From: Lampris incognitus
Taxonomy: Eukaryota > Chordata > Actinopteri > Lampriformes > Lampridae
Direction of reading: 5' to 3'
NCBI RefSeq assembly: GCF_029633865.1
Contig: NC_079212.1
Coordinates: forward strand, 86,916,172 to 86,980,171
Length of the DNA stretch: 64,000 nucleotides
Shown here: piece after piece, positions 1-64,000 of the stretch
Position numbering within the stretch: position 1 is the first letter of the stretch
Layout of the letters: every line of letters starts with the position of its first letter
Made by a program: the position numbers and the translations under genes
Notes under the pieces: generated by a model
What the model was told of the DNA's origin: nothing
Seen by the model: the letters and a program-made list of their open reading frames with translations, nothing else
Database searches by the model: none

Positions 1-52
1 TCTCACAATCGGCGGAAGAAAAACCACCAATCTTCGCTTTGCAGATGATATA

Positions 53-1272
53 CACTCACCGGCCACTTTATTAGGCACACCCGTCCAACTGCTCGTTAAC
101 GCAAATTTCTAATCAGCCAATCACATGGCAGCAACTCAATGCATTTAGGCATGTAGACATGGCCAAGACGGTCTGCTGCAGTTCAAACCGAGCATCAGAA
201 TGGGGAAGAAAGGTGATTTAAGTGACTTTGAACGTGGCATGGTTGTTGGTGCCAGACGGGCTGGTCTGAGTATTTCAGAAACTGCTGATCTACTGGGATT
301 TTCACGCACAACCATCTCTAGGGTTTACAGAGAATGGTCCGAAAAAGAGAAAATATCCAGTGAGCGGCAGTTCTGTGGGCGAAAATGCCTTGTTGATGCC
401 AGAGGTCAGAGGAGAATGGCCAGACTGGTTCGAGCTGACAGAAAGGCAACAGTAACTCAAATAACCACTCATTACAACCGAGGTATGCAGAAGAGCATCT
501 CTGAATGCACAACACGTCGAACCTTGAGGCAGATGGGCTACAGCAGCAGAAGACCACACCGGGTGCCACTCCTGTCAGCTAAGAACAGGAAACTGAGGCT
601 ACAATTCGCACAGGCTCACCAAAATTGGACAATAGAAGATTGGAAAAACATTGCCTGGTCTGATGAGTCTCGATTTCTGCTGTGACATTCGGATGGTAGG
701 GTCAGAATTTGGCGTCAACAACATGAAAGCATGGATCCATCCTGCCTTGTATCAACGGTTCAGGCTGCTGGTGGTGGTGTAATGGTGTGGGGAATATTTT
801 CTTGGCACACTTTGGGCCCCTTAGTACCAATTGAGCATCGTGTCAACGCCACAGCCTACCTGAGTATTGTTGCTGACCATGTCCATCCCTTTATGACCAC
901 AGTGTTCCCATCTTCTGATGGCTACTTCCAGCAGGATAACGTGCCATGTCATAAAGCTCGAATCATCTCAGACTGGTTTCTTGAACATGACAATGAGTTC
1001 ACTGTACTCAAATGGCCTCCACAGTCACCAGATCTCAATCCAATAGAGCACCTTTGGGATGTGGTGGACCGGGAGATTCGCATCATGGATGTGCAGCTGA
1101 CAAATCTGCAGCAACTGCGTGATGCTATCATGTCAATATGGACCAAACTCTCTGAGGAATGTTTCCAGTACCTTGTTGAATCTATGCCACGAAGGATTAA
1201 GGCAGTTCTGAAGGCAAAAGGGGGTCCAACCCGGTACTAGCAAGGTGTACCTAATAAAGTTGCCAGTGAGTG
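53..1272 (+). mobile_element. Tc1/mariner transposon copy 1 (DD36E type)
   Basis: The terminal inverted repeats begin CACTCACCGGCCACTTTATT at the left and end in the reverse complement, with one mismatch, at 1272. TA dinucleotides flank both ends (51-52 and 1273-1274). The 1220-bp element is nearly identical to the copy at 41976-43195. It has landed inside the FADD region of a LINE reverse transcriptase, so it is younger than that LINE. Confidence 0.93.
200..1240 (+). pseudogene. Tc1-like transposase, one nonsense codon
   Basis: This is a cut-and-paste transposase that acts on its own terminal repeats in the nucleus. The frame is open from ATG 200 to TAG 1238-1240 except for one TGA at 683-685. 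That codon (162) is CGA (Arg) in the intact copy at 42123, so a single C-to-T change broke it. The N-terminal helix-turn-helix region, the first catalytic Asp (WSDES) and the second (QQDN) are visible. [11 protein letters not shown] keeps the consensus Pro that the intact copy has changed to Gln. The stop falls just after the first catalytic Asp, so only a 161-residue DNA-binding fragment could be made. Confidence 0.92.
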
Positions 1273-2102
1273 TAGATCTAATAGCCAGCAACAGGGAAGA
1301 ACTAGCTGAAATAACCAGAAGACTGGACAAGGGAGCTAAGGACATGGGTATGTTAATCAGTACTCAAAAAAGTAAAATCATGGCAACAAAAGATCACCCG
1401 AGGAGGGAGACTGAAGGGATTGAAGAGCAGAACACGGAAATCATTGTTGGCAGCGAAAAACTTGAAGTCACGTCTTTCAAATATCTCGGATCTGTGATAA
1501 ACGAAGACGGAAGATCGGAAAAAGACATTAGGAGCAGAATCGCCGTTGCAACAAACGCAATGACCAAGCTCAACACGATCTGAAAAGATAAAAAACTTGG
1601 AATGAAGTCAAAAATGCAACTGCTCCGCACCATCATAATAGCAACTCTTCTATACGGTGCAGAATCCTGGACCCTAACAAAAGCTATGGAGAAAAAGAGC
1701 CTTTGAACTTAAGAGCATATAGAAGAATGCTGTAAATCCCATACACAGTGCACGTCACCAACACTGAAGTGCTGAATAGAGTTAAGGAAGATATTGGTCA
1801 CCATGATCGTTTACTGACAATGGTAAAAAAAAAAATTAAAAAGAAAAGAGAAGAAAAAAGGAAATTAAACTGGTTTGGGCACGTTTGCCGAACGGAAAGG
1901 ACACTTGCAAAGGACATCGTGCAAGGCCTGGTAGAAGGGACTAGGAAGAGAGGGAGACCGAGAAAAACCTGAGTAAACAACATCGGAGAATGGCTACAGA
2001 TGAGCGTAGTGGAGGTGGGGGGAGCTGCGATGGATAGGGAACGGTGGAAGAGACTTGTTGAGGCATCAGCTGTGCTCCTATGACCTCCATAGGATACGGA
2101 AC

Positions 2103-2134
<32 letters not shown>

Positions 2135-2135
<1 letters not shown>

Positions 2136-2570
2136 GTGCTTTAGGGCCAAAATACATTTCTGATCTACTGCTACACTATGAACCACCCAGACCACTCAGA
2201 TCACCTGGGACAGGTCTGCTTTCTGTCCCCAGAGTCAAAACTAAACATGGAGAGGCAGCTTTCAGTTTTTATGCACCACATATCTGGAACAAACTCCCTG
2301 AAAACTGCAGGTCTGCTGCAACTCTCAGTTCTTTTAAATCTAGGTTGAAGACTTTCCTCTTTGCTGCTGCCTTTTATCAAATAAAACTTGAAGCTTTTGA
2401 TTTTCATCCTACACTGCACTGTAACTTTTACTCTTGTTATTTGTTTTTAAATGTGTTTTTATTGCTTTATGTTGCGTCTCTTAATGCCTTTTGTTTTTAT
2501 GTAAAGCACTTTGAATTGCCTTGTTACTGAACTGTGCTGTATCTATAAATTTACATCGCCTTGCCTTGAT
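2135..2570 (+). mobile_element. L2-type LINE, 3' end
   Basis: This encodes the C-terminal tail of an L2-like reverse transcriptase (GPKYISDLL, RPLRS, FSFYAPHIWNKLP, SFKSRLKTFLF) up to about 2400. The 3' UTR follows, with TAAAGCACTTTGAATTGCC and a CCTTGCCTTG end, both characteristic of fish L2 elements. It is strongly 5'-truncated and joined directly to the (GAT)n tail of the preceding LINE. Confidence 0.8.
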
Positions 2571-3443
2571 GGATGTGGTTAATGGATTGATTGTTCAAAT
2601 TTATTGGTTGACTGTTTGATAAGAATAGCTGCACTTAAACACAAGCCTACTTGTTCTGATAATAGGCATGAGCATTTCAAAACACTTCCAACAAGGAGCA
2701 TGTTTTTGATAGTACTGAATGTTCGTATTTTTCTGAAGATTGTACTTATAACATCGAATCTAATACGAAAGGCCAGCGTACATTCTGTTTGTTTTACTGA
2801 TGAGACGAGAGCCTGTCAACGCCACCTAATTGCACTTATTTTATCTCATTCATAAAGTATTTAAAATGTGTATGCTTAACTGGTGAGAGGACATAAAAAC
2901 AATGAGAGCCTGTTATCTCTGCCTAAATCCATTTATTTGGTCTCATTTATGAAGTATTTAACATGTGTATACGTTTCAAGAACACGTGCATAAAATGAAG
3001 TTGTGATTCATCATATGTAGTATATCTCTTCAGAGTGGCTGGTTTACCTACTCAAGAGAATATGAGGTGATGTGGAAATGGCAGTAAAAATTGTCAGGAA
3101 CGTTAATTTATGCACAAATTCGCTCTTCTCACAATTTATAGATGAGGCCTCTTGTGAATTGGGTCGCGATGGTTTGTCATTTTTAAAAAGTGGGTCCCCA
3201 GAAAAAAAAAGTTTGGAGAACCCTGTTCTAGAGGGCAGTGTCGTGTTTATAAAACAAATTACAGATAAGCCAAAGAAATCCTGAAACAGAAACCAAGAAA
3301 AGAAACAAAAGTAAAATATGGAATTTTGTATGTGTGCAACTAGTGGAAATGGTGGATAGCGTCAGTTAAATCAGTGTGTATGAGGTAGGATAACAAGCTT
3401 ACAATCACAGAATAGGGGTAAGGGGACAATCTATGTAAAGTAT
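2571..3443. other. Unassigned sequence
   Basis: No gene, RNA or recognised repeat is seen. Short open frames here have no family motifs. Confidence 0.5.
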
Positions 3444-4060
3444 TCACAAGAATTTCCTTCTGAATTTCGTTTGATGGCTGGGAGAGCTGGTGTTGGAGCC
3501 TGGTCTGCTGCGTCCTGTGGGCCCAAAGACCACGGCCCTGACTGGAGCTGTGCCCGAAGAGGAAACACCGAGGACGGTCTGACAGGACGCGGAAGCGGGG
3601 CAGGCTAAGCTAACTGCTAGCCCATGCAGACCGGCAGTTCCGACAGTCATCCTGGCTGGCGTTCGTTCGTTCGTTCTCCTGGACAGTGATTTTTTTTTTA
3701 ATTGTGTTGTAAATTTACTGAATGAACTGTATTGTTGACTGTGTGTGTGTTGCTTTGTTGTCTCTGGGCTTGTATGTTCTCAACGGTGTCGTTTTTGGAT
3801 ATGTACTTTTGTGTTGCACTGCTGTGGGCTGGGAGAAACGACATTTCATCTCTTGTGTAAGCAAGTATATTATAGCGGGCTCGGGGGGCAGCCGGGAACC
3901 GCCGCTGCCGGGACGCGAACCCGGGTCTCCCGCACCACGGGCGACTACGTTAACCAGTCGACTAAAGGGTCCGACTCGTCAGCCAAGGGCTAGCGAATCT
4001 GCTTATCCGTGGTCGTTACAATATGAAGGCGATGACAATAAATTGTTCCCGATTCCTGAA
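3444..4060 (+). mobile_element. Unnamed dispersed retroelement, copy 1
   Basis: A block beginning around 3444-3665 (complement of AACTGCCGGTCTGCATGGGC) leads to TTGCACTGCTGTGGGCTGGG and then GACAATAAATTGTTCC at the 3' end. The same parts recur inverted at 5274-5800, and the 3' half recurs at 22710-22840. Neither copy encodes a convincing protein. A 3' end of the form GACAATAAA fits a short retroposon. A TRIM solo LTR interrupts it at 3871-4020. Confidence 0.6.
3871..4020 (-). mobile_element. TRIM solo LTR
   Basis: This 150-bp copy runs TATAGCGGGCTCGGGGGGCA to GTCGTTACA on the + strand. It is an LTR of the TRIM family (full copies at 5909 and 51129) in reverse orientation. ATAT flanks it on both sides (3867-3870 and 4021-4024), a clean 4-bp target-site duplication. 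It therefore arose by LTR-LTR recombination after a normal integration. Confidence 0.85.
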
Positions 4061-4490
4061 CAGCGATAATGTCCAGAATACAGAAACCCGGGGAACAGAT
4101 ACCGTCTGTAAAGTCGATAACTGATGTATTACTCTATCTTAACACCAGTAAATGGTGTAACAGATATAAATGTTAAATAGAGATTTATGCAGGACTGGTT
4201 TATCAGTTGGTTTATTTTTATCCTCATAATTTCTCGAATGGTCCATTCACCATTTTCACTGGTACTAGACAGAGCCATTCAACAATGCTCCCAGATTTGT
4301 CAAGCACCTTTCTAGCCGTATTCCTTGTTAAAAACAAACACTATGTGCCATCAAAATAACCATTCGGTGGTAGTAGGTGGGACGTGTTGTTTTGTTGTGT
4401 GTTTGAGACATTAAAAACTAGGTTTCCTTCTACACAAGCGCAAAGACTGTCCCCATGCAGTCACGGGCACTAATCCCATATTCAGTTTCA
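4061..4490. other. Unassigned sequence
   Basis: Nothing recognisable was seen in this AT-rich stretch. Confidence 0.5.
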
Positions 4491-4745
4491 ATATTGGAAT
4501 TTGATATGCCCAGGTTGTCCAAGGCTGGGTCCTGGGGACTGGAATCTATCCCATTAGGCAAAAGGCAGGGAGACGGCCTGAAGAGGCCACCAGTCCATCA
4601 CTGGGCATACCGATGAACAATTTAGAGTGTTGAATTCACCTAACATGCATGTATTTCCACACAAACACAGGGCGAATATGCAGAGGCTTGGATCGAATCA
4701 CAACACTCCAGTCGTGAGACAACCTGAAAGGCACTATGCTGCCCC
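4491..4745 (-). mobile_element. Old V-SINE copy
   Basis: Read on -, the order matches the V-SINE seen at 49965-50310 and 11681: a tRNA-like head (complement of CGTGAGACAACCTGAAAGGC), a central domain, then the tail motifs ACTGGTGGCC and CCTTTTGCC. It is much diverged. Confidence 0.55.
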
Positions 4746-5273
4746 AAACCACATTTATCACGTGTAAATCTTTTTGCATGTTTTCAGTGAGAGACAAAAC
4801 GCACACAGCCATTGGGGTTTTTTATCCAAGCGCAATCTGAATATGACCCAGAAATGTCTCCATCTGGTGGAATTTTCAAGACCTGCAGTCATACTAGACC
4901 CCCCCCTCCACCGCCAACAGCCAAGGTGAAAAACCAAAAACAAGGTGAAAGAAGGTCTGATCTGGAAGCATAAAATATTTTGGCACATTACAATCAATAT
5001 CTGTCACCTAACTGGAATTCGTGAAAGACTAAGGGACATTGTGACCCAGTGTGAACAGTTAGACTACACAGAACAGTAAATGACGGTGAAAGAGAGACAA
5101 ATCGAGACGGGGGAGAGGGAGGTTCGGTGGAGGGGCAAATGTTCAGGGATATCAAGTTAGTATTAGACCAGTGTGTCAGATTTACAGTGTTGGCAGTACT
5201 GGGGGGGGGGGGAACCAAAGGAATGCCCGACTCTGCAGTTTTGTCCCATGTCGGTGGTAGAAATCAGGGCTCA
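4746..5273. other. Unassigned sequence
   Basis: No convincing gene or repeat was seen; there is a poly-G run at about 5201-5211. Confidence 0.45.
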
Positions 5274-5800
5274 GGAGCACTTTATTTGTCATTTCATTTC
5301 ATGTACAAATGAAATGACGTTTCCCCGAGCCCGCAGCACAAAGACTAAAACACATATCCAAAAACTTCAAGAACACATACTAACACATATAGCCAAACTA
5401 AAATAGAAAATAAAATAAAAAAACACTGTCCAAAGGAACGAACGCCAGCCAGGATGACTGTCGGAACTGCCGGTCTGCATGGGCTGGCAGTTAGCTTAGC
5501 CTGTCAGACCGCCCTCAGTGCATCCTCCTCGGGAGCAGCTCCAGGCAGGGGCCGCGGTCCTTGGGCCCACCGGATGCGGCAGACCAGGCACCCTCAGCCG
5601 ATCCAACGCCAGCTCTCCCAGCCAGACACCCTCGACACACCTCCCCGCACTTCACACGAAAACGCCAAAAACACCACAGTCCACGCCAGGCGAGGCCGCC
5701 GCCAGACCGCCCTCGGTGTTAACGGAACTGCCGGTCTGCATGGGCTAGCAGTTAGCTTAGCCTGCCCCACTTCCGCGTCCTGTCAGATGTTAGTTTAGCC
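5274..5800 (-). mobile_element. Unnamed dispersed retroelement, copy 2
   Basis: This is an inverted copy of the element at 3444-4060. It shares CATATCCAAAAAC, the GAACGAACGCCAGCCAGGATG junction and the AACTGCCGGTCTGCATGGGC block, which appears twice (about 5465 and 5727). The reading frames inside it are not conserved between copies. Confidence 0.6.
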
Positions 5801-5908
5801 AGGTCACACAAGTTTTGGCAATGGTGCAGTGACATGACCAGAAGATAACGGAAACAAATGTAGAAGTCACTATACAACATATAACAAAGCAGGGTGCATC
5901 AAATGTAC

Positions 5909-6063
5909 TGTAACGTGCATGGATAAGAAGACACGCTGGCCGCTGGCTCGAGGGTTGGACCCTTTAGTCGACTGGTTAACGTTGTCGCTTGCGGAGCGGG
6001 AGACACAGGTTCGCGTCCCGGCCATGGTGACGGTCTCCCAGACTGCCCCCCGAATTTGCTACA
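5909..6063 (+). repeat. TRIM 5' LTR, subtype I, with tRNA-like core
   Basis: This 155-bp LTR contains TAGTCGACTGG, 10 of 11 to the Pol III A-box, and GGTTCGCGTCC, 10 of 11 to the B-box, about 37 bp apart. The 155-bp length equals that of the LTRs at 51129-51827. Confidence 0.8.
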
Positions 6064-6082
6064 TTTGTGTCAGAAGTGGGAT
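6064..6082 (+). other. TRIM primer-binding site
   Basis: The site reads TTTGTGTCAGAAGTGGGAT here and TTGGTGTCAGAAGTGGGAT in other copies. From the TGG it is complementary to the 3' end of vertebrate tRNA-Leu (CAG), including CCA, as I remember that tRNA. This copy carries one G-to-T change within TGG. Confidence 0.75.
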
Positions 6083-6165
6083 GGAGCGACTGTACGGCCA
6101 TCGGAAGCGTAGGCGCCCTGAGGCGTGAAGGAGCTGATATGCTTAAGCGCGGGGACGCGCTTCCC

Positions 6166-6180
6166 GAAGGAGGGGGGTAG
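6166..6180 (+). other. TRIM polypurine tract
   Basis: GAAGGAGGGGGGTAG directly abuts the 3' LTR, the position expected of a plus-strand primer. Confidence 0.75.
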
Positions 6181-6322
6181 TGTAACGTGCATGGATAAGA
6201 AGACACGCGGGTCTGACACTTTAGTCGAGCGGTTAGCGATGCTTCCTGCGGTGCGGGCGATACGGGTTCGCTTCCCGGCCGCGGCAGTTCCTGTGGTTGC
6301 GTTGTCCCCCGAATTCACTACA
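6181..6322 (+). repeat. TRIM 3' LTR, subtype II
   Basis: This 142-bp LTR has a full A-box match (TAGTCGAGCGG) and a B-box match GGTTCGCTTCC with one mismatch. It ends CAGTTCCTGTGG...ACTACA like the solo LTR at 8031, not like its own 5' partner. Confidence 0.8.
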
Positions 6323-6351
6323 GTACTTGAATATGATGGACTGCAAGATTC

Positions 6352-6880
6352 CTCAGAAGAGTGTCAGGAGTGATTTGTGACAGCAGGGTGCCAGCAAAGG
6401 GAAGTTAAAGGGAAGGTTTACAAGATAGATGTTGTATGGTTTGGAGATGGTGGCACTGACGAAAAGACAGGAGGAGGAGCTGGAAGTGGCAGAGTTGAAG
6501 ATGCTAAAATCCTCTTTGGGAGTGATGAAGAAGGACAGGATTAGGAACGAGTATATTAGAGGGACAGCTCAGGTTGGATGGCTTGGAGACAAAGCAAGAG
6601 AGGCAAGATTGAGATGGTTTGGACATGTGTGGAGGAGGGATGCTGGGTATATTGGGAGAAGGATGCTGAATATGGAGCTGCCAGGGAAGAGGAGAAGAGG
6701 AAGGCCAAAGAGGAGGTTTATGGACGTGGTGAGGGAGGACATGCAGGTGGCTGCTGTGACAGGAAGATGCAGAGGACAAGAAGAGATGGAAAGGGATGAT
6801 CCGCTGTGGCGCCCCCTAACGGGAGCAATCGAAAGTAGTAGCAGCAGTAGTAGTAATAGCAGTAGTGGTAGTAGCGCTAG
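6352..6880 (+). mobile_element. RTE-like LINE, 3' fragment (copy A)
   Basis: It encodes the C-terminal part of the reverse-transcriptase protein: [40 protein letters not shown], then a CGCCCCCTAACGGGAGC terminus and an AGT-rich tail at about 6832-6880. The same family occurs at 16065, 26029 and 40000. It is 5'-truncated and frame-disrupted. Confidence 0.85.
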
Positions 6881-7259
6881 TAGTTTTATTAATAAAGATT
6901 GTACCGGACAGAACCGTTCACAGGATATTCTAGGGATGTTTGGCCGTGTTACCATAATAAAAAATATTGCCTTTGAGGTTTAAGGAGTGTGATACTTTGG
7001 CTGCATCGGTCTTTCGGACATGGGTCGTTTCCAAGGGCAACGCGACGCCGGGCGCCATCTTCCAAGGATCAGAGGCATTGTTCACGTTTGCATAAACGTT
7101 GCCTAGCTAACGTTAACGCCATGGATCATTAATCGTTCGTATCATAGCGAGCTAAATCGATCATAGCTAACTCAAATCGTATCCAAGTACAGCGTTAGCC
7201 AACGTTATCATCATCCATCTGACGCAGTTAGACAAGCAGTTTAATAGCTCTGTGCCTGT

Positions 7260-7735
7260 GAGACTGTACGGTAACGTTAACTACGTGACGTTAGCTGACG
7301 TTAGCTATGTAACTTAGCTACGTGACGTTAGCTGACGTTAGCTATGTAACTTAGTTAGCTACGTGACGTTAGCTGACGTTAGCTATGTAACTTAGCTACG
7401 TGACGTTAGCTGACGTCAGCTATGTAACTTCGTTAGCTACGTGACGTTAGCTGACGTCAGCTATGTAACTTCGTTAGCTACGTGACGTTAGCTGACGTCA
7501 GCTATGTAACTTAGTTAGCTACGTGACGTTAGCTGACGTCAGCTATGTGACTTAGCTAGCTAAGTGACGTTAGCTAACGTCAGCTATGTGACTTAGTTAG
7601 CTACATGACGTTAGCTAACGTCAGCTATGTAACTTAGTTAGCTACATGACGTTAGCTGACGTTAGCTATGTAACTTAGCTACGTGACGTTAGCTATGTAA
7701 CTTAGTTAGCTACGTGACGTTAGCTAACGTCACGT
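7260..7735. repeat. Minisatellite of ACGTTAGCTGACGT units containing CRE palindromes
   Basis: Tandem units of roughly 38-46 bp alternate GACGTTAGCTGACGTYAGCT with ATGTAACTTAGTTAGCTACG. Four copies carry the perfect CRE palindrome TGACGTCA (near 7411, 7452, 7493 and 7534). Others carry TGACGTTA or AACGTCA. ACGTTAGC-type repeats are common in fish genomes, so regulatory meaning is unproven. Confidence 0.85.
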
Positions 7736-7760
7736 GTGTGTGAGAGAAAGGAAAACTTAC

Positions 7761-7878
7761 CTTTGTGAAAATGCAAAGAACGCGCCAACATTGCCGCCGA
7801 AATGTATTTGGACGTGATCGATTTGCGTCTCGCTGCTGCAGCCCAGGCCACCCTGCGCCTCTCGGTTAAGTCCTCCAT
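7761..7878 (-). CDS. Candidate 5' coding exon, unknown protein
   Basis: On -, ATG at 7878-7876 opens 39 codons beginning MEDLTERRRVAWAAAARRK and ends at a consensus donor AAAG|GTAAGT (7761/7760). The peptide is Arg/Ala-rich and I do not recognise it. Its start loosely recalls the N-termini of ALP1/HARBI1-like nucleases, but this is weak. No second exon was found. It could be part of a DNA transposon gene or a chance frame in a GC-rich segment. Confidence 0.3.
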
Positions 7879-8030
7879 GTTCTTTCCTTCGTTTCTCTTC
7901 CAAGAAGGGAAAGAAAAAAGCGTAACCCGTTCTCCAGTTTAATGCCGGAGCGATCGTGGGATTTGCTGTGGCAATTCTTCACACAACAGGAACGCCCAGC
8001 ACTAATCTCATCTAATATATAGCTATATAT

Positions 8031-8196
8031 TGTAACGTGCACGGATAAGCAGACACGCTGGCCGCTGGCTGGCTGGTGGGTCTGACCCTTTAGTCTAGCG
8101 GTTAGCGATGTCTCCTGCGGTGCGGTGCGGGCGGTATGGGTTCGCTTCCCGGCCGTGGCACTTCCTGTGGATGCGTTGTCCCCCGAATTCGCTACA
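8031..8196 (+). mobile_element. TRIM solo LTR, subtype II
   Basis: It runs TGTAACGTGCACGGATAAGC to CGAATTCGCTACA with ATAT on both flanks (8027-8030 and 8197-8200). The A-box match TAGTCTAGCGG (8091-8101) is full, and the B-box match GGTTCGCTTCC (8139-8149) has one mismatch. It is 10 bp or more longer than other LTRs, partly because TGCGG is duplicated. Confidence 0.87.
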
Positions 8197-8200
8197 ATAT

Positions 8201-8540
8201 CTAACTTAAAATGTTACCTTTATGTATATATATACATACACACACACCTAACCTAAAATCTTACCAGAGCAAATCTGTGATCTTAATGTTAATTTGAAAA
8301 AATATTTGACGTGCTAATAGCGTTAGTGAGAATTCCCAGAATGCAACGCGCGTGTGACGTCACGACCGAAAGACCGACTGAAAAGGTGAGAACCTGAATG
8401 GCACCAAAGTGTTAGCGTTCGTTCGCTTACAAAAAAACAATAGATGAATAAATGTTTCATCAAGTTCACAAACGTAATGGCAACTTCAGCGTCCATAAAT
8501 TGGAGACGATGTGGCCTATCACAGGCTTTTTTATCCCTAC
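8201..8540. other. Unassigned sequence
   Basis: Apart from a short TA/CA-rich run near 8225-8250 and the possible transposon end near 8367-8410, nothing is recognised. Confidence 0.45.
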
Positions 8541-8544
8541 CTGT

Positions 8545-8635
8545 ATACACATTAGCCGAGCGGTTAGTGATATCGCCTTGTGGTGCGGTACACCCCGTAT
8601 CGAATCCCGCACCGGGCAAGAAAATAACCGGTTTC
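8545..8635 (+). repeat. tRNA-like repeat, relative of the TRIM LTR core
   Basis: TTAGCCGAGCGGTTAGTGAT...TATCGAATCCCGCACCGGGC matches the longer copy at 61794-61928. It has an A-box match TAGCCGAGCGG (11 of 11) and a B-box-like TATCGAATCC. It has no gene-like acceptor stem, so it is a repeat and not a tRNA gene. Confidence 0.65.
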
Positions 8636-8884
8636 ATTGATGTTGATCACATTTTAATGGTATCGCTCTAATCTTGCAACATATTCATCATCTTGTCTTG
8701 TGTTACTATTTCCCTTTGAGAGGCAATGCTGGAGGAACGATACTAGAAAAGTAAAACCTGGATCTATTGAGAAGAATGAAGGCTTTATACTCAACACAGA
8801 AACACGAAGACAATCGTCTCCTGTGTTGCTGAGCAACACTGGTGGAAGGCTGCAAGGAATCTGGCCTCGGTCAACAAAACGTAA

Positions 8885-9237
8885 TGATCAGAATCAGAAT
8901 CAGAACACTTTATTCATCCCTGAGGGGAAATTAGGGGGGATGAGGCCATTGTGTCAAATCCATTAAAGAACACATTGGCCCTGTCCAAGCTGCCCTCAAC
9001 TCCTCTGCTGCCAGTCGGCCTGAAACCAGCCTTCATACCACTGCAGACCTCTCTTATGTTGATCTGTTGGACTTTCCGCTCCAACTTCCTCCTGTAATTA
9101 TCTTTAGCCTCCCTGATTCGGACTTTGAGGTCCCGTTTTCTCACCTCCTCCGTGTCGCCAGCTCTAAAGGCCCTCTTCAGCATGACGAACGGTGAAACGA
9201 TGAGGAGTGTAATGACCAGGTTTTTCAGATGACCCAC
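8885..9237 (-). mobile_element. LINE fragment (CR1/Rex1/L2 superfamily)
   Basis: The - frame reads AFRAGDTEEVRKRDLKVRI...YRRKLERKV, the segment that precedes the reverse transcriptase in CR1-like LINEs. The + strand at 8888-8938 is ATCAGAATCAGAATCAGAAC...TTTATTCATCCCTGAGGGG, a typical LINE 3' end. The middle of the element is deleted. Confidence 0.65.
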
Positions 9238-9818
9238 CGGAGCTGCCGTAAGACTCCCCTAAATCAAGCACAATACAGTTGTCACAACTTCAAACAGAGC
9301 AAAGTGTCTAGTAGATGGCGTTCACATCATCACACTGGTAAACAATCTTTTCTTAGAGTCCCTGCATTTTGGACTGAAAGTCTTCTTTGAGGATATAAAG
9401 CTCTCACGCACATCATTATACACTTTACCTTTCTTTCCCAGTGTTTCTCTCAAGGAACAGCCCACTGATTCATAATTTGTCAGTTTTGATGGCTATATCC
9501 AAATAAATATTTACATATCTGTAGGGCAAATGATCAAATGAGAGCAAACGGCTTTTTTTCTGGCATAATAGTGATTTAAATATTTTTTCTCTAGTTTTAT
9601 TCCTTTCCTTTTCTATTAAGAGATGGCTGTGAAAAGGCAGAGTAAAAAAGGTTGATCTGCCATTTTAGGAGAGGGAGCAGCGGGCATTAGATGAGGAGAA
9701 TAGGATCTGTGGATGAGAAATGACAAAGTGTTTCTGATTCTGATCTTAATTCTGCCATCTGAACCACCTTTGGCGGTGTCTCCCATTTGGACTTGGGGAC
9801 TTCCAGCCTGTATCCTCC
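9238..9818. other. Unassigned, possibly decayed LINE
   Basis: No clear gene. The 9700-9815 part may continue a LINE frame on - but is too decayed to call. Confidence 0.4.
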
Positions 9819-9895
9819 TGTACACTATCCCAGCCACTTGGTTACGCCTTTCAGCGGGGAATAAAGGCATAACCAAGTGGCTGGGATAGTGTACA
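9819..9895. repeat. 33-bp inverted repeat (hairpin)
   Basis: Arms 9819-9851 and 9863-9895 pair with one mismatch around an 11-nt loop. They begin TGTACACTATCCCAGCCACT. Confidence 0.9.
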
Positions 9896-10081
9896 GGGAC
9901 ATATGTACTGTGGATCTGTAATACTGTGGATTTCACCTTCCACATCTGATCTACACTGCTCAAAAAAATAAAGGGAACACATAAGCAATGCAATGTAGCT
10001 CCAAGTCAATCACACTTTTGAGATATCAACCTGTCCAGTTAGGAAGCAACACTGATTTGTGAATCAATTTCACCTTTTGGT

Positions 10082-10120
10082 AAATTGTCTAATTTCCACC
10101 TGGTGGAAATTAGACAATTT
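10082..10120. repeat. Perfect palindrome inside the Tc1 left end
   Basis: AAATTGTCTAATTTCCACC and its exact complement flank one T. It lies between the terminal repeat and the transposase start. Confidence 0.9.
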
Positions 10121-10249
10121 GCAAGACAACCCCTATAACAGGAATGGATTTGCAGGTGGTGGCCACAGACCATTTGCCTGTCCTCATCTTTTCTGGCCGA
10201 TCTTTGGTTAGTTTTTCATTTTGCTAGTGCCCGCACCACTAGAGGTGGC

Positions 10250-11275
10250 ATGAGGCGGTATCTGCAACCTACACAAGTTGCTCAGGTAGTGCAGCTCATC
10301 CAGGATGGCACATCAATGCGTGCTGTGGCAAGAAGATTTGATGTGTCTCCCACCACAGTGTCCAGAGCATGGAGGAGGTACCAGGAGACAGGCCAGTACA
10401 CCAGGAGACGTGGAGGGGGCCGCAGGAGGACAACAAACCCGCAGCAGGACCGCTATCTGGTCCTTTGTGCAAGGAGGAACAGGAGGAGCACTGCCGGAGC
10501 TCTACACAACGACCTTCAACAGGCCACTAATGTGCAGGTTTCTGCTCAAACAGTGAGAAACAGAATGCATGAGGATGGTATGAGGGCCCGACGTCCACAA
10601 TTGGAGCCTGTGCTCACAGCCCAACACCGTGCAGCCCGATTGACCTTTGCCAGAGAACATCTTGGTTGGCAGATTCGCAATTGGCGCCCTGTGCTCTTCA
10701 CAGATGAGAGCAGGTTCACACTGAACACATGTGACAGACGTGAGAGAGTCTGGAGACACTGTGGAGAACGTTCTGCTGCCTGCAACATCCTCCAGCATGA
10801 CCAGTTTGGCGGTGGGTCAGTGATGGTCTGGGGAGGCATATCCTTGGAGGGCCGCACAGACCTCTACGTGCTAGCCAGAGGTACCATGACTGCCATTAGG
10901 TACCGGGATGAGATCCTCAGACCCATTGTCAGACCATATGCTGGTGCAGTGGGCCCTGGGTTCCTGCTCATGCATGACAATGCTCGTCCTCATGTGGCCA
11001 GAGTGTGTCAGCAGTTCCTGTATGTCGAGGGCATTGATGCTATGGACTGGCCTGCACGTTCCCCAGACCTGAATCCAATTGAGCACCTCTGGGACATCAT
11101 GTCTCGTACCATCCGCCAACGCGATGTCGCACCACAGACTGTCCAGGAGTTGACCGATGCCCTGATCCAGGTCTGGGAGGAGATCCCTCAGGAGACCATC
11201 CGTCGTCTCATCAGGAACATGCCCAGACGTTGTAGGGAGTGCATACAGGCACGTGGAGGCCACACACACTACTGA
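10250..11275 (+). CDS. Tc1-type transposase, full length (341 aa)
   Basis: This enzyme excises and reinserts its element at TA sites. The frame is uninterrupted from ATG 10250. Residues 1-60 form the first helix-turn-helix ([20 protein letters not shown]), followed by an Arg/Gly-rich linker (RRRGGGRRR) and a second DNA-binding region near 85-115. The catalytic triad is complete: D152 (TDESRF), D243 (MHDNARPH) and E278 ([11 protein letters not shown]), with 34 residues between the last two. The end, ARGGHTHY, is typical. The length equals the family norm of about 340. With recognisable terminal repeats on both sides, the element may be active or only recently silenced. Expression is unknown. 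Confidence 0.93.
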
Positions 11276-11587
11276 GCCTCATTTTGAATCGTCTTGAGGA
11301 ATTTCCACAGAAGTTGGATCAGCCTATGTTCTCATTTTCCACTTTGATTTTGAGTATGATTCTGAATCCAGACCTTAATGGGCTAATGATTTTGATTTCC
11401 ATTGATCATTCTTAGGTTATTTTGCTCTAAACACATTCCTCTGTCTAATAAATAAAGATTTTCAGCTGAAATATTTCATTCATCGAGGTCTATATTGTGT
11501 TTTTAGGTGTTCCCTTTATTTTTTTGAGCAGTATAGTTCAAACCGCAGCCCTTGGTATTTCTCTAACTTCCTGATATGTGTGTGTGC

Positions 11588-11680
11588 TTCCAGCATGTCC
11601 TGCAGCCCCTGTGGTACTACTTTGGTGATGGATGTGGGCCCACCAGGGTAACTTGGAAAGATCTGGAGGCAGCAGAGGCT
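11588..11680 (+). pseudogene. Relic of a second METTL7 exon 2
   Basis: Thirty-one codons starting FQHVLQPLWYYFGDGC match the exon-2 segment of the intact gene at 18019, with 23 of 31 residues identical. The stretch is preceded by TGTGTGCTTCCAG. It is cut off at 11681 by a V-SINE. No matching exon 1 was found upstream. It is most likely the remnant of a tandem METTL7 paralogue, a common arrangement in fish. Confidence 0.8.
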
Positions 11681-12034
11681 GCAGTGGTTAGCAGGGTTGC
11701 CTCATAGCGAGAAGGTACTGGATTCGAGCCCCGGGGTAGTCCAACCTTGGGGGTCGTCCCGGGTCGTCCTCTGTGTGGAGTTTGCATGTTCTCCCCGTGT
11801 CTGCGTGGGTTTCCTCCAGGGACTCCAGTTTCCTCCCACAGTCCAAAGACATGTAGGTCAGGTGACTCGCCGTACTAAATTGTCCCTAGGTGTGTGTGTG
11901 TGTGTGTGTGTGTGGGCCCTGTGATGGCCTGGCGGCCTGTCCAGGGTGTGTCCCACCTGCCACCCAATGACTGCTGGAACAGGCTCCAGCATCCCCACGA
12001 CCCTGAGAGCAGGATAAGCGGTGTTCAGATAATG
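11681..12034 (+). mobile_element. V-SINE
   Basis: The tRNA-like head is GCAGTGGTTAGCAGGGTTGC with B-box GGATTCGAGCCCC. The conserved central domain GTGTGGAGTTTGCATGTTCT...CACAGTCCAAAGACATG follows, then the tail CAGGATAAGCGG...ATAATGGATGGA. A (TG)n run lies at 11891-11914. Confidence 0.85.
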
Positions 12035-12037
12035 GAT

Positions 12038-12072
<35 letters not shown>

Positions 12073-12169
12073 CCAGTTAGTCAAGTAAATTCTTTATGAG
12101 ACAGTACAAGCCTTTTTCGGGCCATAAGCGATCATCAGTCTCATAGAGAATTTACTCATTGGATTATTT
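12035..12169. repeat. (AT)n and a short inverted repeat
   Basis: An AT microsatellite occupies about 12038-12067. It is followed by AAATTCTTTATGAGACAGTA and its partial complement CTCATAGAGAATTTACTCAT. Confidence 0.6.
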
Positions 12170-12745
12170 TGCTCCTTGTTTGTTGAGCTGAAAAATATCT
12201 GGAAAGACAAAGTCCTATCCAACAAACTCAAAAAAAAAAAATTCTAAAAGCAATAATATGGCCTACTGTGACCTATGGGGCAGAAGGCTGGACATTGAGA
12301 CAAAAAGATAAAGACAGAATACAATCTGCTGAAACGTGGTTCTACCGAAGACTCTTAAACATCAGCCGGCGAGAGAAAAGAACCAATCAGAGCATCCTAC
12401 ACCGACCTGGCGTCAGACGAGAACTGTACGGCGCCATTGTTAAAAGAAAGATGAGCTTCTCTGGTCAATCAAGCCAAAACAAAACATGCCCTCTCACGAG
12501 AGACATCATTTAAGGGAAGACGGGGGGGTAAACGAGGACGTGGCCGCCTCAGGATGAAGTATACGGACAACTTAAAGGAGTGGACAGGACACTCTGAAAC
12601 TTTCAACGCCATAAGAGATGGGGACAGATGGGGCAACACCATCAGGCAGACGGCGTGAGCGGCTAACGCCCACAAGGGCCACACTGGCTGAGTGACATGT
12701 CGAGCACTTCCCTGCCGTTCAGTGTTTCTTTTGACAAAGTTATAT
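12170..12745 (+). mobile_element. LINE reverse-transcriptase fragment (RTE/BovB-like)
   Basis: The frame reads TYGAEGWTLRQKDKDRIQSA and then ETWFYRRLLNISRREKRTNQ, the C-terminal connection of RTE-type proteins. Stops and frameshifts after 12511 mark it as dead. It is followed by an (AT)n run at 12753-12796. Confidence 0.7.
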
Positions 12746-12755
12746 TCATACATAT

Positions 12756-12796
<41 letters not shown>

Positions 12797-12799
<3 letters not shown>

Positions 12800-13271
12800 G
12801 AATAGTCTAAATGCTGTGTACCCCCGTGTTGTAAATCGAAGGTAGTTAAAATGACCATGTCTTCACTAGTGAACAGGCTTGGTGAGATCAGGGGTCCTTG
12901 GCTGTTGGCCACTGCTGCTTTGCTCTGGGTGCTGCGTGCACCTCCTCTGTTCGCTAGTTGGTGTTTCTATTTTAACACATGACATGTTGTCATTTAAGAG
13001 ACATGCCATGTAATAAGTTATCCTATCATATAGCTGCCGTGTTGCTGTTCCTGTTCTGACCCCAGCCCTCCCCTCATCCTCCCCTTCCTCTCCTCATCCT
13101 CCTCTTCCTCTCCGCATCACTCCTCCTCATCCTCTCATCACTTGGCATTGCCATGGGGGTGGGGGGGCAGAAGAGGCACTAGCCCATCTACATGGGGTGC
13201 CGTTTGTAAATTGAATAGGAACATTTGCACAGGCCCCTTTTTTCCGCAGATTTGGAATTCGGGTAGTATAA
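12797..13271. other. Unassigned; pyrimidine-rich tract
   Basis: A CT-rich stretch (CCTCATCCTCCTCTTCCTCT-like) lies at 13065-13140. No gene was seen. Confidence 0.5.
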
Positions 13272-14250
13272 ATAAATCCTTTCTTTGGAAGATTTAATTT
13301 ATAAACCTAACCCTTGAAAGAAGACATTTAAAATTTGTTTTAAATTTTAAATCCGTCTTACAAATAAAATGTAATTATGTATTTAACAGTTCATCATATG
13401 TAAATATATTGTAGCGAATTCGGGGGGCAGACCGGGAACCGTGGCCACAGCCGGGACGCGAACCCGCGTCTCCCACTCTGCAAGCGACAACGTTAACCAG
13501 TCGATTAAAGGGCCCGATCCGTTAGCCAAGGACCAACGTGTTATCCATGCACGTTACGCTATCCCGCTCCTTCGGGAAGCGCGCCTCCGCGCTTCAGCAT
13601 ATCAGCTCCCTCACGCCTCTGGGCGCACGCGCTTCCGATTGCCTCACGGTCTCCCCATCCCACTTCTGACACCAATTCGGGGGGGCAACCACAGGAACTG
13701 CCGCGGCCGAGATGCGAACCCGTATCGCCCGCACCGCAGGAGACATCGCTGACCGCTCGACTAAAGGGTCCCGCGGCCATCGTGTTTACTTATCCATCCA
13801 CGTTACACTACCCCGCTCCTTCGGGAAGCGCGCCCCGCGCTTCAGCAGATCAGCTCCCTCACGCCTCTGGGCGCACGCGCTTCCGACGGCCTCACGGTCT
13901 CCCCATCCCACTTCTGACACCAACGTAGCGAATTCGGGGGGACCGTCGCCCCAGCCGGGACGCGAACCCGTGTCTCCCACTCCGCAAGCGACAACGTTAA
14001 CCAGTCGACTCAAGGGTCCGACCCGTTAGTCAAGGACCAACGTGTCTACTTATCCATGCACGTTACAATATTAAATATTTCATTTGCAACTAAATATTTA
14101 TTTTTTTATAGAATATTTAGATGTGATTCAAATATTTAATCTTTGCTAAGTATTTACTTTGTAAGACATGTGATATTTAAAACAGTTTTCAATGTCCTCT
14201 TTCAAGGGTTAGGTGTATAAATCAAATCTGTCCAAAGAAAGGATTCGTTT
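13272..14250. mobile_element. Long inverted repeat hosting a TRIM array
   Basis: About 13272-13400 and 14090-14250 are inverted copies. The outer parts read AATCCTTTCTTTGG and AACCTAACCCTTGAAAGA, complemented on the right. This looks like an AT-rich foldback or MITE. The TRIM array 13410-14067 sits in the loop. Confidence 0.6.
13410..14067 (-). mobile_element. TRIM array: three LTRs, two interiors
   Basis: The + order is LTR 13410-13558, interior 13559-13675, LTR 13676-13807, interior 13808-13923, LTR 13924-14067. The outer two LTRs are subtype I and the central one is subtype II; the central one has lost its first 8 bp. Both interiors keep the Leu-type primer-binding site (complement at CCCACTTCTGACACCA) and the polypurine tract. 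ATAT flanks the whole array (13406-13409 and 14068-14071), so it entered as one unit. Confidence 0.88.
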
Positions 14251-14542
14251 CTCCCAGCAGGGTTCCAGACCTGCGGGGGGAGGCCTGTGAACGTGTTCCT
14301 GTGCAGGTCTACCCACCCCTACACGTTTGGGGGCCACACAGAGGTCACCGAGCCGCGCGTCCCGGCAGGTCTCTTCTTTCTCTTCTTTTTTTAGCGCCTT
14401 TGCGCAGCCGCGGTGTGGAGCGGCGCCCCGACGTGACGCTCGCGCTTCCCAAGCCGTTGATCCGGTCAAGTCGCGTGAGGATTCGGTGACCTCGGCGGGG
14501 CTTCTGCACACGCAAGGTGATCAGCTCAGCTGCGCGCGGAAG

Positions 14543-15031
14543 ATGAGGTCTTTCCTGATGGGTCTGTGCGAAGTCGTGGTCCGGGTGCTGACTTGGCCGC
14601 TGTACGTGATGAAGGCGGTGGGCTTGTACAAGCGGCTGTTCCCGCTGCTCGCCTACAACATCACGTTCTCCTACAACGCCAAGATGCACGAGGAGAAGAG
14701 GAACCTCTTCCGAAATCTTTGGAAATATGCCAACACGGACGGCACGCTGCGTCTGCTCGAGATCGGCTGCGGTTCCGGGGCAAACTTCAAGTTCTACCCG
14801 GATGGCTGCACGGTCGTATGCACCGACCCGAACCCGCACTTTAAGAAATACCTGCAGATGAGCATGCACGGCAGCGACCATTTAACCTACGAGAACTTCC
14901 TAGTTGCCCAGGGAGAGGACCTGGGACACATCGGGGACGAGTCTGTTGACGTGGTGGTCTGCACGCTGGTCTTGTGTTCCGTCACCGACGTGCAGCGTGT
15001 GCTTTCGGAGGCGCGACGCATCCTCAGGACG
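14543..15031 (+). CDS. mettl7a: mettl7a exon 1 coding part
   Basis: It encodes residues 1-163 from MRSFLMGLC to RRILRT and ends at ACG|GTGAGT, phase 0. The upstream sequence is GC-rich, as expected for a 5' UTR. Confidence 0.9.
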
Positions 15032-18000
15032 GTGAGTCCGGTCCAAGCCTTATTACTATCCCTCCCATGTGCACTTAAGTCCCGCATCCGATGCTACAAT
15101 GCAGGCTTTAATTGGACACTTGAGTAGCGGGGGGAAAGTGGGCGGGGCTTATTATACGGCACGGTGGCCCAGCGGTTAGCGCTGTCGCCTCACAGCAAGA
15201 AGGTCCCGGGTTCGAACCCCAGCCCCTTTCTGTGTTTGCATGTTCTCCCCGTGTCTGCGTGGGTTTCTTCCGGGTGCTCCGAAACATGCATGTTAGGGTT
15301 ACTACTCCTGCCTGTGCCCCTGAGCAAGGCAGCGGGGAGAAGAATTGGAGTTGGTCCCCGGGCGCTGCAGCTGCCCACTGCTCCTATACAGTAGGAGGGG
15401 TTACATGCAGGGAACACATCCATTGTAACTTGCACAATGATAAAATAAAGTGGCTTCGTCTATATAGATAAATGAATAACTTTTTACATACTTTTAACTT
15501 GTGCTCAAACGCAGTAAGATGTTGCTTAATTGTGTTGCTAAGCTAATCACAACATTAATGATATTCCTTGATTCAAATCACTTCTGTTATCAGTTGCACA
15601 AAATCCAGACCTATAGACCTAAATAATTTAACAATCTCCATCATTATACAGTTAGGCTACGCTATGATAACAGACATCTGCTGGCTCTGCAGTTGGGCCA
15701 CCAACATAGTCTCCAGAACCCACACGGTAAGGGCACTTCTGTAACTATTCTGATTAATCCATCCATCCATCCATTATCCAAACCGCTTATCCTGCTGTCA
15801 GGGTCACAGGTAGCGTTTTGATTAAATGGTGTTAAAAACCCCAGGCAATGACATGCGGCTGGAGGGAACAAAACAGATCAATTGTAAACACTCGTTCCAT
15901 CAATAATGGATCTGAGTGTGGCAGAGAGGTGAAGGAGGCCATGGCACAGACCTGCAGCTGTAGTTTTTTAGGTTTTAAGTGATTTTCTACACGCATCAGT
16001 GGAAATACAGTGAAGTCATACAGATTTACACCATATACACTAATAGAATCGTACGAATGAAAGAAAAAAGAAGGGTGATGGACAGGTTGACGGACAAGAT
16101 CAGGCAGGAGTCTCCGTGGACGATGATGTTTGCGGATGACATTGTGATCTGTAGTGAGAGTAGGGTGCAGGTGGAGGAGAGCCTGGAGAGGTGGAGGTAT
16201 GCACTGGAGAGAAGAGGAGTGAAAGTCAGTAGGAGCAAGACGGAATGCCTATGCGTGAATGAGAGGGAGGACAGTGGGATGGTGAGGATGCAAGGAGTGG
16301 AGGTGACGAAGGCATATGAGTTTAAATACTTGAGGTCAACTGTCCAAAGTAACGGGGAGTGCAGGAGAGAGGTGAAGAAGAGCGTGCAGGCAGGGTGGAG
16401 TGGTTGGAGAAGAGTGTCAGGAGTGATGTGTGACAGAAGGGTACCAGCAAGAGTTAAAGGGAAGGTTTACAAGATGTGTGTGAGACCAGCTATGTTATAT
16501 GGTTTGGAGACAGTGGCAGTGATGGAAAGACAGGAGGTGGAGCTGGAGGTGGCAGAGTTGAAGATGATAAGATTTTCATTGGGAGTGATGAAGGAGGACA
16601 GGATTAGGAATGAGTATATTAGAGGGACAGCTCAGGTTGGACGGTTTGGAGACAAAGCAAGAGAGGCAAGATTGAGATGGTTTGGACATGTGTGGAGGAG
16701 AGATGCTGGGTATATTGGGAGAAGGATGCTGAATATGGAGCTGCCAGGGAAGAGGAGAAGAGGAAGGCCAAAGAGGAGGTTTATGGACGTGGTGAGGGAG
16801 GACATGCAGGTGGCTGGTGTGACAGAGGAAGATGCAGAGGACAGGAAGAAATAGAAACGGATGATCCGCTGTGGCGACCCCTAACGTGAGCAGCCGAAAG
16901 TAGTAGTAGTCCTCATCATCATCATCATCATTATCATCCTTCGACCGCAGTTGAGCAGTAGTAGTAGTAGACACTCATAAAATCATAAATGATAAACCAG
17001 TTCCTTTACTGCTGTTGGTCATGATTCTGGGTTGCTGACCATACTACTGCTACTCCTTACTACTTTTATAAAACATCTCGAAGTACTGCAAAAATTAATT
17101 TTTGGGTTTATCTATTTATACTTAATTTAATAGCGCAATGACTTTGACAGACAGCTAGTCAGGTAGACAGATAAGAGAAATCGAGAGAAAATGATGAGGA
17201 GAAAATGATGAAGATGGACAATATGAAGTTTCATCCAAGTTAAAAAGTAGAGGGTGCCACTTGGCCCCCAGTGCTGTTTTTATAATGAGTGTTAAAAACC
17301 GATGGAGCTTAAGGATGCTCTTGGCGCCCCTGTTGGAGAATATAAATGTCCTGTCTACTCATGCTCACCGCGTCAGAGTTGGCAGCCCTGAATGTACCCA
17401 TGTATTTTCCATAACCAATCTTTTCGTAACTACTGATCAGTGGTATTCGATCATGTGCCATTGAGAGGCACATCGATGCAGGTCTTCATTCCAACCCAAC
17501 ACTACTCCATCTGATTTGACTGATACACACACGTTCCATCGGACAGGAGAGGACTGTTTGGTGAAATCAGTTGGTGTAGTGTTGGGTTGGAGAGAAAACC
17601 TGCATGCACATGGCTCTCAGTGGCACATGGTTGAATCCCCCTGCAGTAAAAGAATGGTGCCACAAAGGTGTAAACTCAAACTTGGTTTTAATAACGATTT
17701 AATCATGTGGTTTTCAATCTGGTCCATGTGAAACCCCAGTGCCGCCATTTTTCTAGTCTGCCAGGTAGTTCATTGCACTCACCTGTTATCTCATCTCATT
17801 ACCGGCCGCTTCTCCAAAACAGACACACTCCTCACCTTGAGAGCCTGTCCATGAGTATCACAAACAGAATTAGAGACAAGGGACAACATTGTCTTGTTCA
17901 CCTGTTGTTCCAGGTCAAAAACCTCCCTGATTGGAGGCTGAATACCTGTCTCAACAGGGGTTCCACAAGGACCAGATTGAGAACCATTATATTAAATAAT

Positions 18001-18255
18001 CAATTTGCTGGCCTACAGGGTGGTGGCTTCTACTTTATGGAGCATGTTGTGTCAGAGCCCTCCTCGTGGACGTTCTTCTTCCAGCACGTTCTCCAGCCCT
18101 TGTGGTACTTTCTTGGGGACGGATGCGTGATCACTAGAGCAACGTGGGAGGATCTGGAGGCAGCTGGCTTCTCAGAACTTCACCTCAGACACATCGAGGC
18201 TCCGCAGGTCCCCATCACAATCAGACCACACATCGTGGGACATGCCATTAAGTGA
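14543..18255 (+). CDS. mettl7a: METTL7A/TMT1A-like methyltransferase (two coding exons)
   Basis: The gene joins 14543-15031 and 18019-18255 into 241 codons plus stop; human METTL7A has about 244 residues. It is a SAM-dependent methyltransferase of the METTL7/TMT1 family, whose mammalian members methylate alkyl thiols and sit on the ER and lipid droplets. Residues 1-40 form the hydrophobic membrane anchor. Motif I, LEIGCGSGANF, lies near 72-82, with CTDPNP downstream and VDVVVCTLVLCSV as motif II. The 3-kb intron is phase 0 with GT-AG ends and is filled by V-SINE, RTE LINE and MITE sequence. ATG 14543 was chosen because homology begins there; an in-frame ATG at 14327 adds 72 unrelated residues. 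It converges on atf1. The a/b paralogue assignment is by overall resemblance and synteny. Confidence 0.88.
15155..15470 (+). mobile_element. V-SINE in mettl7a intron
   Basis: The head is GGCACGGTGGCCCAGCGGTT with a perfect B-box GGTTCGAACCC. The central domain GTTTGCATGTTCTCCCCGTG follows, and the 3' end is ATAAAATAAAGTGGCTTCGT. Confidence 0.85.
15764..15815 (-). mobile_element. V-SINE 3' tail remnant
   Basis: (ATCC)n is followed by ATTATCCAAACCGCTTATCC, the complement of the usual V-SINE tail. The rest is missing. Confidence 0.65.
16065..16910 (+). mobile_element. RTE-like LINE, 5'-truncated (copy B)
   Basis: A single frame from about 16070 to the stop at 16852 encodes the FADDIVI catalytic motif, [12 protein letters not shown] and [12 protein letters not shown] to the C-terminus. 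In the sister copy at 40000 the stop codon is TGG, so this is a nonsense change near the natural end. It terminates GTGGCGACCCCTAACGTGAG with a short TAG tail. It lies in the mettl7a intron. Confidence 0.87.
17452..17630. mobile_element. MITE with about 70-bp inverted arms
   Basis: ATGTGCCATTGAGAGGCACA at the left pairs with the complement of TGGCTCTCAGTGGCACATGG at the right. The arms continue through CCAACCCAACACTAC. No coding content. Confidence 0.75.
18019..18255 (+). CDS. mettl7a: mettl7a exon 2 coding part
   Basis: The acceptor is CCTACAG|GGT at 18018/18019, phase 0. It encodes GGGFYFMEHVVSEPSSWTFF, then DGCVITRATWEDLEAAGF, to the final HIVGHAIK and TGA 18253-18255. This matches the single C-terminal exon of vertebrate METTL7 genes. 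Confidence 0.92.
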   Translation, partial: GGGFYFMEHVVSEPSSWTFFFQHVLQPLWYFLGDGCVITRATWEDLEAAGFSELHLRHIEAPQVPITIRPHIVGHAIK

Positions 18256-18536
18256 AATTTTACATTCTTCTCCACCGCATTCAGAAGGACACATGTTAAT
18301 GACAGCGTCTAGGAAACAGCTGTGTTTATGTATCGATGGAAAAATCTAGTAAAATGACTGCTTATCAGTTATCCTGATATGAGGAGTGTCATAAACACAA
18401 GAATATCAATATACACATTTAGTTTCATTTTTAGAGAACACCATATACATGAAGAATATGCTTTGGTCATTTGTCTGTGTGCCCCATCATCAACCCCTTT
18501 TGATTTTTCTCAGCTCATTTATTTTAACATGAAAAA

Positions 18537-18575
18537 CTTCCTGTCCCTTCTGGTGTAGCCAGAAGGGACAGGAAG
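18537..18575. repeat. Perfect 17-bp hairpin in the mettl7a 3' region
   Basis: CTTCCTGTCCCTTCTGG (18537-18553), loop TGTAG, then the exact complement to 18575. It lies between the mettl7a stop and the AATAAA at 18733, so it would be transcribed in the 3' UTR. Confidence 0.9.
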
Positions 18576-18732
18576 CATCACAACTCACTAGATTCCTTTG
18601 ATGCAATTTATGTGGAGGAAGTACTTTGCCTTGTTTTTAGTATTTCATGGTCACAATTTATATGCCGATATTACCGTCTTAACATCGTAATATCACATGT
18701 TTATGTGACTGGTGTAAAGCAATGGTCAAGGT

Positions 18733-18738
18733 AATAAA
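18733..18738 (+). terminator. Candidate mettl7a polyadenylation signal
   Basis: AATAAA lies 478 bp after the stop and is the first on + with no intervening gene. Cleavage would be near 18755. Confidence 0.55.
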
Positions 18739-19459
18739 GATTCATACCTACTATCAGGAGTACGAGCGATCTCGCTACTGGCCTTAAATAAATCAGGGCA
18801 CACACACACTGCTTGGATAGACTGAAAATATATTTTTTTGTTTCAAATAATCAGCAACATTTCAAACACTGCTCTTAACCCCACTCCTCCCCACAAGATG
18901 TACAAAATAAATATTACCTGTGCATTTGCTTATTCCCTGATTGCCTAAAAAAAAACTGCCAAGTAACAGCTGCTGTCTTAAAAACCTGTTGCGTATCAGC
19001 CATACACAATGACCTCTACTCTAATACCCTTTATGTTCCTTTTGGAAAAAAAATAACAAGGAATGACAACTGTAATATTTGCTTATGGGAGAACTGGAGA
19101 GAATTGGTGGTACACGTAAGAAAACAGGAACCTCCTAGTAAGAACCATACACTCAAAATGCATCAGGTACTGTTAGAAGTATAAAAAAGGAAACAGAGTC
19201 CTATAGCAACGCTTTAAAAAACCTACGTTCTAAGAAGCAAAATGAGGAGCATGATTAGAAATTGAATTGTTGAAAAATCCCATGTAGTCAAGATATACAC
19301 AAATATAAACATAGCTGTAGCAACTTGTTAGCTTGATAAAAACAGGTGAAAAACAGTCGGTAATAGCTCGTGTATTTGTCTTTTATGCTGATATTTATTA
19401 ACACCACCACTTGCTGCTTCAAATGAAAAAAGAACAAAAAGAAAACGCGAAGGACACGT
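18739..19459. other. Intergenic space and probable atf1 3' UTR
   Basis: The two genes converge here. On -, an AATAAA complement (TTTATT) occurs at about 19393, one candidate atf1 polyadenylation site. No gene was seen. Confidence 0.4.
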
Positions 19460-19467
19460 GGCAGCAG

Positions 19468-20347
19468 TAGGGTTGGGCATCGTTTGGATTTTAACGATTC
19501 TAATTCAGATTCAGATTCTGCTTTTCGATTCCGGTTCTTGACGATTCCGGTTCTTTGAGAGGCGAGGTCAAAACAGGTCACGTGCTCCTTTCACAGAAGA
19601 AAAATGTACTTAAAAAAAACTTTATACAAGCCGTTCTGTTTTACGAGCGGATCATTCGGGTGAATGTCTCATTCTCATATTTACATTTACAACAACTGTC
19701 TTCATACATGACGATGAAGAAGTAAAGACACAGTCACACCCTGGTCCGGATTACCAGGTATTAAACTGCTGAAATCATAAACAGTTCTTGTTTAGAAAAA
19801 TTAGCGTATCTGCCTTCTCAGGCTGTACATGCAAGCGTTCAGCAGAGAAAAACACATTTCAGTATTTGCATACAGTTTATAGCAGTTCGCTCATGTAGAA
19901 GTTACTTGCCGTCTCGCTGTTGCGAAGAAGAAGAACGTTATTAATTTTCACCTACCCAACTGCAACGAGGTGCTGCTTGCTGTTTGCTCAGGGTTGGCTG
20001 AAGAGGACGCCGAGGCAGGAGATGGGAGACCGGCGCCACGTGTCAACACGGTACACTGGTTAATCTGTACACCGTGTAGGCGAAGGTGTTCGGCCATATT
20101 TGTTGTGTATCCTCCCTTGCAGGAAATTTTGCCACGGGCGTTGCGACCCTTCATTTTTCAAGGCAAAATGAGGAAACTACAGAAGCTGTATGCCGCCACC
20201 ATGGAAACTGAAACTAACTTTAGCGCGAGTGACATTTATTTAGGAACCAATAGGCAGAATCGAAATCTGAATTTCTTAACGATTCCTTTGGAATCGGAAT
20301 TTTGGAACCAGTTCCAATTTGGAACCGGTTGTCGATGCCCAACCCTA
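19468..20347 (-). mobile_element. Non-autonomous hAT transposon with BED-finger remnant
   Basis: The ends are TAGGGTTGGGCATCG and CGATGCCCAACCCTA. The 8-bp flanks GGCAGCAG and GTCAGCAG differ at one base, as in an hAT target duplication. On -, ISCKGGYTTNMAEHLRLHGV is a ZBED zinc-finger piece of an hAT transposase. No catalytic domain remains. Confidence 0.8.
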
Positions 20348-20454
20348 GTCAGCAGTGGCTGGTGTTCCCAGATAAACCCATGATGTTCCAATGGCCTCTG
20401 TGGTGTTCTGTAGCTACATAAAGTCTGTATATCCAGGACCCGTCGCTAGCCAGG

Positions 20455-20599
20455 CTACCCGGTTTTAACGCAGTAAAGGTCCTTTAATGTTTTGAGTTCC
20501 TCGATCAGGGTTTTGTTTTGGTTCTCCAGAACTGCTACACGGTTTTCCAGACATTTAACATATTCTTTTTTCTTCCGCCGACATTCACGAGCAGCTTCC
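20455..20599 (-). CDS. atf1: atf1 exon 7: basic region end and leucine zipper
   Basis: The acceptor is CTCTCGCAG|G. It encodes [19 protein letters not shown] onward to [12 protein letters not shown] and TAG at 20457-20455. The split Arg codon joins the previous exon (AG|G). Confidence 0.95.
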
Positions 20600-23500
20600 C
20601 TGCGAGAGAGAGAGAAGGGGAAAATAAGTTCTGGAATCAGTCCTCTAAAGATGATTCTGCCATCAGTAACTATTGAGCAGTATGGATAAAAGGTGTGTAT
20701 CCTGTCTATGTAAAGCTATTAAGAAACTGGGAGCATATAAAAACTGGGAACGAGGGTTGGTAATGGTAAAGTTGGGGGTTTTGACTTATTGGGATATCTT
20801 CATATAGCCTGATTTAAGAAGATGAAGTCATTTAGAAATCTTCCCAATGTTTAAAACGCTCCTCCTAAACTATGTTGTAACTTGCTTTGTAGAAATTAGG
20901 ACACTGCAAACTACCCTACCCACAATGCATTTATAACTGATCCAGCATTGTTCTAATAAGATTATGAACTAATATTCACAATCAGAATCAGGTTTATTGG
21001 CCATGTAGCTTTGCACGTACATGGAATGTGACTCTGGTTTCATGGCTCTCTGTGTACTTAACATAGAGTAACAACACTACAACACAACAACATATTCCCG
21101 TCAATGCCAAATATTTTGAGAAAATGCTGATTGGAAAATGATGGCAACATCACTTCATGCATTCTTTCATCGATGTCCACATGGTGAGGAGTAATCATTT
21201 ACATTTTAAAGAGTTGCATCACCCCTCAGTATCAACTGTGCTTTCCCCCTTCTCATCTCTGAAACATACTCAAGAGACTGGACAGTCTGAGAGGCAGAAT
21301 GTGAGGTGGTTGGAATCAGAATATCTCTGATCAGTGGGAGCAGGTAGAGTCGTACTTTTGTTTTTTGGCACGAGTGACACATCTGTGGAGAAAAGTTCTT
21401 GGAAATGGAGGTTTTTTGGGTTTTTTTACATGTGTAGCCCTTCAGAAAACCAAAAAGTCTTTCATTGTTTATACATTCTAAAAATAATATCTGTACCTGT
21501 TTTTTGCTAGGCGGATTTCCCTCTTCATTGTTGGGTCATCAGACTTGGTCTGAGAAAGTCCCACAGGAGACGTCATCACGACGGTTTGAGGGAGGGAGCT
21601 AGATGTGGGAGCTGTGCGTATCTGGTATGTTTGCACCTCTCCGCCTGCACCTGAGAGTAGGGTAACAATTTCATAAAGAAAAGAAGGTCAATAAGCATGG
21701 GTTAAAGCAAGGGAAAAGCTCACAACTGAAAGAGAGAACGGATGTCGGAGTAGGAGCGCTGGCGGTGGAGCGAGTGCCATGGATTGCAGTGTTTCTGGTA
21801 CAATTACATGGTCTATCCAGTCTAATGCTGTGATAATGGCAAGGGAAGTAAGTATAGCACTCTGCAGGTGTAGTTATATGTGTATGTGAAGCAGCCCATG
21901 GGAACTTTAACACATTGTTGAGCCCTCTCCTGCTTAACACTTGGTCTCCCCCAACCCAAAGAAAAATACGTTAACACTCATTTAGAACATGCAGTGTCAC
22001 ACACCTTGTACAACCACCTGGTTACTGGGCACCAATATCTGCTGGCCATCTGGTGTTTGGGCATACTGTAGGATGGTGGTGCCTTGCTGGGCTGTACCAG
22101 AGTTGGTCATGGTAAGGGCCTGCAGTCCCTGAATGCCTTCGGATCCCGGACTTGCCAGTTGAATTGTGCCATTAGGAGCTATGGTAACTGCAGTACACAC
22201 ACGGATGATAACTCATTTAGGCAAGGCACACATGTCAGAGCTAAGCCATGGCTGGCTGAGGAAGCAGCAAGGATCTTCTTCAGTCACAATTCTACACACT
22301 TCACTGACAACTGCCCAAAACACAGTTATTATTAGTGTCTGATTGAGACTGGCTGCGTCACCTGAGTATGTACCACATTTTTTTTAAAACTTTTAAAACC
22401 CCACTTGTATAGACTGGACTTTTTATAAGTTTGTTTCTCTGCAACTCCTATTGGCTTCATTTGTCTTTTAATCTTGTTTTGTTTGTTTATATTTCTTTTA
22501 TTGTTGAGTGATTGGTCCCGTTTATAAATGTAAATTTTTCACTTGCCATTTTCATGTTGTGTACAATTATGCATTTTATTATCAAGTCAAGTTCATTTTA
22601 TTTGTATAGCCCAATATCACAAATTACAAATGTGCCTCAGGGAGCTTTAAAGCAACACAACATTACAGTTACAATTACAGCAATACAACATCCTGTCCTT
22701 AGACCCTCAGGAATCAGGAACATTTTGTCGTTTGTGTACATGAAATGAAACAGCATATCATTTCCCCCAGCCCACAGCAGTGCAACACAAAGACAAAAAC
22801 ACATACCCAAAACCTACAAGAACATATATCCTACAGCACAGCGTCCCATCACTGCTCCGGGGAATTGGGATGTTTTATTAGGACCAGAGGGAAGACTGCC
22901 CCCTACTGGCGAACCAACACCACTTCTAGCAGAAACTTAGTTTTCCCAAGAGGTCTCCCTCCAAGAACTAGCCAAGCCCATACCTGTTTAGCTTTGGTCA
23001 TTCAGCAGAACCAGGGTACATGTTGATATGGCTGCTGGCTGATTATTAGAGTCTCTGGGTCAGCCATGGACAGGAAAGACCAAATTTTAGCTATGTTACG
23101 CAGATGAAAAAAGGAAGTCTTGGTGATTTCTTTAATGTGCTTATCAAGGGGAAAAGCTGGGATCAAACGTAACACCAAGATTTTTGATTGCCACACTTTG
23201 TGAAACCACAGAATTGTTGACTGTTATTGTTACTTGAGCAGATTGGTGTCTGTGTCTAGCAGCGCCAACGACCAGCATCTCAGTTTTATCTGAATTTAAA
23301 AGCAGGAAATTTAGCGACATCCAATTTTTCACAGCAGCCAAGCAGGCCTCTAAATTAATCTTTGAATATGATCATCAGCCCTTACAGGCAAATACAACTG
23401 AGTATCATCTGCATAGCAATGGAAATGTATTCTATCACTGCGTATAATTTGGCCAAGAGGTGAAATATAAAGAGAGAAAAGAAGTGGGTCAAGAACCGAG

Positions 23501-23647
23501 CCCTTAGGTATGCCATATTTAACATCCATCTATCATCCAAGCTGCTTATCCCAATTGGGGTCGCGGGATGCTGGAGCCTATCCCACCAGTCACTCGGCGG
23601 CAGGCAGGGAGACAACCTGGACAGGCCGCCAGGCCATCACAGCCCGC

Positions 23648-23735
<88 letters not shown>

Positions 23736-24609
23736 CAATTTAGGACTGTGGGAGGAAACCCATATTTAACGTCAGAGATCTAATATCATTATAGCAGTGT
23801 GTTCTTCCAGATAAGTAGGATTTAAGCCAAGAGAGATCTAAGTCACAGGCACCAAAATTACAATTTAATCTATCTAATAGTATACAGTGATCAGTGATGT
23901 CAAAGGCTGCATTGGGGTCCAGGAATATAAGCACAGAAGTGGAATCAGAGTCCATAGCTAGTAGAAGATCGTTCAACATTCTGATCAGAGCAGTTTCAGT
24001 GGCGTGACAGGCCCTGAGAGTCGATTGAAAAGGTTCATATAGATAGTTTTCTTCTATATGGGTCAAAAGTTGTTGATATATAACTCTCTCTAGTACTTTG
24101 GGAAAGAATGGAAGATTAGAGACTGGTTGATAGTTATTAAGAGACCTAGATCGAGGTGCGGTTTCTTAAGTAAAGGTTTGACCACAGCTGACTTAAAACT
24201 GCTGGAAGCAGTGTAAGTAGTACATGATAAATGAACTATGTCTAGCATTATAGGTCACAGGCAAGACCATTGGTCTTTAAAAAGTTTTGCTGGTAAGGGG
24301 TCAAGTAGGCAAGTAGTTCGTTTAGAAGCTGACATGAGCTTTGCTTAGTCAAAGTATCAAGGGAGATAGTCTCAAAAGCTGTAATAACAGGGACTATCAG
24401 TGACTCATTGTATAGATATGAATTTGGTAAGACAGGATCTGCAGGAGTAGCTGGAGTTGAACTAATTTTGTTTATGATCTCAACTTTACTGCAGAAAAAG
24501 TTTAGAAAATCATGGGCTGTGAATGGTGAGAAGCTTATAGACAGCTGCTTTTTAATAAATTTAGCTACAGTGTCAAAGAGAAATCTAGGATTATGTTTAT
24601 TAATACTGA

Positions 24610-24679
<70 letters not shown>

Positions 24680-27600
24680 TGCTGCTTTTGCAGCAGATAA
24701 AGCATGCTTAAGTAGGTAGGTAAAAAACTTTAAATTTTTTTGGGAGGGATCCCCCCCCCCCCTTTTCTCTCCAATTGTACTTTGCCAATTATACGTGGCC
24801 AATTACCCCACTCTTCCAAGCTGTCCTGGTCACTGCTCCGCCCCCTCTGCCGATCCGGGGAGGGCTGCAGAGTACCACATGCCTCCTCCGATACATGTGG
24901 CGTCGCCAGCCGCTTCTTTTCAACTGACAGTAAGGAGTTTTTCGTGGGAGGATCACGCTATTCCCCCTAGTCCCCCCCAATAGGCACCCCGACTGACCAG
25001 AGGTGGCGCTACTGCAGCGACCAGGACACATACCCACATCCGGCTTCCCACCCGCAGACACGGCCAATTGTGTCTGTAGGGATGCCCAATGAAGCCGGTG
25101 GTAACACAAAAACTTCTCATTTTGATTTTGTCATTTACGTTCCAGTCTCCTGCAGGCCCGCTTAAGAACATGTGTCTCGTCATTAAACCAGGGCGTAGGC
25201 CTCTTTAGTTGCCTAGCACTGGTAGTGAGAGGTGCAACTGAATCGAGGAGACTTGAGAGGGCCACATTTAAGTCACTAGTGAGATTTTCAACAGAGTCAG
25301 TCACTACAGTGAAAGGAGCCAAGACTTCAGGCAGCTGCTGGCCAAATGCAGCTACAGTGAACGGACCAATGGGCAAGTGGCAATTACATCTTTGCCGACA
25401 TTAATAGGACAGGTCAGTGATGCTTCAAATTTAATGAGTAAATGACCTGACACAGCAGATGTGGTTAGCAAGATAGTCAGATCAGAAACAGCTATCCCTT
25501 TAGATAAAACCAAATTAAGGGTGTTACCACTGCAATGAGTCAACTCTTGAACAAACTGAGGGAACCTAAAAGTATCAGCTAGTGCCAGAAAGGCTTTACT
25601 TAGAGGACCAGCAGCCTCATTCAGATGAATATTGAAATCACCAAGAACTAGAATCTCATCAGAATGAGTAACAAGACCTGAGATAAATTCTCCAAATTCT
25701 TCAAAAAATAGTGAGCAAGGTCGATATAGTATAGCAATGTGGACTAAGCAGAGTCTGTTCGTGGCTGAGGGAGACGGACTTAGAATAAGAGCCTCAAAAG
25801 ATTTGAATTTAGAGTCAATTATAGAAGTTAAATTGACAATAGATTTAAACATTAAGGCGACACCCCCACCTTGTTTATTTGCCTGAGCTACATGGGTATA
25901 AGTACAGTCAGGTGGGGAAGCGTCATTTAAGGGAAGGAAAACATTTGGTTTCAGCCATGTTTCACATAACCCAATCATATCAAAACTATGTTCAAGAATC
26001 AGATTATTTTAGTAAGGCTTTGGTAAACTACTACTACTACTACTACTTTTGGCTGCTCCCGTTAGGGGTCGCCACTGTGGATCATCAGTTTCCATTTCTT
26101 CCTGTCTTCTGCATCTTCCTCGGTCACACCAGCCACCTTCATGTCCTCTCTCACCACATCCATAAACCCCCTCTTTGGCCTTCCTCTTCTCCTCTTCCCT
26201 GGCAGCTCCATATTCAGTATCCTTCTCCCAATATAACCAGCATCTCTCCTCCACACATGTCCAAGCCATCTCAATCTTGCCTCTTTTGCTTTGTCTCCAA
26301 ACCATCCAACCTGAGCTGTCCCTATAATATTATCATTCCTAATCCTGTCCTTCTTCGTCACTCCCAATGAAAATCTTAGCATCTTCACCTCTGCCACCTC
26401 CAGCTCCATCTCCTGTCTTTTCGTCAGTGCCACTGTCTCCAAACCATATAACATAGCTGGTCTCACAACCATTTTGTAAACCTTCCCTTTAACTCTTGCT
26501 GGTACCCTTCTGTCACAAATCACTCCTGACACTCTTCTCCACCCACTCCACCCTGCCTGCACTCTCTTCTTCACCTCTCTACTGCACTCCCCGTTACTTT
26601 GGACAGTTGACCCCAAGTATTTAAACTCATATGCCTTCATCACCTCTACTCCTTGCATCCTCACCATTCCACTGTCCTCCCTCTGATTCACGCATAGGTA
26701 TTCTATCTTGCTCCTACCGACTTTCATTCCTCTTCTCTCCAGTGCATACCGCCACCTCTCCAGGCTCTCCTCAACCTACTCTCACTACAGATCACAATGT
26801 CATCCGCGAACATCATCGTCCACGGAGACTCCTGCCTGATCTCGTCCATCAATCTGTCCATCACCATTGCAAACAAGAAAGGGCTCAGAGCCGATCCTTG
26901 ATGTAATCCCACCTCCACCTTGAACCCATCTGTCATTCCAACTGCACACCTCACCACTGTCACACTTCCCTTATACATATCCTGCACCACTCCTACATAC
27001 TTCTCTGCTACTCCCAACTTCCTCATACAATACCACACCTCCTCTCTCGGCACCCTGTTGTATGCTTTCTCTAAATCTACAAAGACACAATGTAACTCCT
27101 TCTGGCCTTCTCTATAGTTCTCAATCAACATTCTCAAAGTAAACACTGCATCTATGGTGCTCTTTCGTGGCATGAAACCATACTGCTGCTCGTTAATCGC
27201 CATCTCTCCTCTTAACCTAGCTTCTATTACTCTTTCCCATATCTTCATGCTGTGGCTGATCAACTTTATACCTCTGTAGTTGCTACAGTTCTGCACATCG
27301 CCCTTGATCTTGAAAATCGGTACCAGTATGCTTCTTCTCCACTCCTCAGGCATCCTCTCTCTTTCCAAGATTGTGCTAAACAATCTTAGTTAAAAACCCC
27401 ACTGCCATCTCTCCTAAACACCTCCATGCCTCCACAGGTATGTCATCAGGACCAACTGCCTTTCCACTCTTCATCCTCTTCGTAGCTTCCCTAACTTCCT
27501 CCTTGCTAATCCACTGCACTTCCTGATTCACTATCCCCACATCATCCAACCTTCCCTCTCTCTCATTTTCTCCATCAGCCCCTCAAAGTACTCCTTTCAC

Positions 27601-30600
27601 CTTCTCAGCACACTCTCCTCGCTTATCATCACATTTCCATCTATATCCCTGATCTCCTTTTCTCCTTCCTTAGTGTCTAATCTGTCATACAACTCACCAT
27701 ACGCCTTTTCCTTTGCCTTTGCCGCCTCTCTCTTTGGTTTACGCTGCATCTCCTTGTACTCCTGTCTCTCTGACTTCTTCTTTGCCAACCTCTTCCCTTC
27801 CTGACGGTCTCCCTCACTATTTCTGCAGTGCCTGCCCAGGCATACGGCAACTCTTTACTACCACCCAGCGCCCGTCTTAACTCCTCCATGAACTCCACAC
27901 AACAGTCTTCCTTTTTCAACTTCCACCATTTGATCCTTCACTCGCTTCCTCTTCTTGGTCTCCAAAATCATCCCACAGACCACCATCTGATGCTGCCTAG
28001 CTACGTTCTCCCCTGTCACCACCTTGCAGTCTCCAATCCCTTTTAGATCACGCCTTCTAAGATATAGATTAGTAAGGCTTTGGTAAACAATGATCTGATA
28101 TTCATCCATCCATCCATTAGCTGAACCGCTTATCCTGTTCTCAGGGTCGCGGGGATGCTGAAGCCTATTCCAGCAGTCATTGGGCAGCAGGCGGGGAGAC
28201 ACCCTGGTGATTTGATATTTGTGAAACCAAATTTAAGCATCTTGTTAAAGTGATAAGTAGTAGGCAGAACTTTAGACCTACCAATAGATGAAAATAATGA
28301 GAATTAGACATCTTGTATTATTAGTTGACTATTTTGAAGATCTACGTTTTGAACGATGTGTGGTCACACTTTTGATAACATTAGATGTTTGGTTCTGTAG
28401 ATTATTAGGTACTTTGTTGCACAATTCACCACGACCAGTGGAAGGAATTATTATTAGATTATTGTGATTCACACATTTAGGAGACGAGAGCTTGGGAGCA
28501 ATACAGCAGGGAAGGGAGATGCTCTCAATTTTATAGACCAAGCTGTCAGTCTGATAATCCATACTATGAGAAATTCCCTGACCAAACTAGTTGACTCCAC
28601 AGCCACACTAGGTTTAAACTTAGCAGGCTCACTAATCACCTGCAGCCTGCTGAATGATAAGTCCCTAGTGTCAAACTAAATGTAGACAGCTATCTATATT
28701 GCTAGACAAAAGTGGCACCGGCCCCAGTAGTGTGAAAGCCGTTCGCTTACAGCGGGTAAGGGCAGCCCCAGAAAGAAGACCAGTTATCAACAAAACCGAG
28801 TTCCTGCTCATTACAGTAACAAGCCAGCCAGTGGTTCATTGAGATGAGCCTTCTGTACATCTCATCATTACCCCTCACAGGTAAGGGACCAGAGACAATT
28901 AATCAATGCCAACACATCTTTCTGACCAACTCAAGCATTCTGACTAGGCTGGCTTTTGTGATCTCTGATTGTTTCATCCTAGCATTATTGGTGCCGACAT
29001 GAATAAAAATGTTGCTGAAAGTAGTGGTGCTGTGTGCCTGGGTTCCCTGATTCTCCCTCTGTGATGCCAGCATCCTAAGATTATCCTCTATGTCGGAGAC
29101 TCTGGCCCCGGGTAAACAGTGAACCAAGGATGGTGAATCTAATCTGATACTGCAGGTAATGGAGTCTCCTATTACTAGCTTGCATTGCTTTACTCTGTCG
29201 ACAGGAGCGGGAGAGACACGCTGACCAGTAGGACTACCAACAGGGCTGGTGAGTGGTAAAAACCAGTTTGCAGCCGGGAGAGGTGACTGCAGACCAGGCC
29301 ACAATACCGGTGACTTGCTCTTGCAAGCCTTCCCACGCCAGCAAACAGAGACAAGCTCTGCCGCATCTGCCGATGAGGTTGAGCTAGTGCTAACAATAGC
29401 AGGTCTGCTGTCAGGCCCGGGGCTATGGGTATCTGGAGTGCCCATCACATCTAATGTAATCCTAGCCCAAAGAAGCTGCTCTAACTCAGACACATCTCAC
29501 TAGTAGAGACAACCTTTCTGTAACTGCAGAACAGTCACCACACACCATCGTTTTAATGAGGCTGCTTTGACTGCAAATGCAGTAAAGCTAACCGCTAAGC
29601 TAAGCTAAGCTAAGCTAGTAAACAGACTAGGAACGAAAGGCTGCCTACTAACAAGTTGCTTGAGAAAGAATACTATTGAATCTAGCGATATGTGAACTAA
29701 GCACAGAAAATAGCAAAATCAGAAGGACAAATGAAGAGGTTAGAGCAGAATAAAGGGAAGAGAGACTAAGAGAATAAACAGCAGTTATTGATCTCACGAA
29801 GACGGAAGCTGGAAACAGCTGTACTGCCAGAGGCTGAAACACAGGTGGCATCAACTGAGAAGCACTTTGCAACTGCCATTTTGAAAAGTGCTATCTAAAC
29901 AAACAAAATAATAATAAATACATTTTTATAGAGTGCATCAGCTGCATTTGTTCTGTCTTGGAGTGTTCATGTCAGAAGGCACATTCGCTTATGTTCACTG
30001 TATCTACAATAAATGTAAACGAATCTAAGCATCCTTTGGGAAGGAATGTAAACTTTTTTCCTTCAGATTTTTTTGTGGCATTTTCCACCTTTTATTCGAT
30101 AGCGACGGAAGAGAGAGAGGGGGGATGACATGCAGCAAAGGGCCCGGGCTGGATTTTAACCCAGAGCGCTGTGGTAAGGACTCAGCCTTATGTGGTACGC
30201 GTTCTACCAGGTGAGCCAGCGGGGCGCCCCAGAAATGTAAACCTTTATTGACTGCTTGGTAGCCAAGCTCTACACATTTCCATATTTTTTTAATCAAAAA
30301 CCAACCACAACGCATATTCTACTCAATCAAGCAAAATATAACAGTTTTTCACACAAGCAGGGAGTGAATGATAGATTACCCTCCTTGATTTCCCTGGTAA
30401 CAGATGCCAAAAGGAACAAGCACAATCTATGAACAGCCTATACGTGTGCGTATAGAGCATATGGTTTTTAAGCATATTATAAGAGAAATTAAGTTTCCTC
30501 TGCAATTATTTATTTTCTAAAAAAGTGGAGGTCGTTGGTGATATTTGGAGTTTTTTCACACTTTTAGAAGGCCTTGATAAGTTAAATACTGTTAACTGTG

Positions 30601-30682
30601 TGCGTAGATATTATAGTGCATGGATAACGCGCGTTTAAATGAGCAGGCTCGCCTTCCTCCAGCTGGCCAACTCAAGCTCCAG

Positions 30683-30742
<60 letters not shown>

Positions 30743-33700
30743 CCTCCAAGTAAAAGTGCACACCCCATCGGCAGTGTGTCTCAAGTCTCATATGACAAGA
30801 AGTGCTTGGTTGTGCTCCAAGACCAACATGTGAAAAACACAGCAAATGCGCAATTTTGAACAGAAACCATTAAATAAAGTAACTGCAGACCTAAGAAAAC
30901 ATGTTTTATTGTAAAGTGAGCCAAAGTGGGCTTTTAAATCGTTCCATCTTAGCTTGGGACCTCTGGGACCACCCTAAGGACGTGTAAGGATGTGTAATGT
31001 GGCAAGAAAAGGAGAAGTGCGTACTGTACTGTCCACTGCTGGTCTGGTAGATTGGCGCGGGCACTGTAACACTTGTCATTCCTATGGAGGCAGGACTTTC
31101 TTCTTTGACGTCGGAGTTGGCCGTCATTTCCTCAGCAGAAAGTTCATTTAAGATCTTCCTGTAACACAACAGCGAAAGGTAAGCGATGTTTTTTTTCTTT
31201 TTCAAGTGTGTGTGTGTGTGTGGGGGGTACCTGTATGAAGGCCGTCGAGCCAATATCTCCCTGGTTTTCTGGGTGGCAGCTCCACTGTCTGATGAGTCAT
31301 GGGAGTCTTCGCTGTCTGAGCCCTGGCCCTGTGAAGAAGAAAGAGGGAATTTACAGCATGTTAACACATCAGTTACACGTCCCTCATAAAGTACAGAGAG
31401 CAACAAAACAGAGGTTACCTTTCTCAAAAGGCGACACAGAGCAGCCTAAAATATAGGGGAGCTGGTCTCACCTGTGGGGTCTGCACCTGAGGGGACTGGA
31501 TGACCGAAGATTGGGCAGACTGGATCACTCCCTGAACCTGAAACTGACCACCGGGGAGCTGTACCACAGTCACAGGAGAACCACCCAATGACATCTGGAA
31601 GTATTCAAACACAATTGCACATGAATGGAAAGGAGACTTTTTCGTGCTAGTTTGTGCCACCTGATCTGTGCTACAGAGTGAGCTTGTTTCTATTCCAGTG
31701 TGAAACACAGTACTGAAAGTGAAATTTAAACTATGAAACTTATTGATCATATCGTTCCTCTCAGTTACACCCAATATGAGCGTTTTGATCAGCTCAAGTC
31801 AAGTCCATTTTATTTATACAGCTCAATATCACAAATTACAAATTTACCTCTGGGGGCTTTACAGCAATACAACATCTTGTTCTTAGACCCTCACATCAGA
31901 TAAAGAATAATTCCCTAAAAAACCCCTTTAACAAGGAGAAAAACTAGGAAGAAACCTCAGGGAGAAGAAAAGAGGGAGGATCTCTCTCCCAAGATGGTCA
32001 GACATGCAATGGATGTTGTGTATACAAAATAGAACACAATTTACAGAATACAACACTGAAAGAGGATAACAGAATTATATATGAAGAATGTGATGAGGAC
32101 ACCAAGCAGTGTCCAGATGTCACTGGAACAGCCCAGGACCCGAGCCAGCTCCTTTGATTAAACTCAACTTTAAGGTCCACTGAGCAATTCATTAGGCCAA
32201 AAAAAAGAGGTATCTTTGGGGCATCCAGGTAGCGTAGCGGTCTATTTCGTTGCCTACCAACATGGGGATCGCCGGTTCGAATCCCCGTGTTACCTTCAGC
32301 TTGGTCGGGCGTCCCTACAGACACAATTGACCGTGTCTACGGGTGGGAAGACAGATGTGGGTATGTGTCCTGGTCGCTGAACTAGTGCCTCCCCTGGTCA
32401 GTCGGGGCATCTGTTCGGGCGGGGGGGGGGACTGGGGGAATAATGCGATCCTCCCACGCGCTACGTCCCCCTGGCGAAACTCCTCGCTGTCAGGTGAAAA
32501 GAAGCGGCTGGCGACTCCACATGTATCGGAGGAGGCAAGTGGTAGTCTGCAGCCCTCCCGGATCGGCAGAGGGGGTGGAGCAGCGACCAGGATGGCTCGA
32601 TAGAGTGGGGTAATTGGCCAAGTACAATTGGGGAGAAAAAGGGGTAAACAAAAAAACCAGGAAAAAAATACGTATTTTAAAAAATGGACATACATTTATC
32701 AAATGTGTTTTGAACAATGTACACTCACAGTAGATCAAGACTGAAAATATTTCGTAGGTTTAGAATAAGCTATATTATTCAACATAGCACGGGTCCTCCT
32801 ATCATGGCAGCCACCATGTTAAGACCATGTGATCAGAGGCCTTTCTCGCCAAAGAAGAAAAGAGCTTTGCACTCATTGGCTAAAGCTGCTGCTGTTTACG
32901 AAAGTCCCTTGTCTGGTCATTGTGAGTCAAGCATGGAAGGATCATCCGTATAAATGAATGAATGAAAGAAACCTTTATTGGCCCTAGGGGAATTTGCTTG
33001 ACACAAAAAACATCAACGACCATTCATGATAGCATATAACATAAAGCATACGCATTTTAAAAACATCATAAATAGCATCATTGAGAAAATCAATAAAGGA
33101 CATCAAGTGCAAGTTCAAGAAGTGCCAGAAAGTGCCAAATTCAGACCATGTAATCAGAGCTTGTTAAGCAGCTGAATGCTGTGTGGGACAAAGGATGTGA
33201 TGTCTCTTTTAGTCCGCATCCTGAGCATGCTATACCTTCGCCCTGAAGGTAAAGGTGCATATTCACACCATAGTGGGTGCAGTGGATCTGCTATGATCTT
33301 GTGATACAAAAAGTCAATATGCTCTGAATGAAGGTCTTTTAAAACAGCGTCAGCATAATTGTGTCCACACTAAAACTTCTAAATTTCCTTTAAAAAGTAG
33401 ACATGTTGAGCCTTTGCAAACCGAGCATTGGTGTTAGCATTCCATGTCAGTTTGCTATCAATAATAGTGCCCAGGTACTTGTGCTCTTGTACACTTCCGA
33501 TGGTCACATTGTTCATAATTACAGGGGACAGAGTAGAGTTTCTTCTGAAGCCAATGATAATTTATTTAGTTTTCTTTATGTTAAAAAATCAGTGAGCTAT
33601 CTGAACACCAGTTGTAGAAGTGGTTAACTGCAGCTCTATAACTGTTCTGATCATCGGTTAAAAGGCCTATCAGAGCTGCATCATCTGCAAATGTCATCAC

Positions 33701-36700
33701 TGTACAAATATCCTGATGACTAACACAGTCATTGGTATACATTGTGAACAGCAAAGGTGAAAGTACACAACCTTATGGTACCGCAGTCTGAGTGCTGCTG
33801 ACAGATGCCTGTCCTCCACGGACGTGGACATACCGTTGCCTCTCAGTAAGGAAGTTGTATATCCATTTTATGAGGGTATGATTTACACCCATGCTACTCA
33901 GCTTCACTGTCAACAGATCTGCCTGGACAGTATTAAAGGCAGAAGAGAAATCAGCAAACTGTATGTACACATAAGCTGACGGGGTTTCCAGATGTTGGAA
34001 CTTGGTTCAACTTGGTTCAAAAGTGTTACTGTGGCATCCTCCATACCCCTCTTTGGTCTATATGCAAATTGTAAAACATCCATCTGATCATTGGTTTCAG
34101 ACTTTAACTGAGACAGAACAATTTGGTAACTACTGAAGTTAGCACTACTGGTCTAAAATAGTAGTAGAATTATTTTAGACATTTTCCACGACCTCAGAAT
34201 TATTTCTAAGTCCAGCGATTCTTGAAAGAGTTTAGTGAATACAGGACTGAACGGCTCACAACACCTTTGTAGTGTATGCCCATCCATTCTATCACAGATC
34301 CCAGTTTACGGATGATGGCACATTATAAATCACCGCGATGGTGCCTCATTAAAAAATACATTAATATACTCATAAAAACCTAAAAACAAGACATTGACCA
34401 CCAACAAACAGAGCTCTCATGTGCACATGCACATGAGAGTGTGTCAGCTGCAGAGCAGAGCCACCTCTCAGATAGACATTACATGTCAGGTAGACATAAG
34501 AGAATTAGTTTTAAAAAAAAGTCAAAAGAAAACTTCAGAGACCAATGACGGCAGGAAATCAAGGGTGAATATTGTGGCATTCTCAAAATGAAAAGCCCTG
34601 AAAATGGACAAGGATTCACAAGTGATGCCAAAGTTGCTTGTTTTATCTTGGACAGGTAACGAACCCCATTACTCTTTTTTTTTTGCCCCCATGTCTTCAC
34701 TATCTGCAATTTCTTGTGAGTCCTTACTTTTGTGGGTCAAATGCTTTACACGAGGAAGCAACTGTTAACTAGGTAAGTCGTTGCATCTCATAGAAAGGCT
34801 CAACAATCAAAGTGCAAGAACAATGATATATCGACTGTTTTAGAAAGCGAGCAAAAACCTCCAGGGAAAATCCATACAGAATTCACCCAGTGGACCTTCA
34901 ATTCAAACATTTGAAATAACTAAACTATAGTTATGAGTCAATAATATTGTGTGCTTATAATTTTGTTCACTTTTACAGGAATTTCCTGAGACAAAAGCAC
35001 TGTGAAACCTGCTGTAAAGCAAGAGTATCACTTACTTAAAAACCCGCTCAAGATAAACCAATACCACGAATAACATGTAAGTAGTTCATGTAAGGGGGAA
35101 AAAAAATTCACTGAGTCAAATAATCCGGTTGGGAAATCTACTCCTGTATTTTCACAATGTGTGTCTGGTGTGTGTCTGTGTGAGAGTCTATAAACGGCCA
35201 AACTAAAGCACTTGGGGCCTTGATTCTTTTTGGAGGTTATTGGGGATGATCGGGGGCACCTATAAAAAAATAGCAGAACATTAATTAAAATTATCCATAA
35301 TTATGCATAAATATGCTAAATTTGCATTTTTCTACAAATGGCTAAAAACCACTTTTCTCGGCATTTCAGATGATTTTGAGCATCTTTGATTTTTTCCCCT
35401 ATATAAAAAAAATTTCTGGGACTTAGAAATGTTTTGGCATTATGCAAAATATGCATTTTTGCAATAATGCACTTATGATCCTCATTTTTTTTTGGAGGTG
35501 GTAGGTATTGTTCCAGAGAGGACCAGAAAAATAGCAGAAAATTAAAATTATGCATAATTATGCAAAATATGCATTTTTGCAATAATGCACTTATGATCCT
35601 CATTTTTTTTTGGAGGTGGTAGGTATTGTTCCAGAGAGGACCAGAAAAATAGCAGAAAATTAAAATTATGCATAATAATGCAAAATGTGCATTTTTCTAA
35701 AAATGGCTAAAAACCACTTTTCTCGGCATTTCAGATGATTCTGAGCATTTGGGGGGAGGGAGTTGGAGTGGGGGGGGTTTAGGGGCAGGGGGAAGGCGGT
35801 TAGCTGGCAGGATGAAGAGGAGGGAGATTTAGACGGGTGGATAACCAGACGGCTACTTTGTAGTGGGGTTCTTCGAGTTTTCTTATATAGTCAATTAATT
35901 TTCTCATAAGACTGTTTTTATAACTTGATTAAGTGGGGGGGACGGTTATTTCTGACAGCATATTGACAACTTTAAATCGAAAATACCCCGAATAATGATT
36001 CTAATGAAGGCCAGCAGACACCCCATTTTTTATACCATAAACATGCCAACTTTATGCCTTCTCATAGCCTATGACATAGCCTGTAACTACCAACACGATG
36101 CTGCATACTACCACTATAAAGTCGATCCACTAATCCTTCAACAGTTTAAATTTTCTGTAAAATGCCTTATACACAGTATAACAGACAGAAATTGCTAAAT
36201 TTCCCTCATAACTTTCACTTGGCATCGTCTGCAAAAGCTAACAAAAAGCTAGACATAATTTCAGGCACAGGCGTTTCTAGCCCATTTTTGGAGGGTGCTG
36301 CAGCACCCCTAAAATTGAAGATATATTGTATTTTTTTCCTGTACGTCCATGTTTAATAAGCTGAAGAAATGTCAAAACCATATCCAGTATATGGTTTAAA
36401 CGTAATATATTAACAACAAAAATACAGCACCCCCCCCCCCCCGTGCTTCGAAAAAGGTTTGATCCACCCCCCAAATGTATCTTGCCTGGCCGGCCAGCAC
36501 TCTGGGTGCTCAGCACCCCTAAAGCTCTGACCCTAGAATCGCCCCTGGAAGCTCGAGATAATCTCGAGAGAAAGGTCAATGGCACGTCTGACTGTGACGT
36601 GGAAGCTGTGAAAAGAATCCTGCACCCAAATGCTGTCGATAACAGGAGCAAACAAATGCACGTTGCAAAAATGGCTAACATTTACAGAACAAACCTATTT

Positions 36701-36949
36701 TTTGGTCGTATTCACCTCGTCATTTATTTGCAAGATTCACTATTGCGCACCGCGAGGGCTACTGGGCCACGTTTCATGCGGTGCGCGGCCATAACGGGGG
36801 GAGGCAGAGTGCCGAGACGCGACTAACGACAGTGAGACGAGTTGCTTTACCTGTTGCGCAATCTGTGAGATCTGAGAGGCTGTGATAGTGGTGGGGATGG
36901 TGACAGTCTGCGAGTCAGTACCATTGCTGCCCTGCTGGACTTCTTCCAT
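20455..36949 (-). CDS. atf1: ATF1, CREB-family bZIP transcription factor
   Basis: Seven coding exons on -, in order: 36949-36851, 31594-31472, 31328-31231, 31158-31025, 22187-22005, 21650-21497 and 20599-20455. The sum is 936 bp, or 311 residues plus stop, with all junctions GT-AG and in frame. ATF1 binds cAMP response elements as a dimer and is activated by phosphorylation of its kinase-inducible domain; RRPSYR holds the PKA serine. The Q2 region ([32 protein letters not shown]) fits ATF1 better than CREB1. The bZIP basic region is [20 protein letters not shown], followed by a short leucine zipper ending DLYCVKTG. Unlike human ATF1, it keeps a CREB-like Q1 exon. The 8.8-kb intron between exons 4 and 5 holds a nested L2. 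Confidence 0.93.
20975..21095 (-). mobile_element. LINE 3' tail fragment
   Basis: AATCAGAATCAGGTTTATTG...ACTTAACATAGAGTAACA is a common fish LINE 3' end, in the atf1 intron. Confidence 0.5.
21497..21650 (-). CDS. atf1: atf1 exon 6: QTYQIR region and start of basic region
   Basis: It encodes [20 protein letters not shown], then [12 protein letters not shown] and [14 protein letters not shown], ending AACAG|GTACAG. Confidence 0.95.
22005..22187 (-). CDS. atf1: atf1 exon 5: Q2 activation domain
   Basis: The acceptor is TACTGCAG|TTACC. It encodes [20 protein letters not shown], then LTMTNSG and [14 protein letters not shown], donor G|GTGTGT. The Q2 domain contacts TAF4 of TFIID in CREB-family proteins. 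Confidence 0.95.
22710..22840 (-). mobile_element. 3' half of the unnamed retroelement, copy 3
   Basis: It shares the CCCAGCCCACAGCAGTGCAA and CATACCCAAAACCTACAAGA segments (complemented) with the copies at 3444 and 5274. Confidence 0.55.
22845..23025 (-). mobile_element. 5S rRNA-derived SINE fragment
   Basis: On -, GCTAAACAGG, GGGCTTGGCTAGTTCTTGGA and GGGAGACCTCTTGGGAA follow the 3' half of 5S rRNA (GCTAAGCAGGG...TTAGTACTTGGATGGGAGACC). It continues GCCAGTAGGGGGCAG, a known fish SINE body. Confidence 0.65.
23524..23762 (-). mobile_element. V-SINE with internal (AC)n
   Basis: The complement tail CCAAGCTGCTTATCCC...TCGCGGGATGCTGGAGCC is followed by (AC)n at 23649-23733 and GACTGTGGGAGGAAACC. 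Confidence 0.75.
24612..24677. repeat. (AG)n microsatellite
   Basis: About 33 AG units inside the L2. Confidence 0.97.
24745..25112 (-). mobile_element. tRNA-derived SINE, second family
   Basis: It is the reverse complement of the element at 32215-32645: TTCTCTCCAATTGTACTTTG...GATCCGGGGAGGGCTGCAGA...CGCAGACACGGCCAATTGTG. Part of the tRNA head is lost. It is nested in the L2. Confidence 0.8.
26029..28068 (-). mobile_element. RTE-like LINE insertion with 20-bp target duplication (copy C)
   Basis: On -, frames at 27383-26724 ([32 protein letters not shown]) and 26727-26062 ([27 protein letters not shown]) encode most of the reverse transcriptase, with a frameshift near 26725. The region 28060-27400 is decayed. 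The tail is (TAG)n on -, at 26029-26046. A perfect 20-bp direct repeat flanks it at 26009-26028 and 28069-28088. Confidence 0.92.
28102..28206 (-). mobile_element. V-SINE 3' part in the L2
   Basis: ATCCATCCATCC then GAACCGCTTATCCTGTTCTC...GGCGGGGAGACACCCTGG. Flanks TGATCTGATATT and TGATTTGATATT form a 12-bp target duplication with one mismatch. Confidence 0.8.
30060..30235 (-). mobile_element. tRNA-like SINE, third family
   Basis: On -, GCTGGCTCACCTGGTAGAAC (A-box region) and GGGTTAAAATCC (degenerate B-box) precede a purine-rich body (CCCCTCTCTCTC complement). It matches a frequent fish repeat. Confidence 0.55.
30236..30681. other. Unassigned intron sequence
   Basis: Nothing recognised; part of the large atf1 intron. 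Confidence 0.5.
30682..30741. repeat. (AC)n microsatellite
   Basis: About 30 AC units. Confidence 0.97.
31025..31158 (-). CDS. atf1: atf1 exon 4: second half of KID
   Basis: It encodes [20 protein letters not shown], then [16 protein letters not shown], with donor A|GTACGC. KILNEL is the helix that contacts the KIX domain of CBP/p300 in CREB. Confidence 0.95.
31231..31328 (-). CDS. atf1: atf1 exon 3: KID with PKA phosphosite
   Basis: The acceptor is TTCACAG|GGC. It encodes [18 protein letters not shown], then [14 protein letters not shown], ending TACAG|GTACCC. The Ser of RRPSY is the known PKA target in CREB and ATF1. Confidence 0.95.
31472..31594 (-). CDS. atf1: atf1 exon 2: CREB-like Q1 segment
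   Basis: It is 41 codons, phase 0 at both ends (TTCCAG|ATG ... CCACAG|GTGAGA). It reads [18 protein letters not shown] and [12 protein letters not shown], matching the CREB1 Q1 domain. Human ATF1, as I recall it, lacks this exon. Being a multiple of 3, it could be skipped without a frameshift. Confidence 0.93.
31795..32080 (-). mobile_element. LINE 3' UTR copy (same family as 22590-22710)
   Basis: CAAGTCAAGTCCATTTTATT...CAATATCACAAATTACAAAT is shared with 22585-22640 and is a common fish retroelement 3' end. Confidence 0.6.
32215..32645 (+). mobile_element. tRNA-derived SINE, second family, full copy
   Basis: The head has full matches to the A-box (TAGCGTAGCGG) and B-box (GGTTCGAATCC). The body reads GACACAATTGACCGTGTCTA and AAGAAGCGGCTGGCGACTCC, and the A-rich end is TTGGGGAGAAAAAGGGG. 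Confidence 0.87.
32951..34290 (-). mobile_element. CR1/Rex1-like LINE, decayed
   Basis: On -, [39 protein letters not shown] and TFADDAAL mark the reverse transcriptase with stops. It ends at the ATGAATGAATGAAAGAAACC complement, a (TTCA)n LINE tail. Confidence 0.75.
34291..35215. other. Unassigned intron sequence
   Basis: There is only a near-palindrome CTCTCATGTGCACATGCACA at 34413-34438. Confidence 0.5.
35216..35750. repeat. Tandem repeat of AT-rich ATGCAT units
   Basis: A unit of about 113 bp (TTGCAATAATGCACTTATGA...AGCAGAAAATTAAAATTATG) occurs near 35460 and 35573. Flanking partial units share GGCTAAAAACCACTTTTCTC (35340 and 35706). Confidence 0.85.
35751..36267. other. Unassigned intron sequence
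   Basis: There is a G-rich stretch at 35749-35795. No gene was seen. Confidence 0.45.
36268..36548. mobile_element. Possible hAT-like MITE
   Basis: CAGGCGTTTCTAGCCC at the left and TAGAATCGCCCCTG at the right, with GGGTGCTGCAGCACCCC-like motifs at both sides. The target duplication is unclear. Confidence 0.4.
36851..36949 (-). CDS. atf1: atf1 exon 1 coding part
   Basis: ATG 36949-36947 is chosen as the first ATG after an acceptor (TTTGTCCCCCAG|TGACC). It encodes 33 codons, [15 protein letters not shown]...[10 protein letters not shown], donor [21 protein letters not shown] aligns with AHISHIAQQ of human ATF1. Confidence 0.93.
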
Positions 36950-37124
36950 GGTCACTGGGGGACAAATAGATCAATGGTGACGTTTCACAATTAGCCAAAC
37001 TTAAGCCAGACAGCGGTCGCCGGAGCGCGCGTCCTCGCGGGTCGCTTCGCCCCGGGACCGGACCGCTACGGCCGGCGTGAGGCGCGACCACGGACGCTGC
37101 CTAGGAGCCACAGATTTACGTCAA

Positions 37125-37813
37125 ATCACGTCCATGGTGTAGAGACCCCCTATCCTGCAGATTTTCTTTGCAACCCTGAATAGGTAGCTGTTTGTAGTAA
37201 TTCAGCAGTGAATGTCAAGAGTTTGCACACCTTGCATAATTAAGTGCTGCGAGATGATTGGTCAAGTACAAGCAGGGCTACCTATGCAGGGTTACAATGA
37301 CAATCTGCACGTTAGGGAGGGGGTCCTTGAGGACTGGGTTGAGAAACACTCGCAGTGTTTCTCAACCCAGTCCTCAAGGACCCCCTATCCTGCAGATTTT
37401 CTTTGCAACCCTGAATAGGTACATGTTTGTAGTAATTCAGCAGTGAATGTCAAGAGTTTGCACACCTTGCATAATTAAGTGCTGCGAGATAATTGGTCGA
37501 GTAAGTACAAAGCAGAGCTACCTATGCAGGGTTGCAAAGACAATCTGCAGGTTAGGGAGGGGGTCCTTGAGGACTATCAGTGTTTCTCAACCCAGTCCTC
37601 AAGGACCCCCTATCCTGCAGATTGTCTTTGCAACCCTGAATAGGTACCGGTTTGTAGTAATTCAGCAGTGAATGTCAAGAGTTTGCACACCTTGCATAAT
37701 TAAGTGCTGCGAGATGGTTGGTCGAGTAAGTACAAGCAGGGCTACCTATGCAGGGTTACAATAACAATCTGCAGGATAGGGGGTCCTTGAGGACTGGGTT
37801 GAGAGAAACACTG
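37125..37813. mobile_element. Three tandem hAT-like MITE copies
   Basis: Units of about 225-235 bp with ends CAGTGTTTCTCAACCCAGTC and its complement lie at about 37125-37350 (5' end lost), 37353-37576 (3' end lost) and 37578-37813. They share TAATTCAGCAGTGAATGTCA. Confidence 0.8.
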
Positions 37814-37849
37814 ATCTAGAAACACCCAAGTCAAAACGCGCCTTGACAA

Positions 37850-38800
37850 GCGACTTCCTCTGCGCTTCGTGCGTGCGCCCGGGCGGCTAAGGTGGCGTAA
37901 TTGGGAGCCGGCGGCGTAATTAGGAGCCGGCGGCGCCCCCCCCCCCCCGCAAAACCCGGGGAATCGCTAAATTACAACGCGTGGCTTCTATATCCCCCGA
38001 GCGACGGAGGTTCGACGGCACACGTTCGCGGGGTTCGCTCAGCTTTAAAGCCGGAACCAAGCAGCCGCTGGCGGCGACGCCGGCTAACAGCGGCTAGTGC
38101 AGCATTGCTGGCCGCGCCGCACTAGAAGCTGCCCGAACTTTTCAGTTCGCCGCCTATAACGGCGCGCCTATAGGCGGCGAACTGAAAAGTTCTGCCCCAC
38201 AGGACGGACGGCGCTTTTGTCTCCGTGAGCAAATACGCGCTACACTGTCACTGGCACGCAAGTCCCCGCGTCAATAGACGTCAGCGACACGGGCGGCCAT
38301 TAGACGCTAACTACACCTTCCCTTTTCGTAAAACGACGACGCGGCAGCCGCCGTCGCCGCCGCCATTACACCCGCGCCTCCTCGTCGGGAGCGCCGCTCC
38401 GCCGCGGAACGTCGGTCCGTCCCGACTCGAAGAGAGGTTACCTTCCGAGACGGCCGTGCGCCGCTGCTCTTGTTCACGGCGGGGACCGATAGTTTTGTTT
38501 TAAGTTTGTAAACGGGAGTGGAGCGGGACAGGAAGGTTGATTAGCAACCGGCTAAGGGCTAAAAATACAGAAAAGGCCAGCCATCAAATATGGCTCGGCG
38601 GCGGCGGGGCTTTTTTTTTGGGTTTTTTTTTTTGTCCTCCGACAGGAAAAAGGCGGTGCCAAGCTAGCCAGGCCGCCTGACGTAGCGTTACCTTTCGGCT
38701 TCGTGATTGGCGGAGAGGTTTGAAAAGGACTCCTGTGATTGGCTACAGCCACTGAAAACGCTGTCGGGAGTGGGAAGCGGAGACCTTCCAGCAGGAGCCG
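37850..38800 (-). promoter_or_regulatory. atf1: atf1 CpG-island promoter
   Basis: This is CpG-dense DNA upstream of the atf1 ATG. On -, two CCAAT boxes (complements at 38738-38742 and 38706-38710, 32 bp apart) and a CRE-like CTACGTCA (38685-38678) precede a possible first non-coding exon ending CGGAAG|GTAACC at 38442. The order fits a TATA-less NF-Y/CREB-type promoter. Exon 1 and the start site are inferred. Confidence 0.6.
38135..38192. repeat. Perfect 24-bp inverted repeat in the CpG island
   Basis: Arms 38135-38158 and 38169-38192 are exact complements around a 10-nt GC-rich loop ACGGCGCGCC. Confidence 0.93.
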
Positions 38801-38805
38801 AGGCG

Positions 38806-39305
38806 GCCATTGTGCCGGGTCTCAGCAGGGCTGTGCCGCCCGGCCAGACTGTGCCGGGTCTCAGACCGGCCGGGTCTCAGCAGGGCCGCACCGCCCGGTC
38901 AGCCGGTGCCGGGTCTGGGTCTCAGCAGGGCCGCACCGCCCGGTCAGCCGGTGCCGGGTCTGGGTCTCAGCAGGGCTGTACCGCCCGGTCAGCCGGTGCC
39001 GGGTCTCAGCAGGGCCGCACCGCCCGGTCAGCCGGTTCCGGGTCTCAGCAGCGCTGTACCGCCCGGTCAGCCGATTCCGGGTCTCAGCAGGGCCGCACCG
39101 CCCGGTCAGCCGGTTCCGGGTCTCGGCAGGGCTGTACCGCCCGATCAGCTGGTTCCGAGTCTGAGCAGGGCTGCACCGACCAGTCAGCCGGTTCCGGGTC
39201 TCAGCAGGGCCGCACCGCCCAGTACGCCGGTACCGGGTCTCAGCAGGGCCGCACCGCCCGGTCAGCCGGTGCCGGGTCTCAGACCTGCCGGGTCTGAGCA
39301 GGGCC
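38806..39305. repeat. GC-rich minisatellite, 39-bp unit
   Basis: About a dozen units of CTCAGCAGGGCCGCACCGCC plus CGGTCAGCCGGTGCCGGGT occur; a few are 45 bp. All unit lengths are multiples of three, so frames stay open on both strands. I do not consider them genes. Confidence 0.92.
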
Positions 39306-39983
39306 GCACCGCCTGGGGCTTCACTGCTCCACAGGAGTCGAATAAGACACAGCGAAATGTGGCGGCGGTCCTTTCTGAGTCCATACGGAACAAGGCTGCT
39401 TATTCCGTGTAGCCACACTTGGAGTAGTAAACATGAGACCCCAGGAATCATAATGAAACCATCAGTAGGCTGCTGCTCGCTCGCTAGCTGGGGGCAGTGA
39501 TGGCCTCTGCCTCCTCAAGGCCTCCTCCGAGACGGAGGCTCTTACACAAACGTCGAGATGAATGGGAGGGAGACTAGGAATGTGCTTATTAATTATACAT
39601 ACAACTCCTTATGGCAAACATTTCTGGAAGTGTCCACGTGATGACATGGACTGGAATGTAGTATGGACTCTTTAATGATAAGTTTTGTGTCACCAACAAA
39701 GTTAAGAGATGCATATTTCAAAACAATTCATCGTTTTTCCAACAAATCAGAAACTTAAACCAATACAAACCTGCCACTGATGTAAAATGCGTTTGTGTGT
39801 GATTGTGATGCTGAAACAATTTCACACTTATTTTATGGATGAATATGTGTGGGACTATTTTGGCTCGAGGTTGAACGTACGTTTGAAAGAACAGGTGGCG
39901 TTAAAGTTCATTTGAATATGGAGGATATTTCCTTTTTCATGAAAGAAAAACAAGGAGAGAGAGACATTTTTTTGGGTTAAATC
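39306..39983. other. Unassigned sequence
   Basis: No gene or clear repeat was seen. Confidence 0.5.
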
Positions 39984-39999
39984 TCTTTATTTCATATGG

Positions 40000-40896
40000 G
40001 GAATGACAGATGGGGTCAAGGTGGAGGTGGGATTACATCAAGGATCGGCTCTGAGCCCTTTCTTGTTTGCAATGGTGATGGGCAGGTTGACGGACAAGAT
40101 CAGGCAGGAGTCTCCATGGACGATGATGTTCGCGGATGACATTGTGATCTGTAGCGAGAGTAGGGAGCAGGTGGAGGAGAGCCTGGAGAGGTGGAGGTAT
40201 GCACTGGATAGAAGAGGAATGAAAGTCAGTAGGAGCAAGATGGAATACCTATGTGAGAATGAGAGAGAGGACAGTGGAATGTTGAGGAGGCAAGGAGTGG
40301 AGGTGACGAAGGCGTATGAGTTTAAATACTTGGGGTCAACTGTCCAAAGTAATGAGGAGTGCAGTAGAGAGGTGAAGAAGAGAGTGCAGGCAGGGTGGAG
40401 TGGGTGGAGAAGAGTGTCAGGGGTGATGTGTGACAGAAGGGTATCAGCAAGAGTTAAAGTGAAGGTTTACAAGATGGTCGTGAGACCAGCTATGTTATAT
40501 GGTTTGGAGACAGTGGCACTGACGAAAAGACAGGAGGTGGAGCTGGAGGTGGCAGAGATGAAGATGATAAGATTTTCACTGGGAGTAACGAAGAAGGACA
40601 GGATTAGGAACGAGTATATTAGAAGGACCGCTCAAGTTGGACGGTTGGAGACAAAGCAAGAGAGGCAAGACTGAGATGGTGTGGACATGTGTGGAGGAGA
40701 GATGCTGGTTATATTGGGAGAAGGATGCTGAATATGGAGCTGCCAGGGAAGAGGAGAAGAGGAAGGCCAAAGAGGAGGTTTATGGACGTGGTGAGGGAGG
40801 ACATGCAGGTGGCTGGTGTGACAGAGGAAGATGCAGAGGACAGGAAGAGATGGAAACGGATGATCCGCTGTGGCGACCCCTAACGGGAGCAGCCGA

Positions 40897-40926
<30 letters not shown>
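40000..40926 (+). mobile_element. RTE-like LINE, 5'-truncated (copy D)
   Basis: It starts inside the reverse transcriptase ([20 protein letters not shown]) and reads FADDIVI and [14 protein letters not shown] one-base T deletion near 40645 shifts the frame before [14 protein letters not shown]. The tail is (TAG)n at 40898-40926. Flanks 39984-39999 and 40927-40942 form a 16-bp target duplication with one mismatch. Confidence 0.93.
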
Positions 40927-40927
<1 letters not shown>

Positions 40928-40942
40928 CTTTATTTCTTATGG

Positions 40943-41944
40943 TAAATTTTACATTCACAAATGCCAATGGTCAAGTGAAAGACCACATATTGTTCAGTTT
41001 AAGATGGAACTTAACTATTATTTTGAATCTCTGTGAAATATGAAAAACAAAAAAAGCCATTAACACTTTGAAAATATGTGATGCCTTGAACATATGTATT
41101 TATTTTTTCCATTGCCCCCTGCTGTATTGCTTATAGTTGTTTGTTTTTAAAAAAAATGTTTATGTTCTCTTTGTAATGTTTTGAATTGGATATAAATAAA
41201 GTTTTGTTAAAAAAAACAATGGGGGGTGTGAATGGGAGGACTCTACCCATGGCTTGACTGTCTTGACTGTCAGACAAGATCCATTCAGGGCACACTGCTC
41301 AGCGGGCCAGCGAGAACTTCCTGTGTGCGGAGACGTGAGGAGGAGTGTCCGGAGAGGGACATGCTAGTTAAGGCAGGATAGCCAGGGTTCCTCACGCGTC
41401 ACCGGGACCTGCCATGGCAACGACACGCCTCCAGTGAACGTTTTAACTATGTGTCCAATAAACAAAAGGTTAAATTGTATTGTAGTTACATGACTCCATC
41501 CATACAATCAAACGCTAGAACATCTATCCTATCCCTTACCAGTTTGATGACAAACACTGCGGTAGGGAAAAAGCTGAAAGTAGAAGACGTTTAAACACAC
41601 AATATTTCATATATTATGACAATTATAAATAATACAATGAATGCAAACTTTATAAACATGGCCACATTATAAGCCTACGTTTGTTTTAAAAGTTTAAAAT
41701 GTTTTACTAAAGACAACAAAATGTTTTGTGTGTTATTGATTATTTTGAGTGCACTTTTCACCCTGCACAGTGTTGGAGGATATCTGAACTTTTGAGAACT
41801 ACGTTGAAAATTACTCCCACCCCCTCCTTATTTTCATCTCTAAAAGGCGGAAAACTTCGTTGTGAGTACAGTTCTAATTTACAACTAAGACTTTACAAAT
41901 TCAGTAATAGAAAGCTTAAAAAGGGACATAGACAAGCTTGTGTT

Positions 41945-41946
<2 letters not shown>
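40943..41946. other. Unassigned AT-rich sequence
   Basis: No gene was seen; an (AT)n run follows at 41947-41975. Confidence 0.5.
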
Positions 41947-41975
<29 letters not shown>

Positions 41976-41978
<3 letters not shown>

Positions 41979-43195
41979 TCACCGGCCACTTTATTAGGCA
42001 CACCTGTCCAACTGCTTGTTAACGCAAATTTCTAATCAGCCAATCACATGGCAGCAACTCAATGCATTTAGGCATGTTGACATGGTCAACACGATCTGCT
42101 GCAGTTCAAACCGAGCATCAGAATGGGGAAGAAAAGTGATTTAAGTGACTTTGAACGTGGCATGGTTGTTGGTGCCAGACGGGCTGGTCTGAGTATTTCA
42201 GAAACTGCTGATCTACTTGGATTTTCACGCACAACCATCTCTAGGGTTTACAGAGAATGGTCCGAAAAAGAGAAAATATCCAGTGAGCGGCAGTTCTGTG
42301 GGCGAAAATGCCTTGTTGATGCCAGAGGTCAGAGGAGAATGGCCAGACTGGTTCGAGCTGATAGAAAGGCAACAGTAACTCAAATAACCACTCATTACAA
42401 CCGAGGTATGCAGAAGAGCATCTCTGAACGCACAACACGTCAAACCTTGAGGCAGATGGGCTACAGCAGCAGAAGACCACACCGGGTGCCACTACTGTCA
42501 GCTAAGAACGGGAAACTGAGGCTACAATTCGCACAGGCTCACCAAAATTGGACAATAGAAGATTGGAAAAACGTTGCCTGGTCTGATGAGTCTCGATTTC
42601 TGCTGCGACATTCGGATGGTAGGGTCAGAATTTGGCATCAACAACATGAAAGCATGGATCCATCCTGCCTTGTATCAACGGTTCAGGCTGGTGGTGGTGG
42701 TGTAATGGTGTGGGGGATATTTTCTTGGCACACTTTGGGCCCCTTAGTACCAATTGAGCATCGTGTCAACGCCACAGCCTACTTGAGTATTGTTGCTGAC
42801 CATGTCCATCCCTTTATGACCACAGTGTTCCCATCTTCTGATGGCTACTTCCAGCAGGATAACGCGCCATGTCATAAAGCTCGAATCATCTCAGACTGGT
42901 TTCTTGAACATGACAATGAGTTCACTGTACTCAAATGGCCTCCACAGTCACCAGATCTCAATCAAATAGAGCACCTTTGGGATGTGGTGGACCGGGAGAT
43001 TCGCATCATGGATGTGCAGCCGACAAATCTGCAGCAACTGCGTGATGCTATCATGTCAATATGGACCAAACTCTCTGAGGAATGTTTCCAGTACCTTGTT
43101 GAATCTATGCCACGAAGGATTAAGGCAGTTCTGAAGGCAAAAGGGGGTCCAACCCGGTACTAGCAAGGTGTACCTAATAAAGTGGCCAGTGAGTG
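41976..43195 (+). mobile_element. Tc1/mariner transposon copy 2 (DD36E type), intact frame
   Basis: The ends are CACTCACCGGCCACTTTATT and CACTTTATTAGGTACACC-type complement, with TA on both sides (41974-41975 and 43196-43197), inside an (AT)n microsatellite. At 1220 bp it has the same length as copy 1. Confidence 0.95.
42123..43163 (+). CDS. Tc1-like DD36E transposase, full length (346 aa)
   Basis: The frame is open from ATG 42123 to TAG. Residues 1-60 are a helix-turn-helix ([19 protein letters not shown]), and a second DNA-binding region follows to about 120. The catalytic residues are D155 (AWSDESRF), D246 ([10 protein letters not shown]) and E283 (QIEHLWD). I count 36 residues between the second Asp and the Glu, where classic Tc1 has 34. 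This spacing is reported for the Incomer (DD36E) group. The motif reads NQIE rather than NPIE: a Pro-to-Gln change at residue 281 that copy 1 does not share. All three acidic residues are present, but the Gln next to the catalytic Glu may reduce activity. Confidence 0.92.
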
Positions 43196-43215
43196 TATAT
43201 ATATGTATATATATT

Positions 43216-43326
43216 TCCATTATCCAAAGCGCTTATCCTGATCTCAGGGTCGCGGGGATGCTGCCTATCCCAGCAGTCACTGAGCAGAGGAGACACCCTG
43301 GACAGGCCGCCAGGCCATCACAGGGT
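43216..43326 (-). mobile_element. V-SINE 3' part
   Basis: CCAAAGCGCTTATCCTGATC...GACAGGCCGCCAGGCCATCA is the tail half in reverse orientation. Confidence 0.75.
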
Positions 43327-43615
43327 GACCATTAGAAGTAATGACACATTAGTAATTGTAAAATCTCTTTACCAGCAAGAACATAGTAGTCTCAAGTTTC
43401 AGAGAACCATGGTTATTAAAATAACCTTTAACTCACAATTTAAAAAAAATACCAAAATGTTCCCTTCTTTCACGAAGGCTACTGGCATAAACTGGCTACA
43501 CCAACACCAGGAAACAAAAACACGTGCGTCGTGCCCTGCATCATGCAATGGCAGCCTAGTCATACGCACAAAACATTTTAACAATTAGCAAAGGTACAGT
43601 TTAGTGTGCTTAAAA

Positions 43616-43616
<1 letters not shown>

Positions 43617-43688
<72 letters not shown>
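43617..43688. repeat. (AC)n microsatellite
   Basis: About 36 AC units abutting a LINE tail. Confidence 0.97.
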
Positions 43689-44902
<1,214 letters not shown>

Positions 44903-44997
44903 GGATGTTGCAATGCAGCTGATGAGTGCATTGAGCACGAAACAAGCTTGTTCTGCCATTTAACAACTTTGAGCTATAATATATATACGTATATATA

Positions 44998-45371
44998 TGA
45001 ACTCAGCACAAAAAGTAAGGAAATTTGTGTTTGGCAGATTATCTCTTTGTTGTAACGATGCTTCTTGGCAATAAATCTTATATCAGGCAGCTGATTGTCA
45101 GCACCTGGGGTACCAGAAGCTCAAAACAAGAGTCAATAGCAGCAGCAAAATAAGCTGTTTGGCATTGGCAAAGAAGATTTGGCAAATTTTTCATGGGCGC
45201 AATCCACATACTCAGCTCATCCCACAAATACATGTTCCTTACAAATGTGGCACCATTTAAAAGGGAAATAAACAGGCTTTCCAACAGTATAAGACTTATT
45301 GCCAGAAAGCATTGTTACAACAAAGAAATAATCTACCAAACACACATTTCCTTACTTTTTGTGCTAAGTAT
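44998..45371. mobile_element. Mariner-like MITE with about 80-bp terminal inverted repeats
   Basis: CAGCACAAAAAGTAAGGAAA...TTGTTGTAACGATGCTTCTT is mirrored at the right end (AGAAAGCATTGTTACAACAA...CTTTTTGTGCT). It is flanked by TA-rich sequence and has no coding content. Confidence 0.82.
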
Positions 45372-46330
45372 ATATATATCTCCATAGTCACTGGCTGCTG
45401 ACAGTGTGGCGGACCCTGAGAGACGCCAAGATGCCTCAGCAGTGTGGACCTATAGTGGCCACATGACCACCAGAAGTCATGTGGTCGACATAAGGATTTC
45501 TGGAGCACCCGCACATGGTATCAAAGACGAGGGAGAACTAGAAAACAGACGCATCTCCTAAATTCCCCACATAAAGGGAAGCTCATGCATTACACTAATG
45601 TGATGCATTGTTGGAAGAAACAGGCCGCTGGGTGGGACATGGGATTCAACAAAGGGTGGGCAGTCTATCTGATGATACCCTAACGTTCTACTGTGTACAC
45701 TGATGGGACTGCCATTCCCTTCAAGCAAAACATCTAATGAAGCCCATCATAACTGCTACACAGTTGTAAGGCAGTCCACACTAAATTAAAATGCTTGTTG
45801 CACAGGCGAGAGTGTTCGAAAAGACCTCCCTCCTCAAAGTGAACGAGTTTCGGCCATTGTTTTCGTAGCCACAGAATTTTGGGGAAGGAAAATAGTGTTT
45901 TTGGATGAGAACAGCCGATGATACATTTGCATCTCTAATACTGCAGAGTAGGCCGTGTGGACTTATATTTTCATAAGGGATTGTAGGGACGACGTGGGGG
46001 TGGTTCATTGAACATATTTCCTGATGTCCACCCACACATGCAAAGAGGGACTATGGATATGAAAATACTGCATTCTTTGGATGCAAATAAAAAAGACAAC
46101 ATATTTTGTGATTTCTTTTGGCACAAAATGATAAATAAGAACTCAGCGCAGATAATAGGGGTAAAATGTTTGTAAAATTCTGCTCAAAGACGTCCATCAC
46201 TTTTTTCCAGATTTAGACCAAACTTTGCCTAATTCTTCCCAGATTTACCAACCCCCCCCCCCCCCCGCCCCCAAATGCAGTACCATTTTTACGTCTCGTT
46301 TTCATATACATAGAATAAAGAGTTATATGT
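45372..46330. other. Unassigned sequence
   Basis: No gene was seen. A C-run lies at 46252-46266 and a GGATGGAT remnant of a V-SINE tail at 46335-46360. Confidence 0.45.
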
Positions 46331-46364
46331 TTGGATAATGGATGGATAGATGGATGGATGTTGA

Positions 46365-48010
46365 ATCGAAATTTCATGTCTAAGTTCACCAACATCCGGA
46401 CCTGTGCATCATCGGCCTGGACCTGCTGACTCGCTAGGGAGCCCATGTTAACGTGTCCGGGGCAACCATCGCCATTGGCATGAAGACCGTAGCGTTCCAG
46501 TCCGGTCAAAAGAAGAACAGACCCAAAGACCAATAACCCAGTCCTCAAGCAGCCGCTGCCCAGCAGGCACAGAGCCCCTGTGCTTCTTGCCCCCAGTGGC
46601 CCAGACCACTGTCCAAGCCACCCGCCAGCACACCCACCACCAGTAGCCCTGCACCCCCCCAACCTACCTCAGCCCTGGCCGCTGAGCCTGCCATCCTGCC
46701 CTCCGCTGAGATGGCTGAGGCCATACATGACTTATGGCAGCGCGGCAGTAACAGCCTTGACCCACAGCAGCGCCACCAGTTAAAACGCCTCCTCGATGAC
46801 AATGTGGACGTTTTCGCTTCTAGAGACGAAGACTGCAGGTTGACTGGGCTGGTCCAGCATGCCATCGAGACCAGCCCTACCCCAGCCCATCTGTTTGCAG
46901 CCCCATTGGCTAGCCCTCGCTAAGCAACAGGTAGCAGAGGACAAAATCCATGAGATGGCTGCTGCCGGGGTGATCGAGCCCCCCGACAGTCCATGGGCAG
47001 CTCCAGCCGTCTTGGTGAGGAAGAAGGATGACAGCAGGCAATTCTGCATGAACTATCGATGACTTAACGCCATCACAAAAAAGGACTCTTACCCACTCTC
47101 TCGAATTGACGACGCCCTTGACCACATCGTGAGGTCCAGCTGGTTTAGCTCCCTTGACCTGCGCAGCAGTTACTGGCAGGTGGAGTTGGCCCCCAACGTG
47201 ACACCGAAGACCAACTTCACCATTGGGCAGGGTCTGTGGCAGTTCTGTGTCATGCCATTCGGGCTCTGCAAGGCACCAGCTACATTCGAGTAGCTGATGG
47301 AGAGGGTGCTGATGGACATACCCCAGAGCCATTGCACCGTGTACCTTGACGACCTGCTGGTACACACCAACAACTTCAACGGAGCTCTGTCCAACCTGCA
47401 TGAGGTCCTTGCCACCATTCGTTGGGCCGGGCTGCGGCTGAACCCTGTCAATTGTCACCTGCTGGGCCACATAGTCAGTGATCGTAGCGTAGCCACCAAC
47501 CCAGCTAAGAGACTGGCCAACTCCTGCTAACGTCGGCGAGCTGCATAGTTTCCTAGGTCTGGCGTCATACTACTGCCGTTTCATCTTGGACTTCGCCACC
47601 ATCGCCAGTCCACTCCACCACTTGACTGACAAGGGCCAGCCGTTCGACTGGGACGACACCTGTGCTGCAGCCCTTGCCTAACTCAAGGTGGCTCTCAATG
47701 AAGTTCCAGTCTTGGCCTACCCCAGCACCCAACAGTGCTTCATCGTGGACACTGATGCCAGCAATGTGGGGATCGGAGCTGTCCTCTCCCAGCGGGAAGG
47801 AGATGGGGGTCGTGCCGTGGCCTACTTCAGTCGCGCCCTGAGTTGAGCGGAAAAGAAATATTGCGTCACCCGATGTGAGCTGCTGGCAGTGGTTCTGGCA
47901 GTACGGCACTTCTGGCCGTATTTGCATGGCGGCCACTCCTTCATCTGCACCGACCATGCCTCACTTATCTGACTCCTGAACTTTAAGTACCCTAAGGGCC
48001 AGGTGTACAT
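46365..48010 (+). pseudogene. Decayed Ty3/gypsy pol (protease end to RNase H)
   Basis: Pieces in shifting frames read VRKKDDSRQF, FSSLDLRSSYWQVELA, VMPFGLCKAPATFE and YLDDLLVHTNNF (the YxDD catalytic box), then an RNase H remnant near 47740-47960. Several stops (for example at 46921, 47059, 47290 and 47528) and frameshifts make it non-functional. It is a different lineage from the intact element at 51950-59680. Confidence 0.85.
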
Positions 48011-48059
48011 ATGTGATCTGCTGCTGTCGGGCCAAGATCAACAAACTCCGATTTGCTTA

Positions 48060-48530
48060 AAACAGCACATACTCGCATGTTGATATATTTTCTAAGTGGG
48101 TCGAAGTTTTCCCTACAGGAAAGGCAGATGCCTCCACAGTAGTAAAGCTGCTAGTAAGAGACTATTCCCGGATGGAGAATACCACAGAAGATCAGCAGTG
48201 ATAACAGAACTCATTTTGTAAATAGTGCTGTTAAACAACTTTCAGCATTTTTGGATATTAATCTGAGGCAACATTGTGCCTATCACCCACAGAGTGGTGG
48301 AGCATTTGAAAGAGAAAATGGGACGATTAAAAATAAACTGCTCAAATGTTGAGATGAAACAGGACTCACATGGATAAAGGCACTACTGTTAGTGCTGATG
48401 GCTATGAGGGCGAGAGGGACGGCTACAACACATCTGTTGCCTTTTGAAATCCTCACAGGCAGAACCATGAACACTGGAATAGCCCTTCCCCCACAAAAGC
48501 AGGCCCTCAGCTCAGATCTCATGGAGGTCT
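48060..48530 (+). pseudogene. Endogenous-retrovirus-like integrase fragment
   Basis: This is a broken copy of the integrase core of a retrovirus-like pol. The second-Asp region and the HPQSGGAFERENG segment with the catalytic Glu are recognisable, followed by a PFEIL motif near 48445. In-frame stops and lost sequence disrupt it. The resemblance is to retroviral rather than gypsy integrases. It is a relic with no coding capacity. Confidence 0.65.
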
Positions 48531-49080
48531 GAGCATGTTCAGCTGATGTTGTTCAGTTGCTTTGCAGTTATCGAACCAGGAAGTGAGACTGTAGGTTAGA
48601 ATGCTTTCAGTGGTGCCCCTGTAGAAGGTGGTGAGGGCTGGAATGGGGAGACTTGCCCTTTTAAGTCTCTGAAGGGGTTGGAGCCATTGTTGGGCCTTTT
48701 TAATGATGGCCAAGGTGTTAATGTTTGAGGTCAGGTCATCCGCCAGGTGCATTCCCAGGAACTTGATGTTACTGACCCTCTCCACAGTGGCGCCATCAAT
48801 GGTCAGCGGCGTATGATGGTGCCTGCTGGCCCTTCTGATGTCAATCACAATTTCTTTTGTTTTATTTACATTCAGGGAGAGATTGTGGGATTCACACCAC
48901 ACCGTTAGTTGCTCCACCTCCATCCTATATGCACATTCATCATTACTGCTGATGAGACCCACTACTGTTGTATCATCGGCAGACTTGATGAAGTGGTGGG
49001 TGTCAAATTTGGCAGTACATTCATAGGTTAGCAGGGTGAACAAGAGGGGGCTCAGGACGCAGCCCTGGGTGAACCTGTGC
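48520..49080 (-). mobile_element. CR1/Rex1-like LINE reverse transcriptase, 3' part
   Basis: On -, FIKSADDTTVVGLISSND (catalytic ADD), WCESHNLSLNVNKTKEIVID and NIKFLGMHLADDLTSN occupy an open frame of about 170 codons. Further decayed sequence reaches about 49200. Confidence 0.82.
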
Positions 49081-49199
49081 TCACCAAGATGGAATTTGAT
49101 GTGTGGTTGCCCACCCTGACTGTCTGCTACCTCCGCGTCAGGAAGTCGAGGACCCAGTTGCAGGTGCCAGTGTCCACTCCAGCAACCTCAGCTTCTCGA

Positions 49200-49960
49200 C
49201 CAGTTGTTGCGCTACGTATTACTTCAGCGCTGTGCCACTTCCCATCAGCTCTCTGCGGATTAATGATGACATGCTGTGCCCAAATACTACTGGTGTGGTG
49301 GTCCACGTCTTTTTTTTTTTTACAAAATGTAAAACTAAACGATTTTACCCACTTTCTGTTTAGCATTGTTTAAAGTGCTACTTACTTAAACCGTTCTGCT
49401 GTTCTACCGGTTGGGTTTTGTATCAGCCTTTGTCATTGTTGGTCATTGCGAGCGTAGTGTCCAGTGTTTGCATACTCACAAATTTAACTGCATGCAGTAT
49501 ACGACATCCTTTTTCATGTTCTATTTGATGCATAGTATTATGGTATACTGAAAACGCTCTCATTCAATTTTGGTGTACTAAGTAGTATGGTAGTATGCGA
49601 ATTCGGATGCAGCCATGGTTATATGTCGTCACGTGAACAAGGCAACACGCGGGGATAAATCCATCGTTAATTGTAAACAGTCATCTTAAAAGTTTAAGCT
49701 ATTAAAATGCTTTGCTGAGTCAAATTTTCTTCATGTCATGGTAATAAAACCTGTTACGCTTGCAGAGGCAAGTGTGTAACCAGATGGATTAATTACAAAA
49801 TCTTAGTGTTAGCTTACTTAGTAAGCATAAAGCATGAGATATGTCATCTTTCCAAGCTCCACAACACTTTGTGGTCGGCAGTCAGAAAAATCAAGATGAA
49901 ACTTCCTCCATCCCACTTTGTTTGGAACGCAGCATAACCCTTATGTGGCTTGTAGACATC
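49200..49960. other. Unassigned sequence
   Basis: No gene was seen. GTAGTATGCGAATTCGGATG near 49588 resembles a repeat end common in fish but I cannot place it. Confidence 0.4.
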
Positions 49961-49963
49961 AGC

Positions 49964-50310
<347 letters not shown>

Positions 50311-50780
50311 GTACAACAAAATGGAAATATGTCACAAGTGCACCTCAGCATATAATAGAAAAATAATAAACGCTTCTTTTTCCAGTTCAGTCTGAGTTCA
50401 GTATTAAACCCTCTTGTTTTGTTTGTAATGTCCCTTTAGAACTCTTCTGTGGAAAGCCCCCCCCCCCCCCCAAAAAATGAAGAGAATTCTACCTGGGCAG
50501 TATAATTTTGAATTTAAAGATCTCCCGGAAAAAAAACTTATCTGACTGTCCTCCTGTGTTTATCTTCTCCTGTGTTTGACCTCTTCGCCACTGAAGAGGG
50601 GCTGGGTGCACAGGCTGGACCGACGGCGGATTTCTTCCTCTACGTGCTGTCCACGTTGCTCTCACTCTGTCAGAATCATGCATAGAAAAAAACAAAACAA
50701 AACACAACCTGCATAGGCAGGGGAACTCAGTAAATGTCGACCACTCAAAAGCACCAGATCTGGAATTTGACTCTATACTA

Positions 50781-51104
50781 CAGGGGTCCCCAATATGCGG
50801 CCCGCGGGCCACGTCCGGCCCTTGACGGGTTGATTTATGGTCCGCGAGAATTTTTGGAGAAATGCCAGAGGGAAGAATTTTTTTATTTCCCTACCCAATA
50901 ATAAATAATTAATTGATTTCTTAGTAAAAGTAAGACTAGTAATATATCGAAAAAGAGATGAAAAATCTGTTTAAATTATAATACCTGCAACGTATCGACA
51001 CCGAAACAAACCAACGAACAACATGCTGCTGGAGGTTGAGTGGCCCGTGGTTTTAAAAGTGGCCCTAAAAGTGGCCCGCCATGAAAAGTAATTGGGGACC
51101 CCTG
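50781..51104. mobile_element. hAT MITE with perfect 8-bp target duplication
   Basis: The ends are CAGGGGTCCCCAA and TTGGGGACCCCTG, with CTATACTA on both flanks (50773-50780 and 51105-51112). A related copy in the other orientation lies at 60238-60889. Confidence 0.9.
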
Positions 51105-51128
51105 CTATACTACATTCCTAAAACATAG

Positions 51129-51827
51129 TGTAGCGAATTAGGGGGGCAGTTCGAGATACTGTCGCCACAGCCGGGACGCGAACCCGTATCTCCTTCACCG
51201 CAAGCGACAACGTTAACCAGTCGACTAAAGGGTCCGACCCGCTAGTCAAGGGCCAACGTATCTACTTATCCATGCACGTTACACTACCCCCCTTCTTCGG
51301 GAAGCGCGTCCCCGCGCTTAAGCATATCAGCTCCTTCACGCCTCAGGGCGCCTACGCTTCCGATGGCTTTACGGTCGCTCCATCCCACTTCTGACACCAA
51401 TGTAGCGAATTCGGGGGGCAGTCCGAGATACCGTCGCCACAGCCGGGACGCGAACCCGTATCTCCTGCACCGCAAGCGACAACGTTAACCAGTCGACTAA
51501 AGGGTCCGACCCGCTAGTCAAGGGCCAACGTGTCTACTTATCCATGCACGTTACACTACCCCCCTTCTTCGGGAAGCGCGTCCCCGCGCTTAAGCATATC
51601 AGCTCCTTCACGCCTCAGGGCGCCTACGCTTCCGATGGCTTTACGGTCGCTCCATCCCACTTCTGACACCAATGTAGCGAATTCGGGGGGCAGTCCGAGA
51701 TACCGTCGCCACAGCCGGGACGCGAACCCGTATCTCCTGCACCGCAAGCGACAACGTTAACCAGTCGACTAAAGGGTCCGACCCCCTAGTCAAGGGCCAA
51801 CGTGTCTACTTATCCATGCACGTTACA
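51129..51827 (-). repeat. TRIM array with 272-bp period (three LTRs)
   Basis: The LTRs are 51129-51283, 51401-51555 and 51673-51827, each 155 bp and nearly identical. The interiors are 51284-51400 and 51556-51672, each 117 bp. Each interior carries the Leu-type primer-binding site complement (ATCCCACTTCTGACACCA) and the polypurine complement CTACCCCCCTTCTTC. Confidence 0.92.
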
Positions 51828-51949
51828 CTACCCCCCTTCTTCGGGAAGCGCGTCCCCGCGCTTAAGCATATCAGCTCCTTCACGCCTCAGGGCGCCTACG
51901 CTTCATTGGCCTTACGGTCGCTCCACCCCACTCCTGGTACCAAAAATTA
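51828..51949 (-). other. Hybrid interior with gypsy primer-binding site
   Basis: The first 100 bp equal the TRIM interior. The last part reads ACCCCACTCCTGGTACCA plus AAAATTA, which is the gypsy primer-binding site and spacer also found at 58747-58770. The switch lies within or next to the primer-binding site. Confidence 0.88.
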
Positions 51950-52873
51950 TGTAGCCCGAGGAATTAGATACCACACAGGACACAATTACTTCCGGGGTTC
52001 TTGTAGCTTTAATTTTATTCTTTGAACCTTCGAATGCAGATCGTTTTACTGAGTGCATAAATTCCTGTGTCTTTCGAGCAAACAGCTCATAAATGTTCAC
52101 AGATGTGGCAAGTTTAACAGAAAAGATTTTAAAAGGACAATAAATACAACATACAACATACGGTGCAAAATACGGCAGTGGACTATGTATGTTAAACAGG
52201 GTTTAACAAAGACATGTGGAACTTCCTGAAGATCGCGCAACTTCTCACTCTGTCAGTTACCTTTAAACAGAATTAAAATGCATATAAAACCTTTACATTT
52301 CCCTTACTGCCCAAATACAATGGCATGGTGTGGCTTTATGCACGCCAACATTACCTTGTCATGCCTTCAATGGCGAACAGTGGTCGACGGCTCGCGCCCA
52401 AAATCACCGAACATCAACTCCAGTAGCGTCTAAATCAAACCATCTTGTCAAATTACCGACATACAATATTGTTTGGAATAATGTTACAGGTATATTTCAC
52501 AAGATATTTACCCCCACTCACCGCGGAGTCAGAGCACCGTCACACCGCAATCTTCAGGTGCCCCACACAAGAAAAAAAGAAAGAATACCCAAGATGCACT
52601 TGGATAACTTGCAGAAAGAGTACCCAAGATGCACTTGGATGACTTGCACGGAGTTACAATAAAAGTCCGCAACACTGCCACTTACTGGTCAAAACATGCA
52701 ATGACAACCAAAACTATAAAAATACACTCACAATCTGCTTCACAATTTAAATACATCAAATGACATTTTACATGGCTTGACAGTGTAACAATTACATATA
52801 TTAACAGTTAAACTATACTAAATTTAAGTGGAAAATCATTTAACATATTTAACAGATTTACCACCCGGCTACA
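51950..52873 (-). repeat. Gypsy 3' LTR (924 bp)
   Basis: On + it runs TGTAGCCCGAGGAATTAG to CCCGGCTACA. It is nearly identical to 58771-59680; the main difference is about 14 bp near 52670, so insertion was recent. Confidence 0.93.
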
Positions 52874-52885
52874 TACTCCCCTGCA
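52874..52885 (-). other. Gypsy polypurine tract
   Basis: TGCAGGGGAGTA in element sense directly precedes the 3' LTR. Confidence 0.65.
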
Positions 52886-53138
52886 AATATAGTCAACGTC
52901 CTCGGTGACTACGAAACATGAACTGACTCAAATACTCCCTGCAAGGCCTTTTCAAAGAGAGCAGCACCCAGGCTTGTCAAAACCTTAGAGACCATGTCTG
53001 TGCTGACTGAGACTGCATTACAGGCTGACTTTGGCAGATGAAATGGGTTTGAATGAGATCCAGCCATTTCCCGCTTGCTTTTCCTAATGGCAGGTTTAGG
53101 TGCATAGGTTCTACGTCCTGCTCCACCAGCATCATCTG

Positions 53139-56100
53139 TTAGTCCCTGTTTTCAATAATGGGCAAGTCACTGTCGCTAACACATTCTGTTTCTGTGCCAC
53201 AATTTCTCATATCTGAATAACCTTCCTCAGGTCCTTCACCGTCACTCTCATCTGTGGGTGCTGTCACATGTAAACTAACACTTCCTGCTGCAAGAGGCAG
53301 GTTAGGTACTTGCACAAGCCGGCGAGGGATGACTTCCTCAACAATAACAAAATCAGCCTCAGGTGACTCAGGCTCATCCTCAGCTACAGGCTGTGTAGTG
53401 GTCTGTAACCTAGTTCTAGTTCTTGGTTTGGGAACTGGTTTTGCACAAGGTCGCAACTCTGACCTATGAACTCTTTTAATGGGACCTCCCTCAAAAGGTT
53501 CAACAGTGTGTGTGGTACCCTGGATGTCAACTAGCTTGTAGACTGTTGAGGTCCATGTGTCCTGAATCTTATGTCTACCTGGGGGTCTGTGACGTAGAAA
53601 AACCAACTGACCAATGTCCACAGGAGGACAATACACCTTCTCATTTTGCAGTGAGATCCTCTCAGCTACCTTCTGCTCTGAGTACTCTCTGGCTCTCTCG
53701 TGTGCCTGTCGGAGTCTCTCCTGATGAACAGACAACCAATCCTGTTTCCTGTCTGACACACACTCACGCCCTAATAAAGCATCTACTGGGAGATGTGGCT
53801 GTACCCCGAAAAGCAAATAATAAGGCGAGTACCCTGTGGTGGAATGAGGAGTGACATTATAGGCATATACTACTTCAGACAGATGCTCTGGCCAACGCTT
53901 TTTTTTCTCTGGTGGGAGTGTCCTTAACAAGTCATGGAGTGTGCGATTGTATCTTTCACACTGACCGTTTCCCTGTGGCCTGTAGGGAGTTGTCCGTGTC
54001 TTTTTAACCCCATAGAGTTTGCACAGCTCTGCTATAATTTCACTCTCGAAATTTCGACCTTGGTCTGAGTGCAGTCTCTCTGGGACCCCATATTTCATGA
54101 ACCACTCCCTGAGCAAAACTTTAGCTGTAGTGTCAGCCTTCTGGTCTTTGGTAGCATACGCTTGTGTGAACTTTGTAAACACATCGGTCACAACAAGGAC
54201 ATTTTCACGGCCATCTGAAGTTGCCTCTAACACTGTAAAATCAACAGCCACCGCTTCTAGAGGTCGGGAGGCCAGGAATGCCTGAACTGGAGCATGGATT
54301 TTTGGCTGAGGCATCTTGGTCAAAATGCACCGCTCGCAGTTTTTAACCCAGCTTTCAACATCCTCGCATAGCCCTACCCCAAAACACCTCCCTCTTAGCA
54401 AGTTTACAGTGCGCTCTATGCCCTGATGTCCCATGTTGTTATGTACATTTTCTAGAACTTGGTCCCTCAAACAACTAGGCACGAGTAACTGCCACACTTC
54501 TCCATGACGTGGGTCTGTGATAACCTTGTACAACAACCCTTCTCGTTGTTGTATGCATTTCCATTGTTTCAACAATCTTTTCACTTCACTAGACAGGGCT
54601 GCTCTCTCTCTGGGACATGGCCTCCTCCCCCGATCCCAAAATGCCCTAAACTCTTTTAGGGTGGGGTCACCGGCCTGAAAACCTACCAGCTCCTCTCTGG
54701 TATAACCTGGCAGTGTGGGGGTGTTGCCCTGTTTAGTACCTGTCTCACCAGACCTCGACTCCCCAGCACGGATCTGTCTCACTTTGTAACACTCCAGACC
54801 TCTAGAGACAAGACCAGGATCCAGAACTGTTCCTCGCTCAATCAGGTTACACACAGTGATACAGTCGTCAAAATCCGAGTCAGGGTCTGTTTCAGGCTCC
54901 CCTGCAAACTCCTGCCTAGAGAGAGCATCTGCGGCGGCATTACTGCAACCAGGACGGTACTTAACCTCGAAATCAAAAACAGACAGTTGCGCTACCCACC
55001 TCTGCTCTATAGCACCTAACTTGGCTGTCTTGAGGTGGCAGAGGGGATTGTTATCAGTCAGGACAACAAACTTTGAACCAAGCAAGTAACCCCTGAATTT
55101 TTCAGCAACTGCCCATTTTAAGGCAAGCAACTCCAACTTCATGCTACTATAATTTCGGTCATTCTTCTCAGCCTGGCGTAGTCTGCGGCTAGCATATGCT
55201 AGGACACGTCTGGTGTCACCTTGCTGCTGACACAATACAGCGCCTAATCTATGCTGACTAGCATCTGTCTCAACTACAAATGGTTGTGTGAAGTCGGCAA
55301 AACCCAAAATGGGAGCAGAGGTAAGTTTTTCCTTTAACTGCTCAAAGGAAGAGTCACACTCTGGTGTCCACATATTACAAAACTGGTGACCTACTTTCCC
55401 TGTTTTTTTCACACCTGAACATTTGTTGACTAGGTCATGCAGTGGCCCAGCAATCTGTGAGAAGCCTCGAATGAATCTCCTGTAGTAACTACAGAAACCC
55501 AAGAACGACTGCAGCTCGTTGGCAGTGGTTGGGACCTTCCAGTTCTTAACAGCAGAGACCTTGGAGGGGTCAGTTCCTATACCTTCTGCTGACACCTGAT
55601 GACCCAAAAACTTTACTGGCTGTTGTAGAAAAGCACACTTCTGCAACTTCACCTTAAGGCCCGTCTCTGCCAGTCTCTTAAACACAGTCTCAAGTCTCTC
55701 CAAATGCTGCTCAAATGTCTCTGAAAAAACCAAGATGTCATCTAGGTAGACCAGGAGTATCTGAAAAATGAGATCATTCATAGTAACTTGCATAAGTCTC
55801 TGAAATGTAGCTGGACCGTTACAAACACCAAAAGGCATTCTCACGTACTCATACAGACCAAACGGTGTAGTAAATGCAGTCTTAGTCCGATCTCTCTCAT
55901 GCATAGCTACCTGGTGGTATCCGCTCGCCAGATCTATGGTCGAAAAGAACTTTGCCCCTCTCAGCGCATCAAAACTCTCATCAATTCTCGGGAGCGGGAA
56001 TGCATCACGTCTTTTCTTTGAGTTGAGTTTCCTGTAATCGACACATAGCCTCAGACTACCATCTGCCTTTCTCACTAGTACTATGGGCGAAGCATAAGCA

Positions 56101-57245
56101 CTAGAGCTTTCTTGAATGACCCCTTTTTTAAGCAGCTTGCCAATATGTTCCCTGACTTCACTGTACTGTGTGGGTGGGATTTGTCTGTATGGCTGTGTTA
56201 CAGGTATGTCATCTGTCAGATGGATCTCATGTTGTACTTTGTCAGTGTGGCCTAGATCTTCATCTTCTGTTGCAAACACAAAAGAGTACTTCTCCAGTAA
56301 CAAAGTCAGCTGTGCTTGCTGTTCTGGGCTACCACAAAAATTGAGCTTGCTGAGAATTTCCTGCACATCTGTCGGTGTTTCGGGGTGTTCACTGATACTC
56401 ACTTGTTCAGTGTCTGCTGAGATTCTCTGGAACTGTACCTCACAAAGCTCATCACTTTTCACACAGTCTACCTGAGTCAAAACCCCTAGCCTAGTCCGTG
56501 GCCCTAGCCAGATATCTTCATCAGACATGTTCATGACTCGGACTGGAAAAATGTGATTGCCCGATGAAACCAAAGTAGGCACAACAACCAAACCTCCAGG
56601 AACGGGGACACCCACAGACTCCAGCAACAAAAAAGAACCATCCTCACTCACGGTCCTGAGTCCCCTAGCCATAACTGTAGCAGCAGATGAAGCAGGTATA
56701 TGGACTACATCCTTACCAGTTACCCTAGCGAAAGAGAGTCTGTCTGTTGCATGTACTGCATGAAGATGATTAAAAGCCTCTCTCCAGTTTGAGTCAAACC
56801 TCTCCTGCAGTGTGGTGTCAAACTCAGTGTGTACTAGCTCTCTGCATTTTTTGACAATGTTCATCCCTATTAGACCTGGAACAGAGGAAGAGTGTTCAGA
56901 ATCTTTAACTATCAGAAAACCTCGCTCTGGGATAGTCAGACCCATGGCTTCTACATCAAGATCCACATAGCCCATATAGGGTATGTCTAATCCATTAGCT
57001 GCAGTGATCTTTAACCACTCAAATGCCGGGTGAATGTCTTCGCCTTTCACTGACAGGTGTTCCCTGAAAAAACTCTCAGAAATTGTACTGACCTGGCTAC
57101 CAGTGTCAAGTAAGCAGGACACTGTAACACCTCGTAGTTTCACCTCAACAGTTTTACATTCTCCGACTGCACGCGCCAAGATCCTGCTTCTGTCTGGAGT
57201 CTCTTTTGGTGAGCCAGCTTCCTCCCCTCGAGTTGTGTGGCTCAT
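53139..57245 (-). CDS. pol: Gypsy Pol polyprotein, intact (1368 aa)
   Basis: This frame encodes the enzymes for copying and inserting the element. In order: aspartic protease (LLDTGS, D47), reverse transcriptase about 345-560 (VDYRKLN, FSTIDLASGYHQV, YLDDIL at 500-505), RNase H about 655-780 (VETDAS, D661), and the integrase zinc finger H935/H940/C970/C973. The integrase core follows with D1002, D1061 (HSDQG) and E1097, 35 residues between the last two, then a GPY/F-like region near 1230-1260. No stop or frameshift interrupts it. The order RT-RNaseH-IN is that of Ty3/gypsy. The ATG overlaps the gag stop as ATGA. The frame above the ATG closes at a TAG 14 codons upstream, so any -1 frameshift would have to occur in a 39-nt window. 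Confidence 0.95.
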   Translation of the reverse strand: MSHTTRGEEAGSPKETPDRSRILARAVGECKTVEVKLRGVTVSCLLDTGSQVSTISESFFREHLSVKGEDIHPAFEWLKITAANGLDIPYMGYVDLDVEAMGLTIPERGFLIVKDSEHSSSVPGLIGMNIVKKCRELVHTEFDTTLQERFDSNWREAFNHLHAVHATDRLSFARVTGKDVVHIPASSAATVMARGLRTVSEDGSFLLLESVGVPVPGGLVVVPTLVSSGNHIFPVRVMNMSDEDIWLGPRTRLGVLTQVDCVKSDELCEVQFQRISADTEQVSISEHPETPTDVQEILSKLNFCGSPEQQAQLTLLLEKYSFVFATEDEDLGHTDKVQHEIHLTDDIPVTQPYRQIPPTQYSEVREHIGKLLKKGVIQESSSAYASPIVLVRKADGSLRLCVDYRKLNSKKRRDAFPLPRIDESFDALRGAKFFSTIDLASGYHQVAMHERDRTKTAFTTPFGLYEYVRMPFGVCNGPATFQRLMQVTMNDLIFQILLVYLDDILVFSETFEQHLERLETVFKRLAETGLKVKLQKCAFLQQPVKFLGHQVSAEGIGTDPSKVSAVKNWKVPTTANELQSFLGFCSYYRRFIRGFSQIAGPLHDLVNKCSGVKKTGKVGHQFCNMWTPECDSSFEQLKEKLTSAPILGFADFTQPFVVETDASQHRLGAVLCQQQGDTRRVLAYASRRLRQAEKNDRNYSSMKLELLALKWAVAEKFRGYLLGSKFVVLTDNNPLCHLKTAKLGAIEQRWVAQLSVFDFEVKYRPGCSNAAADALSRQEFAGEPETDPDSDFDDCITVCNLIERGTVLDPGLVSRGLECYKVRQIRAGESRSGETGTKQGNTPTLPGYTREELVGFQAGDPTLKEFRAFWDRGRRPCPRERAALSSEVKRLLKQWKCIQQREGLLYKVITDPRHGEVWQLLVPSCLRDQVLENVHNNMGHQGIERTVNLLRGRCFGVGLCEDVESWVKNCERCILTKMPQPKIHAPVQAFLASRPLEAVAVDFTVLEATSDGRENVLVVTDVFTKFTQAYATKDQKADTTAKVLLREWFMKYGVPERLHSDQGRNFESEIIAELCKLYGVKKTRTTPYRPQGNGQCERYNRTLHDLLRTLPPEKKKRWPEHLSEVVYAYNVTPHSTTGYSPYYLLFGVQPHLPVDALLGRECVSDRKQDWLSVHQERLRQAHERAREYSEQKVAERISLQNEKVYCPPVDIGQLVFLRHRPPGRHKIQDTWTSTVYKLVDIQGTTHTVEPFEGGPIKRVHRSELRPCAKPVPKPRTRTRLQTTTQPVAEDEPESPEADFVIVEEVIPRRLVQVPNLPLAAGSVSLHVTAPTDESDGEGPEEGYSDMRNCGTETECVSDSDLPIIENRD

Positions 57246-58393
57246 GACAACTGAGGGTGCGAGTTTTCCTGCCCTCCATAAGAACTAGGTGTTGCGTCCT
57301 CTTGACCCCCTCTGGCCTGTGAGCATTTTCTTGCAATGTGACCTATGCCTCTACACTTGAAACAGATAGGCTGACCATCTGGTGTGAACTTTGGCTGGGG
57401 TCTAGGTCGTGGCTTGGGCTCTAGGAATGTCTGTTGAGTGCTGCGCTTACTCAGTTCACCTACAGCAAAGGCTAGATCAGCAAGTGTTTTGCCTAACTCT
57501 GCTAGCTGTTTTTCCTGATGGGCTACTGCTCTCCGAACATCATTTAATGCAGTACCTTGGTCATTGTTTGTTTTAATAATAGAGCACTGGGTTTCTGGAA
57601 CCTCTGATGTAACTTGGTTGCTCTTTATGACCCTGGGACGATGAGACCTGCTGTCCTCCATCTCCCACAGGAGGGCCTCGTTCCTCACATCTAGAAGACT
57701 GCTCTCTGGTTTGTCCCTAACCATTTTCCTGAGTTCACGCCTGAGTGCTGCTTCTCTTAAACCCTCAATAAACCGGTCTCTGAGCACAGTTTTCTCATTA
57801 GGTATTACATCTGTGGACTGTTTCACTACAGAGCTCAAAATCTGGGATAGTGCATGGGAGTAGTCACGGAGGTCTTCTCCATCAGTTTGGTTACGGTTGT
57901 AAAAGGTCTGCAAAAGCTGTGTGGAACTGCGCTTTTTCCCAAATGCATTGCTCAGGTAAGAGTATAAATCACTGGGCCCCACTGACTGACCCCTCATGCA
58001 TAGTCGCACCTCTTCCAATGCAGGGCCACGCAATAGAGATAGTATATAGTCACATTGTTCTTCTGTTGTTTGCTCTCTGTATCTTAAAACCCTTTCAACC
58101 TCTTCAATAAACTCTTCGACAGATCTCCTGTCTGTACCACACTCCCCACTAAATGCTTGGATCTGGCGTTCTCTTGGAACGTAGATGTATGAACGTGTGG
58201 GTGCACTGTTATCACTTGCTCTCTGAGCCCTTGCTTCACCATTTAACCTGGTGAGCTCATCTCGCAGTCTGGCGAGCTCTTGCATGGTGGTCTGCATTTC
58301 TTTTGTAGCACCTTCACCTATACCCGTTATGCCACCTGAGGTGTGGCCATTATCATTACGTGAACTCCCTTCATCACCAGAATCACTAGACAT
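57242..58393 (-). CDS. gag: Gypsy Gag, intact (383 aa)
   Basis: This is the structural protein that packages element RNA. It is Ser/Gly-rich at the N-terminus, with a helical capsid-like region at about 75-250 (RQIQAFSG, EFIEEVERVLRYREQ, LSLLRGPALEEV) that resembles PNMA/Ty3 Gag. One CCHC zinc knuckle follows (CFKCRGIGHIARKC, C344/C347/H352/C357). ATG 58393 is the first in frame, 377 bp inside the 5' LTR. The stop TGA lies inside ATGA shared with pol. Confidence 0.93.
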   Translation of the reverse strand: MSSDSGDEGSSRNDNGHTSGGITGIGEGATKEMQTTMQELARLRDELTRLNGEARAQRASDNSAPTRSYIYVPRERQIQAFSGECGTDRRSVEEFIEEVERVLRYREQTTEEQCDYILSLLRGPALEEVRLCMRGQSVGPSDLYSYLSNAFGKKRSSTQLLQTFYNRNQTDGEDLRDYSHALSQILSSVVKQSTDVIPNEKTVLRDRFIEGLREAALRRELRKMVRDKPESSLLDVRNEALLWEMEDSRSHRPRVIKSNQVTSEVPETQCSIIKTNNDQGTALNDVRRAVAHQEKQLAELGKTLADLAFAVGELSKRSTQQTFLEPKPRPRPQPKFTPDGQPICFKCRGIGHIARKCSQARGGQEDATPSSYGGQENSHPQLS

Positions 58394-58746
58394 AATGATA
58401 TATTAATCTTTACTCAGTCCAGTATAAATGAGGATATTTAGTTCAAAACCTGGTTCAAGGATACTACAAGGACAGTCTTTATCTTGAAGCCTTGCTGAAT
58501 CTTGGTCTTTGTAGCTGAAGTTAGCGCTGGAGTCCTCTGCGCTGGTACGGCTGAGTCGTGTGACACAGGAAGCACCAGAACCTCGTAGAGCCCCTCACGT
58601 CGTCTCTCGCTGGTCACCACCTCCACAGCAGGATGGCTTCAGACTCAACACCAACGGACGTCACCAGCAATCTTCACCACTGCCGTATTTTTTTAAGTAA
58701 AAATAAGCCACTCTCTTGCCAATTTTAAAAAAAATGTTTTAGCTAC

Positions 58747-58764
58747 ACCCCACTCCTGGTACCA
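58747..58764 (-). other. Gypsy primer-binding site
   Basis: TGGTACCAGGAGTGGGGT begins 6 nt inside the 5' LTR. It is the exact complement of ACCCCACTCCTGGTACCA, the 3' end of vertebrate tRNA-Leu (UAA) as I remember it. Confidence 0.78.
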
Positions 58765-58770
58765 AAATTA

Positions 58771-59680
58771 TGTAGCCCGAGGAATTAGATACCACACAGG
58801 ACACAATTACTTCCGGGGTTCTTGTAGCTTTAATTTTATTCTTTGAACCTTCGAATGCAGATCGTTTTACTGAGCGCATAAATTCCTGTGTCTTTCGAGC
58901 AAACAGCTCATAAATGTTCACAGATGTGGCAAGTTTAACAGAAAAGATTTTAAAAGGAAAATAAATACAACATACAACATATGGTGCAAAATACGGCAGT
59001 GGACTATGTATGTTAAACAGGGTTTAACAAAGACATGTGGAACTTCCTGAAGATCGCGCAACTTCTCACTCTGTCAGTTACCTTTAAACAGAATTAAAAT
59101 GCATATAAAACCTTTACATTTCTCTTACTGCCCAAATACAATGGCATGGTGTGGCTTTATGCACGCCAACATTACCTTGTCATGCCTGCAATGGCGAACA
59201 GTGGTCGACGGCTCGCGCCCAAAATCACCGAACATCAACTCCAGTAGCGTCTAAATCAAACCATCTTGTCAAATTACCGACATACAATATTGTTTGGAAT
59301 AATGTTACAGGTATATTTCACAAGATATTTACCCCCACTCACCGCGGAGTCAGAGCACCGTCACACCGCAATCTTCAGGTGCCCCACACAAGAAAAAAAG
59401 AAAGAATACCCAAGATGCACTTAGATAACTTGCAGAAGGAGTACCCAAGATGCACTTGGATGACTTGCACGGAGTTACAATAAAAGTCCGCAACACTAAA
59501 ATATGCAATGACAACCAAAACTATAAAAATACACTCACAATCTGCTTCACAATTTAAATACATCAAATGACATTTTACATGGCTTGACAGTGTAACAATT
59601 ACATATATTAACAGTTAAACTATACTAAATTTAAGTGGAAAATCATTTAACATATTTAACAGATTTACCACCCGGCTACA
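58771..59680 (-). repeat. Gypsy 5' LTR (910 bp)
   Basis: It has the same TGTAGCC...GGCTACA termini as the 3' LTR. In element sense it is the 5' copy and would carry the promoter. Confidence 0.93.
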
Positions 59681-59732
59681 ATAGCATTAGGAAACAAATC
59701 AACAACAAACAAGAATTAAGTGACTGAAACCG

Positions 59733-60950
59733 CATAGGGGAGAGCGGTGTAAGATGAGCCAATTTTTACATACGTTGTCCTCGAGGTAAGGAAAAACGAG
59801 GCAAGTAGAATGAAAACGTGTACCTTTATTTCAGGATCTCTCCTATCTAATGAAATGATCAGAATGCATCTATGACAAAGCTGCGGGGCAAGTTGAACCA
59901 CTGGCTCCATTTACCCCATAGCCTTTGGCTCACTTTGCCCAATAGACGCCATTTTGGAAAAAAACAGCCTAGTTTAGCAATCCAGGCTAATCTTTAGCAA
60001 AGTCACTCACATGGATGTATATGCTAACAAATCACCGATATGTGTATGTTTTTTAGAACCGGATAAATTTGCTTTGACGTAAGAGCGGTTATACCTGAAC
60101 ATTTACTTTGACAAAACAAAAAAGTTTTCTGAGTACAAAAATACTTACCGCTTCTCTCCATCGCAGCAAGATACAAATGATGGACGCTTCCTGGATTTAT
60201 GGTCACATGACTAAACAAATGCACAGTTGCCTAGATACAGGGGTCCCCAATTACTTTTCATGGCGGGCCACTTTTAGGGCCACTTTTAAAACCACGGGCC
60301 ACTCAACCTCCAGCAGCATGTTGTTCGTTAGTTTGTTTCGGTGTCGATACGTTGCAGGTATTATAATTTAAACAGAGATTTTTCGATATATTACTAGTCT
60401 TACTTTCACTAAGAAATTCATTATTTCACATATAGTAGTGGCCAAAAGTTTAGTGCGGTTGCCGAATTTGTAGGTTTTCAATAGAACGATGATTCGTAAG
60501 ATTCCGACGTTTATTATATTTAATGAAAAGAAACTAACTGGAGTATTTTCAGTAATGCTGATAAGGTCATGTGACGCGCAAGTGAGGGGGGGCTGGACTA
60601 GCCCACAAGGGGAAATGCGGGGTGGAATTTATAGTTACAAGGCAGCATTTCTTGTTGGATTGATTGTTGAAATTATGTTTGGAATAGGGTTCCCAAACAA
60701 AATGTGGAGAAATACCAGAAGGAAGAAACATTTTTTTATTTCCAAAAAAAAATTAAAAGGTTTTTTTTTTTTGGAAGGGAAATAAAACAAAAATCTTCCT
60801 TCTGGCATTTCTCCAAAAATTCTCGCGGACCATAAATCAACCCGTCACGGGCCAGACGTGGCCCGCGGGCCGCCTATTGGGGACCCCTGGCCTAGATACA
60901 GGGGGTGGGTCAACGTGCCCGCTGGCTCATCTCACCCCACTCCCCCTATG
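59733..60950. mobile_element. DNA transposon with 27-bp inverted ends, host of an hAT MITE
   Basis: CATAGGGGAGAGCGGTGTAA at the left pairs with the complement of GAGATGAGCC...CCCCCTATG at the right (60924-60950). The interior is non-coding and split by the hAT copy at 60238. Confidence 0.7.
60238..60889. mobile_element. hAT MITE, second copy, with internal insertion
   Basis: The ends are CAGGGGTCCCCAA and TTGGGGACCCCTG, with GCCTAGATA on both flanks. It is inverted relative to 50781-51104 and carries about 330 bp of extra sequence (from about 60420). Confidence 0.85.
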
Positions 60951-61118
60951 GGCTACGAGAGTTGTGACATAGCTGCGTAGCTAACAGTGCTAACCACAGC
61001 AGACTCAATACACTCATCGCTCCAGAGACCGCCTTCAGTGAAACAGCAGGCTGTGCGTCCAGCAAGCCTCCGCTGGTTTTTATGATGGAACATCTCAGGC
61101 GCTCCTTATCGTCTGCAC

Positions 61119-61681
61119 CAGTGTTTCTCAACCGGGGGTCCGCGGACCCCTAGTGGTCCGTGGTGTAATTGCAAGGGGTCCGTGAAAATAAAATATCTTT
61201 AAAAAAAAGATCCTATGACATTTATAGAAATAGGATTATTTTACTCAAATGTGGCTGAGACCTTTATCTACCTAAACTATAAAGGGTAACAGGACTTTTT
61301 TCTCTAATTACATCTGTTTCACAAGTGTAATGTATTGTATTTTAATGAGAGATCTCGCTCCCGTTTGCATTGTTAAGAGGTACTGCAAAAAATTCTGTTG
61401 TTACATATATCTGAAAGTTACTGAATACATATTCTGTTTTGTTACATATATCTGAAAGTTACTGCATAAGAATTCTGTTTTGTTAACTATATCTAAGTTA
61501 CAACTGAAAGCTCTTATTTTTGCCCCAAAGAGTGAATAAATGCTATAATGCAATTTAAAATGCAGTTTCTACTGTTTCTATCAAATTGCAACCCCCTCCC
61601 CCAAGATCAGGTGGAGGGGTCCTCAGGGTAGATCAAAAATACGCAGGGGGTCCAGGACCCCAAAAAGGTTGAGAACCACTG
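61119..61681. mobile_element. Charlie-like hAT element
   Basis: The ends are CAGTGTTTCTCAACC and GGTTGAGAACCACTG; flanks GTCTGCAC and ATCTGGAC match at 6 of 8. It is non-coding. Confidence 0.75.
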
Positions 61682-61793
61682 ATCTGGACAACACACAACA
61701 ACCAGCACACTAGAGAGGCTACGTTAGATCGAAGGCAGCCGACTCGGCTGAGCTAACCTGGCTAACGGCTAATGCAGCATGGCTAGCTACTGA

Positions 61794-61928
61794 TGTAAAC
61801 TACTAATAAGACCCGTTAGTCCCTAATTAACGGGTCTGACCCTTTAGCCGAGCGGTTAGCGATGTCGCCCTGTGGTGCAGTACACGCCGTATCGAATCCC
61901 GCACCGGGCAAGAAAATAACCGGTTACA
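61794..61928 (+). repeat. Candidate solo LTR with tRNA-like core
   Basis: It runs TGTAAACTACTAATAAGACC to AACCGGTTACA. The core has TAGCCGAGCGG (A-box, 11 of 11) and TATCGAATCCCGCACCGGGC. It is related to 8545-8635 and to the TRIM LTRs. No clean target duplication was found, so the LTR call is tentative. Confidence 0.5.
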
Positions 61929-62280
61929 CCTGTTAACACTCGCCGGAGAAGCCGGGTGAAAGAACACAAAATCCCCAAGGGCATTTCCTCAACGAATCCG
62001 TCATTACTACCCAGTTAAGCAAACAAAACCAACAACAAAAAGAGCTCGAAACTTGAGTGGCTACGTTTGTAGACTTCGATCATAGAATTCAGGTCAACTT
62101 AATTACTTACAGCGGCGTTTCTAGAGCCAGTTCCGCTCCGCAAGCAATCTGGGACGTTCTGAACGCGGTTCAGTCTGTCCCTTACTACACGCTGCTAGCG
62201 CCCTCTACTGGGGGCTGGTGAAACATGCTAGAGTGTACAATAACTTAATTAGTAGGGCAGCTACATTTATGGGGGTTACA
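61929..62280. other. Unassigned sequence
   Basis: No gene or repeat was recognised. Confidence 0.45.
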
Positions 62281-62511
<231 letters not shown>

Positions 62512-62512
62512 A

Positions 62513-64000
<1,488 letters not shown>

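Follow-up and report, generated by a model that had tools for sequence, protein, structure and literature searches.

A gypsy element and a Helenus TRIM array joined at a primer-binding site within one target-site duplication in Lampris incognitus

Layout and outer flanks of the composite

The DNA analysed here is a 64-kb stretch from Lampris incognitus, called the window. It carries a composite of two retrotransposons, minus strand throughout, that reads in its own sense gypsy (910-bp LTR, gag, pol, 924-bp LTR), hybrid interior, then a TRIM array in which three 155-bp LTRs alternate with two 117-bp interiors (Table 1). The TRIM is consistent with Helenus, an already described group (Kojima 2024, PMC10886601). 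A full gypsy element followed in the same sense by a hybrid interior and three TRIM LTRs had been predicted, and all of these parts were indeed located on the minus strand.

Table 1. Positions of the parts of the composite, in its own sense, and of two comparison insertions
Feature	Coordinates	Strand	Remarks
Target-site duplication, gypsy side	59681..59684	.	CTAT on minus = ATAG on plus
Gypsy 5′ LTR	58771..59680	-	910 bp, TGTAGCC...GGGCTACA
Gypsy PBS	58747..58764	-	TGGTACCAGGAGTGGGGT, after 6-nt spacer TAATTT
Gypsy gag ORF	57242..58393	-	383 aa, PNMA-type Gag and CCHC zinc knuckle
Gypsy pol ORF	53139..57245	-	1368 aa: aspartyl protease, RT, RNase H, integrase
Gypsy polypurine-tract region	52874..52884	-	GCAGGGGAGTA, adjoins 3′ LTR; judged by eye
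Gypsy 3′ (internal) LTR	51950..52873	-	924 bp
Hybrid interior	51828..51949	-	Gypsy spacer and PBS (51942-51925), then Helenus interior
Helenus LTR a	51673..51827	-	Type A, 155 bp; A-box-like and B-box-like motifs
Helenus interior b	51556..51672	-	117 bp, PBS TGGTGTCAGAAGTGGGAT
Helenus LTR b	51401..51555	-	Type A, 155 bp
Helenus interior c	51284..51400	-	117 bp, identical to interior b
Helenus LTR c (outer right LTR)	51129..51283	-	155 bp
Target-site duplication, Helenus side	51125..51128	.	
Comparison Helenus, outside composite	5909..6322	+	A 5909-6063, interior 6064-6180, B 6181-6322; GTAC duplication
Comparison Helenus array, outside composite	13410..14067	-	A-int-B-int-A; one ATAT duplication

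Both the gag and the pol ORFs of the gypsy element are open. The domain order in pol is that of a Ty3/Gypsy LTR retrotransposon, with a protease match (22 bits) slightly under the Pfam cut-off of 24.3. The 5′ and 3′ LTRs differ by 8 substitutions over 910 aligned bases and by 14 gap columns. The gypsy PBS is complementary over 18 nt to what we take to be the 3′ end of tRNA-Leu(UAA).

The outer flanks of the composite (...AATG-CTAT and CTAT-GTTT) agree over exactly 4 bp. The sequence after the gypsy 3′ LTR (TAAT...) shows no match to the CTAT flank. The claim that the sole matching 4-bp flanks, ATAG on the plus strand, lie outside the whole structure therefore holds, CTAT/CTAT being found only at the outermost boundaries. 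With the local base composition, the probability of a chance 4-mer match is 0.0047, about equal to the 1/256 initially estimated. This value becomes 0.00027 if the N-TA-N form, which is common to four of four other insertions and has a frequency of 0.056 in the window, is counted too. Indeed, all four Helenus-only insertions in the window have 4-bp duplications, one GTAC and three ATAT, the latter in AT-rich flanks. Like CTAT these are of N-TA-N form, but they are palindromes and CTAT is not. Insertion of the gypsy element into a Helenus array was rejected, because no separate duplication flanks the gypsy element and what follows it is gypsy spacer and PBS.

As predicted, the hybrid interior consists of gypsy spacer and PBS at one end and of TRIM sequence elsewhere. 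Gypsy sequence extends through PBS base 17 (51926) and TRIM sequence is recognised from base 20 (51923). The switch interval brackets base 18, where the PBS copied from the tRNA classically ends. Compared with its counterpart at the gypsy 5′ end, the spacer has an extra T, and one substitution and three gap columns separate the TRIM part from the two other interiors of the array. The gypsy and Helenus PBSs are alike at only 14 of 18 bases; the two elements have in common the LTR termini TGTA...GCTACA and a purine tract ahead of the LTR. A natural Helenus subfamily with a gypsy PBS was considered and rejected, none of the five other interiors of the window, a small sample, having that PBS.

Helenus copies and mixed LTRs in the window

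The insertion at 5909-6322 has a short non-coding interior between its LTRs and measures 414 bp in all, thus below 1 kb. The B box GGTTCG is present in 10/10 Helenus LTRs of the window and the A-box-like TAGTC in eight, the other two having GAGTC and TAATC; this A/B-box pattern was composed to fit the window copies. No tRNA was detected by Rfam at E<=1 across 51100-51960 or by ARAGORN in the whole window. The Helenus interior ends in a purine tract, AGAAGGGGGGTAG, ahead of the LTR. At its other end, the PBS is complementary at 18/18 positions to the presumed 3′ end of tRNA-Leu(CAG). With these tRNA ends, gypsy and Helenus would be primed by different types of tRNA-Leu. The LTR counts omit partial LTR-like matches at 61804-61901 (E 6e-16), 8547-8616 (E 4e-5) and 15168-15223 (E 0.04). 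The first of these may be a decayed Helenus LTR.

Within the composite, 1 difference in 155 positions separates LTR a from LTR b, and 5 in 155 separate LTR c from LTR b. The unit formed by LTR a and interior b is identical to that formed by LTR b and interior c at 271 of 272 bases. These values fit a later tandem duplication, and one Helenus unit (LTR plus interior) was probably duplicated by unequal crossing-over. Therefore, of the proposal that the gypsy element and the TRIM array integrated as one unit, the single insertion is probable, but with such near-identical units not all three LTRs need have been present at the start. An origin of the arrays by Pol III read-through was set aside after counting runs of four T: there is none in 2087 bp of Helenus sequence taken without the hybrid interior, as compared to a Markov mean of 3.8, with zero in 2.4% of 500 resamples. 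The hybrid interior holds one such run, contributed by the gypsy spacer.

The two other multi-LTR Helenus insertions of the window both combine LTR types A and B inside one target duplication. At 5909-6322, the A and B LTRs, within one GTAC duplication, are 73.6% identical. Their first 28 bases are all alike and 37 of the remaining 112 differ, a pattern that would result if U3 and R-U5 had been copied from different templates. This is a weak hint, because the split was chosen after the alignment had been inspected and the first 28 bases tend to be better conserved in general (the 17 other A/B pairs each have 2-4 differences there). Moreover, two LTRs of the composite agree at 28/28 positions with an LTR of the separate 13410-14067 array, whose own A and B LTRs differ in that part (3/28 and 3/23).

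Possible origins of the composite

The outer duplication, the junction at the PBS edge, the shared termini and the mixed-LTR insertions argue for the part of the original prediction that a chimera formed before integration and was inserted once. Simple template switching does not account for the unlike outer LTRs, which ordinary reverse transcription does not yield and which would require two abnormal steps. We favour as probable that, while gypsy was being reverse-transcribed, strands were exchanged between its templates and those of Helenus at the edge of the PBS, and that a single integration followed.

We infer co-packaging, a helper role of gypsy and the following order of steps. A gypsy virus-like particle would hold gypsy and Helenus RNAs together. 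As these RNAs were reverse-transcribed, a strand transfer at the edge of the PBS would link the Helenus interior to the PBS and LTR of gypsy. This would yield a cDNA bounded by a gypsy LTR on the left and a Helenus LTR on the right, which the gypsy integrase would insert in a single event, duplicating 4 bp of the target; one Helenus unit would later be doubled as described above. Because the outer LTRs are unlike, an extra intermolecular plus-strand transfer or a recombination of cDNAs is needed, and two routes can be envisaged. Along the first, the Helenus minus strand, halted at its own PBS, would shift to gypsy RNA and copy gypsy U5-R, then jump from R to R and copy the whole gypsy element; intermolecular transfer of gypsy plus-strand strong-stop DNA would close the left end of the cDNA. 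Along the second, gypsy plus-strand strong-stop DNA (LTR plus 18-nt PBS) would be transferred to a Helenus minus strand, and the full gypsy element would be added by recombination between gypsy LTRs prior to integration. Under either route gypsy is a plausible candidate for the autonomous partner mobilising Helenus.

The divergence of LTR c from LTR b (5/155) exceeds that of the gypsy LTRs (8/910; Fisher p 0.029, or 0.089 without CpG sites), so that the parts of the composite need not share one age. Two further points weigh against the favoured reading: the gypsy and Helenus PBSs agree at no more than 14 of 18 bases, and CTAT lacks the palindromic form seen in the duplications of the four Helenus-only insertions. 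Dating by LTR divergence was abandoned, being unusable if the LTRs came from different templates.

Possibly unlike ages would also suit a stepwise origin, which we nevertheless consider unlikely. Here, a chimeric Helenus with a left gypsy LTR (gypsy LTR, PBS, Helenus interior, Helenus LTRs) would have integrated first, and homologous recombination between gypsy LTRs, for instance with a one-LTR circle, would afterwards have brought in the gypsy body and second LTR, with CTAT kept. A single abnormal reverse-transcription step, an intermolecular plus-strand transfer, would suffice, and 5909-6322 resembles a Helenus-only case of such a transfer. However, two separate events are called for, and the window shows no gypsy LTR lacking a gypsy body; the only two gypsy LTRs in it are those of the composite.

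Less likely again is recombination or gene conversion after integration, by which a separate gypsy element (or gypsy tandem) and a Helenus array would have been joined through short PBS homology. The 14 of 18 shared PBS bases offer such homology, the near identity of the Helenus units points to recombination at the locus, and Sabot and Schulman 2007 (PMC1950507) attribute the vast majority of complex insertions to recombination. Yet a deletion join would not be expected to leave the flank match observed. Gene conversion, with 4-6 bp of homology to work through, would have to stop exactly at the LTR termini and to draw on a gypsy copy with LTR and PBS downstream of a complete gypsy.

An assembly artefact collapsing two nearby or homologous repeats at the PBS is very improbable: repeats are the classical site of misassembly, but the outer flanks agree over 4 bp as in a real insertion, the junction bases (extra spacer T, interior indel patch) are absent from the window's gypsy and Helenus copies, and the window is free of N.

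Comparison with known systems

The gypsy-Helenus composite is known here from one locus. Exact patterns of the PBS and LTR motifs of both elements gave 0 matches in a virus contig collection, as did one Helenus pattern in a prokaryote genome contig collection. In the virus collection, one pol-based search gave no pattern match and another gave 56, of which 0 were confirmed. Since these were virus and prokaryote collections, absence there means little.

In the passages of Kojima 2024 (PMC10886601) considered here, similar PBSs and target duplications of 4 bp are taken to indicate that Gypsy mobilises animal Helenus, and how the primer changes is termed unknown. The TRIM of the composite resembles the Helenus described in them by its length under 1 kb, motifs like tRNA A and B boxes in the LTR, PBS, purine tract, duplications of 4 bp like those of animal Helenus and tandem arrays, reported for LTR-11_DR. 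It differs in that a Helenus interior is physically fused to a gypsy element, in its host, Lampriformes being missing from the host table in those passages, and in its A box, TAGTC in 8/10 LTRs as compared to the TRGCY given for most Helenus, the fourth base being T.

The complexes of Sabot and Schulman 2007 (PMC1950507) likewise have an internal shared LTR, two interiors in the same orientation and the duplication of one integration, here CTAT on both sides. However, theirs join closely related elements and have highly similar outermost LTRs, as their modelled template switching predicts, whereas the LTRs of the present partners are unrelated, gypsy on the left and Helenus on the right. The composite therefore works like a template-switching complex of this kind but does not qualify as one. 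VejuL and BARE2, as cited in that paper, are also credited to template switching between different co-packaged RNAs, but are plant elements. Cassandra and other plant TRIMs form similar tandem LTR-interior arrays, for which template switching or recombination has been proposed for Cassandra, and in the passages considered (Kalendar 2020, PMC7215508; Gao 2016, PMC4717578) no array contains an autonomous element.

The kind of event is thus already known and the pairing is new: it is physical evidence for a Gypsy partner of animal Helenus. A chimera within a single insertion names a candidate helper, one that PBS matching alone might have missed, its PBS being of a different tRNA-Leu type. It also renders the mechanism of primer switching testable. 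Tentatively, strong-stop DNA of the partner might swap the Helenus PBS for that of gypsy (tRNA-Leu CAG to UAA type), and such strand transfer between elements at the PBS edge might be the way in which non-autonomous elements acquire another primer tRNA and keep in step with their helper. If so, insertions with mixed LTRs would arise routinely whenever Helenus is mobilised. The signature, gypsy LTR and gypsy PBS followed by Helenus interior, can be counted across whole genomes.

Organization and identity of the composite

The composite spans 59680 to 51129 of the window and is read on the minus strand (see table). As originally noted, a full gypsy element is followed in the same sense by a hybrid interior and three LTRs of a TRIM, and all of these parts were located. 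This finding draws on one 64-kb window, together with published papers and protein matches. In pol, Pfam recognized reverse transcriptase, RNase H and integrase, with a protease match slightly below the cut-off; gag carries a PNMA-type Gag domain and a zinc knuckle. Among the best 120 of 3920 matches to pol, the two top-scoring ones showed 87% and 80% identity, and the named matches were mostly teleost proteins (e.g. Triplophysa dalaica, 66%), with frog and sea anemone proteins also present.

Features of the composite and of the surrounding window
Feature	Coordinates	Strand	Description
Gypsy first LTR		minus	910 bp; start of composite
Gypsy interior		minus	gag ORF (383 aa) and pol ORF (1368 aa), both open
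Gypsy second LTR		minus	924 bp; after gypsy interior
Hybrid interior	51949-51828	minus	122 bp; after second gypsy LTR
Helenus array		minus	LTR (155 bp), interior (117 bp), LTR, interior, LTR; after hybrid interior
Type A LTRs			three of composite; left LTR of 5909-6322; outer two of 13410-14067
Type B LTRs			right LTR of 5909-6322; middle LTR of 13410-14067; solo LTR 8031-8196
Third LTR kind	3871-4020		solo LTR
Opposite-orientation repeats	50781-51104; 60232-60889		one on each side of composite
tRNA-like or SINE-like pair	8527-8634; 61793-61925		93.9% mutual identity over 82 bp
Methyltransferase ORF	14327-15127
5S rRNA-like sequence	22924-23039	minus	Rfam RF00001, 47 bits
Tc1/mariner-type transposase ORFs	10250-11275; 42123-43163; 62879-63922		long ORFs

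The composite's TRIM-type LTRs contain A-box-like and B-box-like motifs, and the TRIM also has a primer-binding site (PBS), a purine tract and 4-bp duplications. These features fit Helenus, a tRNA-bearing TRIM group (Kojima, PMC10886601), the assignment being judged from the described features. According to that paper, animal Helenus have 4-bp duplications, vertebrate members use tRNA-Leu among their primers, LTR-11_DR forms tandem arrays, and the helpers are inferred to be Gypsy elements on the basis of PBS likeness; Lampriformes are absent from its species table. Neither Rfam nor ARAGORN detected a tRNA in the composite's Helenus array. The tRNA-like or SINE-like pair matches part of the Helenus LTR profile and is possibly a source or relative of the tRNA-like part of Helenus. 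A run of four T is absent from 51129-51827, 5909-6322, 13410-14067, 3871-4020 and 8031-8196 (2087 bp, hybrid interior excluded), so that the Helenus element has no standard Pol III terminator, which might favour multi-unit transcripts.

Target duplication and junction

CTAT (ATAG on the plus strand) was found on either side of the whole composite, the flank agreement ending after 4 bp, and the flank of the gypsy 3′ LTR taken alone did not match the outer flank. The matching flanks thus lie only outside the whole structure, as had been proposed. The chance of such a match, put at about 1 in 256 beforehand, was 0.0047 when computed from the local 4-mer composition. Four other Helenus insertions in the window have the duplications GTAC, ATAT, ATAT and ATAT. 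The N-TA-N form, which accounts for 5.6% of the window's 4-mers, is common to 5/5 duplications; multiplying this share by the match chance of 0.0047 gives 0.00027, to be read with the caveat that CTAT is non-palindromic, that the other four duplications are palindromic and that the ATAT flanks are AT-rich. With the flanks joined in silico, 200 bp of the gypsy-side flank had no good match elsewhere in the window, and the Helenus-side flank contained a repeat starting about 24 bp from the LTR, with a second copy at 60238-60406. The opposite-orientation repeats have CAGGGGTCCCC-like ends and together form long inverted repeats flanking the composite; we take them to resemble hAT-type non-autonomous elements.

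The gypsy 3′ LTR is followed by the gypsy spacer, whose counterpart behind the 5′ LTR is one T shorter, and by TGGTACCAGGAGTGGGGT, after which the sequence becomes Helenus. Within the first 29 bases of the junction, ten are parent-diagnostic. The hybrid is gypsy-like at bases 5, 6, 10 and 17 and Helenus-like at 20, 24 and 26-29, which confines the break to three possible positions around base 18 and agrees with the hybrid interior as first noted, having the gypsy spacer and PBS at one end and TRIM interior for the rest. Each PBS presumably pairs with the 3′ end of a tRNA-Leu along exactly 18 nt, that of gypsy with tRNA-Leu(UAA) and that of Helenus with tRNA-Leu(CAG). Plus-strand strong-stop DNA stops after about 18 nt of tRNA have been copied, and minus-strand synthesis likewise tends to stop around this edge. 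Both strand-transfer routes therefore predict a break at about base 18; by our estimate, a break placed uniformly over the 29 bases would hit the interval about 1 time in 10. The break position therefore gives moderate support to strand transfer at the PBS edge.

Formation of the composite

In the model of Sabot and Schulman, inter-template jumping yields shared-LTR complexes with a single outer duplication and alike outer LTRs (PMC1950507). In contrast, the outer LTRs of the composite are unlike, one being gypsy and the other Helenus. Template switching near the PBS or recombination before integration had been suggested; the PBS-edge break agrees with this, whereas plain template switching does not account for the differing outer LTRs. 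An additional step is therefore proposed. Strand transfer at the PBS edge between gypsy and Helenus templates would be combined either with a plus-strand transfer of gypsy from one molecule to another or with recombination of one gypsy LTR with the other. A single integration would then involve a gypsy terminus on one side and a Helenus terminus on the other, and one integrase would have to accept both. This is plausible because the LTRs of both elements share TGTA...GCTACA termini.

Published work treats minus-strand transfer from one co-packaged RNA to another as established in retroviruses (PMC3187697). Gao (2016, PMC4717578) reports tandem TRIM arrays in 35/43 plant genomes and putative autonomous TRIM relatives identified via sequence likeness. 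Template switching or recombination is offered for Cassandra arrays (Kalendar 2020, PMC7215508), and a paper on einkorn centromeres credits recombination of two RLG_Quinta lineages to template switching (PMC11302176). Literature searches limited to open-licence papers brought up no earlier report of a Helenus-Gypsy chimera.

History of the array and mixed LTRs

No difference separates the two array interiors (b and c), LTRs a and b differ at 1/155 positions and the two copies of the whole unit (LTR plus interior) at 1/272, while LTR c differs from LTR b at 5/155. Such near-identical units beside a diverged LTR c are explained by a later one-unit duplication via unequal crossing-over. Junction aside, one substitution and three gap columns distinguish the hybrid interior from interiors b and c, of which it is therefore not a copy. 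Judging from these comparisons, the composite at integration probably consisted of gypsy, the hybrid interior and two Helenus LTRs. The divergence between LTRs c and b exceeds that of the gypsy LTRs (8/910; p = 0.029, rising to 0.089 when CpG sites are left out); this excess may reflect mixed templates or mixed ages.

Ten full-length Helenus LTRs of the window were typed, A and B sharing 70.6-78.0% identity. Both other multi-LTR Helenus insertions mix types within a single duplication, which parallels the mixing of gypsy and Helenus in the composite and lends its reading as one mixed insertion independent support. The insertion at 5909-6322 has LTRs 73.6% identical between perfect GTAC/GTAC duplications, and that at 13410-14067 is arranged A-interior-B-interior-A between ATAT/ATAT. 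The middle LTR of the latter is without its last bases. In the 5909-6322 pair, the two LTRs agree throughout the first 28 bases and diverge at 37/112 of those that follow, whereas each of 17 other A/B pairs shows 2-4 differences in the first 28 bases. It is as if U3 and R-U5 had been taken from different templates, but this is a lead rather than a test, since the 28-base split was picked after viewing the alignment. Counting against it, composite LTRs a and b agree at 28/28 with one LTR of the separate 13410-14067 array, and within that array A and B differ in the first part at 3/28 and 3/23.

Elsewhere in the window, the methyltransferase ORF matches a Lampris incognitus protein at 100% identity across 61% of the ORF. 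Among the 120 of 427 matches listed, the next-highest identity was 77%, and a Goodea protein with 62% identity scored higher in bits than that match. These matches make this opah (Lampriformes) the probable host. The last of the Tc1/mariner-type ORFs additionally carries a Sleeping Beauty-type DNA-binding domain.
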